From the NCBI GenBank assembly GCA_022072125.1, contig JAJVIH010000010.1:1-40710 (forward strand): DNA of 40,710 bases, in the 5' to 3' direction. How positions within the stretch are numbered: position 1 is the first letter of the stretch; every line of letters begins with the position of its first letter. Below the pieces are notes generated by a model that had not been told where the DNA came from, did not search any database, and worked only from the letters and a program-made list of their open reading frames with translations. The position numbers were made by a program, and so were the translations under genes. This DNA is from Myxococcota bacterium (GTDB taxonomy: Bacteria > Myxococcota > JAJVIH01). Positions 1 through 40,710 of the stretch are shown piece by piece.

Positions 1-16
1 GGTTTTTCAGGCGGTT

Positions 17-379
17 CTACATGGCCCGGAAGAAACCAACCAGATTCTCGGGCATGGTTTCCGGCGGCAGACCATGGGTATTCGCCTGGTAGGGATAATG
101 GGTGAACACGCCCTGGGAGTATACGTGGCTCTTGCGCGCCACCATGTCGAATCCATCCGGAAAAACCTTTTCGACAAGCTGTTTGGCGTATTCGCTGCGC
201 AGGTGCAGATAATGGCCGGTTACATCGAAGTAAAAGCCGTCCTTTTCCAGGGTGCGGCACAGGCCGCCCAGACGCTCTTCCTTATCAATCAGAAGCCAGT
301 TGTGGCCGGGTCCCAGGTGGTATGCGCAACTGATGCCGGTAAGCCCGCCGCCCAGTATCAGCGTATCAACGGATTTCAT
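17..379 (-). pseudogene. FAD-dependent amine-oxidase/UDP-galactopyranose-mutase-like protein, interrupted by an in-frame TAG
   Basis: The first 120 residues form the start of a flavoprotein of the amine oxidase / protoporphyrinogen oxidase / UDP-galactopyranose mutase type. There is a Rossmann dinucleotide motif GGGLTG at residues 10-15, an acidic residue after the second strand (LLIDKEE), and the following LGGLCRT, all expected for FAD binding. I chose the start at 379 because an AAAGG lies about 10 bases upstream and the motif then sits near the N terminus. Family members are usually above 400 residues, but a TAG stops this one at 17-19. The few codons beyond it (NRLKN) still look coding. 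This could be a nonsense mutation, a sequencing error, or a real short product; the window edge prevents a decision. It lies 102 bases downstream of the membrane-protein gene on the same strand. Confidence 0.6.
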
Positions 380-481
380 GCCGCAAAACCTTTGAGGGAC
401 CCCAGACAAAAACGGCCCGGGGCTTAACATGCGAGCGCCCAGTTTTCAACCTTGCGCAAGCAGGGAAGAACGATCCGGCGT

Positions 482-1720
482 TCAGGAGGAAGGAGCGGCG
501 TCCGGACTCCCCACCCGCAGCACACGGCCCTCGATCACCTCGCCCGCGAAGGGTTCGACGCCCTCCATCTTGCCGCGCGCCACGGTCATCATCAGCAAGG
601 TGATGTATATGCGGACCAGACCCGAACACAGCATCATCCACATGGACAGGGAAAACGACAGCCCGGACTCCACCTCGTACAGGCGTCCCGGCCAAACCAG
701 GCCGTTCATCATCCCGCTCAACAGCGACGCCGCCACCCAAAACCCAGCCATCAACAACACCCCGTGAGCGATGACCATCACCCACGAAACCGTATGGACC
801 CGCAGAAACTCGATGGTCCGGCGCAACGCCGCGCCCGCGGGCAACCCGCCCGCCGCGCCAATGATCATCATCATCTCGCGCAGGACCGCGGACAGAACCG
901 CGGTCAATATTGCAAATCCCATTCCCGCCAACAGCACGATCAACAATCCCGCCCCGGCGATCCGGAGACCGGATTCATCCATGACCGGCGCGGCAAGGTA
1001 TTTCACCCCGCCAATCAATGGAAAAACCACGCCCGCCAACAGCGCCAGCAAAGGCAGGCTCCGCAGAACCAGCCCTGTCAACCAATATCCCGGAAAGCGC
1101 CTCACCAGTTCCGCCAGGTTGTGCGCAAAACCGTCCATTTCAAACGTCTGGTTCCGCGCGAGGTTTCTCCCCATGGTGTTGAGCACCCCCAACTGCAGCC
1201 ACAAACGAAGGGTGTCCAGCATGAGCAGCAACCCCGCCCAGGCGATTGCCCCGGCGAGAAGCGTGGATGGATTCAGCAGCCCCAACAACGCCGCCTGGGC
1301 CCCTTGGACGCCGCCGCCCTGCACGGCCAAAACCAGGGAAAAGACCGCCGCCAGGGGAGGCGTCAGCGCCAGAATATCAGCCGTGATCTCCACCACCAGC
1401 AGGATGACAGCGGCGGGCCATTGCCGGATGAACTCCCGCCATGCCGTACGCAGGTAATCCGCGAACGGAGGAGGAGCGGGAAAAAACGGCTTGCCCATGG
1501 GCGGCGGAGCCGGCGGCGCGCCCCGGGCCGGAATCTCCGTTTCCAGCCGGGAATCTTCCGGCGGGGCGGAACCACTGTTGGCCGCTTCCGCCGCAAGCAG
1601 TCCGGACTCTGGTCTGGGCTCCTTCCCTGCCGGAACTCCGGGAGAGGAAACCTCGCCGTTCCGGGCATCCTCCCGGGCCGCCGCTTCGCTGTCAGAATCT
1701 GATTTCCGGGGATCGCTCAT
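482..1720 (-). CDS. Multi-pass membrane protein with disordered acidic/Pro-rich N terminus
   Basis: About 412 residues. The first ~75 residues are rich in Ser, Glu, Pro and Ala with no hydrophobic stretch, so they are probably a cytoplasmic disordered tail. The rest contains roughly six to eight hydrophobic segments, for example around WPAAVILLVVEITADIL, LLAGAIAWAGLLLML, YWLTGLVLRSLPLLALL and VSWVMVIAHGVLLMAGF, so it is an integral inner-membrane protein. I do not recognise the family and assign no function. The start at 1720 (MSDPRKSDSD) is preferred because the upstream residues are Gly/Arg-rich and look untranslated, but neither it nor 1795/1807 has a strong ribosome site. It is followed on the same strand by the FAD oxidoreductase remnant and preceded by the IgGFc-like lipoprotein gene. 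Confidence 0.75.
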   Translation of the reverse strand: MSDPRKSDSDSEAAAREDARNGEVSSPGVPAGKEPRPESGLLAAEAANSGSAPPEDSRLETEIPARGAPPAPPPMGKPFFPAPPPFADYLRTAWREFIRQWPAAVILLVVEITADILALTPPLAAVFSLVLAVQGGGVQGAQAALLGLLNPSTLLAGAIAWAGLLLMLDTLRLWLQLGVLNTMGRNLARNQTFEMDGFAHNLAELVRRFPGYWLTGLVLRSLPLLALLAGVVFPLIGGVKYLAAPVMDESGLRIAGAGLLIVLLAGMGFAILTAVLSAVLREMMMIIGAAGGLPAGAALRRTIEFLRVHTVSWVMVIAHGVLLMAGFWVAASLLSGMMNGLVWPGRLYEVESGLSFSLSMWMMLCSGLVRIYITLLMMTVARGKMEGVEPFAGEVIEGRVLRVGSPDAAPSS

Positions 1721-1872
1721 CGGTCCAGACCATGAAGGAAAACCCGCTCCGCCGCAAGCACCCCGCCGGAGTTGCTCCCGGTTCCCACCCTGCATTCCGC
1801 CCCCCATTCCGGCGATGGAAGGCGGGCGCGAACATTGGGGAAGCCCGGAAATGGCCTTGAAAACAGGCCGCG

Positions 1873-4140
1873 CTACGGCAATGGCGAAGCGGAGTTCAGC
1901 GGCTTCAGGTCCAGGCCGCCCAAATAGCCAAACGACACGTATCGATCGAAACCGTATACGATCAATCCCACCGGTTGTTCCGCGGTCAATGCATGGGCGC
2001 CGTCGCCAATCAGGAAACGGCCCACCTGCAAATTCTGAGCGCCAATATCCACGAAACGGTCGTTGGGCAATTCCTTGCCATCCAGCATCACCTTCACGTC
2101 CTTGGGACGAATGACGTTCATATAGTCCTTGGCGATGGTGTTGGGCGTCAGGAAGATATAATCGCGGCGGTACTGATCGGTTGGCGCGGCGATGACCATT
2201 GAAGGATCACCGGCCTGGGCGTTCATCAGTTCGGGATCAGCCACTTCCTGACCGGGAAAATACTGGGCCATCAGGATTGGATGGTTGATATCCTGGCTGC
2301 TGATCACAAAATCCTTTCCACCCACGTTCTGGAAACGGAAAACCTGGCCGGATTTCATGTTCTTGGGCGTAGTGATGCCCGGTATGGACGGCTCGATGGT
2401 GAGGGCGGTGCCATCCACCCCCGCAAGCACGTGGAAATAATCGAAGTCCTGCTTGTTGCCCTGGGGCTCGTGCTGCGTGCCCGCATAGGTGGTTCCCCAA
2501 CGGCTAAACGGAAAGATCTGCTCTTCGATATGGTCGCAGGCGAATTTGTTGTAGGGCGCCATCGTGCAATCGGCGCCGCCGAATACCGCCACGGGCTGGT
2601 TGCTGGTGATCACGCTGCCGGAGAGATCGGCGTCTTCATGGATGCATATTTCACGGTACCTGGGGTCTTTCGGCGGGGAACATTCCGGATTCAATCCCGA
2701 CCGGGTGGCGATGGTCAGAACCTCGTATTGTTCCAGGGTGATGGAAGCGCTTTGCCCCGGAGTCAACGCGGGGAATCCTCCTCCGGGAGCGGCCACGCCG
2801 CGGGAGAGGAAATCCACCTTGGTTTGCCCGGGGCTGGTGGCCACCACCGCGAGATAGGATGGATTGTCATAGATTTGGGTGGTGGATGATCTCGGCTTCA
2901 GGGTGAGATGCGGATAGGACATGCCCAAATACGCCTTGTCATGGATGTGGGCTGGCAACAGCAGGGATGCGTCGTTGGTGTAGCTGAAGATCTCCCTGGC
3001 GGAGGTCTTGACCGAACTGCTGAGCGGATTGAACTGGTACGCCGAAACAGGAATCGTGCTGGTGATGCGCAGCGCGTTTTTCACTTTCACTGAACGCGAG
3101 GAAATGCCGCTGAGGGAAAGGGAGCGGGTTTTCGTGGCGGCCCAGTTGATTTCCGCGTTGGTGAATTTGAGGATACCGGTTTGTCCCGGCGGCACCTTGG
3201 TGGTCTTGATGACCGCGGGCGCGCCATTGAGCGCGCTCTCCACCTTGATATCCGCTGTCAGGGAGGGATGGGTGTTGGCGATGACCACGGCGAATTCGCC
3301 GTCAAACGACTTGTCATCCAACTGGCTGTTGGAAAGCGGAGCGCTCCAGTATTCGCAACCGGTGTAGGTCTGGGCGAGCACGGCTTCCTGGCACAGGTCC
3401 ACGCAGGCGTCTTCCGAGCAGGTGAAGTTGGCGCCCTTGGTTTTGCATTCGACCGCTTCTTCCTTCGTTCCGTCCGCGTTGCATTCCAGCAGGACGCCCG
3501 TGTCCTTGCATTTCTTCTTTCCGGGCGTGCAAACGGCGTCCACACAGGCGTTGGCGGCGTTGTCGCAGCGTTTGAGCACGCCGCACGAGGCCTTGACATA
3601 ACCCGTGCCGTCGGGCGCGCAGGTTTCGATTTCTCCCGGCGAAACGCAGCGGGTGGAGTTGGGTTTGCATGCGGTGCATTTGTTGTTCAGACAAGCCCCG
3701 CCAGCGGCGCCGCAATCGGTCTGAACAATGGATGACTTGTCCGCGGAACACTCCTCCAGAATTTTATCATCCTTGCACGTGGGCTGAATATCGCATTGAG
3801 GCGCCTGGTCCGCGGAACCCGCGTCATTAAGCGGATTGCCAGCGTCCTCCGGTTCAGCCGCATCATTGGAAACACCGCTGTCAGGGGGTGGAGCGGTTCC
3901 ATCCGCGGCGGCGGTTCCGTCCGCCGGAGTGGAAACGCCGGAGTCTGTCTGGCCGCCGTCCCCGGCTGGAGATGTGGAAGCATCGCCGCCGGTATTGTCC
4001 AGGCCGCCCCCGGGAATCACATTATTCCCCGCGGCCCCGCCATCCCTGCCTTTACCGGCATCCGGAGTGCGCGATGGAACAATATCTTCGCCACACCCCG
4101 CGAAAGCCAGGATCATGACGGTTACGAACAGGGTTTTCAT
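1873..4140 (-). CDS. IgGFc-binding-domain surface lipoprotein with Cys-rich module
   Basis: About 755 residues. The N terminus is a lipoprotein signal ending FAGC near residue 16. A ~95-residue spacer of Asp, Ala, Gly, Pro and Ser follows, then a Cys-rich region (roughly residues 110-260) with repeated CxxxG-type units such as CKPNSTRC and CTPGKKKC. The remaining ~450 residues match the layout of the IgGFc-binding N-terminal domain found in many myxobacterial surface proteins: NQPVAVFGGADC, HIEEQIFPFSRWG, HPILMAQYFPG, and a C-terminal VYGFDRYVSFGYLGG. The likely location is the outer membrane or cell surface. The binding partner is unknown, and the name comes from mucin-like animal proteins rather than from any shown IgG binding in bacteria. 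An upstream ATG triplet at 4165-4173 is an alternative start; neither has a clear ribosome site. Confidence 0.82.
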   Translation of the reverse strand: MKTLFVTVMILAFAGCGEDIVPSRTPDAGKGRDGGAAGNNVIPGGGLDNTGGDASTSPAGDGGQTDSGVSTPADGTAAADGTAPPPDSGVSNDAAEPEDAGNPLNDAGSADQAPQCDIQPTCKDDKILEECSADKSSIVQTDCGAAGGACLNNKCTACKPNSTRCVSPGEIETCAPDGTGYVKASCGVLKRCDNAANACVDAVCTPGKKKCKDTGVLLECNADGTKEEAVECKTKGANFTCSEDACVDLCQEAVLAQTYTGCEYWSAPLSNSQLDDKSFDGEFAVVIANTHPSLTADIKVESALNGAPAVIKTTKVPPGQTGILKFTNAEINWAATKTRSLSLSGISSRSVKVKNALRITSTIPVSAYQFNPLSSSVKTSAREIFSYTNDASLLLPAHIHDKAYLGMSYPHLTLKPRSSTTQIYDNPSYLAVVATSPGQTKVDFLSRGVAAPGGGFPALTPGQSASITLEQYEVLTIATRSGLNPECSPPKDPRYREICIHEDADLSGSVITSNQPVAVFGGADCTMAPYNKFACDHIEEQIFPFSRWGTTYAGTQHEPQGNKQDFDYFHVLAGVDGTALTIEPSIPGITTPKNMKSGQVFRFQNVGGKDFVISSQDINHPILMAQYFPGQEVADPELMNAQAGDPSMVIAAPTDQYRRDYIFLTPNTIAKDYMNVIRPKDVKVMLDGKELPNDRFVDIGAQNLQVGRFLIGDGAHALTAEQPVGLIVYGFDRYVSFGYLGGLDLKPLNSASPLP

Positions 4141-4342
4141 GGAGTTGGAACCAAGCGGCGTGAACATCATCATTCGCGTCCAGTGACGGTGATACGTACC
4201 CCCGAAAGTCAGTTAGCCTAGTCAGGCCGCCAATGAATCGCCATCGGTCAGTTGACGGGGTGTCGTGGGTAATCCATCCCGCGCCATGCTTGGTTTCCCG
4301 GCGTGATTGCACTCGCCCCCGCCCTGGCAAATGACGCCCGCG

Positions 4343-4576
4343 TCAACGGGCGCAGGGGCATTCGCGGTGGGCGACCTGTTCGCACAGGCGCGCGGGGGCG
4401 GAAAGGGCCGAGGCGGTTTTCAGCCGCTCAACACAAAGGTCATCGCCTGCTTCCTGGCATTGCTCAATCATGGAATCGCAAGTGACCGGGTCGGTGCGCG
4501 GATCGCCGCAGGCGGTCAGCCCCAGCATCCCGAAAAGCAGCCCAATCGCCGGCGCGGCAATCACGGCCCGGTTCAT
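4343..4576 (-). CDS. Small six-cysteine lipoprotein
   Basis: 77 residues. The hydrophobic signal ends in the lipobox LTAC with the lipidated Cys at residue 23. The mature part is 54 residues and holds six more cysteines (about residues 33, 40, 48, 65, 73 and 75), enough for three disulfides, so it is probably a compact exported domain. No known family is recognised. Its ATG overlaps the TGA of the alpha/beta hydrolase gene (ATGA, 4573-4576), and GAGG lies just upstream, so the two are likely translationally coupled and the small protein may be made in step with the hydrolase. Codon use is like its neighbours. A 202-base gap separates it from the IgGFc-like gene. Confidence 0.7.
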   Translation of the reverse strand: MNRAVIAAPAIGLLFGMLGLTACGDPRTDPVTCDSMIEQCQEAGDDLCVERLKTASALSAPARLCEQVAHRECPCAR

Positions 4577-5388
4577 TTCCTCACCGGCTGGGCGGCCTGG
4601 CGGCTCAACCAGTCCATCATGACGGACCAGGCCTTCGGCTGGAATACGCAGCCTCCAGCTTTTTTCCAGTTGACCTCGCGGGTGTGATCACAAAGGGCGT
4701 GGTCGGCCATGGGCGCGACAAACAACCCCGCTTCCACCAAAGGATGGGCGCGCTGGAAAGCGCGCAGCGCCAGTTCGCCCTTTGACTCCAGCTTTTTCTC
4801 GCGATCGCCCAGCACAATCAGGATGGGCGACTCAATCGCGGCGATGGTTCCGGGGCCATGCACGTTGGCCAGCAGAACCACGCCCGCCGGTTTCGCCAGC
4901 AGGCGGAACTGGCCGTAATACTTCCCCGCGATCCAACTCCCCTCGGAAAACCCCAGGATGTACAGGCGGGCGCGCTCCACATCCTTGCGGGCGGCGAGAT
5001 GTTTCCATGCGGCGATGGCGATGGCGCCGGGTTTGATGCGGTTGCGCGGGCACGAACTGGCGCCCTCGCAGAGTTTGTCATACCGCAGCACGCCGAACCC
5101 GCGGGCGACGAGTTCGGCGGCCATGTCGCGGTAGATGGTTCCATGGCCGCGCAACCCCGCGGGCAAATGGCCGTTGCGGTCGCTGGGCGCGCTGCCGTGA
5201 ATCAGCAACACGGCGGAAACCGGCCCCTGGATGGACGCGGGGCGATCAAACTGCCCGGCCACCATGGTGTTTTGAACGGGGAATGAAACTTCTTCCGCCC
5301 TGGCGGAAGACGGCCGCGCGAAAACCGCGGCGGCGAAGCAGGCGCAGGCCGCAACGGCGCGGCGGAGCGTCTCAGGGCTGAAGGTCAT
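4573..5388 (-). CDS. Secreted alpha/beta hydrolase
   Basis: 271 residues. A cleavable export signal covers about residues 1-31 (hydrophobic core ACACFAAAVF, then SARA). The fold is an alpha/beta hydrolase: the oxyanion region HGS at 64-66, nucleophile elbow GFSEG with Ser148, an acid in VLGDRE (Asp195), and a His near the C terminus (His230 or His235). The size and spacing fit the dienelactone-hydrolase/EstD-like esterase group. The substrate is unknown. I chose the start at 5388 because the longer reading frame to 5652 runs through the PHP gene in another frame, while 5388 gives a complete signal peptide. It overlaps the end of the PHP gene by 17 bases and is itself overlapped by the small lipoprotein, so the three form one transcription unit. 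Confidence 0.85.
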   Translation of the reverse strand: MTFSPETLRRAVAACACFAAAVFARPSSARAEEVSFPVQNTMVAGQFDRPASIQGPVSAVLLIHGSAPSDRNGHLPAGLRGHGTIYRDMAAELVARGFGVLRYDKLCEGASSCPRNRIKPGAIAIAAWKHLAARKDVERARLYILGFSEGSWIAGKYYGQFRLLAKPAGVVLLANVHGPGTIAAIESPILIVLGDREKKLESKGELALRAFQRAHPLVEAGLFVAPMADHALCDHTREVNWKKAGGCVFQPKAWSVMMDWLSRQAAQPVRK

Positions 5389-6187
5389 AATGAATATCAC
5401 GCTTGCGGCCGGTGAGGGTGAAGGAACGCGAATGGCCTGAGTCCACCGCCAGTTTGCGCGCCAGATGCAGGTCGCGTCCAACGTCGCCGGGAGTATGGGC
5501 GTCGCTGGTGGCGATGACGGGAACGCCGTATTCGCGGCAGGCCCGCACCAGCGCGGGATGGGGATAGATCTCGCCCACCGGTTTGCGCAGACCGCTGGTG
5601 TTGATTTCCACCGCCACGCCGGAACGGGCGAAGGAGGCGGCGAGATCATCAAACTCCGGCTTGAGATCGCGCTCGGGACGATGGCCGAATTTTTTCACCA
5701 GGTCGGCGTGGCCGATGATGTCGAACAGACCCGACTCGGCGGACATCCGGATCACCTTGAAGAAAGCGTAATACACATTGTCCACGCCGCGGCGTTCGTA
5801 TCCTTCCATATAGCGGGGATCGTCGAATCCCCAATCGCCCAGAAAGTGAACCGAGCCGATCACATAGTCGAAATTCCACTCGCGGAGGAAATCGCCGATC
5901 TCGCGTTCCTTGCCCGGGACGTAGTCGGCCTCGATGCCGAATTTGATGCGGATGCGATCCCGGTACCAATGGCGCAATTCCTTCACGCGATCATGGTACT
6001 CAATCATGTCCTGAAGCCTCATAGTCAGGGTGGGATCATGGCGCCCCCACACTTCCATGGGCATATGATCGGAAAATCCCATTTCATCCAGCCCGGCGGC
6101 GATGGCCTGTTCGACATATTCCTCCATCTCGCCGTCGGCATGTCCGCAAAGTTTGGTATGGATATGATAATCAACCCGCATGGCCAT
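5372..6187 (-). CDS. PHP-domain histidinol-phosphatase family protein
   Basis: 271 residues, full length for the HisK/HisJ-type PHP phosphatase family, which hydrolyses histidinol phosphate in histidine synthesis; related members act on other phosphoesters. Metal-site motifs are all visible: HxH at residues 8-10, the following CGHADG, FGIEADY, GSVHFLGDW, IGHADLVKKF and the C-terminal TSDAHTPGD. It is cytoplasmic, with no signal peptide. No other his gene is in the window, so the histidine role is inferred from family only. There are two starts, ATG at 6187 and ATG at 6181 (MRVDYHIH); neither has a ribosome site. A promoter at 6189-6216 would start transcription almost at 6181, which argues for a leaderless message and the shorter start. 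It overlaps the hydrolase gene by 17 bases. Confidence 0.88.
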   Translation of the reverse strand: MAMRVDYHIHTKLCGHADGEMEEYVEQAIAAGLDEMGFSDHMPMEVWGRHDPTLTMRLQDMIEYHDRVKELRHWYRDRIRIKFGIEADYVPGKEREIGDFLREWNFDYVIGSVHFLGDWGFDDPRYMEGYERRGVDNVYYAFFKVIRMSAESGLFDIIGHADLVKKFGHRPERDLKPEFDDLAASFARSGVAVEINTSGLRKPVGEIYPHPALVRACREYGVPVIATSDAHTPGDVGRDLHLARKLAVDSGHSRSFTLTGRKRDIHYDLQP

Positions 6188-6188
6188 G

Positions 6189-6216
6189 ATTTAACCAGTT
6201 TCACGCCAGGGTTCAA
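6189..6216 (-). promoter_or_regulatory. Candidate sigma70 promoter for the PHP gene, leaderless arrangement
   Basis: On the minus strand TTGAAC is followed, after 16 bases, by TTAAAT. The -10 hexamer ends only 1 base before the ATG at 6187 and 7 bases before the ATG at 6181, so the transcript would begin at or next to the start codon. There is no Shine-Dalgarno sequence in the region, which fits. Confidence 0.45.
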
Positions 6217-6306
6217 TCCGTCCCGCGCCGGACGCCTCCCGGACGCCCGGGGATCGCGGAGAATCCCCCGGTTTCATCCTGGACGCGCTCCTGATAAACA
6301 CACGCC

Positions 6307-8916
6307 ATGACCAGCGCGGACAAACTAACCCCCATGATGAAGCAATACCGGGACGCCAAGGCGCGCACGCCCGGCTGCCTGCTGTTTTTCCGCATGGGCG
6401 ATTTTTACGAACTGTTTGAAGAAGACGCGGTGACGGCCGCCCGCGAACTGGACCTCACCCTGACCAGCAGGGACAAGGGGGAAAACGGCATGCCCATGGC
6501 GGGCGTTCCCCACCATAGCGTGCATGGCTATCTCCAGCGGCTGCTGGAAAAGGGCTACAAGGTGGCCCTGTGCGATCAACTCGAAGACCCGCGCCAGGCC
6601 AAGGGGGTTGTGCAGCGCGGCGTCACCCGCATCATTACCCCCGGGGTGAATCTGGAGCCCGACTCACGCGAGACCCGCGAGCCCCAGTATCTGGCGGCCG
6701 TGGTGCTGGGTAAAACGCCCGCGGTGGCGGTGCTGGATGTCCAGTCAGGCGATTGCGCGGCGGGAGAAATGGGCGATTCCGGGGTGGTGCGCGACGAACT
6801 GCTGCGGCTGGCCGTGCGTGAGGTGCTGGCGGCGCCCGGTGATATGGACGCCCTGCGGAGCATGATGTCCGGCGCGGAAGGCGTTTGCCTGACCCCTCTG
6901 CGCGAGTTTGACCTGGACGCCGGACGGGGCCGGCGCTCCCTGCTGCGGGCGCTTGGCGCCTCCACCCTGGAAGCCTGGGGCATGGATGGTTACTCCAGCG
7001 GTCTGGCGGCGATTGACGGCCTGTTCGAGTACATCCGCCTGACCCAGCAGAAAGAGGTCCGGCAAATCACCCGGCTGCGGCGCATGGAGCAGCGCGATCA
7101 CCTGGTGCTCGACGACAACACCCTGCGCAACCTGGATATCCTCCGCAACAACCAGACGGGACGCCGCCAGGGCTCTCTGTTGGGGGTGGTTGATCAGTGC
7201 CGCACCTCCATGGGTGGACGTTTGCTGGCCCAATGGCTCGCTTTTCCGCTCAATGAACTGAAGGCCATCCACGAGCGGCAGTCCGCGGTGGCTGAACTGG
7301 TGTCCAACGACAGCCTGCGCGACGGACTGGATCAGGCGCTGACGGGCATGGGCGATTTGCACCGGGTGATTTCGCGGATATCCATGGGGCTGGCCAATCC
7401 GCGCGATCTGCTGGCGCTGGGGCGCGGCCTGGATCGCATTCCCGCCATATCTGCGCTGGCCGCGGGTGCGATGTCGCGCCTGCTAGCGGGCATGAACCTG
7501 CGTATCCAGGATTTCCCGGAGATGCGCGGAGAGTTGGCGGCGGCCCTGTCGCCGGAAGCTCCGCTGGCGCTGACCGAGGGCGGAATTTTCAACCGCGGCT
7601 GGAACACGGAACTGGATGAACTCATCAGCCTGTCGATCAGCAGCAAGGACGCCCTGGCGGCCATCGAAGCGCGGGAGCGGGAACGCACCGGCATCGCATC
7701 CCTGAAGGTCCGCTACAACCGGGTGTTTGGCTACTATATTGAAATTTCATCGGCCAACCTGTCGCGCGCGCCGGCCGATTACATCCGCAAACAGACCCTG
7801 ACCAACGCCGAGCGCTTCATCACGCCGGAACTCAAGGATTTCGAGGACAAGGTGCTGTCCGCCGAGGAACGCCGCATGTCCCTGGAATACCGGCTGTTCA
7901 CGGAGTTGCGCGACCGGGTCGCCATGCATTCCCGGGCGCTGCAACTAACAGCGGACGCCCTCGCCGAACTGGACGCCCTGGTGTCGCTGGCCGCGGCCGC
8001 CCGTAAATACGACTGGCGCCGCCCGGAGGTGGACGAATCCGGCGTACTGGAAATCCACGAAGGCCGGCACCCGGTCATTGAAGCCATGATGAAGGGGGAG
8101 CGTTTTGTCCCCAACGACGTGGTGCTGGATGTCAACGACCGGCAGATTCTTCTGGTCACGGGTCCCAACATGGCGGGCAAGAGCACCGTGATGAGGCAGG
8201 CGGCGCTAATCGCCGTGCTGGCCCACGTGGGATCGTTCGTTCCCGCCGCCATGGCGCGGGTGGGACTTTGCGACCGGGTGTTCACCCGGGTCGGCGCCAG
8301 CGACAATCTGGTGCGCGGACGCTCCACATTCATGACCGAGATGATCGAAACGGCCAGCATCCTGCTCAACGCCACGCGCAAGAGCCTGGTCATTCTCGAC
8401 GAGATCGGGCGCGGCACCAGCACCTTCGACGGACTGTCCATCGCCTGGGCGGTGGCGGAATACTTGCATGATCGCGTGGGCTGCCGCACGCTCTTCGCCA
8501 CCCATTACCACGAACTGACCGAACTCTGTGAGTCCCGCGAGCGCATGTTCGCCTGCACCATCGCGGTGCGCGAGGTGGATGACGACATTGTATTCCTGCG
8601 CAAGGTGGTTCCCGGCGGCTCCAACCGCAGCTATGGCATCCATGTGGCGCGGCTGGCGGGCGTGCCCCCCCAGGTGACCAGCCGGGCAAGGGAAATCCTG
8701 GGTGAACTGGAGACCGGGGAATACAACGCCGGCGGCCGCCCGCGGCTGGAGTCGCCGGCCGACCCGCCCGGTCCCGCGGCGCAACTGTCGCTGTTTGTCC
8801 CCGTGCCGATCCACAGCAGCATCGAGGAGGAATTGCGCGCGCTTGATCTCGACAGCCTGACGCCGATGGAGGCGCTCAACATCCTGTCCCGCTGGCGGAA
8901 GAAGCTGGGCAAATGA
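6307..8916 (+). CDS. mutS: DNA mismatch repair protein MutS
   Basis: 869 residues, the normal length for bacterial MutS. MutS dimers scan DNA, bind mismatches and small loops, and recruit MutL with ATP. The mismatch-reading Phe-x-Glu motif is FYE at residues 33-35 in the N-terminal domain. The connector, lever and clamp regions follow. The ABC-type ATPase begins near residue 560, with Walker A GPNMAGKST at 619-627, Walker B and signature DEIGRGTSTFDG, and ATHYHEL. The C-terminal short segment EEELRALDLDSLTPMEALNIL is the typical MutL/dimer-tetramer tail. It is transcribed divergently from the PHP gene across 119 bases. No good ribosome site precedes the ATG, and a weak GATAAA at 6293-6298 lies 8 bases upstream. 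No mutL is nearby. Confidence 0.98.
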   Translation: MTSADKLTPMMKQYRDAKARTPGCLLFFRMGDFYELFEEDAVTAARELDLTLTSRDKGENGMPMAGVPHHSVHGYLQRLLEKGYKVALCDQLEDPRQAKGVVQRGVTRIITPGVNLEPDSRETREPQYLAAVVLGKTPAVAVLDVQSGDCAAGEMGDSGVVRDELLRLAVREVLAAPGDMDALRSMMSGAEGVCLTPLREFDLDAGRGRRSLLRALGASTLEAWGMDGYSSGLAAIDGLFEYIRLTQQKEVRQITRLRRMEQRDHLVLDDNTLRNLDILRNNQTGRRQGSLLGVVDQCRTSMGGRLLAQWLAFPLNELKAIHERQSAVAELVSNDSLRDGLDQALTGMGDLHRVISRISMGLANPRDLLALGRGLDRIPAISALAAGAMSRLLAGMNLRIQDFPEMRGELAAALSPEAPLALTEGGIFNRGWNTELDELISLSISSKDALAAIEARERERTGIASLKVRYNRVFGYYIEISSANLSRAPADYIRKQTLTNAERFITPELKDFEDKVLSAEERRMSLEYRLFTELRDRVAMHSRALQLTADALAELDALVSLAAAARKYDWRRPEVDESGVLEIHEGRHPVIEAMMKGERFVPNDVVLDVNDRQILLVTGPNMAGKSTVMRQAALIAVLAHVGSFVPAAMARVGLCDRVFTRVGASDNLVRGRSTFMTEMIETASILLNATRKSLVILDEIGRGTSTFDGLSIAWAVAEYLHDRVGCRTLFATHYHELTELCESRERMFACTIAVREVDDDIVFLRKVVPGGSNRSYGIHVARLAGVPPQVTSRAREILGELETGEYNAGGRPRLESPADPPGPAAQLSLFVPVPIHSSIEEELRALDLDSLTPMEALNILSRWRKKLGK

Positions 8917-8991
8917 GACGGAAACCGGCGGCGGACCTCGCCGGGCGGCGGCGTTCATTCCATATGAAAAGGGATATCCGTCCGGACGCCG

Positions 8992-10752
8992 TTACCTGCG
9001 CCGTCCCAGCCACAGATAAAAGGCGTTGAGGGTCCTCAGAAACACCACCGAGAACGTGGAATAGAGCAGCGCCTTGGGGGCGCGCAGCCATTTCGTGGGT
9101 ATCCAGGAGGGACGGAACCAGCGGATTCCCGCCAGCACAGCCAGCACCGCGCAGGCGATGACGAAACCGCGCACCTGCCATTCCGTGATGCGCCATCCGC
9201 CCGCGCTGCTGATCCACAGCAAGGACAGCACGGAGACAAAGGCCGCCAGCTTCATCAAATCACGGAACCATTTGCGCACGGGAGGCAGCACCAGAATCGC
9301 GGTTTTGCCAAACTGCCTGGTGGCCGCGTACAGCACTTGCATGCGGCGCAGGAAGTTGTTGGGCTGCTGCAGGGCGGGCAGCATCCAGATGAAGCGCCAC
9401 AGTTTGGGATAGGTGCTTTCGGGCGCCATGCCGTTGCGGGCCACCTTGACCAGCGAACCCTCCGGATCCAGGCGCGTCACCGCGATCTGGTAGCCGCTGG
9501 TCATGATGGCGTCCGCTTCCATGTCGTTGAAGGCGTCGAGGTCGGTGCGGATTTCCGAGATCATCTTCTGGGCGCTGCGCGCGATGCCATAATCGGTCAG
9601 TTGTTCCGACGACGCCTCGATGGCGCCCACGCTGTCAATATCTCCCGCCAGATCATCCTTCATGTGGACGACCACTCCGGGGCGGTCAGGCGGACGGCGC
9701 AACAACTGGCCCATGTTCAGATCGCGCACCCGCTCCATCAGGATGGAAGTGCTGCGCCCGAACACCCCGATGTTGTACTTCGACGGCGCGTTCTCCAGTT
9801 GAAGCTGTCCGGAGCCGTCGCTGACCAGCGAACAAATACAGTCCACGTCGTCGAGGATATGGTTGCCCCAGTTGTTGAAGATGCCGCCGTCCACCAGGTA
9901 GGCCGTCCAGCCCGGATTGAACTCATTGAGGATGACGGGTGGAAACAGCCCCGGCACGCAGGCGGAAGCCGCCACCGCCAGCCCCAGCGGAAAATTCTGG
10001 TAGCGCGGATCCTTTGCTTCCTTGTAGCGCAGCACATGAATTTCGCGCCGGGAATGCGACGCCTGACCCGCGGCGCTCTGGCGATCCTGGGTTTCCCCCA
10101 TCCAGGTGGAGGTGAACACCCACGGGCTGCCGCTGTTGAGCGTGGTGGCGTTGATGAAGATCGCAGGCGCCTTGTTGCGCCGCCCGGCATTGTGGATTTT
10201 GGGGTGGAAGCCCTCTGGCGCGCCCTTCGGATGGATCACCAGATCGCACATATGGGCTTCCTTGCCATTCAGCAGGGGCGCGAAGAAAAACTCGTTGTAC
10301 ACCTCGCCAAACCGGTCCGAGAGGTTGTAGCCGGGGGGCTGGTTGACCGCCTTCTTCAGGTTGAAATTGATGAAGACCTCCAGCCGGACATTGCGCTGCA
10401 CCGCCTCCAGAAAGCCGATCTGCACGTTGTCCACCAGCCGCAGGTAATCGTCGCGGGTGATTTCTTCATCCAGCTTGGACTCCAGCAGCTTCTTGAGATG
10501 GATGTAGTAATAGGCCCCCAGGATGGACCCGCCGGAAACCGTGGAGATCACCTCCACGTGGCGCAGCAAATCCAGTTCAGCCAGCCGCGCCAGCACGCCA
10601 ATATGAAAAAACGCCGCGCGGAAACCGCCGCCTGAAAACGCCAGCCCGAAACGCGGCTGGTGCAGCCCCAGGGCGTTCGCCGGCGCCGGAGCCTGGGTGG
10701 GCGGCAACACCACCGCGGCCGGACTTTCAAGTTTGAATATGGTTGAGGTCAT
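8992..10752 (-). CDS. Membrane-anchored patatin-like phospholipase
   Basis: 586 residues. The patatin lipid acyl hydrolase fold is shown by the oxyanion motif SGGGFR (41-45), the nucleophile in STVSGGS (Ser73; a Thr replaces the first Gly of the usual GxSxG, as in some bacterial patatins) and the catalytic Asp in VDGGIFN (Asp288). This gives a Ser-Asp dyad that would cleave acyl esters of phospholipids. Unlike the compact patatins, it has a ~90-residue C-terminal tail with two or three hydrophobic segments (around LAAFVSVLSLLWI and GFVIACAVLAVLAG), so it is probably anchored to the inner membrane with the catalytic domain in the cytoplasm, since there is no signal peptide. The start at 10752 is preferred over 10800 from the protein alignment pattern. 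It is divergent from the FadL-like gene. Confidence 0.85.
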   Translation of the reverse strand: MTSTIFKLESPAAVVLPPTQAPAPANALGLHQPRFGLAFSGGGFRAAFFHIGVLARLAELDLLRHVEVISTVSGGSILGAYYYIHLKKLLESKLDEEITRDDYLRLVDNVQIGFLEAVQRNVRLEVFINFNLKKAVNQPPGYNLSDRFGEVYNEFFFAPLLNGKEAHMCDLVIHPKGAPEGFHPKIHNAGRRNKAPAIFINATTLNSGSPWVFTSTWMGETQDRQSAAGQASHSRREIHVLRYKEAKDPRYQNFPLGLAVAASACVPGLFPPVILNEFNPGWTAYLVDGGIFNNWGNHILDDVDCICSLVSDGSGQLQLENAPSKYNIGVFGRSTSILMERVRDLNMGQLLRRPPDRPGVVVHMKDDLAGDIDSVGAIEASSEQLTDYGIARSAQKMISEIRTDLDAFNDMEADAIMTSGYQIAVTRLDPEGSLVKVARNGMAPESTYPKLWRFIWMLPALQQPNNFLRRMQVLYAATRQFGKTAILVLPPVRKWFRDLMKLAAFVSVLSLLWISSAGGWRITEWQVRGFVIACAVLAVLAGIRWFRPSWIPTKWLRAPKALLYSTFSVVFLRTLNAFYLWLGRRR

Positions 10753-10761
10753 TGTTTGGCG

Positions 10762-10790
10762 TTCATAGCGGGAACGGTGCGAAAAGTCAC
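10762..10790 (-). promoter_or_regulatory. Weak candidate promoter for the patatin gene
   Basis: On the minus strand GTGACT, 17 bases, TATGAA. The -10 ends 9 bases before the ATG at 10752, so the message would have almost no leader. Both hexamers match the consensus at four of six positions. It lies in the 137-base divergent region shared with the FadL-like gene. Confidence 0.3.
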
Positions 10791-10889
10791 TTGCCAACAC
10801 CCATGGCTTGTGCCCTAACTTCCTTCCCGGATTGAAGCATGAACGAACCCCGGCGGCCCCCGCCGCGCATGGAACAACAGGACCTGAAC

Positions 10890-12314
10890 ATGGGCATTCG
10901 TTGGACCCTTATACTCGCAGCAGCAGCAACAGCCGCGCCGTTTGACGCCTTCGCCAGCGCCTTCGACGAATTTGGGGCCGGCGCCCGCGCCAGCGCCATG
11001 GGCGGCGCCATCACCGCCGATGTCCAGGATTACACCGCGCTCTATTACAATCCCGCCGCGCTGCCCCGGAGCCCCAATCACTTCGGCACCGGATTCCTGC
11101 TGTCCTTCGACAACGTCGCCATCCGGCTGATGAAACGGGATCCCCGTTTTGATGTTCCGGATTTCGGCGCCGCCCAGCCGGTCGGCGTGCTTCCCACCGG
11201 CAAGCTGTTGCGTCCCCGGCGCGACACGGAGGATATCGAAGACACCTTCGGCGTGATGATCGGCGCCACGCATGACTTCGGCATCGAGAATTTCAAGCTG
11301 GGCGTGCTGGCCTATATCCCGCTGAACCGGCTTTCGCTGCTTGACACCCACTATCCCGACGAGCGCGAGCAATTCATGAGCAACCAACTCCAGTTTGATC
11401 TGCTGGGCGGACGCCTGCAGCACCATTCGATCATCCTGGGCGCCGGTTACCGGTTGATGAACATGATCTCCTTCGGTCTGGCGGTCAACGCCGGGCTCAA
11501 TTCCGTGCTGGAAGGCCGCGCCTATATCCCGGACGCCCTGCGCCAGCGCAACCAGTACCTGACCCTGAAGAACGATGTCACCACCTCCTGGGCGCTGCAC
11601 GCGGGGCTGCTGTTTGAAGTCACGGACTGGCTGCGTTTCTCGGGCGTGTTCCGGGATGGAAGTTCCTTCCGCATCAAGGGACAAACCGAGGTGCAGGTTT
11701 TCGGCCTGGAGGAGCAGAACCAGCGGACTGGCGAACCCTATCCGGTGATCCAGCCGGTGGATTACGTCATCCAGTGGCAACCGCGCATGGTCGCCCTGGG
11801 CGGCGCGTTCAATCCCGCGTCCGATGTCACCATCACCGCGGACATCACCTGGCAGCAATGGTCTGAATTTGTCTCGCACTTCAACGAAAAACCGGATCCG
11901 CAATTCAGCAACACCCTGGTCCCCCGGGTGGGCGCCGAGTGGTTTATCCTCGACTGGTTCGCCGCGCGGCTTGGCTTCTCCTACATCCCATCCCCCGTGC
12001 CGGATCAGACCGGACGGACCAATTACGTGGACAATCCGCGCACCCATGTCTCCTTGGGCGCGGGTTTCCATGTGGGCGAGGCGCGGATTGACCTGCACGT
12101 GGCATGGCTGCAACTGCTTCCGCGTACAGTTCAGAAGGACCCCAATGCAATCAATCCGGTCCGCGACGAGTTGACCTCCACCGTCCGCGATTTCAATTCC
12201 GGCGAGCCGCTCAACGACCCGGCGGCGTTTGAAACCAACAATCCCGGTTTTCCCGGATACCGCTCGGGCGGCATGATCATTTCGTCCGGGTTGGGAATCA
12301 CCCTTCCCTTCTGA
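10890..12314 (+). CDS. FadL/OmpP1-type outer-membrane transport protein
   Basis: About 474 residues. An export signal covers roughly residues 1-24 (WTLILAAAATAAPF, then AFA). The mature N terminus has the FadL-family pattern SAFDEFGAGARASAMGGA, with ALYYNPAALP, followed by alternating amphipathic beta-strands to a C-terminal SSGLGITLPF that ends in Phe, typical of outer-membrane barrels. FadL-family barrels carry long-chain fatty acids and other hydrophobic compounds across the outer membrane. The start at 10890 is supported by AGGA about 8 bases upstream and by the signal peptide; the longer start at 10839 would add an Arg/Pro-rich leader. The stop overlaps an ATG at 12314 and leads straight into a lipoprotein gene, so the two probably act together at the outer membrane. 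Confidence 0.85.
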   Translation: MGIRWTLILAAAATAAPFDAFASAFDEFGAGARASAMGGAITADVQDYTALYYNPAALPRSPNHFGTGFLLSFDNVAIRLMKRDPRFDVPDFGAAQPVGVLPTGKLLRPRRDTEDIEDTFGVMIGATHDFGIENFKLGVLAYIPLNRLSLLDTHYPDEREQFMSNQLQFDLLGGRLQHHSIILGAGYRLMNMISFGLAVNAGLNSVLEGRAYIPDALRQRNQYLTLKNDVTTSWALHAGLLFEVTDWLRFSGVFRDGSSFRIKGQTEVQVFGLEEQNQRTGEPYPVIQPVDYVIQWQPRMVALGGAFNPASDVTITADITWQQWSEFVSHFNEKPDPQFSNTLVPRVGAEWFILDWFAARLGFSYIPSPVPDQTGRTNYVDNPRTHVSLGAGFHVGEARIDLHVAWLQLLPRTVQKDPNAINPVRDELTSTVRDFNSGEPLNDPAAFETNNPGFPGYRSGGMIISSGLGITLPF

Positions 12315-12328
12315 TGGAGCGCGCGACC

Positions 12329-13234
12329 ATGAACTGCTGGAACTGTCCGGAAGGCCGCGGAGCAATTCTTCCGCTGGCGATGGCCTTGTGCTTCGCCGCC
12401 TGCTCCGTGGAGACTCCCCAGTACAATGGCGATTTGAACGCATTCAAGGGAGCGGGCGCGGACAGCCGCGAAGGCGATTCCCCTGGTCCGCAGGACGCCG
12501 GGACCACGGACCTGGTGCTGGGCGAGAGTTTCGACGCCGCGGGTTCCTGGGGAATGAAATACATCGTGGGGCTGAAAAGCGTGGTGCAGCCGTTTGGCGA
12601 AACCCAGAGCAATTCCATCACGGTGGGGCTGGTGAAGCTGGAGCGCCACGGCAAATTTCCCGGCTGGAACATGAAAGTCTGCGATGTCCGCCCCGACGAG
12701 GTCTTTGGCAACAAGTCGGTGATTCCGCAAGCGTTCATCAAAAGCCTTGCGCCGCGTGTTGATCCGGGACCTGTGCTGACAGTGGAGCGGGTGGGCGCTG
12801 AGTTCCGCGTGGGCCCCATCACCGATCTGTGGGGAGTGACCGGACTCGCCGACCCGCAGCACGACCCCATTCCCACCAGCAAGGATGATCCCCGGATCTA
12901 CGATCAGGACGGTGACGGACAACCAGGCGTTTCCGTGAAAATCGAAGGGCTCCTCGCCGGAGAAGCCTATGTGGCGCAACGCACGATTGATCGTTTTACC
13001 GGCGTGGTGGAATCGCCCAACCGCATCGTCGGACAGACCCGCGCGGTGGTGGACAAAAACATCATCGGCGGCAGCAAACCGGCCCTCGCCAACCCGGTTC
13101 CCTCCAAACCGGACCCCAATCCGGACTTCAACAAATTCGAACTGGTGCGCCTGCCTGCTTCCATCGGCGACTGCGAAACCCTGCTCAAGCAGGAAAGCGC
13201 CGTGTTCCAGATGAAATTCGGCAGGGAAAAATGA
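12329..13234 (+). CDS. Lipoprotein of unknown function, partner of the FadL-like barrel
   Basis: About 301 residues. The N terminus carries a signal ending FAAC, then a spacer with Asp, Gly, Ser and Pro. The mature part is mostly beta-type sequence with no recognised domain; a DQDGDGQPG segment near the middle looks like a single calcium-binding loop followed by a VSVKIEGLLAGEAYV strand, as in bacterial Ig-like surface domains. It is probably tethered to the outer membrane. The start at 12329 has GGAG 7 bases upstream; an in-frame ATG at 12314 overlapping the FadL stop (TGATG) is the alternative and would also suit coupling. It is immediately downstream of the FadL-like gene and upstream of a membrane thioredoxin. 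Confidence 0.75.
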   Translation: MNCWNCPEGRGAILPLAMALCFAACSVETPQYNGDLNAFKGAGADSREGDSPGPQDAGTTDLVLGESFDAAGSWGMKYIVGLKSVVQPFGETQSNSITVGLVKLERHGKFPGWNMKVCDVRPDEVFGNKSVIPQAFIKSLAPRVDPGPVLTVERVGAEFRVGPITDLWGVTGLADPQHDPIPTSKDDPRIYDQDGDGQPGVSVKIEGLLAGEAYVAQRTIDRFTGVVESPNRIVGQTRAVVDKNIIGGSKPALANPVPSKPDPNPDFNKFELVRLPASIGDCETLLKQESAVFQMKFGREK

Positions 13235-13360
13235 CCCCGTCCCCGCCCGCTCCGGCAAAGAATCCTTTGGCCCGGCTGCAGGCTCATATCAGAGACCAAC
13301 GCCGGTCCGGAAAGGCATCCTCCGGCCCGGGCGAGGGTTATCGTTTTCCAAGGTTGGACA

Positions 13361-13843
13361 ATGGAACGGCTGGCAGACACAAACCGCGGACTCATTCCGG
13401 ACAAATGGCGGCCTGTGCTGGTGGTTCTGGCCGCGGCCATCGTTCTGTTTGGCGGCGGCGAACTGAATCGCTGGAAACAGCAGCGGGAAATGGACCGGAT
13501 TGCTCCCGGCGTTTCAACGGTGGGCGACGCCGGATGGGCCTCCGGAGCGCTGCACGAGGAGGAAATCCTGGTGCTGTCCGCATACGCCCCGTGGTGCAAG
13601 CCCTGCCACGGCGCCCTGGCGATCACGGAATCCATGGCGAAGCAGTGGCCCCAGGTCCGCTTTGTCAAATTCAATGTGGACGAAGCGGAGACCCTCCGCG
13701 CGGCCCTGAACGTCAAGAGCATTCCAACCACATTCGTGCTGAAAAAAGGGCGTGTGGCGGCGGCGATTGATCCGCTGGATGAAGCCGCTTTCCACGCCAT
13801 CCTGAAGAAGACGGCCCACGCGCCGCCCAGGCCGGAAAGCTGA
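13361..13843 (+). CDS. Membrane-anchored thioredoxin-like protein
   Basis: 160 residues. There is one N-terminal membrane segment (about 17-33, VLVVLAAAIVLFGGG), then a thioredoxin fold facing the periplasm. The active site is WCKPC (78-82) with the cis-proline at residue 122 (SIPTTF). It would reduce or exchange disulfides in exported proteins; many lipoproteins in this window are Cys-rich and are possible clients, which is inference. WCKPC rather than WCGPC is within the family range. An AAGG about 7 bases upstream supports the ATG at 13361. It follows the lipoprotein gene after 126 bases and converges with the deacetylase gene. Confidence 0.85.
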   Translation: MERLADTNRGLIPDKWRPVLVVLAAAIVLFGGGELNRWKQQREMDRIAPGVSTVGDAGWASGALHEEEILVLSAYAPWCKPCHGALAITESMAKQWPQVRFVKFNVDEAETLRAALNVKSIPTTFVLKKGRVAAAIDPLDEAAFHAILKKTAHAPPRPES

Positions 13844-13917
13844 AGGCCGCTCCGGCCGCCCGCATTCATTGCATTCCGCCAGCAGGCAATATGCATCCGC
13901 GGCGGCGCCCGCGGTGT

Positions 13918-15105
13918 TCATTCTCCCGCGTTTTGCTTTACCCAGCGGGCGATTCCGGCGAGGGGGGAAATCCATACATCCGCGCGGCGGGACAGGCGGC
14001 GGAGAAATTCCTCGTAGGCTTCAAGCCAGCGCGGATCGCCGGACAGATGGGGTTCTGGATGGTTGGTCAATACGGCCAGCCCGCCGCGCGCGGCAATCCG
14101 CTCCATCAATTCCTCCCAAAACGCCATGGCTTGCGCCGCGCCGGAACCGCGCAGGCGCAGGGTGTCGTCCAATGGCAGGCTCGGAGGCAATTCCAGCACC
14201 CCTTCGCGCCGCCAAAAGGGAAATACCGTTCCACAGCCGCGAACCGGCGCCGCGACCCCGCCCCGATCGGAAGACGGCGTGCTGGAATCGTATTCAAAAC
14301 GTCCGGCCAGGGCGGCGAACAGGGCCCCGGTCGTCAACAACGAAGGCGCGCGAAAACCCCGGATTTCCAGCCGGCCGATGACTGGACCCAGTTCGTCCAG
14401 CGCGGCGCCGATCGTGTCCGGCGTTTCAAACGGAGTTCCGTGGCCATGATCGGCCCCGTGCAGGCCAATCTCCGCTCCCCAATCGCGCAGGGAGCGCGCG
14501 CCCCCGTCATCCTCCCGCAGATGACGGCCAACCATGAAACAGGTGGATCGCATGCCCAGCCGCGCCTCCGCCCGGACCATGCGCAGGGCGGCGGAATAGG
14601 ATTGCGGCGTGTCCAGATCGTGGGTCAGCGCCAGCACCCAGCGCTTGCCTTCCGGCCAGGCCAGGCGCGCCAACCGATCCTCCCCGGCGAGCGACAAAAG
14701 ATGGCGGAGCGCATCCATGGCGCCGTCCAACGGCCAGCGCGGAAATTCATCCGCGCTCCATTGGCGGTTCGCCAGCATGCGGCGCGCGGCGAAGCGCAAG
14801 CGCCCGGGGATTTGCTGGTAGAGATCGCCCATCCGCCAATGCGGGGGCCGCCGGGGCTGGATGCGATCTTCATGGAGCAACGCCGCCGCCGCCTGTTGCA
14901 GGTCCGGGTGCGCCGTCCATCCGCCATCATCACCCCTGCGCAGCAGGGCCACGCGGCCGCCCCCTGGCGCCAGCAATTCCGCACGCGCCGTACCGGGCGC
15001 ACGCCATTGCGGCAGTTGGAGATCGGGCAAGAACAACCCGTCCCCGCACCAGGCGGGCCTGACGGCGTCATCCAGGCGCAACAGCGCGTGCGGAGCGCCG
15101 GTCAT
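13918..15105 (-). CDS. NodB-type polysaccharide deacetylase-like protein
   Basis: 395 residues. The catalytic half has the polysaccharide deacetylase motifs: LTHDLD with the Asp pair at 163/165, the metal histidines in LHGADH (216 and 220) and RAPS near 252. These enzymes remove N- or O-acetyl groups from sugar polymers or glycolipids. The first ~150 residues are an extra region (FLPDLQLPQW, DLYQQIPGRLRFAARRM) that I do not recognise. There is no signal peptide, so it may act on a lipid-linked intermediate in the cytoplasm. It lies 3 bases after the GT2 stop, the third gene of a carbamoyltransferase-GT2-deacetylase unit, which suggests a role in decorating a glycan or glycolipid. Confidence 0.82.
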   Translation of the reverse strand: MTGAPHALLRLDDAVRPAWCGDGLFLPDLQLPQWRAPGTARAELLAPGGGRVALLRRGDDGGWTAHPDLQQAAAALLHEDRIQPRRPPHWRMGDLYQQIPGRLRFAARRMLANRQWSADEFPRWPLDGAMDALRHLLSLAGEDRLARLAWPEGKRWVLALTHDLDTPQSYSAALRMVRAEARLGMRSTCFMVGRHLREDDGGARSLRDWGAEIGLHGADHGHGTPFETPDTIGAALDELGPVIGRLEIRGFRAPSLLTTGALFAALAGRFEYDSSTPSSDRGGVAAPVRGCGTVFPFWRREGVLELPPSLPLDDTLRLRGSGAAQAMAFWEELMERIAARGGLAVLTNHPEPHLSGDPRWLEAYEEFLRRLSRRADVWISPLAGIARWVKQNAGE

Positions 15106-15108
15106 GGC

Positions 15109-15798
15109 TCAATGGGGCTCGCGCCACAGGCGCGCCATTTCGATGATGGTTTTGACAATGGTCTTCGGATGGGCGCCCTTGGCCTTGCCGCTGCGCCGCG
15201 GATGGTAGGCCGAATCAATCTCGACGATGCGCCGCCCCTTGCGCCGGGCCCGCACCAGCACCTCTTCGAGGAAGAACACGCCTTCCGATTTCGGGGATAT
15301 CTGGCCGAAAATCTCGCGCCGCCACAGATGGACCCAGTTCACGTCCCGGAAATTCTGATCGAACAGGCGGTTGCACAGAAAGATAAACGTCCGCGAGGAG
15401 GCCAGACGGAACGCCGAATAATCCTCGCGGGACATGCGGGCGCCAATGACAATGTCGGCATCGCGGGCGGCGTTGACATACGCGCCGATCTCGCTCAGTT
15501 CGAACTGGCCGTCCGCCGGAACGTACATCACCAGTTCCATGCGCGCGGCGGCGGCGCCGGTGCGAATCGCCATGCCGGAGCCGCGGTTGCGCTCGTGGTG
15601 AACCACGCGGATGCGCGCATCCATTTTCGCCAGACCATCGGCGATGGCGCCCGTGCCGTCGCTGCTGCCGTCGTTGACGATGATGATTTCAAACTCCGGA
15701 GCCGCGCGCTCCGCCGCCTCCACGGTCTCGCGCACAATGTCCCGCAGCCCCTGCTCCTCGTTATAGGCCGGAATGACGATGCTCAGGCCGCCGCTCAC
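15109..15798 (-). CDS. GT2 family glycosyltransferase (DPM1-like)
   Basis: 229 residues. The GT-A nucleotide-sugar fold begins SIVIPAYNEE (about 6-15), then IIIVNDGSSDGT. The acceptor/metal region reads VPADGQFEL, similar to dolichol-phosphate-mannose synthase-like enzymes, and there is a WVHLWRREIF segment later. Without the C-terminal membrane helices found in many relatives, it is probably peripheral to the membrane. The start codon is GTG at 15796-15798 and overlaps the TGA of the carbamoyltransferase gene (GTGA), so it is translationally coupled. Sugar donor and acceptor cannot be told from sequence. It is placed between a carbamoyltransferase and a deacetylase. Confidence 0.9.
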   Translation of the reverse strand: MSGGLSIVIPAYNEEQGLRDIVRETVEAAERAAPEFEIIIVNDGSSDGTGAIADGLAKMDARIRVVHHERNRGSGMAIRTGAAAARMELVMYVPADGQFELSEIGAYVNAARDADIVIGARMSREDYSAFRLASSRTFIFLCNRLFDQNFRDVNWVHLWRREIFGQISPKSEGVFFLEEVLVRARRKGRRIVEIDSAYHPRRSGKAKGAHPKTIVKTIIEMARLWREPH

Positions 15799-17504
15799 GC
15801 CGCCTTCTCCAGCACGAAATCCTCCAGCACCAGCACGTCAATGCCCGTGGTGAAGAAACATTCCAGCGCCTCGCGGGGGGAGAGAACCATGGGCTGCCCC
15901 TGCACGTTGAAGGATGTGTTGACCAGCAGCGGAACGCCGGTCAGGCGGTGAAACGCGGAGATAAGCGCGTGGTAACGCGGCGAGGCCTCGCGCGAAACAG
16001 TCTGGATGCGCGCGGTGCCGTCCACATGGGTGATGGCGGGAACCCGCGCCCGCCATTCCGGCCGGACTGGATGCGCGCGCAGCATGAACGGGGAGTCGCC
16101 GCGGAAATCAAAGACCTCGCGGGCGTGCTCCGCCAGCACCGAGGGGGCGAAGGGGCGGAAGGATTCGCGGTGTTTGACCCGGCTGTTGAGGCGGTCCTTC
16201 ATGCCGCCGCCGCGCGGATCGGCGAGGATGCTGCGCTGCCCCAGCGCGCGCGGACCATATTCGGCGCGGCCCTGCGACCATCCCACGATGGCCCCGGCGG
16301 TGATCCGCTCCGCGACCATTTCCTCCAGGTTGGCGGGACGGCTGTGGCGCGCTCCCGCCGCGCGCAACAGGGATTCAATCTCGCCGTTGCTCCAGGATGG
16401 CCCCAGCGCATCCGTCCGCATGGGCGCGCCGCGCGGCAGGCCATGCATCGCGTGCTGGGTCCATAGCGCCGCGCCTAGGGCGGAGCCGCTGTCGCCCGCC
16501 GCCGGCTGTACGAAAATCCGGTCCATTCCCAGGGCGTCCGCCGCCTTGCCATTGGCGACGCAATTCAGCGCCACCCCGCCGGCGAGGCACAGGGCATCCT
16601 CGCCCGTCCGCTGGCGCAGCGAGCGGATCAGGTGGATCAGGGTTTCCTCCAGCACAAGCTGGACGCTGGCCGCCACCGCGCGATGGCGATCATTCAAGGG
16701 CTCTCCCGGCTGGCGCGGCGGCCCCAGCGCCTGTTCAAACAGCGGGCTGTAGCGGACGGGCCGTTCGAGCCCAAAGTGGAATGGCGTGGGATCCACGGCG
16801 AATCCGCCGTCTTCCAGCGGTTTCACCCACGAGCGGAAGACGTGAATGAACTCCGGCTCGCCGTAGGGCGCCAAACCCATCACCTTGCCTTCGTCGCAGT
16901 TGGGTTTGAAACCCAGGTATTGCGTCACCGCCGCGTACACGGCGCCCAGCGAATGGGGAAATTCCACCTGCCCGGAAATCTCAATCTTCGCGCCGCGCCC
17001 GCGCGCCATCACCGCGCTGGCCCGTTCGCCATACCCATCCACCGTCAGAATCGCCGCGCTGTCATATGGAGAGGGATAAAACGCCGCCGCCAGGTGGCAG
17101 TGATGGTGAGTCAGGTACTCGATACGCAGCGGACGTTTGGCGCCCTCAAAGCGGATTTCCTGCGCCATGCCTTCGACCTGCCTGCCGCCTGCTTCACCCG
17201 GCCAGGCGCGGATCATCCACCACGGCAGGGTGGTCAGAAATTCGCTGTGGTGACGCCAATTGCCGGCCCGGTGGGCCTGGAAGGCCTGCATGTGAATGCC
17301 GGGATTCCAGAAAAAGGCGGCCTGATCCACGTCCGCGAGGGTCGCGCCGGCGGCCCGCAGGCAGTAGTCCATGGCCTGCGCGGGAAAGGCGCTGGAATGC
17401 TTCACCCGGTCAAAGCGCTCTTCAATGGCGGCCGCCAGAATCACGCCGTCACGCACAATGGCCGCTCCGGAATCAATGGAGTGATTCAGGCCCAGGGTCA
17501 GCAT
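15795..17504 (-). CDS. NodU/TobZ-type carbamoyltransferase
   Basis: 569 residues, full length for this family. It transfers carbamoyl from carbamoyl phosphate to a hydroxyl of a sugar or natural product. The N-terminal Kae1-like ATPase domain reads [38 protein letters not shown] and LTVDGYGE. The C-terminal YrdC-like domain contains [16 protein letters not shown] and LVNTSFN. It is the first of a three-gene unit: its stop overlaps the GTG of the GT2 gene. It begins 51 bases after lon on the same strand, with no terminator visible between them, so some read-through from clpX-lon is possible. The substrate is probably a lipid-linked or secreted saccharide, judging from its partners. Confidence 0.92.
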
Positions 17505-17555
17505 GAAGAAAGCTTATCCGCCGCCGCGCCTGAAGTCGAATCTCCCGCCGCCGGC

Positions 17556-19985
17556 TCAGTTCCGGGTGGAAGAAGAAGGCTGGAAGCCGGTGACGCGGGC
17601 GCCGCGCTGGCGATCCAGGTGCTTGCGCAGTTCATCCTGACCCAGGGCGAGTTGCAGCACTTCATCCATGTGCGACACCGGAATCAACTCCATGGCGTCG
17701 CGCACGCGGCGGGGAATATCGCGCAGGTCCTTGCGGTTTTCGGCGGGAAAGATCACCCGCTTCAGGCCGGCGCGGTGGGCCGCCATGACCTTTTCCTTCA
17801 GGCCGCCGATCGGCAGCACCCGGCCCCGGAGGTTGATCTCGCCCGTCATCGCCAGGTCGGCGTGTACGGCTATTTGCGTCAGTTCCGAGATCATCGCCGT
17901 GGCCATGGTGATGCCCGCCGAGGGGCCGTCCTTGGGAATCGAACCTTCGGGCACGTGGATATGCACGTCCAGCGCCTCGTTGAAGAGATGGCTGAGACCC
18001 AGCACCTCCGCCCGCGTGCGCAGGTAGGACAGGGCCGCCTGGGCCGACTCCTGCATGACATTGCCGACCTGGCCGGTCACCGTCAGACGCCCATGCCCCG
18101 GCATGGCGGAGACCTCGACCTTCATCAACGTGCCGCCCAGTTCCGTCCAGGCCAGCCCGGTGGCGATGCCGATTTCGTCGCGCGGGGCCCTTTCCTGGCG
18201 CTGGTAGCGGGGCGCTCCCAGCATGCGAACCACGCCGCGGCGGGTGATGCGGGCGTTGGGCTCCAGTTTTTTCTTGAGTTGCTCAATCGCCAGCTTCCGG
18301 CAGATGGACGCGATTTCGCGGTCCAGCCCGCGCACCCCGGCCTCCAGGGTATAGCGGTGGATGATGAACTGAATGGCCTCGCGCGAGAATCGCGGCGCCG
18401 CATCGGCGAGCCCCGTGGCCTCGAACTGCTTGGGGATCAGGTAGCGCAGGGCGATGGCTTCCTTCTCCAGATCGGTGTAGCCGGACAGACGGATGATCTC
18501 CAAGCGGTCGCGCAAGGGCGCCGGTATTTCATGGATATTGTTCGCGGTGGTGATGAACAGGCATTCGGAGACGTTATAGTCCAGATCGAGGAAGTGATCG
18601 ACGAAGTTCTTGTTCTGCTCCGGATCGAGCACCTCCAGCAGGGCGCTGGCCGGATCCCCCCGGAAATCCGTGCTCATCTTGTCAATTTCGTCGAGCAGGA
18701 AGACCGGATTGTTCGACCCCGCCTTGCGCAGGGACTGGATGATCTTCCCCGGCATGGCGCCGATATAGGTGCGGCGGTGGCCGCGGATTTCCGCCTCGTC
18801 GCGCACGCCGCCCAGGGAGACCCGCACGAATTTCCGCCCCGTCGCGCTGGCGATGCTTCGCGCCAGCGAGGTTTTTCCCACTCCCGGCGGCCCCGCCAGA
18901 CAGAGAATGGGTCCGTCGCCGGCGCGCCGCGTCAGCTTTTCCACCGCCAGGTATTCGATGATGCGCTCCTTGACCTTGCGCAACCCGAAATGCTCGCGGT
19001 TCAACAGCTTCTCCGCTTCCTCGATATTGACCTTGTCCTCGGTCTTTTCATTCCAGGGCAGGCTGATCACCCAGTCTATATAATTGCGGACCACCGTGGC
19101 CTCGGCGCTCATCGGGCTCATCATCTTGAGCTTGCGAAGCTCGCGCCGGCATTTCTCCCGCGCCTCGCCGGAGATGGGCCTCGATTCGATCTTCTCCTCC
19201 AGTTCCGCCAGTTCGCTGCGGAACTCGTCGCGTTCACCCAGCTCCTTCTGGATGGCAGCCATCTGCTCGTTGAGGTAATACTCCTTCTGCGAACGCTCCA
19301 TCTGCTTTTTCACGCGCGAGCGGATGCGTCCCTCAAGCTGCAGGATTTCGATCTCCTGCTGCATCAGTTCGTAGACCTTTTCCAGGCGGCGCCGGGCGTC
19401 GGGCTCTTCGAGCAGCGCCTGTTTGTCTTCGATGCGGGCGTTCAGGTTGGCGGCCAGGAAATCGGAATAGGCGGAGACGGAACTGGAAGACGCCGTGATG
19501 GCGTTGACCGCTTCATTGCTGAGCCGCTTGTTGAGCGATGCATATTCGGAAAAGGATTTCGCCGTGCTGGCGATCAGCGCATGGGTCTCGAGATCGTCGG
19601 GGGCGATCTCGGCGATCTCCTCGACATCCGCCTCGAAGCAGGGCCCGCGGGCGTGGATGCGGGCGGCGCGCGCGCGGTGCAGCCCTTCCACCAGGATTTT
19701 CCGCGTGCCATCCGGCATGGGGCTGTTCTGCAGCAGCCGGGCGACGGCTCCCGCATGGTGCAGATCGGACGGTTCCGGATCATCCACCTTGGCGCTCTTC
19801 TGGGTGACCACCAGCACCAGATTGCCGTGTTTGACCGCCTGTTCGAGCGCGGCCACGGAACGGGCGCGGCCCACGTAGAGCGTCGCCGCCATGGCGGGAA
19901 AGAGCACCACGTCGCGCAGGGGCAGCACAGGCAAACGCGCCGGGCTGCGTTTTCCACCGGGTCCAGCGCTGGATACGGCGTTCAT
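17556..19985 (-). CDS. lon: ATP-dependent protease Lon
   Basis: 809 residues, typical for bacterial LonA. The order is an N-terminal substrate domain ([15 protein letters not shown]), a coiled-coil segment (about 180-300), the AAA+ module with Walker A GPPGVGKT and Walker B FLLDEIDK, and the Ser-Lys protease domain: PKDGPSAG with Ser689 and GGLKEK with Lys730. It degrades misfolded and regulatory proteins in the cytoplasm. It starts 14 bases after the clpX stop, so the two AAA+ proteases are cotranscribed, as in many proteobacteria. The C-terminal ~20 residues are variable and low in conservation. Confidence 0.98.
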
Positions 19986-19999
19986 GGCTCAGGTCGCCG

Positions 20000-21250
20000 T
20001 CAGGCGGAATCGGCCTGTTCCTGGTACACGAGCAGGGGCTCCTGCCCGCGCAGGATGACCTCATCGTTGATGATGGTCTCGCGGATATCCGGATTGCTGG
20101 GCACGTCGTACATGACGTTGAGCATGGCGTTTTCAATGATGGCCCGCAGGCCGCGCGCCCCCGTCCGCCGCTTGATGGCCTCCTTCGCGATGGCCTCCAG
20201 CGCCTTTTCCGTGAAGGTCAGGGTGACGCCTTCCATCTGCAGCAGCTTCTTGTACTGGCGCACCAAGGCGTTCCTGGGTTTGGTCAGGATATCAACCAGC
20301 GCCTTTTCATCGAGTTCATCCAGCGTGGCGACCACCGGCAGGCGTCCGATAAATTCCGGAATCAGGCCGAATTTCATGAGGTCCTCTGGTTGCACATTCC
20401 TGAGGATTTCCGTGCGGCGGGGGTCGGTCTTTTTCACCACCTCGGCTCCGAAGCCCAGGGTTTTCTTGCTCATGCGATCGCCGATGATGCGATCCAGCCC
20501 CTCGAACGAACCGCCGCAGATGAACAGGATATTGCTCGTGTCCACCTGCAGGAACTCCTGCTGGGGATGTTTGCGGCCCCCCTTGGGCGGCACGTTGGCG
20601 CGCGTGCCCTCGATGATCTTGAGCAGGGCCTGCTGCACGCCCTCGCCCGACACGTCGCGGGTGATGGACGGGTTGTCGCCCTTGCGCGCGATCTTGTCGA
20701 TTTCGTCAATGTACACAATGCCGCGCTGCGCCCGTTCGATATCGTGATCGGCGGCGTTGAGCAGGCTGACAATGATGTTCTCGACATCCTCGCCCACGTA
20801 GCCGGCCTCGGTCAGGCTGGTGGCGTCGGCGATGGTGAAGGGAACATTCAGCAAGCGGGCCAGGGTGCGCGCCAGCAAGGTCTTGCCGCTGCCGGTCGGC
20901 CCTATCAGCAGGATATTGCTCTTCTGGATTTCCGTGTCGTCGGCGCCGAAGCGGTGTTCGATGCGCTTGTAGTGGTTATGCACCGCCACGGAAAGCACCT
21001 TCTTGGCGTACTCTTGGCCGATGACATATTCGTCGAGCACGCGCTTGATGTCCGCGGGACGCGGAATCGAGCTTTGCGGCCTGCGATCCAGGGTTCGCTC
21101 GGTCTCTTCGGCGATGATGTCATTGCACAAGCCAATGCACTCATCGCAAATGTAGACCGTCGGCCCGGCGATGAGCTTCTTCACTTCCTTTTGGCTCTTG
21201 TGACAGAACGAGCAGCGGAGGGTCGAGGTTTCGTCGAATTTGCGATCCAT
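20000..21250 (-). CDS. clpX: ClpX, ATPase subunit of ClpXP protease
   Basis: 416 residues. The N-terminal zinc-binding domain has Cys 13, 16, 35 and 38 (LRCSFC and ICDEC). The AAA+ domain has Walker A GPTGSGKT, the pore loop region GYVGED and the Walker B IDEIDK. ClpX unfolds tagged substrates and feeds them to ClpP. Usually tig and clpP precede it; here a small unknown gene lies upstream and no clpP is in the window. A near-consensus promoter at 21292-21320 points to transcription of clpX-lon as its own unit, with a weak GGAAG ribosome site before the ATG. Confidence 0.98.
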
Positions 21251-21577
21251 GGTGCTTCCGCGCGGAACAGCCCGCCAAATCCTGAATGCGGATTATAGGT
21301 TCGGCTCCACCCCCCTGCAAGTCACCGGAACTCGTCTATTTTACCGCAACCACATGCGCAGTGCGCCTTGAACCGCTCCCGCCCGGAAATCCTGGCGGGG
21401 AGGCCATGACCGGTCCGCCCGCACCCCTTCAGAACGCCGGTTGGCCGGATTGTTTTTCCGGCGTTTCCGGACGGAAAAACACCGGCGATATCATCCGCGC
21501 TCCCGCAACCAAGCCGGGAACGGCGGAGTTTCCGGTTGGCGCCGGCTCCAGCGGCCGCGCGGCGGAGAACCTGCCGC
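21251..21577. other. 327-base gene-free stretch between clpX and a small unknown gene
   Basis: It holds the clpX promoter at one end. In the middle are two interlocking perfect dyads: an 8-base pair (21433-21440 with 21458-21465) and a 9-base pair (21452-21460 with 21472-21480). They cannot form at the same time. Short open frames here show no protein-like features. Confidence 0.6.
21292..21320 (-). promoter_or_regulatory. Sigma70-type promoter for clpX-lon
   Basis: On the minus strand TTGCAG, 17 bases, TATAAT. The -10 is a perfect consensus and the spacing is ideal. Transcription would begin around 21285, giving a leader of about 35 bases before the clpX ATG. No heat-shock (sigma32) pattern is evident at this site. 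Confidence 0.75.
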
Positions 21578-21925
21578 TTACGCCGTCTTTTTGCTCAGGG
21601 AGGCGGTGATGACCCAGCGGCCCTCGTGGCCTTCTTCCTGCCAGGTTCCAATCAGGGCGATGCGATTCTTCCACGCATACAATTCCAGCGAGCAGGGATG
21701 TTTTTCGCCGGGGAAGCCCTTGTATTCGTATTCGCCAGAGAAGGAATTGTCCGTTCCCCCCCGCAGATGGGCGACCAAATCGGTTTCGTCATCCACGGAG
21801 AAATCGAAGGCGACCTCCGATACTTCCTTCGCGCCTTCCTTGCCGCGCAGGAATACGACCACGTCGTATTGTTCATCATCGTCCAGAATGGTTCCTTCGT
21901 AGCGCCCGTGCTGCAGTTCAATCAT
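21578..21925 (-). CDS. Small acidic beta-rich protein of unknown function
   Basis: About 115 residues, rich in Asp, Glu and Gly, with alternating strands (YDVVVFLRG, VAFDFSVDDE, SLELYAWKNRIALIGTW, RWVITASLSK). No signal peptide or membrane segment, so it is probably cytoplasmic. The strand pattern resembles a small beta-barrel or sandwich, but I do not recognise the family. The start at 21925 (MIELQHGRYEG) is supported by AGG about 5 bases upstream; the longer frame to 21964 adds a non-conserved-looking leader. It lies between leucine dehydrogenase and clpX on the same strand. Confidence 0.65.
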   Translation of the reverse strand: MIELQHGRYEGTILDDDEQYDVVVFLRGKEGAKEVSEVAFDFSVDDETDLVAHLRGGTDNSFSGEYEYKGFPGEKHPCSLELYAWKNRIALIGTWQEEGHEGRWVITASLSKKTA

Positions 21926-22010
21926 GTCGCCTGTTCCTGAAATGGTTTCGCACCCGGTGTTCACTCAGCGCGCAGTCTTATATCATGACCGGCCCCCGGC
22001 GCCAGTCCTG

Positions 22011-23066
22011 TCAGTGTTTGGCCGCCTGAATGCGCTCCCACGCCATGCGTTCGCTCAATACTTCCGGACGCACGCCTTCCGCCCTGGCCCGCCGGAACAA
22101 CTCCAGCAGGGTGTCGTGGATGCGGTGCGCCAGACCACGGGCTTTTTCCGCTTCGTATCCCGTCCACTCCGTCGCCACATTGATGAGGCCGCCGGCGTTG
22201 ATCACGTAGTCCGGCGCGTACAAGACGCCCCGGGCGGCCAGACCCGCGCCATGAACTTCTTCGTTCGCGAGTTGGTTGTTGGCGGCGCCCGCCACGATTT
22301 TGCAGCGCAGGCGCGGCAGCGTGGAATCGTTGATCGCCCCGCCCAGCGCGCACGGGGCGTAGATATCGCATTCCACCCCGGCGATTTCATCCGTGGAGAC
22401 CACCGCGGCGCCCAGTTCCGCGCGGGCCCGCTCCACGGCGTCATGGTTGATGTCCGCGACCACCAGTTTCGCGCCCGCCTCGCGCGCCAGCTTCGCCAGC
22501 GGATATCCCACGTGACCAACGCCCTGGATGGCCACGGTCAGGCCGTCCAGACCCTCGCGGTTCAGGTGATGGCGCACGGTTGCGAGCATGCCCCGGTAGA
22601 CCCCATAGGCGGTCATGGGCGAGGGATCGCCGCTGCCCCCATCCTCGATGGGGCGGCCCATCACAAACCGCGTCTGGTTGCGGATGATCGCCATGTCGGC
22701 GGGCGAGGTGCCGGAATCTTCCGTCGTGATGTAGCGTCCGCCCAGCGACTGGACAGCGCGGCCAAAAGCCGTGAACAGCGCCTTGCGATCAAAATTGTCC
22801 GCGGGCCTGAGAATGACCGCTTTTCCGCCCCCATGATCCAGACCGGCCATGGCGGCCTTGAAACTCATGGCGCGCGACAGGTTGAGCACGTCGCGCAGGG
22901 CGGCTTCATCCGATGGATAAGGAACCATGCGGGTTCCACCCAGCGCGGGTCCGCGCGCGGTCGAATGAATCGCAATGATGGCGCGCAGGCCGCTGGCGTT
23001 GTCCTGAAAGAAATGAACATCTTCAAACCGGCTGGCGGCCAGTGTGTCAAACAGTTGAAACGTCAT
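22011..23066 (-). CDS. ldh: Leucine dehydrogenase (Glu/Leu/Phe/Val dehydrogenase family)
   Basis: 351 residues, the normal length for leucine/valine dehydrogenases and clearly shorter than glutamate dehydrogenase. It deaminates branched-chain amino acids to 2-oxo acids with NAD. The N-terminal catalytic domain has Lys70 and the catalytic Lys82 (LDHGGGKAVI) and ALGGTRMV. The C-terminal Rossmann domain has VAIQGVGHVG and the ribose-binding Asp in VVADIN. NQLAN and APDYVINAGG are family signatures. It sits behind a 300-base leader with a palindrome and an intrinsic terminator, which suggests regulated expression. In myxobacteria-like organisms it links amino-acid breakdown to branched-chain fatty acids; that role here is inference. 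Confidence 0.92.
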   Translation of the reverse strand: MTFQLFDTLAASRFEDVHFFQDNASGLRAIIAIHSTARGPALGGTRMVPYPSDEAALRDVLNLSRAMSFKAAMAGLDHGGGKAVILRPADNFDRKALFTAFGRAVQSLGGRYITTEDSGTSPADMAIIRNQTRFVMGRPIEDGGSGDPSPMTAYGVYRGMLATVRHHLNREGLDGLTVAIQGVGHVGYPLAKLAREAGAKLVVADINHDAVERARAELGAAVVSTDEIAGVECDIYAPCALGGAINDSTLPRLRCKIVAGAANNQLANEEVHGAGLAARGVLYAPDYVINAGGLINVATEWTGYEAEKARGLAHRIHDTLLELFRRARAEGVRPEVLSERMAWERIQAAKH

Positions 23067-23126
23067 GGCGTGTTCCCTGGAGATTTTCCGGATTCAACAG
23101 CGGCGGATCCCAATCACAAACCCGTT

Positions 23127-23151
23127 AAAAAGAAAAGGGGCGTACCGCCCC
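23127..23151 (-). terminator. Intrinsic terminator inside the leucine dehydrogenase leader (possible attenuator)
   Basis: On the minus strand a 6-base perfect stem GGGGCG / CGCCCC with loop GTA is followed directly by TTTTCTTTTT. It ends 60 bases before the ATG of leucine dehydrogenase. It may end a short leader RNA, or act as an attenuator whose antiterminator is not obvious. Confidence 0.65.
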
Positions 23152-23288
23152 AAGCCCCCCCTACCCGCTCGGCCTCCCCCTCCGCCGGATGTGTTCGCCG
23201 CATGTGCAATATCAATGAGCCCGTGGATCAGACGATACACAGGAGGGCCCGGTCGTGCAAGAAGAATTTTCGTTTGGATATCAACAAC

Positions 23289-23309
23289 TTATGACACAAT
23301 GCGTCATAA
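23289..23309. promoter_or_regulatory. Operator-like palindrome TTATGAC-N7-GTCATAA
   Basis: Perfect 7-base arms separated by 7 bases, total 21 bases, a common size for a dimeric transcription-factor site. It lies upstream of leucine dehydrogenase and just outside the terminator of the neighbouring lipoprotein gene. It has no T tract, so it is not a terminator. Confidence 0.5.
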
Positions 23310-23313
23310 CGCG

Positions 23314-23354
23314 GCCGCGAAAAACCCGGAGGAATCCTCCGGGTTTTTCGCGGC
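23314..23354 (-). terminator. Strong palindromic intrinsic terminator of the FGE-like lipoprotein gene
   Basis: A 41-base perfect palindrome (20-base arms around one central base). The inner arms are CCCGGAGGA / TCCTCCGGG flanked by A5 and T5, so it can act in both directions. It begins 12 bases after the stop of the lipoprotein gene. Confidence 0.9.
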
Positions 23355-23366
23355 GGAAGCGGGCGC

Positions 23367-24452
23367 TTACTGCACGTCCACGCAGCAGCGGAACCCAATC
23401 AACGGACGGGCAGGCGGGTTCTGATTCGGGCTGAAGGAGTTGCACATCAGCGCCTCCTTTTTCGTCGAGTTGTAGGCGCCGCCGATGAATCCGATGTCGG
23501 AAGCCGAGGCCCCCTTGACCAGTTCGGTCACGTTTCCACTCAGGTCAAACACCCCATCCGGGTTCTTGCAGTTGGGAGAACTGCCGGTGGGCTTGGGAAC
23601 ATTCGACACGCCATTGCAGGCGGTTTCGTCGTAGTCCTTGCCATAGGGATAGGGACGATCCTTGTCGGAAATTCCCTGGGCGCCGTCGCAGGCGTCGCGC
23701 CATTCGTTGAGGGTGCAGAGCCGCTTTTTGGCGGCCGCGCACGCGGCTTCGGCGTCTTTCAGCACCACCTCGGTCCACGGCAGAACATTGGGAACGCTCT
23801 GCGCGCCCTGGGCGGGGTTGCCCTTGCCGGGATCCTTGTCGGTGGCGCCGGGGCGTGAAGCCTCGTATTTATCAATGCAGGTGAAACAGTTCATACCCGC
23901 CATGCCGGGAGGGCATTTGTCGGTGCGGGCGCCCTCGTCGGTTTCGCCGTTGCAGTCGTTGTCCAGACCATCGCAGATTTCCACGCCGCCATTGGTCTTC
24001 TTGCAGCCGGGATCCACGTCGGCCGCTCCGGCGTCGGTTGCGCCCGTGTCGCCTCCTCCGCCGCCCTTGTCATCCGGCTGCGCGGCGTCGGAGCCCGTTG
24101 CGCCGCCAGCATCCGGCTCGCCGGCGTCAGTGGGCGTGACGGAAGAAGATTCCCCCGGTCCCTTCGCGCTGGGATCAATCACCGCGCCGCCGGTGGTGGC
24201 GAACTCCACTTCATCCTGGGCGACGCATTTGCCCGCCGCGATATCACATTTTCCCGACCGGCATTCGGAGTGGCTGTTGCATTCCTTGGCGGCCACGCAG
24301 GTTCCATTTCCCGTGGGGTCCTGACAGACCTGCCCGGCGCCGCACTCGGCGTCGCTGACGCATCCGCCCTTGGCGCAACCCGCCGCACCGAGTGAAAGCA
24401 TCGCCAGCGCCGCCACACCCAGCCAGCGCCAATCCAGTTTGTTCAGCAGCAT
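23367..24452 (-). CDS. Lipoprotein with MopE-like motif and FGE-sulfatase (SUMF1)-like domain
   Basis: 361 residues. The signal ends AAGC with the lipidated Cys at residue 26. Next comes a Cys-rich part (CVSDAECGAGQVC, ECRSGKCD), a spacer rich in Asp, Ala, Gly and Thr, a MopE-type putative metal-binding motif (ICDGLDNDCNGETDEG), and a C-terminal FGE-sulfatase-like domain: CIDKYEASRP, KRLCTLNEWRDAC, FDLSGNVTELV and IGFRCC. True formylglycine-generating enzymes need a Cys pair in a CGSCW-like context; I do not see it, so this is probably a structural or binding version. An excellent AAGGAG lies 6 bases before the ATG at 24452, and a promoter is at 24491-24519. A strong terminator follows, so it is monocistronic. 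Confidence 0.85.
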   Translation of the reverse strand: MLLNKLDWRWLGVAALAMLSLGAAGCAKGGCVSDAECGAGQVCQDPTGNGTCVAAKECNSHSECRSGKCDIAAGKCVAQDEVEFATTGGAVIDPSAKGPGESSSVTPTDAGEPDAGGATGSDAAQPDDKGGGGGDTGATDAGAADVDPGCKKTNGGVEICDGLDNDCNGETDEGARTDKCPPGMAGMNCFTCIDKYEASRPGATDKDPGKGNPAQGAQSVPNVLPWTEVVLKDAEAACAAAKKRLCTLNEWRDACDGAQGISDKDRPYPYGKDYDETACNGVSNVPKPTGSSPNCKNPDGVFDLSGNVTELVKGASASDIGFIGGAYNSTKKEALMCNSFSPNQNPPARPLIGFRCCVDVQ

Positions 24453-24490
24453 TCGCTTCTCCTTGCCGCACCCTGTCGCGGCGAAGCTAC

Positions 24491-24519
24491 CATATAGGTC
24501 CCCCGCACGCACCGGTCAA
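24491..24519 (-). promoter_or_regulatory. Sigma70-type promoter for the FGE-like lipoprotein gene
   Basis: On the minus strand TTGACC, 17 bases, TATATG. Transcription would start near 24484, about 30 bases before the ATG, which carries a strong ribosome site. Confidence 0.65.
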
Positions 24520-24789
24520 CATGGGGATGCCAATAAAATGGGACCGCGGCCCAGACCTGTTCGCGCGGCGCCGCCGGCGTACCGGCAACGATCCCCACGC
24601 CATTGGATGGCATCGCCATCCTGCCGTTCATGAGGGTCTTCATTACAACCGGCTGAAACGCAGGGCGGCGCCAGCGCGGAGGTTCGCGATGCCCCTTCAC
24701 CCAACTTCGCTCCCCCGGACCGTCACACCCGGGGGCCAGAACGGGCGAATCACGTCCACGCGCGCCAGATTGCCCGGATATCGTCACCT

Positions 24790-24826
24790 GCTGAACGGTG
24801 TTTTTTTGTATTGACCTGCGTTCAGC
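24790..24826. promoter_or_regulatory. Operator-like inverted repeat enclosing the -35 of the di-iron gene promoter
   Basis: Perfect 8-base arms GCTGAACG (24790-24797) and CGTTCAGC (24819-24826), 21 bases apart and thus about 29 bases centre to centre. The second arm lies in the promoter spacer. The -35 hexamer falls between the arms, so a bound dimer or loop would block RNA polymerase. The regulator is unknown. Confidence 0.5.
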
Positions 24827-24839
24827 AATTGCTTACCAT
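24811..24839 (+). promoter_or_regulatory. Sigma70-type promoter for the di-iron protein gene
   Basis: TTGACC, 17 bases, TACCAT. Start of transcription would be near 24846, leaving a leader of about 45 bases before the ATG at 24892. Confidence 0.55.
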
Positions 24840-24891
24840 TCTTTTCAGCCAAGGTCAGACAGGGGTCTGTCCGCCGGGAAAGGAGTCCGCC

Positions 24892-25896
24892 ATGCCACTG
24901 GGTTTGCCCATCTCCAACGATCACCCCATTCCTTACGATCTGTTCGCCGCCGGCCATGTGGGTCTGGAAGCCGACCGGGCCCGCAAGATGGAAAATATTT
25001 ACCACCGCGGCCAGGACAAAATCTGGGACGGACGGGAAATCCTCAAGATGCTGGTGGAAAAGCACGGCGGCGTGAACGTGAAACCGGAACACCGCGACGC
25101 CATGATTTACCTGGTCAGCACCCTGATGTGGGGCGAATACGCCGCCTGGCGCGTGGCCGCGCAACTGTCGGACAAACTCGAAGGCGTGGAAGCGCGCCTG
25201 GCCGCCACCTCCCAGACGCATGACGAGGCCCGGCATTTTTACGTGCTGCATGACTACCTGACCGCCATGGGGGCGCAGCCGGTGAAGCCGGACAAATGGG
25301 CGCGCCGCCTGATCGAGATGTCCATCCGGACTGACAATGTTTCCCACAAACTGCTGGGCATGCAGCTCATGATCGAGACCATCGCCCTGACGATCTTCAA
25401 AAACCTGCGCGACGCCAAAGTCGAGCCGGTGATCTCGGAGCTGCTGCCCTATTTCGAGCGCGACGAGGCCCGGCACGTCGGCCTGGGCACCCAGTTGCTG
25501 CCCGAAACCTTCAATCGTATCGGCGCTCCGCAATACGCGCGCATCGGCGCCTTCCAGACCCTGCTCATGGTGTGCAGCCTGCAGGAACTCAAGGAACTGG
25601 AGCCGCGCCTGGCCAAACTGGGCATCAATCCGGCGCGGGTCATGGAGGTCGCCAACGATCGCTTCTTCGAGAATTTCCGCGAACTGAAAAGCGCCGGGTC
25701 GAAGGAACGCAAATACGACTACATCGGCTGCGTGGTGGAGTTGCTGATGGAGGCCTACGTGCCCCACTACACCAACGACCTGTCATTCAGGGGCCGCGTC
25801 AAGGGCATCATGGACGCCGCGCGCAACGGCCTGAAACCCGTGAACAAGCGCCGCCTCTACCACGACGAACTGAAATACGCCGACTTCGTCAACTGA
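24892..25896 (+). CDS. Ferritin-like di-iron protein (AurF/R2-like oxygenase fold)
   Basis: About 334 residues. A complete four-helix-bundle di-iron site can be read: Glu82 (WGEYAAW), Glu112 and His115 (DEARH), Glu162 (IETIAL), Glu192 and His195 (DEARH). The two halves have the same spacing, 30 residues from Glu to ExxH. This is the pattern of ribonucleotide reductase R2, AurF-type N-oxygenases and related ferritin-like proteins. It could be an oxygenase, desaturase or iron/peroxide protein; the substrate is unknown. It has no signal peptide. The start at 24892 has AAAGGAG 7 bases upstream, while the longer frame begins inside the promoter. It is alone, with its own promoter, operator-like dyad and terminator-like hairpin. 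Confidence 0.82.
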   Translation: MPLGLPISNDHPIPYDLFAAGHVGLEADRARKMENIYHRGQDKIWDGREILKMLVEKHGGVNVKPEHRDAMIYLVSTLMWGEYAAWRVAAQLSDKLEGVEARLAATSQTHDEARHFYVLHDYLTAMGAQPVKPDKWARRLIEMSIRTDNVSHKLLGMQLMIETIALTIFKNLRDAKVEPVISELLPYFERDEARHVGLGTQLLPETFNRIGAPQYARIGAFQTLLMVCSLQELKELEPRLAKLGINPARVMEVANDRFFENFRELKSAGSKERKYDYIGCVVELLMEAYVPHYTNDLSFRGRVKGIMDAARNGLKPVNKRRLYHDELKYADFVN

Positions 25897-25920
25897 AACG
25901 GCCCAACTCTCCGGATCCAA

Positions 25921-25947
25921 GGCAAAGGCCCCAATGGGGCCTTTGCC
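25921..25947 (+). terminator. Hairpin after the di-iron gene
   Basis: A perfect 12-base stem GGCAAAGGCCCC / GGGGCCTTTGCC with loop AAT, 24 bases after the stop codon. The T run is poor (GCTTTCG), so termination may be partial or the hairpin may only protect the 3' end. Confidence 0.6.
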
Positions 25948-25997
25948 GCTTTCGTGGACCAGCCGCCGGGGAGCGGAATGAAACCCGCCCCGCCCAT

Positions 25998-26027
25998 TTG
26001 CCAGTCCAGAGCGCGTGGGATAACAAT
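25998..26027 (+). promoter_or_regulatory. Weak candidate promoter for the dTDP-sugar operon
   Basis: TTGCCA, 18 bases, AACAAT, with transcription starting near 26034. It is the best match between the hairpin at 25921-25947 and the rfbB-like ATG. Overlapping shifts of the -10 are possible. Confidence 0.3.
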
Positions 26028-26068
26028 CCGGGCGATCAGAGTCATCGCGGTTCAACGGATTTCCAGCC

Positions 26069-27127
26069 ATGTCCAGCAACGTCATCAGTCCCGGCGCGAC
26101 CCTTCTGGTGACCGGCGCCGCCGGGTTCATCGGCTCCAATTTTGTCCGCATGCTGCATGAACGCGGCGAGGATCGCATTGTCGCCCTCGACAAGCTGACC
26201 TACGCCGGCAACCTGGAGAATCTGGAAGGCCTGGACGGAAGCAGCCGCTACACCTTTGTGCGCATGGATATTTGCGACGCCGATGGCGTTGCGGCGCTGA
26301 TCCGGGAACACCGGATTGACGCCATCGTTCACTTCGCGGCGGAAAGCCACGTGGACCGTTCCATCCTTGGCGCCGCGGAATTTATCCGCACCAATGTCGA
26401 GGGAACGCGCATCCTGCTGGATATCGCCCGCGGCCAAGGGGTGCGGCGCTTCCTGCAGGTGTCCACCGACGAGGTATACGGCTCGCTGCCGGAAGATCGC
26501 CCGGAAGTGAAATTCACCGAACAGACTCCGCTGCAGCCCAACAGTCCCTATTCGGCTTCCAAGGCCTCCGCCGACCTGCTGGTGCGGGCGTGGAATCATA
26601 CCTATGGCCTGGACACGGTGATCACCCGCTGCTCGAACAACTACGGCCCGTACCAGTTCCCCGAAAAACTCATCCCGCTCATGATCGCCAACGCGCTGGA
26701 AGACAAACCATTGCCGGTATATGGCGACGGCCAGCAGCGCCGCGACTGGATTCATGTCCGCGATCACTGCCGCGCCATTGATCTGGCTCTGCGCCGGGGG
26801 CGTTCCGGCGAAGTCTACAATGTGGGCGGCGACAACGAATTGCCCAACCTGACGGTGATCGAGGACATCCTGTCCATCCTGGGCAAACCAAGGACCCTGA
26901 TCCGTTACGTCGAGGATCGCAAAGGCCACGACCGGCGCTATTCCATTGACGGATCGTTCATCGCCGCGGAGCTGGGGTACCGTCCCCAGGTGGAATGGAA
27001 AACCGGTCTGCGGGAGACCATCCAGTGGTATGTGAACAACCGGGGCTGGTGGGAGCGGATACGTTCGGGCGCGTACCGCGATTATTATGAAAAACAATAC
27101 GCCGGGCGGCTGTCCGGCGGACAGTGA
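26069..27127 (+). CDS. rfbB: dTDP-glucose 4,6-dehydratase
   Basis: 352 residues, full length. It converts dTDP-glucose to dTDP-4-keto-6-deoxyglucose with a bound NAD. The extended SDR fold shows VTGAAGFIGSN near the N terminus, HFAAESHVDRS, STDEVYGS with the catalytic Asp-Glu pair, and YSASKAS with Tyr and Lys of the YxxxK motif. RCSNNYGPYQFPEKLIP and the C-terminal GHDRRY are specific to RmlB-type dehydratases. It is the first gene of a five-gene operon and has no clear ribosome site. Its product and that of the next gene provide an activated 6-deoxy sugar for surface polysaccharide. Confidence 0.95.
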   Translation: MSSNVISPGATLLVTGAAGFIGSNFVRMLHERGEDRIVALDKLTYAGNLENLEGLDGSSRYTFVRMDICDADGVAALIREHRIDAIVHFAAESHVDRSILGAAEFIRTNVEGTRILLDIARGQGVRRFLQVSTDEVYGSLPEDRPEVKFTEQTPLQPNSPYSASKASADLLVRAWNHTYGLDTVITRCSNNYGPYQFPEKLIPLMIANALEDKPLPVYGDGQQRRDWIHVRDHCRAIDLALRRGRSGEVYNVGGDNELPNLTVIEDILSILGKPRTLIRYVEDRKGHDRRYSIDGSFIAAELGYRPQVEWKTGLRETIQWYVNNRGWWERIRSGAYRDYYEKQYAGRLSGGQ

Positions 27128-27133
27128 GGAACC

Positions 27134-27880
27134 ATGAAAGGCGTCAAGGGCATTGTGCTCGCGGGCGGAACCGGCAGCAGGCTGTTTCCCCTGACCAAGG
27201 TGACCAACAAACACCTGCTTCCGGTCGGCCAGAAGCCGATGATCTTCTATCCCATCGAGGCGCTGACCCGCGCCGGGATTGATGAAATCCTGATCGTCAC
27301 CGGAACCGAGCATATGGGCGACGTGGTCGGCCTGCTGGGCAGCGGCAGGGAATACGGCTGCCGTTTCACCTACAAGGTGCAGGACGAAGCAGGCGGCATC
27401 GCGCAGGCGCTGGGCCTGGCGGAGGTATTCGTCGGAAACGACCGCTGCGTGGTCATTCTGGGCGACAATATCTTTCAGGACGACATCGGCCCATACGTGG
27501 AAGAATACATGAAGCAGCCGGAGGGCGCGGCCATCCTGCTCAAGGAGGTCAAGGACCCCCACCGCTTCGGCGTGGCCGAAGTGTCGGGCGGACGGGTGCT
27601 GTCCATCGAGGAAAAACCGAAGCAGCCCAAGTCCAGCCTGGCGGTGATCGGCGTGTACATGTACGACGCGCGGGTGTTCGGCGTCATCCGCGAACTGCGG
27701 CCCAGCGCACGCGGCGAACTGGAGATCACCGATGTCAACAACGCCTATCTGAAGGAGGGACGCTTGACCTCCAGCGTGTTGCGGGGGTACTGGACCGATG
27801 CGGGCACCTTTGATTCGCTCCGCCAGGCCAACGAACTGGTGACGGCGAATCCGCCCGGAGGAAAACCGTCCCATGTCTGA
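27134..27880 (+). CDS. rfbA: Glucose-1-phosphate thymidylyltransferase (short form)
   Basis: 248 residues. It makes dTDP-glucose from dTTP and glucose 1-phosphate. The nucleotidyltransferase signature is at the N terminus (GIVLAGGTGSRLFPLT), followed by NKHLLPVGQKPMI, VVILGDNIF and IEEKPKQPKSS. The length matches the ~240-residue type seen in archaea and many bacteria rather than the ~290-residue enterobacterial RmlA. Its ATG follows the rfbB stop by 6 bases and has GAGG upstream. It overlaps the next gene by 8 bases. Confidence 0.92.
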   Translation: MKGVKGIVLAGGTGSRLFPLTKVTNKHLLPVGQKPMIFYPIEALTRAGIDEILIVTGTEHMGDVVGLLGSGREYGCRFTYKVQDEAGGIAQALGLAEVFVGNDRCVVILGDNIFQDDIGPYVEEYMKQPEGAAILLKEVKDPHRFGVAEVSGGRVLSIEEKPKQPKSSLAVIGVYMYDARVFGVIRELRPSARGELEITDVNNAYLKEGRLTSSVLRGYWTDAGTFDSLRQANELVTANPPGGKPSHV

Positions 27881-28388
27881 AATCAAACAGACCAAATTCT
27901 CCCCGGAGGACAAAGGCCGCAAGGGGAAAATCCACGATGTGATCGTCAAGCCGCTGCGGGTGATTCCCGATGAGCGCGGGCGGCTGATGGAAATCCTGCG
28001 CGTGGATGACGAGCAGTTTCCCCAGTTCAAATTCGGCCAGGTTTACATGACCACGCAGTATCCCGGCGTGACCAAGGCGTGGCATTATCACCTCAAGCAG
28101 GATGACTACATGACCTGCGTGCATGGCATGGTGAAGCTGGTGCTGTACGACGACCGGGAAGAATCGCCCACCCGCGGGGTGATTCAGGAAATTTTCGTCG
28201 GCGTGCATCACCCCGTGCTGGTGTATATCCCCCGGCGCGTGTACCACGGCTGGAAAGGGGTGAGCGAGTTCGAGGCCATCGTGGTGAATACCGTGACGGA
28301 AGTGTACGACTACAAGAATCCGGATGAGTTCCGGGTGGATCCGCATACCGGCGGCATTCCCTACGACTGGTCCCGGAAGGACGGATGA
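27873..28388 (+). CDS. dTDP-4-dehydrorhamnose 3,5-epimerase-like cupin
   Basis: 171 residues, a single cupin domain of the RmlC family. PDERGRLMEI near residue 33, KAWHYHLKQ (containing the candidate catalytic His), and VYIPRRVYHGWK define the jelly-roll active site, and the ending IPYDWSRKDG is typical. It probably epimerises a dTDP-4-keto-6-deoxy sugar, but key positions differ from canonical RmlC (WHYH in place of RGLHYQ), so a related isomerase or a single-position epimerase is possible. It overlaps rfbA by 8 bases and the export gene by 4. No rmlD reductase is in the operon. Confidence 0.82.
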   Translation: MSEIKQTKFSPEDKGRKGKIHDVIVKPLRVIPDERGRLMEILRVDDEQFPQFKFGQVYMTTQYPGVTKAWHYHLKQDDYMTCVHGMVKLVLYDDREESPTRGVIQEIFVGVHHPVLVYIPRRVYHGWKGVSEFEAIVVNTVTEVYDYKNPDEFRVDPHTGGIPYDWSRKDG

Positions 28389-29020
28389 CCCCTATGTTCT
28401 GGAAGTTGCCCGCCCTCGTGGCGGCGCTGGTGATATCCCCGTGGCTGATGGGCTGCAACAACCGCTCGGGCCGCATCCAGCCCGCCGCGTTCACCCTGAC
28501 CACCGATCAGATCCGCCAGGCCCGCGACGCCATGAGCACGCTGGGTCCCGGCGACACCATCGAAGTGCGCATCTTCGGGGAAGACAAGCTGTCGGGGCAA
28601 TACAATGTGTTCTCGAACGGCACCATTCGCATGCCCATGATCAAGGAAGTCCAGGTGGCGGGCCTGACCGCCAACCAGGCCGCCGACCTGATCTCCGCGA
28701 AATACCGCGAGGGCTATCTCAAGGACCCGCAGGTCACGGTGTTCATCAGCAACGCCAAAAGCAAGAAGATCTTCATCATCGGCGAGATCAAGGAAACCGG
28801 CACCTTCCCCTACAACGAACAGATGACGGTCATTCAGGCCATCACCCTGTGCAAGGGATACACCGACTCCGCTTCGCCGAACGAGGCCCAAATCCTGCGC
28901 ATCGTCAACGGCGAGGAAGTGCGTTTCACCGTGCCGCTGGAGGACATCATGCGCGGCAAGGTCAAGAATTTCCTGCTTCTGCCGGGCGATATCCTGTACG
29001 TGCCGCGCAGCGTGTTCTGA
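28385..29020 (+). CDS. Wza-type polysaccharide export lipoprotein
   Basis: 211 residues. The signal ends LMGC near residue 24, then a polysaccharide export domain begins LGPGDTIEVRIFGE, followed by NGTIRMPMIKEVQVAGLT, with one SLBB-type part (FIIGEIKETGTFPY to LLLPGDILYVPRSVF). Wza-family proteins form the outer-membrane exit channel for capsular or exopolysaccharide. It is shorter than E. coli Wza, with only one SLBB repeat and no clear C-terminal membrane helix, as in many other bacteria. The ATG overlaps the TGA of the previous gene (ATGA). No Wzc or Wzx/Wzy partner is in the window. Confidence 0.88.
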   Translation: MTPMFWKLPALVAALVISPWLMGCNNRSGRIQPAAFTLTTDQIRQARDAMSTLGPGDTIEVRIFGEDKLSGQYNVFSNGTIRMPMIKEVQVAGLTANQAADLISAKYREGYLKDPQVTVFISNAKSKKIFIIGEIKETGTFPYNEQMTVIQAITLCKGYTDSASPNEAQILRIVNGEEVRFTVPLEDIMRGKVKNFLLLPGDILYVPRSVF

Positions 29021-29030
29021 TCGGAGCATC

Positions 29031-29987
29031 ATGGACTGGAAACAGATCTCAGTGCTGGTGACCGGAGGCGCCGGATTCATCGGCAACAACTTGGTGCGCG
29101 CCCTGCTGGATCGCGGGGCCCGCGTGCGCGTGCTCGACGACTTCAGCACCGGCCGCCGCTCCAACCTGGAGGATATGCTGGACCGGATCGAACTGCTGGA
29201 AGGCAGCGTCAGCAGCGGGATGGACTGCGCCCGCGCCTGCGCCGGCATGCATTTTGTGCTGCACGAGGCGGCGATTCCCTCGGTCGCCCGCTCGGTGGCG
29301 GATCCGGCCCGCTCCAACGCCGCCAATATTGACGGCGCCCTCAACATTCTGATCGCCGCCCGCGACGCGGGCGTGAAGCGCGTCGTCTACGCCGCCAGCA
29401 GTTCGGCCTACGGCGACACGCCCACCCTGCCCAAACACGAGGAGATGCCGCCCCGCCCCATGTCTCCCTACGCGCTGCAGAAATTCGCCGGCGAGTCGTA
29501 TTGCAGGTTGTTTTCCAGCCTGTACGGCCTGGACACCGTGGGGTTGCGCTACTTCAATATCTTCGGGCCGCGGCAGGACCCCAAAAGCGAATATTCGGCG
29601 GTCATCCCCAAATTCACCACGCTGATGCTCAACGGACAGGCGCCCACCATCTTCGGCGACGGCCAGCAGTCACGGGATTTCACCCATATTGACAATGTGA
29701 TTTTCGCCAACCTGCAGGCCATCGCCTGCGCGGATCGGCTGAACGGCGAGGTGATGAACATCGCCTGCGGAGAGCGCTACAGCCTGATTGATCTGGTGAA
29801 TATCCTCAACCAGATTCTGGGAACCCGGATCGAGCCGCGTTTCGCGCCGGGCCGCCCGGGGGACGTCAAACATTCGCTGGCCGACATCAGCAAGGCCAAA
29901 CGCCTGATCGGATACGAAGTCAAAACCCCCTTCCGCGAAGGCATCCGCCAGGCGGTGGAGTGGTACCGTTCCCATCCGTCCGCATGA
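29031..29987 (+). CDS. NAD-dependent epimerase/dehydratase, UDP-sugar C4-epimerase-like
   Basis: 318 residues of the extended SDR family. VTGGAGFIGNN binds NAD, HEAAIPSVARSV and AASSSAYGD carry the catalytic Ser region, and YALQKFAGE is the YxxxK motif. The later RYFNIFGPRQDP and the DFTHIDNV segment match WbpP/GalE-type UDP-N-acetylglucosamine or UDP-glucose 4-epimerases. It is the last gene of the sugar operon, 10 bases after the export gene, with GGAG just upstream of ATG. It probably supplies a galacto- or galacturonic-configured sugar nucleotide for the same polysaccharide. Confidence 0.88.
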   Translation: MDWKQISVLVTGGAGFIGNNLVRALLDRGARVRVLDDFSTGRRSNLEDMLDRIELLEGSVSSGMDCARACAGMHFVLHEAAIPSVARSVADPARSNAANIDGALNILIAARDAGVKRVVYAASSSAYGDTPTLPKHEEMPPRPMSPYALQKFAGESYCRLFSSLYGLDTVGLRYFNIFGPRQDPKSEYSAVIPKFTTLMLNGQAPTIFGDGQQSRDFTHIDNVIFANLQAIACADRLNGEVMNIACGERYSLIDLVNILNQILGTRIEPRFAPGRPGDVKHSLADISKAKRLIGYEVKTPFREGIRQAVEWYRSHPSA

Positions 29988-30032
29988 TTGTTCCAACGGA
30001 AAAGGACGCCCCCTGCCGCCGCATCCTGTGCG

Positions 30033-30052
30033 CCGTTTCCGCCAGGAAACGG
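30033..30052. terminator. Hairpin between the sugar operon and the convergent GST gene
   Basis: A perfect 8-base stem CCGTTTCC / GGAAACGG with loop GCCA, 46 bases after the epimerase stop. There is no T tract on either strand, so intrinsic termination is doubtful. Confidence 0.35.
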
Positions 30053-30118
30053 AATGACCCGCGGCGGGCGGCGTAATCGCCCCAAGGAAAACATACCCCG
30101 GGCGCTGCGGCCCGCGCC

Positions 30119-30889
30119 TCACGCTATCTTGCCGCGCATGGCGCCGCGTTCCTCGCGGTACAGGCGGAGAGCGAACTGGCCAGCCGGACTTTGGCGGTAG
30201 GGCTCGATGACACGGGCCAGGTCCTCCGGCGGCGTGGACATCAACCGGATGCCCGAGCCATGGTTGTCCGGACGCAGCACCGGCGCCGCCAGCGACGCGA
30301 AGGTGATATCCGCCGCCGTCAAACGGTCTCCAGTGAGGTAACGGCGGCCATCCTTCAGCAGTTCACTCGCTCCGGCGAATACCGCCTCCAGCTTCCGGAT
30401 GGAGCGCTCCGCCCCTTCGGCGTTGATCTTCAGGCCCTTGCGCATCAGTTCGCGCACCTGAGGAAAGACCATGCGGAACAGGCGCTGCTCCGCCGCCCCC
30501 GTTCCGGAGAGCAACACCGGCAGGGTCAAATCCTTGCGGTCGAGAATATGGTAGTACACCAGCCGCCGGGCCGCGGGACCCAGGTCCTTGTCGAATTGTT
30601 CCTCCAGGTCTTCCACCTGTTTGCGGATATCCGCCGGATAGAGCGTTCCCGGCGAGCCGGCCCGTTCATCGAGGTAATGCAGGATCTCGGTGGAGTCCTT
30701 CAGCACGCGATCGCCGGTCAACAACACGGGCACGGTGCGCCCACCGCCGCGCAGCTTCGAGGCCAGCGCCGAAAACAGGGGCGGATGGGCCTCTTCCACG
30801 TAATCAAAGCCGAGGCGATCCAGCGCCCAGCGGACCTTTTCGCAGTAGTGGCTGACCTTGATGGTGATGAGGCGGAATGGTTGGGCCAT
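30119..30889 (-). CDS. Glutathione S-transferase family protein
   Basis: About 256 residues. The thioredoxin-like N-terminal domain begins LITIKVSHYCEKVRWAL, then GGRTVPVLLTGD (cis-Pro) and DSTEILHYLDE, the glutathione-binding Ser-Thr/Glu region. The C-terminal helical domain has YLTGDRLTAADITFASL, the N-cap motif of GSTs. It would conjugate or use glutathione in detoxification; a glutathione synthetase gene lies 4.4 kb away. The start at 30889 is chosen because the longer frame to 30934 would read through a tRNA terminator hairpin. There is no ribosome site, and the ATG begins 5 bases after the terminator T tract. Confidence 0.85.
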   Translation of the reverse strand: MAQPFRLITIKVSHYCEKVRWALDRLGFDYVEEAHPPLFSALASKLRGGGRTVPVLLTGDRVLKDSTEILHYLDERAGSPGTLYPADIRKQVEDLEEQFDKDLGPAARRLVYYHILDRKDLTLPVLLSGTGAAEQRLFRMVFPQVRELMRKGLKINAEGAERSIRKLEAVFAGASELLKDGRRYLTGDRLTAADITFASLAAPVLRPDNHGSGIRLMSTPPEDLARVIEPYRQSPAGQFALRLYREERGAMRGKIA

Positions 30890-30893
30890 GACG

Positions 30894-30930
30894 AAAAAAG
30901 AAAAGCGGCCTGGGCGAAAGCTCAGGCCGC
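30894..30930 (-). terminator. Intrinsic terminator of the tRNA-Val/tRNA-Asp operon
   Basis: On the minus strand an 8-base stem GCGGCCTG / CAGGCCGC with a 10-base loop, followed by TTTTCTTTTTT. It begins 8 bases after the tRNA-Asp CCA end and ends 5 bases before the GST start codon. Confidence 0.9.
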
Positions 30931-30937
30931 GCATGAA

Positions 30938-31014
<77 letters not shown>

Positions 31015-31051
31015 AAAACTGGGCCGTTGTCGCGGCGTCCCTGCGGCGGAG

Positions 31052-31127
31052 TGGTGGGCGGAACAGGGCTCGAACCTGTGACCCCCTGCTTGTAAGGCAG
31101 GTGCTCTGCCAATTGAGCTATCCGCCC
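31052..31127 (-). tRNA. tRNA-Val (TAC)
   Basis: 76 bases including an encoded CCA. The acceptor stem is GGGCGGA / TCCGCCC, the D arm has TAGCTCAATTGGCAGAGCA, and the anticodon stem is CCTGC / GCAGG with loop CTTACAA, giving TAC for Val. The T arm is GGTTCGAGC. Confidence 0.96.
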
Positions 31128-31162
31128 AAGGGAGCGGTCTGGACGCCGCGCAACGGGGGCGG

Positions 31163-31191
31163 GTTATACATTCGCGCCTGCTGGCTGTCAA
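31163..31191 (-). promoter_or_regulatory. Consensus sigma70 promoter for the tRNA operon
   Basis: On the minus strand a perfect TTGACA, 17 bases, TATAAC. The bases after the -10 are GC-rich (CCCGCCC), the discriminator type linked to stringent control of stable RNA. The start would be near 31156, about 28 bases before tRNA-Val. Confidence 0.85.
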
Positions 31192-31260
31192 CAGGTTGGG
31201 TCCGGAACGATGCGGATTTTCCCCGCGCCGCCGCCGGGGGGCCGCATGAATTTTCCAGCC

Positions 31261-32103
31261 TCACCCCTGCGCCACGCGCCACATGCTGACCAGTCCCCAC
31301 GCCAGCACCGTCAGCGCCAGGGGAATATCCTTCCACACCGCGTCGGTCGGGGATTCGCCCAGCCCCTTGCGTTCGGCGATGTAGCGGTAGCGGAAGAATC
31401 CGAACAGCACAAAGGGAATCGTCACATCCAGCCGCGGGCGCGTGGTCAGCACGTACATCCCGTAAAACACCAGCGCGCCGGTGGAGGAATACAGGATAAA
31501 GCTGTCCAGCATGGGGATGCTGTATTCGCCGAGCACGCTGCGCGCCTCGCCGCCCACGTCAAGCAGTTCCTGACGGCGTTTGGTGGCCGCCAGATACAGC
31601 GCCAAGCACAGCGTGGTGATCAGCATCCACGAAGTCAGGGGCACGCCGATGGCCGCTCCGCCCGCCGTCACGCGCAACACGAACCCCGTGGCGATGGTGA
31701 AAATATCCACCACCGCCACTTTCTTGAGCTGGATGGTGTACAGCACATTCATCGCCACGTAGGCCAGGGTCACCACGCCAGTCAGCCAGTTGACGGCGAA
31801 GGCGAGCAGGGACACGCCGCCCAGCAGAACCATGGACGCCCGGGCCGCCCCAGGCGTGATGTCTCCCGCCGCGATGGGCCGGCTTTTGCTTTTCGACGGG
31901 TGGCGCCGGTCATCCATGACGTCGTGGAGGTCGTTGAACACGTAACAGAACGAGGACGCCGCGCAAAAGATCAGCGTGGTTGCAAGCGCCAGGACGAACC
32001 GGTCCGGATTGAAAACCTCGCCCGCGAACACCAGCGGCGCCATGACAAAGGCGTTTTTGATCCACTGTTTCGGTCGCAGGAGTCTGATCAGCGGCGGGGT
32101 CAT
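31261..32103 (-). CDS. UbiA-family prenyl-phosphate phosphoribosyltransferase (DPPR synthase-like)
   Basis: 280 residues with about eight to nine membrane helices. UbiA motifs are present: NDLHDVMDDRRHP as the first Asp-rich motif for Mg and phosphate, and YTIQLKKVAVVDIF for the second. RPKQWIKNAFVMAPLVF near the N terminus is the hallmark of decaprenyl-phosphate phosphoribosyltransferases, which put phosphoribose on a polyprenyl phosphate and lead to arabinofuranose donors. In mycobacteria this serves arabinogalactan; here a lipid-linked pentose donor for a surface glycan is the likely purpose. The companion epimerase genes are not in the window. The start at 32103 is favoured over 32124/32121 by conservation; ribosome sites are weak. 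Confidence 0.85.
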   Translation of the reverse strand: MTPPLIRLLRPKQWIKNAFVMAPLVFAGEVFNPDRFVLALATTLIFCAASSFCYVFNDLHDVMDDRRHPSKSKSRPIAAGDITPGAARASMVLLGGVSLLAFAVNWLTGVVTLAYVAMNVLYTIQLKKVAVVDIFTIATGFVLRVTAGGAAIGVPLTSWMLITTLCLALYLAATKRRQELLDVGGEARSVLGEYSIPMLDSFILYSSTGALVFYGMYVLTTRPRLDVTIPFVLFGFFRYRYIAERKGLGESPTDAVWKDIPLALTVLAWGLVSMWRVAQG

Positions 32104-32190
32104 GATGGTTCCCGCGGCCATCATGCCCGGGAATCCGGGCGGGTCAAAATAATCCGGAGCGCCCGGGCGGATGCACCGCGAGCGGGAGCG

Positions 32191-32203
32191 GTCATGACAT
32201 GAC
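32191..32203. promoter_or_regulatory. Short palindrome upstream of the UbiA-family gene
   Basis: GTCATG-A-CATGAC, perfect 6-base arms around a single base, 88 bases before the UbiA-family ATG. It is operator-like, but short enough to arise by chance in 374 bases of intergenic DNA. Confidence 0.3.
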
Positions 32204-32395
32204 GAACCGGCGCGGCGCGCGGAAACGGCGTGACCATGATTCCACGCCACGGCTTGCGCCTGAATATTTTTTCGCATGAAACAATCTCCGGGGCGGCTTG
32301 ACCCGGGCCGGGAGCGCGCAACCTCACCCCACATATCGCGCCCGGGCCTGAATCCGGCGCGCGGTTTTCCCGCCCCGGATTTCCCCCGTCAGAGC

Positions 32396-32424
32396 TTGGC
32401 GCCCTGGGGGATTCTCACTATGTT
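32396..32424 (+). promoter_or_regulatory. Candidate promoter for the GH31 gene
   Basis: TTGGCG, 17 bases, TATGTT, each four of six to consensus. Transcription would start near 32431, about 47 bases before the ATG. Confidence 0.4.
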
Positions 32425-32477
32425 CCAGAGGGATATCGGCAAACCTTTCACCGCACGCCCAACAGCCCTTTCACGCC

Positions 32478-35234
32478 ATGATGATCACCGGATATTCCCG
32501 CCGTCTCTCCAGCCTGCCGGCCATCGCCGTGCTGTCTTTCGCTCTCGCCGCATGCAGCAGTGACAAACCTGGCGACAAACCCACCCCCGGAAATGGCCTG
32601 GACGCCGCCGCGGAACCCGATGCGGCGTCCGGCGGAGACGGCGCCCTTCCCGATGGGCAGACCGTTCCTGATGGACAGACCGATCCCGATGCGGCGGACG
32701 CGGGCGGCTCCCCGGGCCTCACCGGCGAGTTGGAGTTCAACGGCGCGAAGGCGGTGCTGCGCGCGGCGGACTGCTCCTTCAAAATCACGGATTCTTCCGG
32801 CAAGGCGCTGGCGGAAACCCAGTCGGGACGTCCGGGATTTGAAAACAACGGCTTCAACTACGGGCGCGCCCGCAACTTCTCCCCCACGGTCTATTATGAT
32901 CCCTCCATGTCCAAATCGTATTTCAAATACGACGAACTGGAATTTTTCGCGGGACTGTCCGCCGGTGAGGTGCGCCCCGTGGAAGGCGGGGTTGCGATGT
33001 CCTGCATCACCAAAAACGCGAAGGGAGAGGACGGCGCGCCCATTGATGTCGTCCTGACGCGGGACGCCCATGGCTTCGTGGTCAAGGCTGTGATTCCAGA
33101 GGTGCGCGGAATCATCTTCAATTCGCTGGCCCTGAAGGCGCGGCCCGGCGAGGGTTTCCACGGCTCCGGCGAAAACTTCGACAAGCTGGACAACCGCGGG
33201 ATCATCCGCGAAATGCAGATCGGCCTGGAAGGGCAGAGCGAATCATCCACCAACGAGGTGCATGTGCCGGTCCCCTTCTGGGTGTCGACGGAAGGGTATG
33301 GGGTTTTCACCAACAACCGCTCGGTGGGCGGGATTGATTACGCCGCCCGCGACGCGGAAACGGTCCGCACGACCTTCTGGTCGCAACAGCTGGTCCACCA
33401 CATCATGCCGGGAAACGACCCGATGGAACTGGTGGAACGCTACGCCTCCATCGCCGGCAAACCCGCCAGGGTTCCGTTCTGGGCGCTGGCGCCCCAGTGG
33501 TGGCGGAATGAAAACAAGAATGACCTGGAACTGCTCGACGACGTGAAGCGCGCCCGCGATCTCGACATCCCCAGCACGGTGGTGTGGATAGATCGTCCGT
33601 GGTCGAGCTACTACCACAATTTCCTGTTCAACAAATCGCAGTTCCCCGATCCGGAAGGCATGTTCAAGAAGCTGGCGGCGCAGGGCCACCGTGTGCTGCT
33701 GCATCACAGCCCGCAGATGAATCCGCCGGGCCAGAGCGACCTCGGCAGGGATGAAGTGGACGAGGGCCTGTACAAGGAATTCAGGGACAACGGCTGGCTG
33801 GTGCTCACCGGCTCGAACGATCCCTTCAGCTTTCCGTGGGGCGGCGGCCAGGGCGCCTTCATTGATTACACCAATCCGGCGGCGGTGGCCCGGGTGCAGG
33901 AACTGCTCAAGCGGGTGACGGCGCTGGGCGCCATCGGAACCAAGATGGACTGGGACGAATATATCCAGCCCAACGCCGTCTCGGTGCGCATCAACCTGAA
34001 ATTCCACAACAAGGAAAGCATCCTGACCATGAAGGGCTGGTATTCGGCCCTGTACCACAAAACCATGATCGAGGGCTTCGACAAGGGCCTGGGCGAACCC
34101 ACCTTCCACATCAACCGCAGCGGGATCACCGGCGACCAGGTGTGGAATACCTGCATCTGGCCAGGCGATCTGGACAACGATTTTTCCCCCCACACGCGAG
34201 GACCGTCCGGTTTCCAGAAACAGTGGAACGTCGGCGGCATGCCCAGCGCCATCACCGCCAACATCACCACCGGCATGGCGGGGTATCCCTGCTTCGGCTC
34301 GGATGTGGGCGGCTACCGCGGCGGAACCCCGAAAGAGGAAGTGCTCAACCGCTGGATGGCCTTTGGAACCTTCAATGGCGTGATGCAGATCGGCGGCGGC
34401 GGCGGCTCGCATATGCCGTGGACGGCCGACTCGAAATACAGCCCCGCCGCGGTGGATATCGCGAAGAAATACATGCGCCTGCGCGTGGACCTGTTCCCCT
34501 ATATCCACCAGCAAATGATGAACGCCAGCAAAACCGGACGTCCCTTCGTGCGCTCGCTGTGGTTCCAGTTTCCAGCGGACCCGGAGACCCGCAAGCATGA
34601 ATGGGATTTCATGTTCGGCCCGGATATCCTCGCCGCGCCCGTCGCCGTGGAAGGCGCGTCCGCCCGCGAGGTCTATCTCCCCGCCGGCGAGTGGGCGGAC
34701 TGGTGGACGGGCGAGGTCCTGCAGGGCGGAAAAACGGTCTCCCGTCCCGCTCCCGTGGACGTCATTCCGGTGTTCGTGCGCGCGGGAGCGATCATTCCAT
34801 TGGCGGATCCCGCGATTGACACCCTGTGGGACGCAACGGAACCCGGCGTGGTGACCTATGAATCGAAAAAGGTCATGCGCGCGCTGGTCTTCCCGCGCGG
34901 GGAAAGCGCGAACCGCGTGTGGAACGGCGTCGAAATCAGCAGCCGCCAGTCCGCCAACCGCGTCGAACTGACCGTGAAGCACGTGGATCGCGAACCTGGC
35001 CTGCCCAAACAAATCAACTTCACGCCAGACACCATCACCTTCCATGTCGTCACCGCCGGAGCCTTCGCCAACCCCGCCGCCGTCAAGGCGTTGCGCCAGC
35101 AGGACGGGGCCGCCGCGGAATTGAAACCCTGCGCCGCCGGCGTGACGGAAAACTGCATCGCCCCCTCCAGCGCGCCAGGGCGGCTGGATGTGGTGTTCAA
35201 GGGCCAGGGAACGCTGGTGCTGGAAGCGAAATGA
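32478..35234 (+). CDS. Glycoside hydrolase family 31 lipoprotein (alpha-glucosidase/xylosidase type)
   Basis: 918 residues. The signal ends LAAC with the lipidated Cys at residue 26, then comes a 50-residue spacer of Asp, Ala, Gly and Pro. An N-terminal beta domain follows (GEGFHGSGENFDKLDNRG is the GH31 N-domain loop). The (beta/alpha)8 catalytic domain runs from about residue 330: WWRNENKND, VVWIDRPWSSYYH, nucleophile Asp491 in KMDWDEY, and acid/base Asp564 in WPGDLDND, then GSDVGGY. C-terminal beta domains follow (GEWADWWTGEVLQGG). It is probably displayed on the cell surface or in the periplasm to release terminal alpha-linked glucose or xylose from polysaccharides. It has no ribosome site; ATG at 32481 is an equivalent start. 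Confidence 0.92.
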   Translation: MMITGYSRRLSSLPAIAVLSFALAACSSDKPGDKPTPGNGLDAAAEPDAASGGDGALPDGQTVPDGQTDPDAADAGGSPGLTGELEFNGAKAVLRAADCSFKITDSSGKALAETQSGRPGFENNGFNYGRARNFSPTVYYDPSMSKSYFKYDELEFFAGLSAGEVRPVEGGVAMSCITKNAKGEDGAPIDVVLTRDAHGFVVKAVIPEVRGIIFNSLALKARPGEGFHGSGENFDKLDNRGIIREMQIGLEGQSESSTNEVHVPVPFWVSTEGYGVFTNNRSVGGIDYAARDAETVRTTFWSQQLVHHIMPGNDPMELVERYASIAGKPARVPFWALAPQWWRNENKNDLELLDDVKRARDLDIPSTVVWIDRPWSSYYHNFLFNKSQFPDPEGMFKKLAAQGHRVLLHHSPQMNPPGQSDLGRDEVDEGLYKEFRDNGWLVLTGSNDPFSFPWGGGQGAFIDYTNPAAVARVQELLKRVTALGAIGTKMDWDEYIQPNAVSVRINLKFHNKESILTMKGWYSALYHKTMIEGFDKGLGEPTFHINRSGITGDQVWNTCIWPGDLDNDFSPHTRGPSGFQKQWNVGGMPSAITANITTGMAGYPCFGSDVGGYRGGTPKEEVLNRWMAFGTFNGVMQIGGGGGSHMPWTADSKYSPAAVDIAKKYMRLRVDLFPYIHQQMMNASKTGRPFVRSLWFQFPADPETRKHEWDFMFGPDILAAPVAVEGASAREVYLPAGEWADWWTGEVLQGGKTVSRPAPVDVIPVFVRAGAIIPLADPAIDTLWDATEPGVVTYESKKVMRALVFPRGESANRVWNGVEISSRQSANRVELTVKHVDREPGLPKQINFTPDTITFHVVTAGAFANPAAVKALRQQDGAAAELKPCAAGVTENCIAPSSAPGRLDVVFKGQGTLVLEAK

Positions 35235-35303
35235 ACACGCCGCCGTGAGCCTGCGCGCGGCGCCGCCGGCCGGCGGGAAGGATTCGAGGTTGGAGGACAC
35301 GCC

Positions 35304-36257
35304 ATGAAAATCCTCTTCGTGATGGACCCCATCGAGACGGTGAATATCCACCACGACAGCAGCTTCGCCTTGATGCTGGAAGCGCGGGAGCGCGGCCATC
35401 AGGTCTATTACACCCGCGCGGAATGGCTGGAGGTCCGCCATGACAAGGCGTCCGGGCGGCTCTATCCCATCGTGGTGAGACCGGAGAAGGACGCCCACTT
35501 CACCCTGGGCCATCTGGAGCACCTCGCGCTGGAAGAGATGGACGTGGTGTTCATGCGCAAGGACCCGCCCTTCGATATCCACTACGTCTTTTATACCTAC
35601 ATCCTCGACGCCGTGGACCCGGCCCGCACGCTGGTGGTCAACAGCCCGGCGGGACTGCGCGCCGCCAACGAGAAGATGTACATCCACCGCTTCCATGACC
35701 TGATTCCGGACACCTGGGTCACGCGGGACACCGTGACCATCAAGCGTTTCCTGGACGGGCACGGCGGCGAGGCCATCCTGAAACCGCTGGACGGCATGGG
35801 CGGGCGCGGAATTTTTTACCTCAACCAGAACGACCGCAACCTCAACGCCATCATCGAGGCGGTGACAAACCACAACAGCCGCCATGTGGCGGTGCAGCAA
35901 TATCTCCCCGCGGTGCGCGAGGGCGACAAACGCATCATCCTGTGCGATGGCGAGCCGCTGGGCGCCATGCTCCGGATTCCCCGCTCCGATGAACACCGGG
36001 CCAACATGGCCGCGGGAGGCAGCTACAAGGGCGTCCCCATGACGGACCGCGATCTGGAAATTTGCGCGGCGCTGGCGCCTCACCTAAAACGCGATGGGCT
36101 GTTTTTCACCGGCATTGACGTGATTGGAACCCATCTGACCGAGGTCAATGTCACGAGTCCCACGGGCATTCATGAAATCAACCGCGAGCACGGACTGAAA
36201 CTGGAACGTATTTTCATCGAACGGCTGGAGCACAAGGTCAAGGCCCTCCAGCGCTGA
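35304..36257 (+). CDS. gshB: Glutathione synthetase
   Basis: 317 residues, the usual length. It joins gamma-glutamylcysteine and glycine with ATP. The N-terminal domain MKILFVMDPIETVNIHHDSS is typical of GshB. ATP-grasp signatures follow: MRKDPPFD, NSPAGLRAANEK, ILKPLDGMGGRGIF, and EVNVTSPTGIHEI near the C terminus with the metal ligands. It has GGAGG 7 bases before ATG. No gshA is in the window. It is 69 bases after the GH31 gene and 12 bases before a DedA-family gene, so it is probably the first of two cotranscribed genes. Confidence 0.96.
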   Translation: MKILFVMDPIETVNIHHDSSFALMLEARERGHQVYYTRAEWLEVRHDKASGRLYPIVVRPEKDAHFTLGHLEHLALEEMDVVFMRKDPPFDIHYVFYTYILDAVDPARTLVVNSPAGLRAANEKMYIHRFHDLIPDTWVTRDTVTIKRFLDGHGGEAILKPLDGMGGRGIFYLNQNDRNLNAIIEAVTNHNSRHVAVQQYLPAVREGDKRIILCDGEPLGAMLRIPRSDEHRANMAAGGSYKGVPMTDRDLEICAALAPHLKRDGLFFTGIDVIGTHLTEVNVTSPTGIHEINREHGLKLERIFIERLEHKVKALQR

Positions 36258-36269
36258 TTTCCGGCGGGC

Positions 36270-36941
36270 ATGGAACAATTTTTTCAGCAGTTCATCGAGC
36301 AATTCCAGCTCATCGGCATCTTCCTGACCCTGCTGGCGTGCGGCTTGGGCCTGCCCATGCCCGAGGACATCGTCCTGTTCTACGGCGGCTACCATGTGTG
36401 GAAGGGCAGCATCACGCTGGTCAACACCATCGTGGTGGCCATGGTGGGCGTGCTGGCGGGCGACTCCATCATCTTTTTCTTTGGCGGCAGGGTGGGCAAA
36501 CGCCTGCGCGCCAGCGGCGGCGGAGAGGGCGTCGCCAGCATCACGCGGCAGCAGGCGGGATTTTTCGGCCGTTTCCTCACGCCGGAGCGGATGAACAAAA
36601 TCTGGAACTGGTTCGGCAAATACGGAAACAAGGTGGTGTTCTTCGGGCGTTTCGCCGCGGGCATGCGCGCGCCGCTGTTTTTCAGCGCCGGATTGTCGGG
36701 CATGAGCTACGCCCGCTTCATTTTTTACGATGGCATGGCGGCGCTGATCTCGGTGCCCGCGCTGATCTATCTTTCGTATTATTTCGGCGAACACATAGAC
36801 CGGGCCAGGGAACTGCTGCTCACCAGCAAAAAATGGGCGGCGGGGGCCATCGCCCTGTTCCTGCTGATTTACGGCCTGCGCTGGTGGTGGAAACGCCGGA
36901 AAGCCAGGCAGGCGGCGGAGAATACGCCTGTTTCCGGCTGA
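36270..36941 (+). CDS. DedA family membrane protein
   Basis: 223 residues with about four to six membrane segments. The DedA (SNARE-associated/VTT) motifs are GLGLPMPEDIVLFYGG, VLAGDSIIFFFGGRVGK and the FxGRFxxGxR stretch FFGRFAAGMRAP. Members of the family move undecaprenyl phosphate or phospholipids between leaflets and help keep the proton motive force. The C terminus is basic (WWWKRRKARQ), as usual for the cytoplasmic end. It starts 12 bases after gshB and is convergent with the peptidase gene. Confidence 0.9.
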   Translation: MEQFFQQFIEQFQLIGIFLTLLACGLGLPMPEDIVLFYGGYHVWKGSITLVNTIVVAMVGVLAGDSIIFFFGGRVGKRLRASGGGEGVASITRQQAGFFGRFLTPERMNKIWNWFGKYGNKVVFFGRFAAGMRAPLFFSAGLSGMSYARFIFYDGMAALISVPALIYLSYYFGEHIDRARELLLTSKKWAAGAIALFLLIYGLRWWWKRRKARQAAENTPVSG

Positions 36942-36999
36942 ATGACGCACGCCGGCCGCGAAAACCGGTTCCAGCGGTTGGGCCGCCGGACAAAGCCCC

Positions 37000-37989
37000 T
37001 CACTTCCGCCAATCATCCGCCTCGGGCAGCCACGGGCGGGATAAATCATCCTCGGGCAGCGCTGCCAGGCGCTTGCGGGCCCGCCGCCGGACGCGGACCA
37101 GCCCCACCGCGATGACGGCGGCGGGAATGATCCACAACACCCCGGATTCCAGAACCACCGGCATCAGCAGTTCAAAGGCCTTTTGCTCCTCCCGCCACCG
37201 CGCGAACAATGTTTCCGCGGGAACGCCAAACGCCGCCGTCATGGAGGCGTCCGCCGGCTCGCCCCGCATCATCCGCTGTATCCAGGCGCGATACGGTTCG
37301 ATGCCATGGCGATCCATCAGCCACCGCGTCATGGAGGCGCTTTGGGCGTAGGCCAGCGCGGCCCTGCCCGCCTGTGGCGGAAATCCCCGCGTGATGCCGC
37401 CGAAGGACAACAGCGAATCCGTCAGCGCGGCGAAGGCCAGCGCCTTCTTGTGTTCAAAGGTCCACTCCCGGGCCTTCCACATGGAATATCCCTCGCTCAC
37501 CCAATGGGGCGGGCGCCTCCCCTGCATGGGATGCAGCAGGGCGATATGCGCCAGTTCGTGAACAAATACCTCGCGCAGGTGAGCGTTCAGATCATCCGCC
37601 TGGTTGTTGTAGCGGATGACCACCACATTCAGGTGCGGAAAGGCCAAGCCCTCGGACCATTCCGGCGCGCCGGGTTCCGGCCACATGGACTTGTATTCGT
37701 CTTCATCGCCGGCCACGCGGACCAGGGTTTTCGGCGGAATGGAAACGCCCAGGTCCTGCTCCATCGCGGAAAGGACGGCGTCCCCCTCCGCGATGATTTC
37801 CTCCAGAAGCGGCTGCATGCGCGGCTGGAACTGGTATTTCAGCTTGCGGGTTTCAACCGTGGTCCAACCGGTCTCCGCCGCCTGGGCCGGCGTCCCAGCC
37901 AACAGGCACGGCACAACCCACATGAGCAACCACGCACGCAGGCCGGCGAGGCGGAGAAGGAAGGATCGATCCGGATGAAAACGGTCCAT
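37000..37989 (-). CDS. Exported peptidase MA-like zinc metallopeptidase with C-terminal membrane anchor
   Basis: 329 residues. A signal peptide covers about residues 1-38 (LLMWVVPCLLAGTPAQA). The gluzincin zinc site is VHELAH at 143-148 (His144, Glu145, His148) with the third ligand Glu166 in WVSEGYSMW, 18 residues after the second His, as in the peptidase MA family. A C-terminal helix (SGVLWIIPAAVIAVGLV) then a basic Arg-rich tail anchors it with the active site in the periplasm. The substrate is unknown. The start at 37989 is chosen because the frame to 38085 runs into the DUF167 gene. It is the last of the divIVA-DUF167-peptidase unit. Confidence 0.85.
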   Translation of the reverse strand: MDRFHPDRSFLLRLAGLRAWLLMWVVPCLLAGTPAQAAETGWTTVETRKLKYQFQPRMQPLLEEIIAEGDAVLSAMEQDLGVSIPPKTLVRVAGDEDEYKSMWPEPGAPEWSEGLAFPHLNVVVIRYNNQADDLNAHLREVFVHELAHIALLHPMQGRRPPHWVSEGYSMWKAREWTFEHKKALAFAALTDSLLSFGGITRGFPPQAGRAALAYAQSASMTRWLMDRHGIEPYRAWIQRMMRGEPADASMTAAFGVPAETLFARWREEQKAFELLMPVVLESGVLWIIPAAVIAVGLVRVRRRARKRLAALPEDDLSRPWLPEADDWRK

Positions 37990-38020
37990 GGCTGGGGCGA
38001 AAATGGGCCCAGCCGCGGAT

Positions 38021-38326
38021 TCATGCTGGAGGTTCAAGCCCAAGGGCGCGCCAGACCACACTGGCTTCCACCCCGCTGACCGCAATCCGCTTGCGCCGGG
38101 ACGACTGCCCGCTCAACAACCTAACCGCCGCTTTGGGTCTGTCCAGCGCCCGCGCAAGAAAATCCACCAGGGCCGCGTTGGCCTGGCCATCGGCGGGCGG
38201 AGCGGCAAGCTGGATTTTCAGCGCATCGCCATGCAATCCCACGCAACGGGTGGCGCGGGCGTTTGGTTGCACCTGAATGTGCAGGATCACTCCGCCGCCG
38301 TCTGGCTGAACGGGAGCGGGATTCAT
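38021..38326 (-). CDS. DUF167 (YggU) family protein
   Basis: 101 residues, the normal size. The family pattern is clear: ILHIQVQPNARATRCVGLHGDALKI without the last residues repeated here, APPADGQANAALVDFLA, and LLSGQSSRRKRIAVSG. The function of this family is not established; the fold is a small alpha/beta protein. It begins 8 bases after the divIVA stop without a ribosome site, so it probably depends on coupling. DUF167 genes often sit in yggT/divIVA clusters, as here. Confidence 0.9.
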   Translation of the reverse strand: MNPAPVQPDGGGVILHIQVQPNARATRCVGLHGDALKIQLAAPPADGQANAALVDFLARALDRPKAAVRLLSGQSSRRKRIAVSGVEASVVWRALGLEPPA

Positions 38327-38334
38327 GGAGATAT

Positions 38335-38907
38335 TCAGGCTTCGCGGGCCGCCAGGGGCGGCTCTTCCTCCTCCCCGCCGGGTTCATCGGGCGGAGCGGA
38401 TGGAGCGGCGTGGCGCGACCGGATGGAAGTCACGATCTCTTCAATGCTGACGGGATCAAACGTGTCGCGCGCGGACGCCAGCATCTTGGAGTGGGAATCC
38501 AGAATCTGCGCCAGCGCGGTTTCAAGCTGGATGCGCTGGCGTTTGAGTTCGTGGATGTCATTGATGATCTGCAGCAGACGTTCGTGGGCGTTGCGGACGA
38601 TCTTCTCCGCCTGGTCCTCGGCGCGCTGCATCAGCGCCTCGGCGTCGCGCTGGGCGTTGCGCTTGATGTCCTCGGTGATGCGCTGGGCCGTCAGCATGGT
38701 TTCACGCAGGGCGGCCTCCCGGTCGCGGAAATCCTGAACGACGCGGTTCTGGCGGTTCAACTCGTCCTTGAGCAGGTTCATTTCCTTGACGACTTCTTCA
38801 AAATCCCTGGAAATGATTTCGAGAAAGGCCTCCACCTCGGCGGGATCAAAGCCGCGCATGACGGTCTTGAACGAATGCTGCTGGATATCAATTGGAGTCA
38901 ATCGCAT
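38335..38907 (-). CDS. divIVA: DivIVA-domain coiled-coil protein
   Basis: 190 residues. The N-terminal DivIVA signature is RLTPIDIQQHSFKTVMRGFD followed by EVEAFLEII; a long coiled coil covers about residues 30-150, and the tail is acidic and Pro-rich. DivIVA proteins bind curved membrane and recruit cell-division or polar-growth proteins. In proteobacterial relatives the role is less clear. The start at 38907 (MRLTPID) is preferred because it matches the family N terminus; 38925 is an alternative. It heads a unit with DUF167 and a peptidase and has a likely promoter at 38956-38984. Confidence 0.9.
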   Translation of the reverse strand: MRLTPIDIQQHSFKTVMRGFDPAEVEAFLEIISRDFEEVVKEMNLLKDELNRQNRVVQDFRDREAALRETMLTAQRITEDIKRNAQRDAEALMQRAEDQAEKIVRNAHERLLQIINDIHELKRQRIQLETALAQILDSHSKMLASARDTFDPVSIEEIVTSIRSRHAAPSAPPDEPGGEEEEPPLAAREA

Positions 38908-38955
38908 TGGACAAATCCCGCTCATCCTGGCCGCAAACAGGCTGAATGATTGAGA

Positions 38956-38984
38956 ACGTTAGCGCCCGCCCCCGGAAACGTCAA
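38956..38984 (-). promoter_or_regulatory. Candidate promoter for the divIVA unit
   Basis: On the minus strand TTGACG, 17 bases, TAACGT. The -35 is five of six to consensus and the -10 three of six. Transcription would begin near 38949, about 42 bases before the ATG at 38907. Confidence 0.45.
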
Positions 38985-39111
38985 GAAAATCAAGGCCATG
39001 ACACCCGCCAGCGCACGGGATTGCAATCCCCACCCTGGCTCATGGATGGTCTTGCCCGCGCCCAGAAAACCCCATTTCCGCACGCTTGGGCGCATTCCCG
39101 TGAAGGGACGA

Positions 39112-39149
39112 TTCATCCCCGCGTTCATCCCCCGCGGATGAACGGTTTT
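39112..39149. repeat. Three TTCATCC units at 12-base spacing; the last pair forms a hairpin before T5
   Basis: TTCATCC at 39112 and 39124 and its reverse complement GGATGAA at 39136 are exactly 12 bases apart. The second and third form a perfect 9-base dyad CGTTCATCC / GGATGAACG with a 5-base loop, followed by GTTTTTG, so on the plus strand it also looks like a weak terminator. It may be a protein-binding array, a terminator, or both. Confidence 0.5.
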
Positions 39150-39162
39150 TGCGGCCGGGGCG

Positions 39163-39192
39163 TGTCACCTTGAATGGTGACAAAAGGTGACA
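39163..39192. repeat. Three TGTCACC/GGTGACA heptamers, operator-like
   Basis: TGTCACC at 39163 and GGTGACA at 39176 form a perfect inverted pair 6 bases apart. A further GGTGACA at 39186 is in direct orientation, 10 bases (one helical turn) from the second. This arrangement is typical for cooperative DNA-binding proteins such as ribbon-helix-helix repressors, and the next gene seems to encode one. Confidence 0.5.
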
Positions 39193-39401
39193 GGGTGCGG
39201 GTTTTGGTCGCGTGCAGGTCCGCGGAAAATCAGCGGAAAGCCGATTTTTCTCCGGATGCCCATGAAAATCACCATAATCAGGGATGAGCATGGGGAGACG
39301 AGCGCCATCACGGTCTCGCTCCATCGTTCAAAAACGAACACGGGGAAAGTGGAAGATCGTGATCCCGCCCCACGAAAGGAGTCCTCTGAAAGGAGAAACG
39401 C

Positions 39402-40541
39402 ATGATTGACAAATTCACGATATCCGTCCCGGGCGCGTTGCTCGCCGCCATCGTGGCGGCGCTCGCGGCGGCGGGCGGACGATTCAACACCTGGCTGCGC
39501 GCTGGGATTTTCTCCGCCGTCCTGTTGACGAAACGTCATGATGACGTTCTGTCAATGGAGCAATTCGATCTCCGCAAGTTCCAATCCCCGACTCTTCACC
39601 ACGTTCTTCCGGAGGCGATCCGCAATCTCCGCTCTGATCACCAAACGGTTGCGGCGCTTCGCATCACCAGCGGCAGGGAAAAAACGCGGGACCGCGCGGA
39701 GACTGGCGTTCACGGCGATGCGGAAAATCCGCGGCGGAAAAAAACGGAGCGTTTCTGCGGTTACGATCGCCGCGATCTGGTGACGGTATGGGAGGATGGC
39801 CATCCGCATACGCACGCGCTGCGTCCGCCGTCGCCGCTGCCGGGCGAGGATATGCTGCCGATGCGCGTCATTCGCGAGTGGCCGCTGCTGCCGGAGTGGC
39901 TGGTCGAACACGATCCGTATCAGGAGTTGCTCAGCGAGGATGAGCGCGTCTTCTCGCATTTCCGCAAGCCGCTCTATCGCGCGCTCGCGGTGGGCAAATG
40001 CGCGTGGTCCGATCTGTTTCTCGCCAACGACGATTCGTACGAGCGCGACGACACGCGCGCCTCGCTCTTCGGGCGGAGCGCGTTCGTGGATCATCCGATT
40101 CTCGGCATGCGCTGGGGGCTGATCCGGCGCGCGGTGGCCATTTACAAGCATTTCCGCGAGATGCCGGAGGGGCCGCGCGAGCAGTTGGGGCTGCTGCAGC
40201 ACCTGTATATCTCGCGGATGGACCGCCACAACGACCGCGTGAAAATGGTCTGCTACGCGGCCGAGAAAAAACTGACCACGCGCGAGGTGAAGATGATGAC
40301 CGACGCCATCGCGCACGCGCGCCAGAAAAAAATTCCGCTGGCGGCGGTGTTTCCGGAGTTCGTGATGCGGCGCGCGGCGTGGGCGCCGGATGTGCAAAAA
40401 GCGAAGGCGCGCAAATCGCGGGAGACGCGGCCCGCGATTCCGTGGCGGAGCATCGCGGAGGAAATCGGATTGGGCCCGCAGTTGCGCGCGCTGGAGTTCA
40501 TGATCGGGCCGCGCGCGGGATATACGCCGGCGATGGCCTGA
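39402..40541 (+). CDS. Unknown protein with ribbon-helix-helix-like N terminus
   Basis: 379 residues. AAAGGAG lies 6 bases before the ATG, one of the best ribosome sites in the window. Residues 5-36 (FTISVPGALLAAIV, then GRFNTWLRAGI) follow the ribbon-helix-helix pattern of a strand, helix A, a GR turn and helix B; a membrane helix is the alternative reading. The middle (about 85-125) is basic and hydrophilic. The C-terminal ~220 residues are mostly helical with no family I know (HFRKPLYRALAVGKCAWSDL, FVDHPILGMRWGLIRRAV, IAEEIGLGPQLRALEF). Codon choice leans to GCG, CTC and CCG more than in neighbouring genes, and the part around 39560-39660 is less GC-rich at third positions, which hints at transfer. 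It has no apparent link to the divIVA side. Confidence 0.6.
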   Translation: MIDKFTISVPGALLAAIVAALAAAGGRFNTWLRAGIFSAVLLTKRHDDVLSMEQFDLRKFQSPTLHHVLPEAIRNLRSDHQTVAALRITSGREKTRDRAETGVHGDAENPRRKKTERFCGYDRRDLVTVWEDGHPHTHALRPPSPLPGEDMLPMRVIREWPLLPEWLVEHDPYQELLSEDERVFSHFRKPLYRALAVGKCAWSDLFLANDDSYERDDTRASLFGRSAFVDHPILGMRWGLIRRAVAIYKHFREMPEGPREQLGLLQHLYISRMDRHNDRVKMVCYAAEKKLTTREVKMMTDAIAHARQKKIPLAAVFPEFVMRRAAWAPDVQKAKARKSRETRPAIPWRSIAEEIGLGPQLRALEFMIGPRAGYTPAMA

Positions 40542-40641
40542 GCGCCGCATCCGCGCGGCGCGTGCAAGGATCGCCCTGGAGGATTTTATCTGCGCCGCTC
40601 TCACGCCGCGGGATGCGCTTCGCGATATTCGTGGAGGAAAA

Positions 40642-40710
40642 ATGATCGCGGTCCACGGAATGAGTCTCGCGACATGCAATGGCGGGAAGATGCGCGATCG
40701 CGAGGCGGAA
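40642..40710 (+). CDS. Start of an unidentified gene, cut by the window edge
   Basis: An ATG with GGAGG 5 bases upstream opens a frame of 23 codons (MIAVHGMSLATCNGGKM onwards) that stays open to the last base. It follows the unknown gene by 100 bases on the same strand and may be its partner. A 10-codon frame ending at 40645 overlaps its start as ATGA. Nothing can be said about function. Confidence 0.45.
   Translation, partial: MIAVHGMSLATCNGGKMRDREAE

Follow-up and report, generated by a model that had tools for sequence, protein, structure and literature searches.

A carbamoyltransferase, glycosyltransferase and CE4-type deacetylase gene trio common to two phyla: a candidate pathway for a carbamoylated amino sugar

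In the aminoarabinose modification of lipid A, the step of ArnC is followed by that of ArnD. NaxD deacylates a lipid-linked N-acyl sugar (galactosamine) in lipid A modification (PMC10927774). The combination of a carbamoyltransferase (CT), a glycosyltransferase and a deacetylase is already known from Pseudomonas, where an LPS-core locus holds wapO, wapH, PA5003 and PA5002 in a row, encoding a CT, a glycosyltransferase, a GNAT protein and a PIG-L deacetylase (PMC8005017); WapO is thought to carbamoylate a hydroxyl group of heptose in the LPS core. The CT family is large and mostly uncharacterized; in one studied member, the O-carbamoyltransferase GdmN, the H27N and Y82F substitutions abolished activity (PMC9633730). 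StdF, a NodU-like CT reported in a preprint to carbamoylate a lysine amine, provides a precedent for N-carbamoylation in the superfamily, although its substrate is a peptide and it carries a fused peptidase (PMC13174530).

The 40,710-nt stretch of DNA analyzed here (the window) encodes a CT, a glycosyltransferase (GT2) and a CE4-type deacetylase (DA) on the same strand (Table 1). The initial annotation had described these three genes as coupled, first through a GTGA overlap and then across a gap of 3 bases, and direct re-reading confirmed both junctions to the base, the GT2 stop codon TGA being followed by GCC and the ATG of DA. A consensus scan of the gap between lon and CT detected no promoter- or terminator-like site, so clpX, lon and the trio could, as judged from the sequence, form a single transcript. 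Since the GC3 of the trio (0.76–0.82) is similar to that of the neighboring genes, base composition gives no sign of its recent acquisition.

Table 1. Coordinates of the trio, its key residues and the glycan genes of the window, with the fourth gene of a Vicinamibacteria locus
Feature	Position	Strand	Remarks
CT	15795-17504	-	569 aa, ATG start; Kae1-like N domain (5-347), YrdC-like C domain (398-567)
CT residue I10 codon	17475-17477	-	alignment column of GdmN H27, the general base
CT residue F65 codon	17310-17312	-	alignment column of GdmN Y82, an essential residue
CT stop/GT2 start overlap, GTGA	15795-15798	-	4 shared bases, read directly
GT2	15109-15798	-	229 aa, GTG start; no predicted membrane helix; motif YVPADGQF
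DA, CE4-type	13918-15105	-	395 aa, ATG start; H162-D163-x-D165, H216xxxH220, R252, H349
DA N-terminal region, residues ~1-150	14656-15105	-	FPxWPxD motif, common to a wider CE4 subfamily
lon-CT gap	17505-17555	-	51 bases; lon at 17556-19985, same strand as CT
dTDP-glucose dehydratase	26069-27127	+	window glycan gene
RmlA-like	27134-27880	+	window glycan gene
RmlC-like	27873-28388	+	window glycan gene
Wza-like Poly_export	28385-29020	+	window glycan gene
TviC/GalE-like epimerase	29031-29987	+	window glycan gene
ACD1 fourth gene	L148:4757-5599		PP-loop ATPase

Two sister MAGs from the Vicinamibacteria, which belong to another phylum, carry the three genes in identical order: L087 (JAMQGV010000022.1) and L088 (WYBL01000072.1), whose trio loci are labelled ACD1 and ACD2 (L087 and L148 denote the same genes). 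Identity between the window and Vicinamibacteria proteins is 53% for CT, 57–58% for GT2 and 37% for DA, and the GTGA overlap of CT and GT2 is also present in the Vicinamibacteria copy. The three trio CTs form one clade (support 100/99) in a tree of 45 rows, from which fragments and duplicates (names starting L157, L158, L096, L097, L148, L094, L027, L095 and L008_2) were dropped. Within its own phylum, the window GT2 scores 500 bits with itself and 167 bits with its next best relative; among 193 genomes of the ACD1 class, the trio GT2s score 489 bits and the next match 171 bits.

No trios were found beyond the window genome and the two MAGs; the CT-based genome scan gave nine loci and may miss distant trios, because it uses six exact 8-residue patterns. 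A genome scan with DA as a single query gave no match, and none of the 12 records from a plasmid search with DA covers more than 80% of the query. No paper on this CT–GT2–CE4 set was present among the literature matches listed. The trio is known from one genome and two near-identical MAGs, so its conservation amounts to two independent contexts.

The genes might alternatively be unrelated neighbors: a close relative of DA is absent from all 20 CT regions examined in the phylum (a single weak CE4 match lies 7 kb away), and among 26 DA regions a CT occurs only in those of ACD1 and ACD2. However, gene content, order and the CT–GT2 overlap are repeated in two phyla, and the recurrence of the same order in MAGs of another phylum argues against a chance neighborhood. 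As to separate occurrence of the orthologues, which the initial annotation had named as a finding that would refute a unit, CE4 and CT relatives indeed lie mostly apart, yet all three CTs of the trio clade adjoin a trio-type GT2 and DA. We regard an accidental neighborhood as very improbable and a functional unit as highly probable.

In the Vicinamibacteria MAGs, a gene for a PP-loop ATPase directly follows the trio. The window genome encodes a homologue with 49% identity on another contig, beside Wzm/Wzt-like exporter genes, and a search of 195 genomes of the phylum found this homologue in its own genome plus one weak match. Glycosyltransferase genes and an ABC exporter lie downstream of the trio in the ACD1 locus; between the two lineages, the Wzm/Wzt-like pairs share only 26% and 35% identity, a level within the ordinary range for ABC transporters. 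The PP-loop ATPase is probably part of the trio pathway. Also encoded downstream of the ACD1 trio are a radical SAM protein resembling HpnJ and an epimerase resembling HpnA. An analogy of these neighbors to the hopanoid cyclitol-ether system was rejected, the scores being 190.6 for HpnJ (cut-off 577.6) and 80.7 for HpnA (cut-off 367.65).

The GT2 protein belongs to Pfam family PF00535 (100 bits, cut-off 23.3), and its best sequence matches in the PDB are ArnC. In a Foldseek search with a predicted model, each of the best 25 matches listed was to ArnC, GtrB or dolichyl-phosphate mannose synthase; of the five predictions, a single one could be used for this search (mean pLDDT 72, the others about 45). 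With the ArnC model itself (NCBIfam NF007986) GT2 scores 75.9 bits, below the cut-off of 529, and hydropathy revealed none of the membrane helices of ArnC and GtrB. Soluble DPM1-type enzymes exist; in place of the DAD motif of DPM1-type enzymes, GT2 has PAD. By sequence and predicted fold, GT2 resembles the polyprenyl-phosphate enzymes ArnC and GtrB, and the chances that a lipid-linked sugar is an intermediate of the pathway appear evenly balanced.

DA matches PF01522 at 25.1 bits, barely above the cut-off of 23.1, while keeping the CE4 motifs DxD, HxxxH, RxP and the final His. Because the Pfam match covers residues 156–254 only, about 150 N-terminal residues go unrecognized. The initial annotation was correct about this long N-terminal region, which is real, but it is not peculiar to this gene and recurs in a CE4 subfamily. 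The predicted structure of DA is poor (mean pLDDT 47.7, below 50 in the N-terminal region), and hydropathy revealed no membrane segment. No NCBIfam family matched DA at E ≤ 0.01, hence neither an ArnD nor a NaxD model fits; the XrtA-system deacetylase model TIGR03006 (cut-off 276.2 bits) gave 26.6 bits with the ACD1 orthologue and no match with the window protein.

The earlier reading of the trio as a glycan-decorating pathway stands in that the genes form one unit of fitting enzyme classes, with the gene order in two phyla and the CT–GT2 overlap as evidence, but its Nod-factor logic does not. CT and DA do fall in the NodU and NodB superfamilies, but CT reaches 178 bits with the NodU model (NF041651, cut-off 1000), GT2 matches the NodC model weakly (19.3 bits, cut-off 550), and no acyltransferase was present among the window ORFs scanned, which makes decoration of a Nod-factor-like lipochitooligosaccharide extremely improbable. 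The ArnC–ArnD or NaxD step is the nearer analogy because of the resemblance of GT2 to ArnC and GtrB, the common feature being a polyprenyl-phosphate-type GT2 with a deacylase for a lipid-linked N-acyl sugar. Neither of these systems includes a CT, however, and they also differ from the trio in the membrane helices of the glycosyltransferase and in the deacylase models that DA does not fit.

CT is covered over its full length by PF02543 (184 bits, cut-off 24) and PF16861 (242 bits, cut-off 27), and its best solved relatives are antibiotic CTs. With TobZ, GdmN, NovN and NodU it shares both domains and the four metal ligands, H133, H137, D156 and D338 (H133, H137, D156 and D333 in GdmN). It differs from them in Ile10 and Phe65, which replace H27 and Y82 of GdmN, and in the loop before the conserved Asp, which most relatives have longer by one residue. 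CT is thus a member of the superfamily that departs from the O-carbamoyltransferase signature at the His and Tyr positions. Of 57 distinct CT matches, all but those that duplicated the window CT or were contained in it entered the alignment. The Ile/Phe pair was seen only in trio CTs. The base column holds His in 34 of 49 aligned rows (rows with gaps at both key columns dropped; 47 distinct, as L087/L148 and L051_7956/L008_2 each stand for a single gene), and in one clade the His lies one residue earlier. Since His is not universal at this column, its loss alone is no proof of N-transfer. H8 of the window CT could serve as a substitute base, though ACD2 has Tyr there. TsaD of the same genome, aligned by eye, reads GIESSCD and has no His at the base position. 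The acceptor of TsaD is an amine. Given an active CT, we consider N-carbamoylation possible, at somewhat less than even confidence.

Replacement of the very residues whose mutation kills GdmN activity might also mean that CT no longer transfers carbamoyl to a substrate, being inactive, regulatory or hydrolytic, and that the GT2–DA pair does the chemistry. Against this, CT retains the four metal ligands together with K444, R446, R450, R419, H493 and D495 of the YrdC-like domain, which are near-invariant in the family, and its 53% identity across phyla points to strong constraint. Such a loss of transfer is improbable.

We tentatively propose, at a little under even confidence, that the genes form one small pathway in which a carbamoylated amino sugar is made in the cytoplasm, with polyprenyl phosphate as its most likely carrier. 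GT2, as an enzyme of the ArnC/GtrB class, would place an N-acylated sugar on undecaprenyl phosphate, and the CE4 enzyme would then strip this sugar of its N-acyl group in the manner of ArnD and NaxD. CT would form carbamoyl-AMP and hand the carbamoyl to the sugar. Because the base for O-carbamoylation is missing, the acceptor could quite possibly be the freed amine, which would give a ureido group. The PP-loop ATPase would probably participate as a fourth protein, and the product would, after export, become part of a surface glycan or glycolipid. The narrower version, in which the trio and its PP-loop partner are dedicated to an N-carbamoylated (ureido) amino sugar carrying ureido in place of acetamido on a surface glycan, we consider unlikely. 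If N-transfer is true, loss of the His/Tyr pair coupled to a deacetylase would be a signature separating N- from O-carbamoyltransferases, and the predicted glycan modification would be traceable by mass (+43 on an amine instead of +42). Even without N-transfer, this is a rare four-gene set common to two phyla, and because in one of them the partners lie at two separate loci, reconstitution offers a test of its function.

In a more ordinary reading, the target of O-carbamoylation is a surface polysaccharide or the LPS core: GT2 would add a residue, the CE4 enzyme expose an amine and CT modify a hydroxyl, with no lipid-linked monosaccharide involved. This is rather unlikely but agrees with several observations: the clustering of CT, glycosyltransferase and deacetylase genes with a surface-glycan target in Pseudomonas, the glycosyltransferases and exporter downstream of the ACD1 trio, and the nucleotide-sugar and Wza-like genes in the window. 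The Pseudomonas cluster described in PMC8005017 nevertheless differs in having a deacetylase that is PIG-L rather than CE4, an intervening GNAT gene and carbamoyl on a heptose hydroxyl, while the replaced His and Tyr of CT and the closeness of GT2 to polyprenyl-phosphate enzymes also argue against O-transfer of this kind. A role in tailoring a small natural product for secretion, in the fashion of TobZ, NovN or GdmN, would account for the antibiotic CTs being the best solved relatives, but no scaffold gene, whether PKS, NRPS or of another kind, is among the window ORFs scanned and the trio adjoins the housekeeping genes lon and clpX, so we give this reading a low probability. The earlier remark that no acyltransferase or polymerase lies nearby held for the window ORFs scanned, a part of all ORFs; the window does contain glycan genes, though, located about 8.5 kb from the trio on the opposite strand.

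The carbamoyltransferase (CT), family-2 glycosyltransferase (GT2) and CE4-type deacetylase (DA) genes are coupled, as the initial annotation had proposed: CT ends and GT2 begins within a shared GTGA, and three bases separate GT2 from DA. All three products score above the Pfam cut-off, DA only barely (25.1 vs 23.1 bits, residues 156-254 only), and fall within their superfamilies; none of the three reaches a named NCBIfam cut-off. The lon gene lies 51 bases upstream of CT and is preceded by clpX, all on the same strand (gene names assigned by eye from translations), and a convergent thioredoxin-like gene lies downstream of the trio. Consensus scans of 13700-21700 detected no promoter-like site, nor did they place a terminator-like site in the 51-base lon-CT gap, which would allow co-transcription of clpX, lon and the trio. 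An open frame of 1371 codons on the plus strand (16632-20747), antisense to clpX, lon and CT, is very likely an artefact of GC-rich coding rather than a gene.

Features of the trio locus, a nucleotide-sugar gene cluster and the PP-loop ATPase locus of the source genome
Feature	Location	Strand	Remark
CT (carbamoyltransferase)	window 15795-17504	minus	ORF
GT2 (family-2 glycosyltransferase)	window 15109-15798	minus	ORF
DA (CE4-type deacetylase)	window 13918-15105	minus	ORF
RmlB, RmlA-like, RmlC-like, Wza-like, TviC/GalE-like epimerase genes	window 26069-29987	plus	nucleotide-sugar and export
PP-loop ATPase - Wzm-like - Wzt-like run	L164 (G000:C39:12000-31900), 7139-10547	minus	

Within the phylum of the source genome, CT relatives were found in 40 of 117 genomes, the source genome counted. 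Among 20 CT regions examined in 17 of these 40 genomes, none contained a close DA relative; searching them with a small CE4 profile yielded a single weak hit (locus L058, E 2.4e-4), about 7 kb from CT, and GT2-family matches were confined to locus L056. DA relatives occur in nine of 195 genomes of the phylum, including the source genome, the remaining eight at E 2.6e-5 or worse. A CT-based scan of GTDB species contigs, which rests on exact peptide patterns, returned nine loci, two of which carry the complete trio in identical gene order. Both belong to MAGs of the Vicinamibacteria (Acidobacteriota), ACD1 (L087) and ACD2 (L088), with identities to the window of 53% for CT, 57-58% for GT2 and 37% for DA; counting these two sister MAGs as one, the trio is known in just two contexts. 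By eye, the CT-GT2 junction of ACD1 is GTGA as in the window, and its GT2-DA junction is likewise a GTGA overlap. In the phylum of ACD1, DA matches were detected in 31 of 396 genomes; among 26 fetched regions around them, several ending early at contig ends, those of ACD1 and ACD2 alone contained a CT or the trio GT2. Across 193 genomes of the ACD1 class, the GT2s of ACD1 and ACD2 score 489 bits and the next at most 171, which sets the trio GT2 well apart from other GT2s. In the CT tree, a single clade with long stems (support 100/99) unites the window CT with those of ACD1 and ACD2 and excludes the remaining CTs of the source genome and its phylum. The association is thus an old one rather than a recent copy, and base composition gives no sign of a recent import of the trio. 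Three more carbamoyltransferases are encoded in the source genome (G000:C1, C19 and C32), outside the trio clade.

The window CT aligns over its full length with antibiotic CTs and retains the near-invariant residues of the family's YrdC-like domain. At positions corresponding to the iron ligands of the O-carbamoyltransferase GdmN, H133, H137, D156 and D333 (PMC9633730), it carries H133, H137, D156 and D338. GdmN needs H27 as its general base and loses its activity in the H27N and Y82F variants (PMC9633730); the window CT has I10 and F65 at these positions, and ACD1 and ACD2 have the same pair. Among 49 aligned CT rows, 34 have His in the base column, one clade has it shifted one place earlier, and the Ile/Phe pair is confined to the trio CTs (four rows, three genes). 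The window CT lacks the O-carbamoyltransferase signature. A hydroxyl acceptor needs more assistance from a base than an amine acceptor, and TsaD of the source genome, whose acceptor is an amine, is also without His at the base position (alignment by eye). Carbamoylation of a lysine amine by a NodU-like enzyme is reported in a 2026 preprint (PMC13174530). Taken together, the lost base His, the amine chemistry, TsaD, the NodU-like precedent and a deacetylase in the same operon make it an attractive but unproven reading that CT may N-carbamoylate the amine uncovered by DA. Carbamoyltransferase genes are paired close together at three loci, L051 (G059:C3), L064 (G017:C119) and L065 (G013:C23); in L051 and L065, one CT of each pair has F or Y at the base column and its partner has His.

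DA retains the CE4 motifs H-D-x-D, H-x-x-x-H, R-x-P and the final His, which have catalytic roles in CE4 enzymes. Its long N-terminal region, initially considered unrecognised, indeed lies outside Pfam's description but is not peculiar to this protein: in an alignment of DA with 14 relatives, the stretch before the CE4 domain is partly shared, and since an FDPxxxxxNLxxERY-like block and an FPxWPxD motif recur in most rows, the region is a CE4 subfamily feature absent from Pfam. In large-genome relatives from the source phylum (L074, L075 and L084), another GT2 gene has another CE4 deacetylase gene immediately after it, with no carbamoyltransferase found beside these pairs; in L074, an amine-oxidase-like gene stands in front (by eye).

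The top PDB sequence matches of GT2 are ArnC enzymes, and the first 25 Foldseek matches of its model (the best of five, with a mean pLDDT of 72 against ~45 for the others) are ArnC, GtrB or dolichyl-phosphate mannose synthase. Hydropathy revealed no membrane helix in GT2, and the alignment places PAD at the position of DAD, the usual motif of this class. Sequence and model suggest, with moderate confidence, a soluble-type polyprenyl-phosphate sugar synthase. By analogy, the trio may work like the ArnC-ArnD pathway or the NaxD step (for the role of NaxD, see PMC10927774), with a carbamoyl transfer added. The closest published gene set found is wapO-wapH-PA5003-PA5002 of the Pseudomonas LPS core, which includes a PIG-L deacetylase (PMC8005017), not one of the CE4 type.

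A PP-loop ATPase gene directly follows DA in ACD1 and ACD2. Its homologue in the source genome (G000:C39:21728-22462, 49% identity) adjoins Wzm-like and Wzt-like ABC exporter genes, so that the four genes form one run in ACD1 and ACD2 and two loci in the source genome. Across 195 genomes of the source phylum, the protein was found in the source genome and as one weak partial match; its best PDB match is an 'asparagine synthetase domain-containing protein' (9kq6). A TsaD gene lies near this PP-loop run on the same strand. Downstream of these four genes, ACD1 also encodes an ABC exporter pair together with a flippase-like membrane protein, an epimerase and proteins of the radical SAM and PMT_2 types, a set suggestive of a surface glycan. 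The exporter pairs of ACD1 and the source genome are only 26% and 35% identical and are therefore not called orthologues. Seven PMT_2-type proteins of the source genome score above the cut-off, none of them linked to the trio, and could transfer a lipid-linked sugar. Elsewhere on the minus strand, the window encodes an FGE-sulfatase domain protein with a weak MopE-type metal-binding motif match (23367-24512) and a 766-aa protein with an IgGFc_binding domain (PF17517; 1873-4173).

Follow-up and report, generated by a model that had tools for sequence, protein, structure and literature searches.

A conserved three-box site in the leader of an orphan gene carried by a dispersed repeat in a Myxococcota genome

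Two adjacent heptamer arrays in the window (i.e., the whole 40,710-nt stretch of DNA analyzed) sit at the left edge of a dispersed repeat, of which approximately 16 copies occur in this single genome. One of the arrays, a three-box site (TGTCACC-N6-GGTGACA-N3-GGTGACA; positions 39163 to 39192, forward strand), was found in 14 copies of the element and at three stand-alone loci. We give about an even chance to this array being a DNA operator or recognition site within an orphan gene's leader (i.e., a putative cis site specific to the repeat family), and we favor this reading over a structured RNA leader and, further behind, over an end site for a mobility protein. The other array consists mostly of the arms of a terminator-like hairpin. 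The repeat itself, which matches no recognized element, is a more interesting find than the site that it carries.

Two heptamer arrays at the left edge of a repeat

All six heptamers described in the first-pass annotation were located at the claimed positions, orientations, and spacings, inside 39112 to 39192. TTCATCC occurs at 39112 to 39118 and 39124 to 39130, with inverted GGATGAA at 39136 to 39142 (12-base steps), and TGTCACC occurs at 39163 to 39169, with GGTGACA at 39176 to 39182 and 39186 to 39192 (13- and 10-base steps). The window has four clusters in which three heptamers, identical or inverted, fall within 45 bp, two of them being these triples; simulated sequence of the same composition gave a chance expectation of 0.8 (order-1) or 1.4 (order-4) per window. 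Either triple taken singly is weak evidence given that the number is near chance, and the presence of two triples inside 81 bp is unusual. Since spacing alone is weak evidence, conservation has to decide. Every one of the 14 element copies that extend far enough has an intact TGTCACC dyad, whereas the exact TTCATCC triple was present in only 2 of the 14 (the window copy and that on contig C51, which is identical to the window over 201 bp).

The TTCATCC units starting at 39124 and 39136 are the arms of an intrinsic-terminator-like hairpin (CGTTCATCC-CCCGC-GGATGAACG followed by GTTTTTG; 39122 to 39151, forward strand), in which a 9-bp G+C-rich stem (39122 to 39144) precedes a T run on the same strand. 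Across the copies, similar hairpins form a mosaic in the left segment (e.g., ATCCCCGCGTGATTCCACGCGGGGAT followed by TTTTGTTTTT). In 9 of 14 copies, the 230 bp preceding the TGTCACC array held at least one terminator-like hairpin on the forward strand, as compared with approximately 0.1 per copy expected from shuffles, and none was detected on the minus strand of the same region in the 14 copies. No multimeric binder is needed to explain the TTCATCC half of the finding; for the 39112 unit alone, the explanation as a chance heptamer still stands. The hairpins of the left segment probably act in transcription termination, in which case they would fence the leader off from transcription arriving from the left, and the TTCATCC units would be the remains of one or more of them.

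The first-pass annotation took the spacing to suggest binding of one or two multimeric proteins, or a replication or recombination site, and named absence of the arrays upstream of homologues as a refutation; its interpretation is supported in part. The TGTCACC/GGTGACA array passes this test, as it occupies the same position in every copy that reaches the region, and fits a protein-binding or other cis-acting site; the TTCATCC array fails it. Because the TTCATCC units are mostly hairpin arms in a copy-variable segment, the two do not form parallel arrays for one multimer. Of the two arrays, one is thus a truly conserved site and the other mostly an ordinary terminator-like hairpin. A text search of the literature for the heptamers gave no paper that could be linked to a site of this kind.

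The three-box site as DNA or as RNA

Boxes 1 and 2 were invariant in 14 of 14 element copies, and box 3 read either GGTGACA or GGCGACA, the T-to-C change occurring in 5 of 13 element copies and also in a stand-alone module on contig C20. Farther along the forward strand, the leader contains a conserved hairpin (AAAATCAGCGGAAAGCCGATTTT; 39226 to 39248), which lies in the least variable noncoding stretch (pi of approximately 0.01), a distal motif (TGCCCATGAAAATCACCATAAT; 39257 to 39278) with a fourth, inverted half-box (TCACC; 39269 to 39273), and a Shine-Dalgarno-like sequence (GAAAGGAG; 39388 to 39395) that is conserved in the copies and precedes the ATG at 39402.

Two diverged stand-alone modules (approximately 120 to 130 nt, without the open reading frame [ORF]) are headed by the three-box array, one upstream of a terminase large subunit gene (C1:190679-190801) and one upstream of a SpoIID-domain gene (C20:8148-8274). 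A decayed trace of the array lies at C52:10502, between convergent gene ends. Identity to the window was 29/30 (C1 module) and 26/30 (C20 module) over the array and 22/22 and 17/22, respectively, over the distal motif, and only 33/64 and 28/69 over the segment in between. Given that the middle of the modules has diverged to approximately 40 to 50% identity while the array and the distal motif are kept together, these two parts are selectively conserved. The terminase gene (Terminase_6N; L043:505-1293), which has the stand-alone module approximately 0.8 kb upstream, is possibly part of a prophage remnant.

The array could in principle consist of chance heptamers in a GC-rich intergenic region that were carried along by recent copying of the whole repeat. 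The near-chance number of three-heptamer clusters and the lack of conservation of the TTCATCC triple agree with this explanation, but the copies differ at approximately 25% of synonymous sites with boxes 1 and 2 unchanged, and the stand-alone modules keep the array in spite of their diverged middle. For TGTCACC/GGTGACA the chance reading is largely refuted, and we consider it very unlikely. Replication-origin or partition-type iterons, the alternative raised in the first-pass annotation, would share the directly repeated boxes at helical-turn spacing. Against it stand the approximately 16 copies scattered over the chromosome, the absence of Rep, Par, and helicase genes, and the lack of any plasmid or phage match. 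There is no sign of a replication origin, and the iteron explanation is the least probable of those that we weighed.

In the explanation that we favor, TGTCACC/GGTGACA would be one cis site composed of a 20-bp dyad (TGTCACC-N6-GGTGACA) and a third half-site one helical turn further, with the conserved motif and its fourth half-box approximately 65 bp downstream of the array, all preceding the orphan gene's ribosome site. The cis site would control or mark the element, and it may be read by a DNA-binding protein that is either the product of the element or a regulator of the host. The arrangement, a conserved dyad with a repeated half-site upstream of a gene, is that of an operator, and a third half-site exactly 10 bp from the dyad makes a DNA site the more natural reading. 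Genome-wide, all matches to the dyad with 0 or 1 mismatch belong to the element family, and those with 2 mismatches look like background; the site therefore does not mark a general regulon. Outside this genome, none of the genomes or the viral, phage, and plasmid collections searched gave a match. Several observations count against an operator: the orphan protein has no recognizable DNA-binding domain, the array lies approximately 210 bp upstream of the ATG, no sigma-70-like promoter was detected in the array region, and the position of the C52 copy between convergent gene ends would be an odd place for an operator, although that copy is decayed. Moreover, boxes 1 and 2 could equally form an RNA hairpin, which counts against a reading as DNA only.

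The 120- to 130-nt module from the array to the distal motif may instead be a structured RNA leader that controls the downstream gene, through a box 1/box 2 hairpin, through pairing of box 3 with the distal TCACC, or as a switch in which box 1 pairs alternatively with box 2 or box 3. In the RNAalifold consensus, box 1 pairs with box 2 and the distal motif with box 3, further conserved hairpins are present in the leader, and the fold of 39130 to 39300 is more stable than shuffles (z of -2.6), its best structure pairing the region differently. The box 1/2 stem is identical in 14 of 15 sequences, and the single change, in box 1, keeps a G-U pair. However, the covariation term is unfavorable (+0.53), with any double change in only 2 of 33 pairs; the GGC for GGT change of box 3 is uncompensated; and no Rfam family matches the locus, a search over it and related loci returning only a tRNA near one copy. 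Neither covariation supporting the box 1/2 helix nor a known RNA family was found among these sequences, which are very similar to one another. An RNA leader is unlikely in our estimate, though it is the strongest competitor of the DNA site.

The dispersed repeat and its orphan gene

The window holds the left approximately 1.65 kb of one repeat copy (39058 to 40710, forward strand); homology with the other copies starts between 39058 and 39073, and the window ends before the right end. In the genome searched (3.97 Mb; 78 contigs), a query of 39050 to 39420 returned 18 matches, mainly at contig ends, and the protein of the ORF at 39402 to 40541 matched 19 places, mostly cut by contig ends. Combined, the DNA and protein matches amount to 16 left and 16 right ends. 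Contig C1 (L028) carries the one copy that is fully assembled, with a UPF0102 (yraN-type) gene on one side and a HEAT-repeat gene on the other; all other copies are split by the assembly, so that the pairing of ends and the exact copy number (approximately 16) are not fixed.

The repeat is approximately 1.9 kb and up to approximately 2.1 kb long and comprises, in order, a variable left segment, the conserved leader, the ORF, a post-stop hairpin, a variable tandem-repeat stretch, and a conserved right-end module that ends near CGCCCGTTGTTGAGAGC. Its copies are multiple and intergenic, with abrupt ends and unrelated contexts; the neighbors include glnA and genes for a 2-oxoacid dehydrogenase acyltransferase (E2), an acyl-CoA dehydrogenase, and a sigma-54 response regulator, among others. 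The post-stop hairpin (GCGCCGC-ATCCGC-GCGGCGC; 40542 to 40561, forward strand) follows the stop codon directly and showed no variation in 12 copies. It lies within a 40-base stretch without variation in these copies, the 3' region being otherwise variable. The right-end module (L028:2016-2092 and 16 other loci) holds GATCTTTGACAACCAAATAGCAAGCGAAAGC, a sequence that by eye resembles rRNA-type boxA antitermination leaders. A diverged stand-alone right-end module was also observed (L095:1591-1646), upstream of an ORF that by eye resembles NADH dehydrogenase subunit J.

The orphan gene (39402 to 40541, forward strand; 379 amino acids [aa]) has no detectable relatives outside this genome. Between copies, codons 114 to 379 (39741 to 40538; the boundary is also given as approximately 115) are under purifying selection, with a dN/dS of approximately 0.12 at a median pairwise dS of approximately 0.25 and no stop in 2,629 codons. 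Codons 1 to 113 look unconstrained as protein (dN/dS of approximately 0.8 to 0.9 in two blocks), and there is little DNA variation in the leader and the first 50 codons. Within this 5' part of the ORF, where conservation is at the DNA rather than the protein level, lies a near-perfect 31-bp palindrome (TTGACGAAACGTCATGATGACGTTCTGTCAA; 39525 to 39555) that gives an opposite-strand self-match in five other copies. The element copies are old, yet all are intact where readable; partial copy C76 has a single-base gap near its contig end.

No credible match to the 379-aa protein was found in Pfam, PHROGs, NCBIfam, or PADLOC, and its single row against PDB (E value, 0.17) was not credible. The protein has no recognizable DNA-binding domain or known transposase domain and no Y1_Tnp/HUH family match. 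Searches by tblastn against phages and plasmids and scans of IMG/VR and GTDB genomes returned nothing outside this genome, and no relative of the orphan gene or the repeat was detected in 194 other genomes of the phylum (up to 195 genomes scanned), the compared genomes being no closer than the phylum. Weak matches in other genomes (query R1; E values of 0.04 or higher) were judged to be due to chance. AlphaFold models (pLDDT of 36 for the whole protein and 42 for residues 114 to 379) were too poor to use.

Mobility and comparison with known systems

If the orphan protein had a transposase- or recombinase-like activity, the array could bind the mobility machinery of the element, in the manner of the multiple end-binding sites of Tn7 or Mu. 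The multi-copy, intergenic occurrence with abrupt ends, an ORF kept intact, and an array near the left edge fit this proposal, as does the placement of the complete C1 copy in a block that has a 36-bp direct repeat, unique in the genome, on either side. However, the right end is without GGTGACA boxes, the left end varies between copies, terminal inverted repeats and a known transposase domain are absent, and the 36-bp repeat also encloses a Kelch-gene remnant of approximately 0.75 kb. Flanking repeats elsewhere were sought only at lengths of at least 16 bases, with copies split at contig ends, and none pairs the other ends. No inverted repeat joins the two ends of the complete C1 copy, and no transposase of a known family was found in Pfam, PHROGs, NCBIfam, PADLOC, or PDB. 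We regard an end-binding function of the array as improbable, behind both the operator and the RNA leader.

The 36-bp repeat (GGGGGGGTTCACACCGGAAATCGGTTGCATCCTCTC) occurs exactly twice (C1:143715-143740 and C1:140979-141004; minus strand of L028 at approximately 4745 to 4710 and 2008 to 1973), flanking the complete copy and the remnant of a Kelch-lipoprotein gene. We rejected it as a clean target duplication, as the 2.7-kb block also holds the Kelch-type remnant and has no equivalent at other copies. Tandem Kelch-type repeats related to this remnant are present at L102, L103, and L101 (C34:34429-35272, C59:238-1098, and C42:22541-25450, respectively). Retrotransposition was likewise rejected because the only reverse transcriptase (RT) found is a single defense-type RT (DRT, UG19). 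This 701-aa protein (L127:1108-3213; G000 C31 near 40202 to 40624) matched the RT_UG19 model with an E value of 4e-138 and is the only RVT_1 match in the genome.

With abrupt ends, unrelated contexts, and relic modules, the repeat behaves like a mobile family but fails two tests for insertion sequence (IS) elements, namely terminal inverted repeats and a transposase of a known family, and we do not assign it to any family. We tentatively entertain the possibility, short of a probable one, that it is an undescribed mobile or selfish element, with approximately 16 diverged copies, an orphan protein of no known fold or relatives that purifying selection has kept intact, and a three-box recognition or control site, and that it spread in the absence of inverted repeats and of any known transposase. 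If the repeat is indeed mobile, its orphan protein may represent a new transposition or homing activity, for which the three-box site would be the first DNA candidate. If it is not, a multi-copy orphan gene under strong selection, in a host with no sampled close relative, is still unexplained.

Compared with known systems, the repeat shares with IS elements its multi-copy, intergenic occurrence, one intact gene under selection, and a length of approximately 1.9 kb, but it differs in having no terminal inverted repeats, no known transposase domain, and copies that are old (dS of approximately 0.25) yet intact where readable. Its intergenic location, terminator-like hairpins, and relic modules without the gene are shared with MITE/REP-type repeats, including the rho-independent terminator-like SPRITE elements of pneumococci (PMC10969869); unlike these, the repeat carries a conserved protein gene, is far longer, and has no terminal inverted repeats. 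As in RAYT-REP systems (REP-associated Y1 transposases), multi-copy palindromes lie near a gene, but this gene is without a Y1_Tnp/HUH match. Among regulatory sites, operators of the OmpR/PhoB type are direct repeats and those of the CRP/TetR type are dyads, with half-sites about one helical turn apart. The three-box site shares this half-site layout and differs from such operators in being confined to one repeat family.
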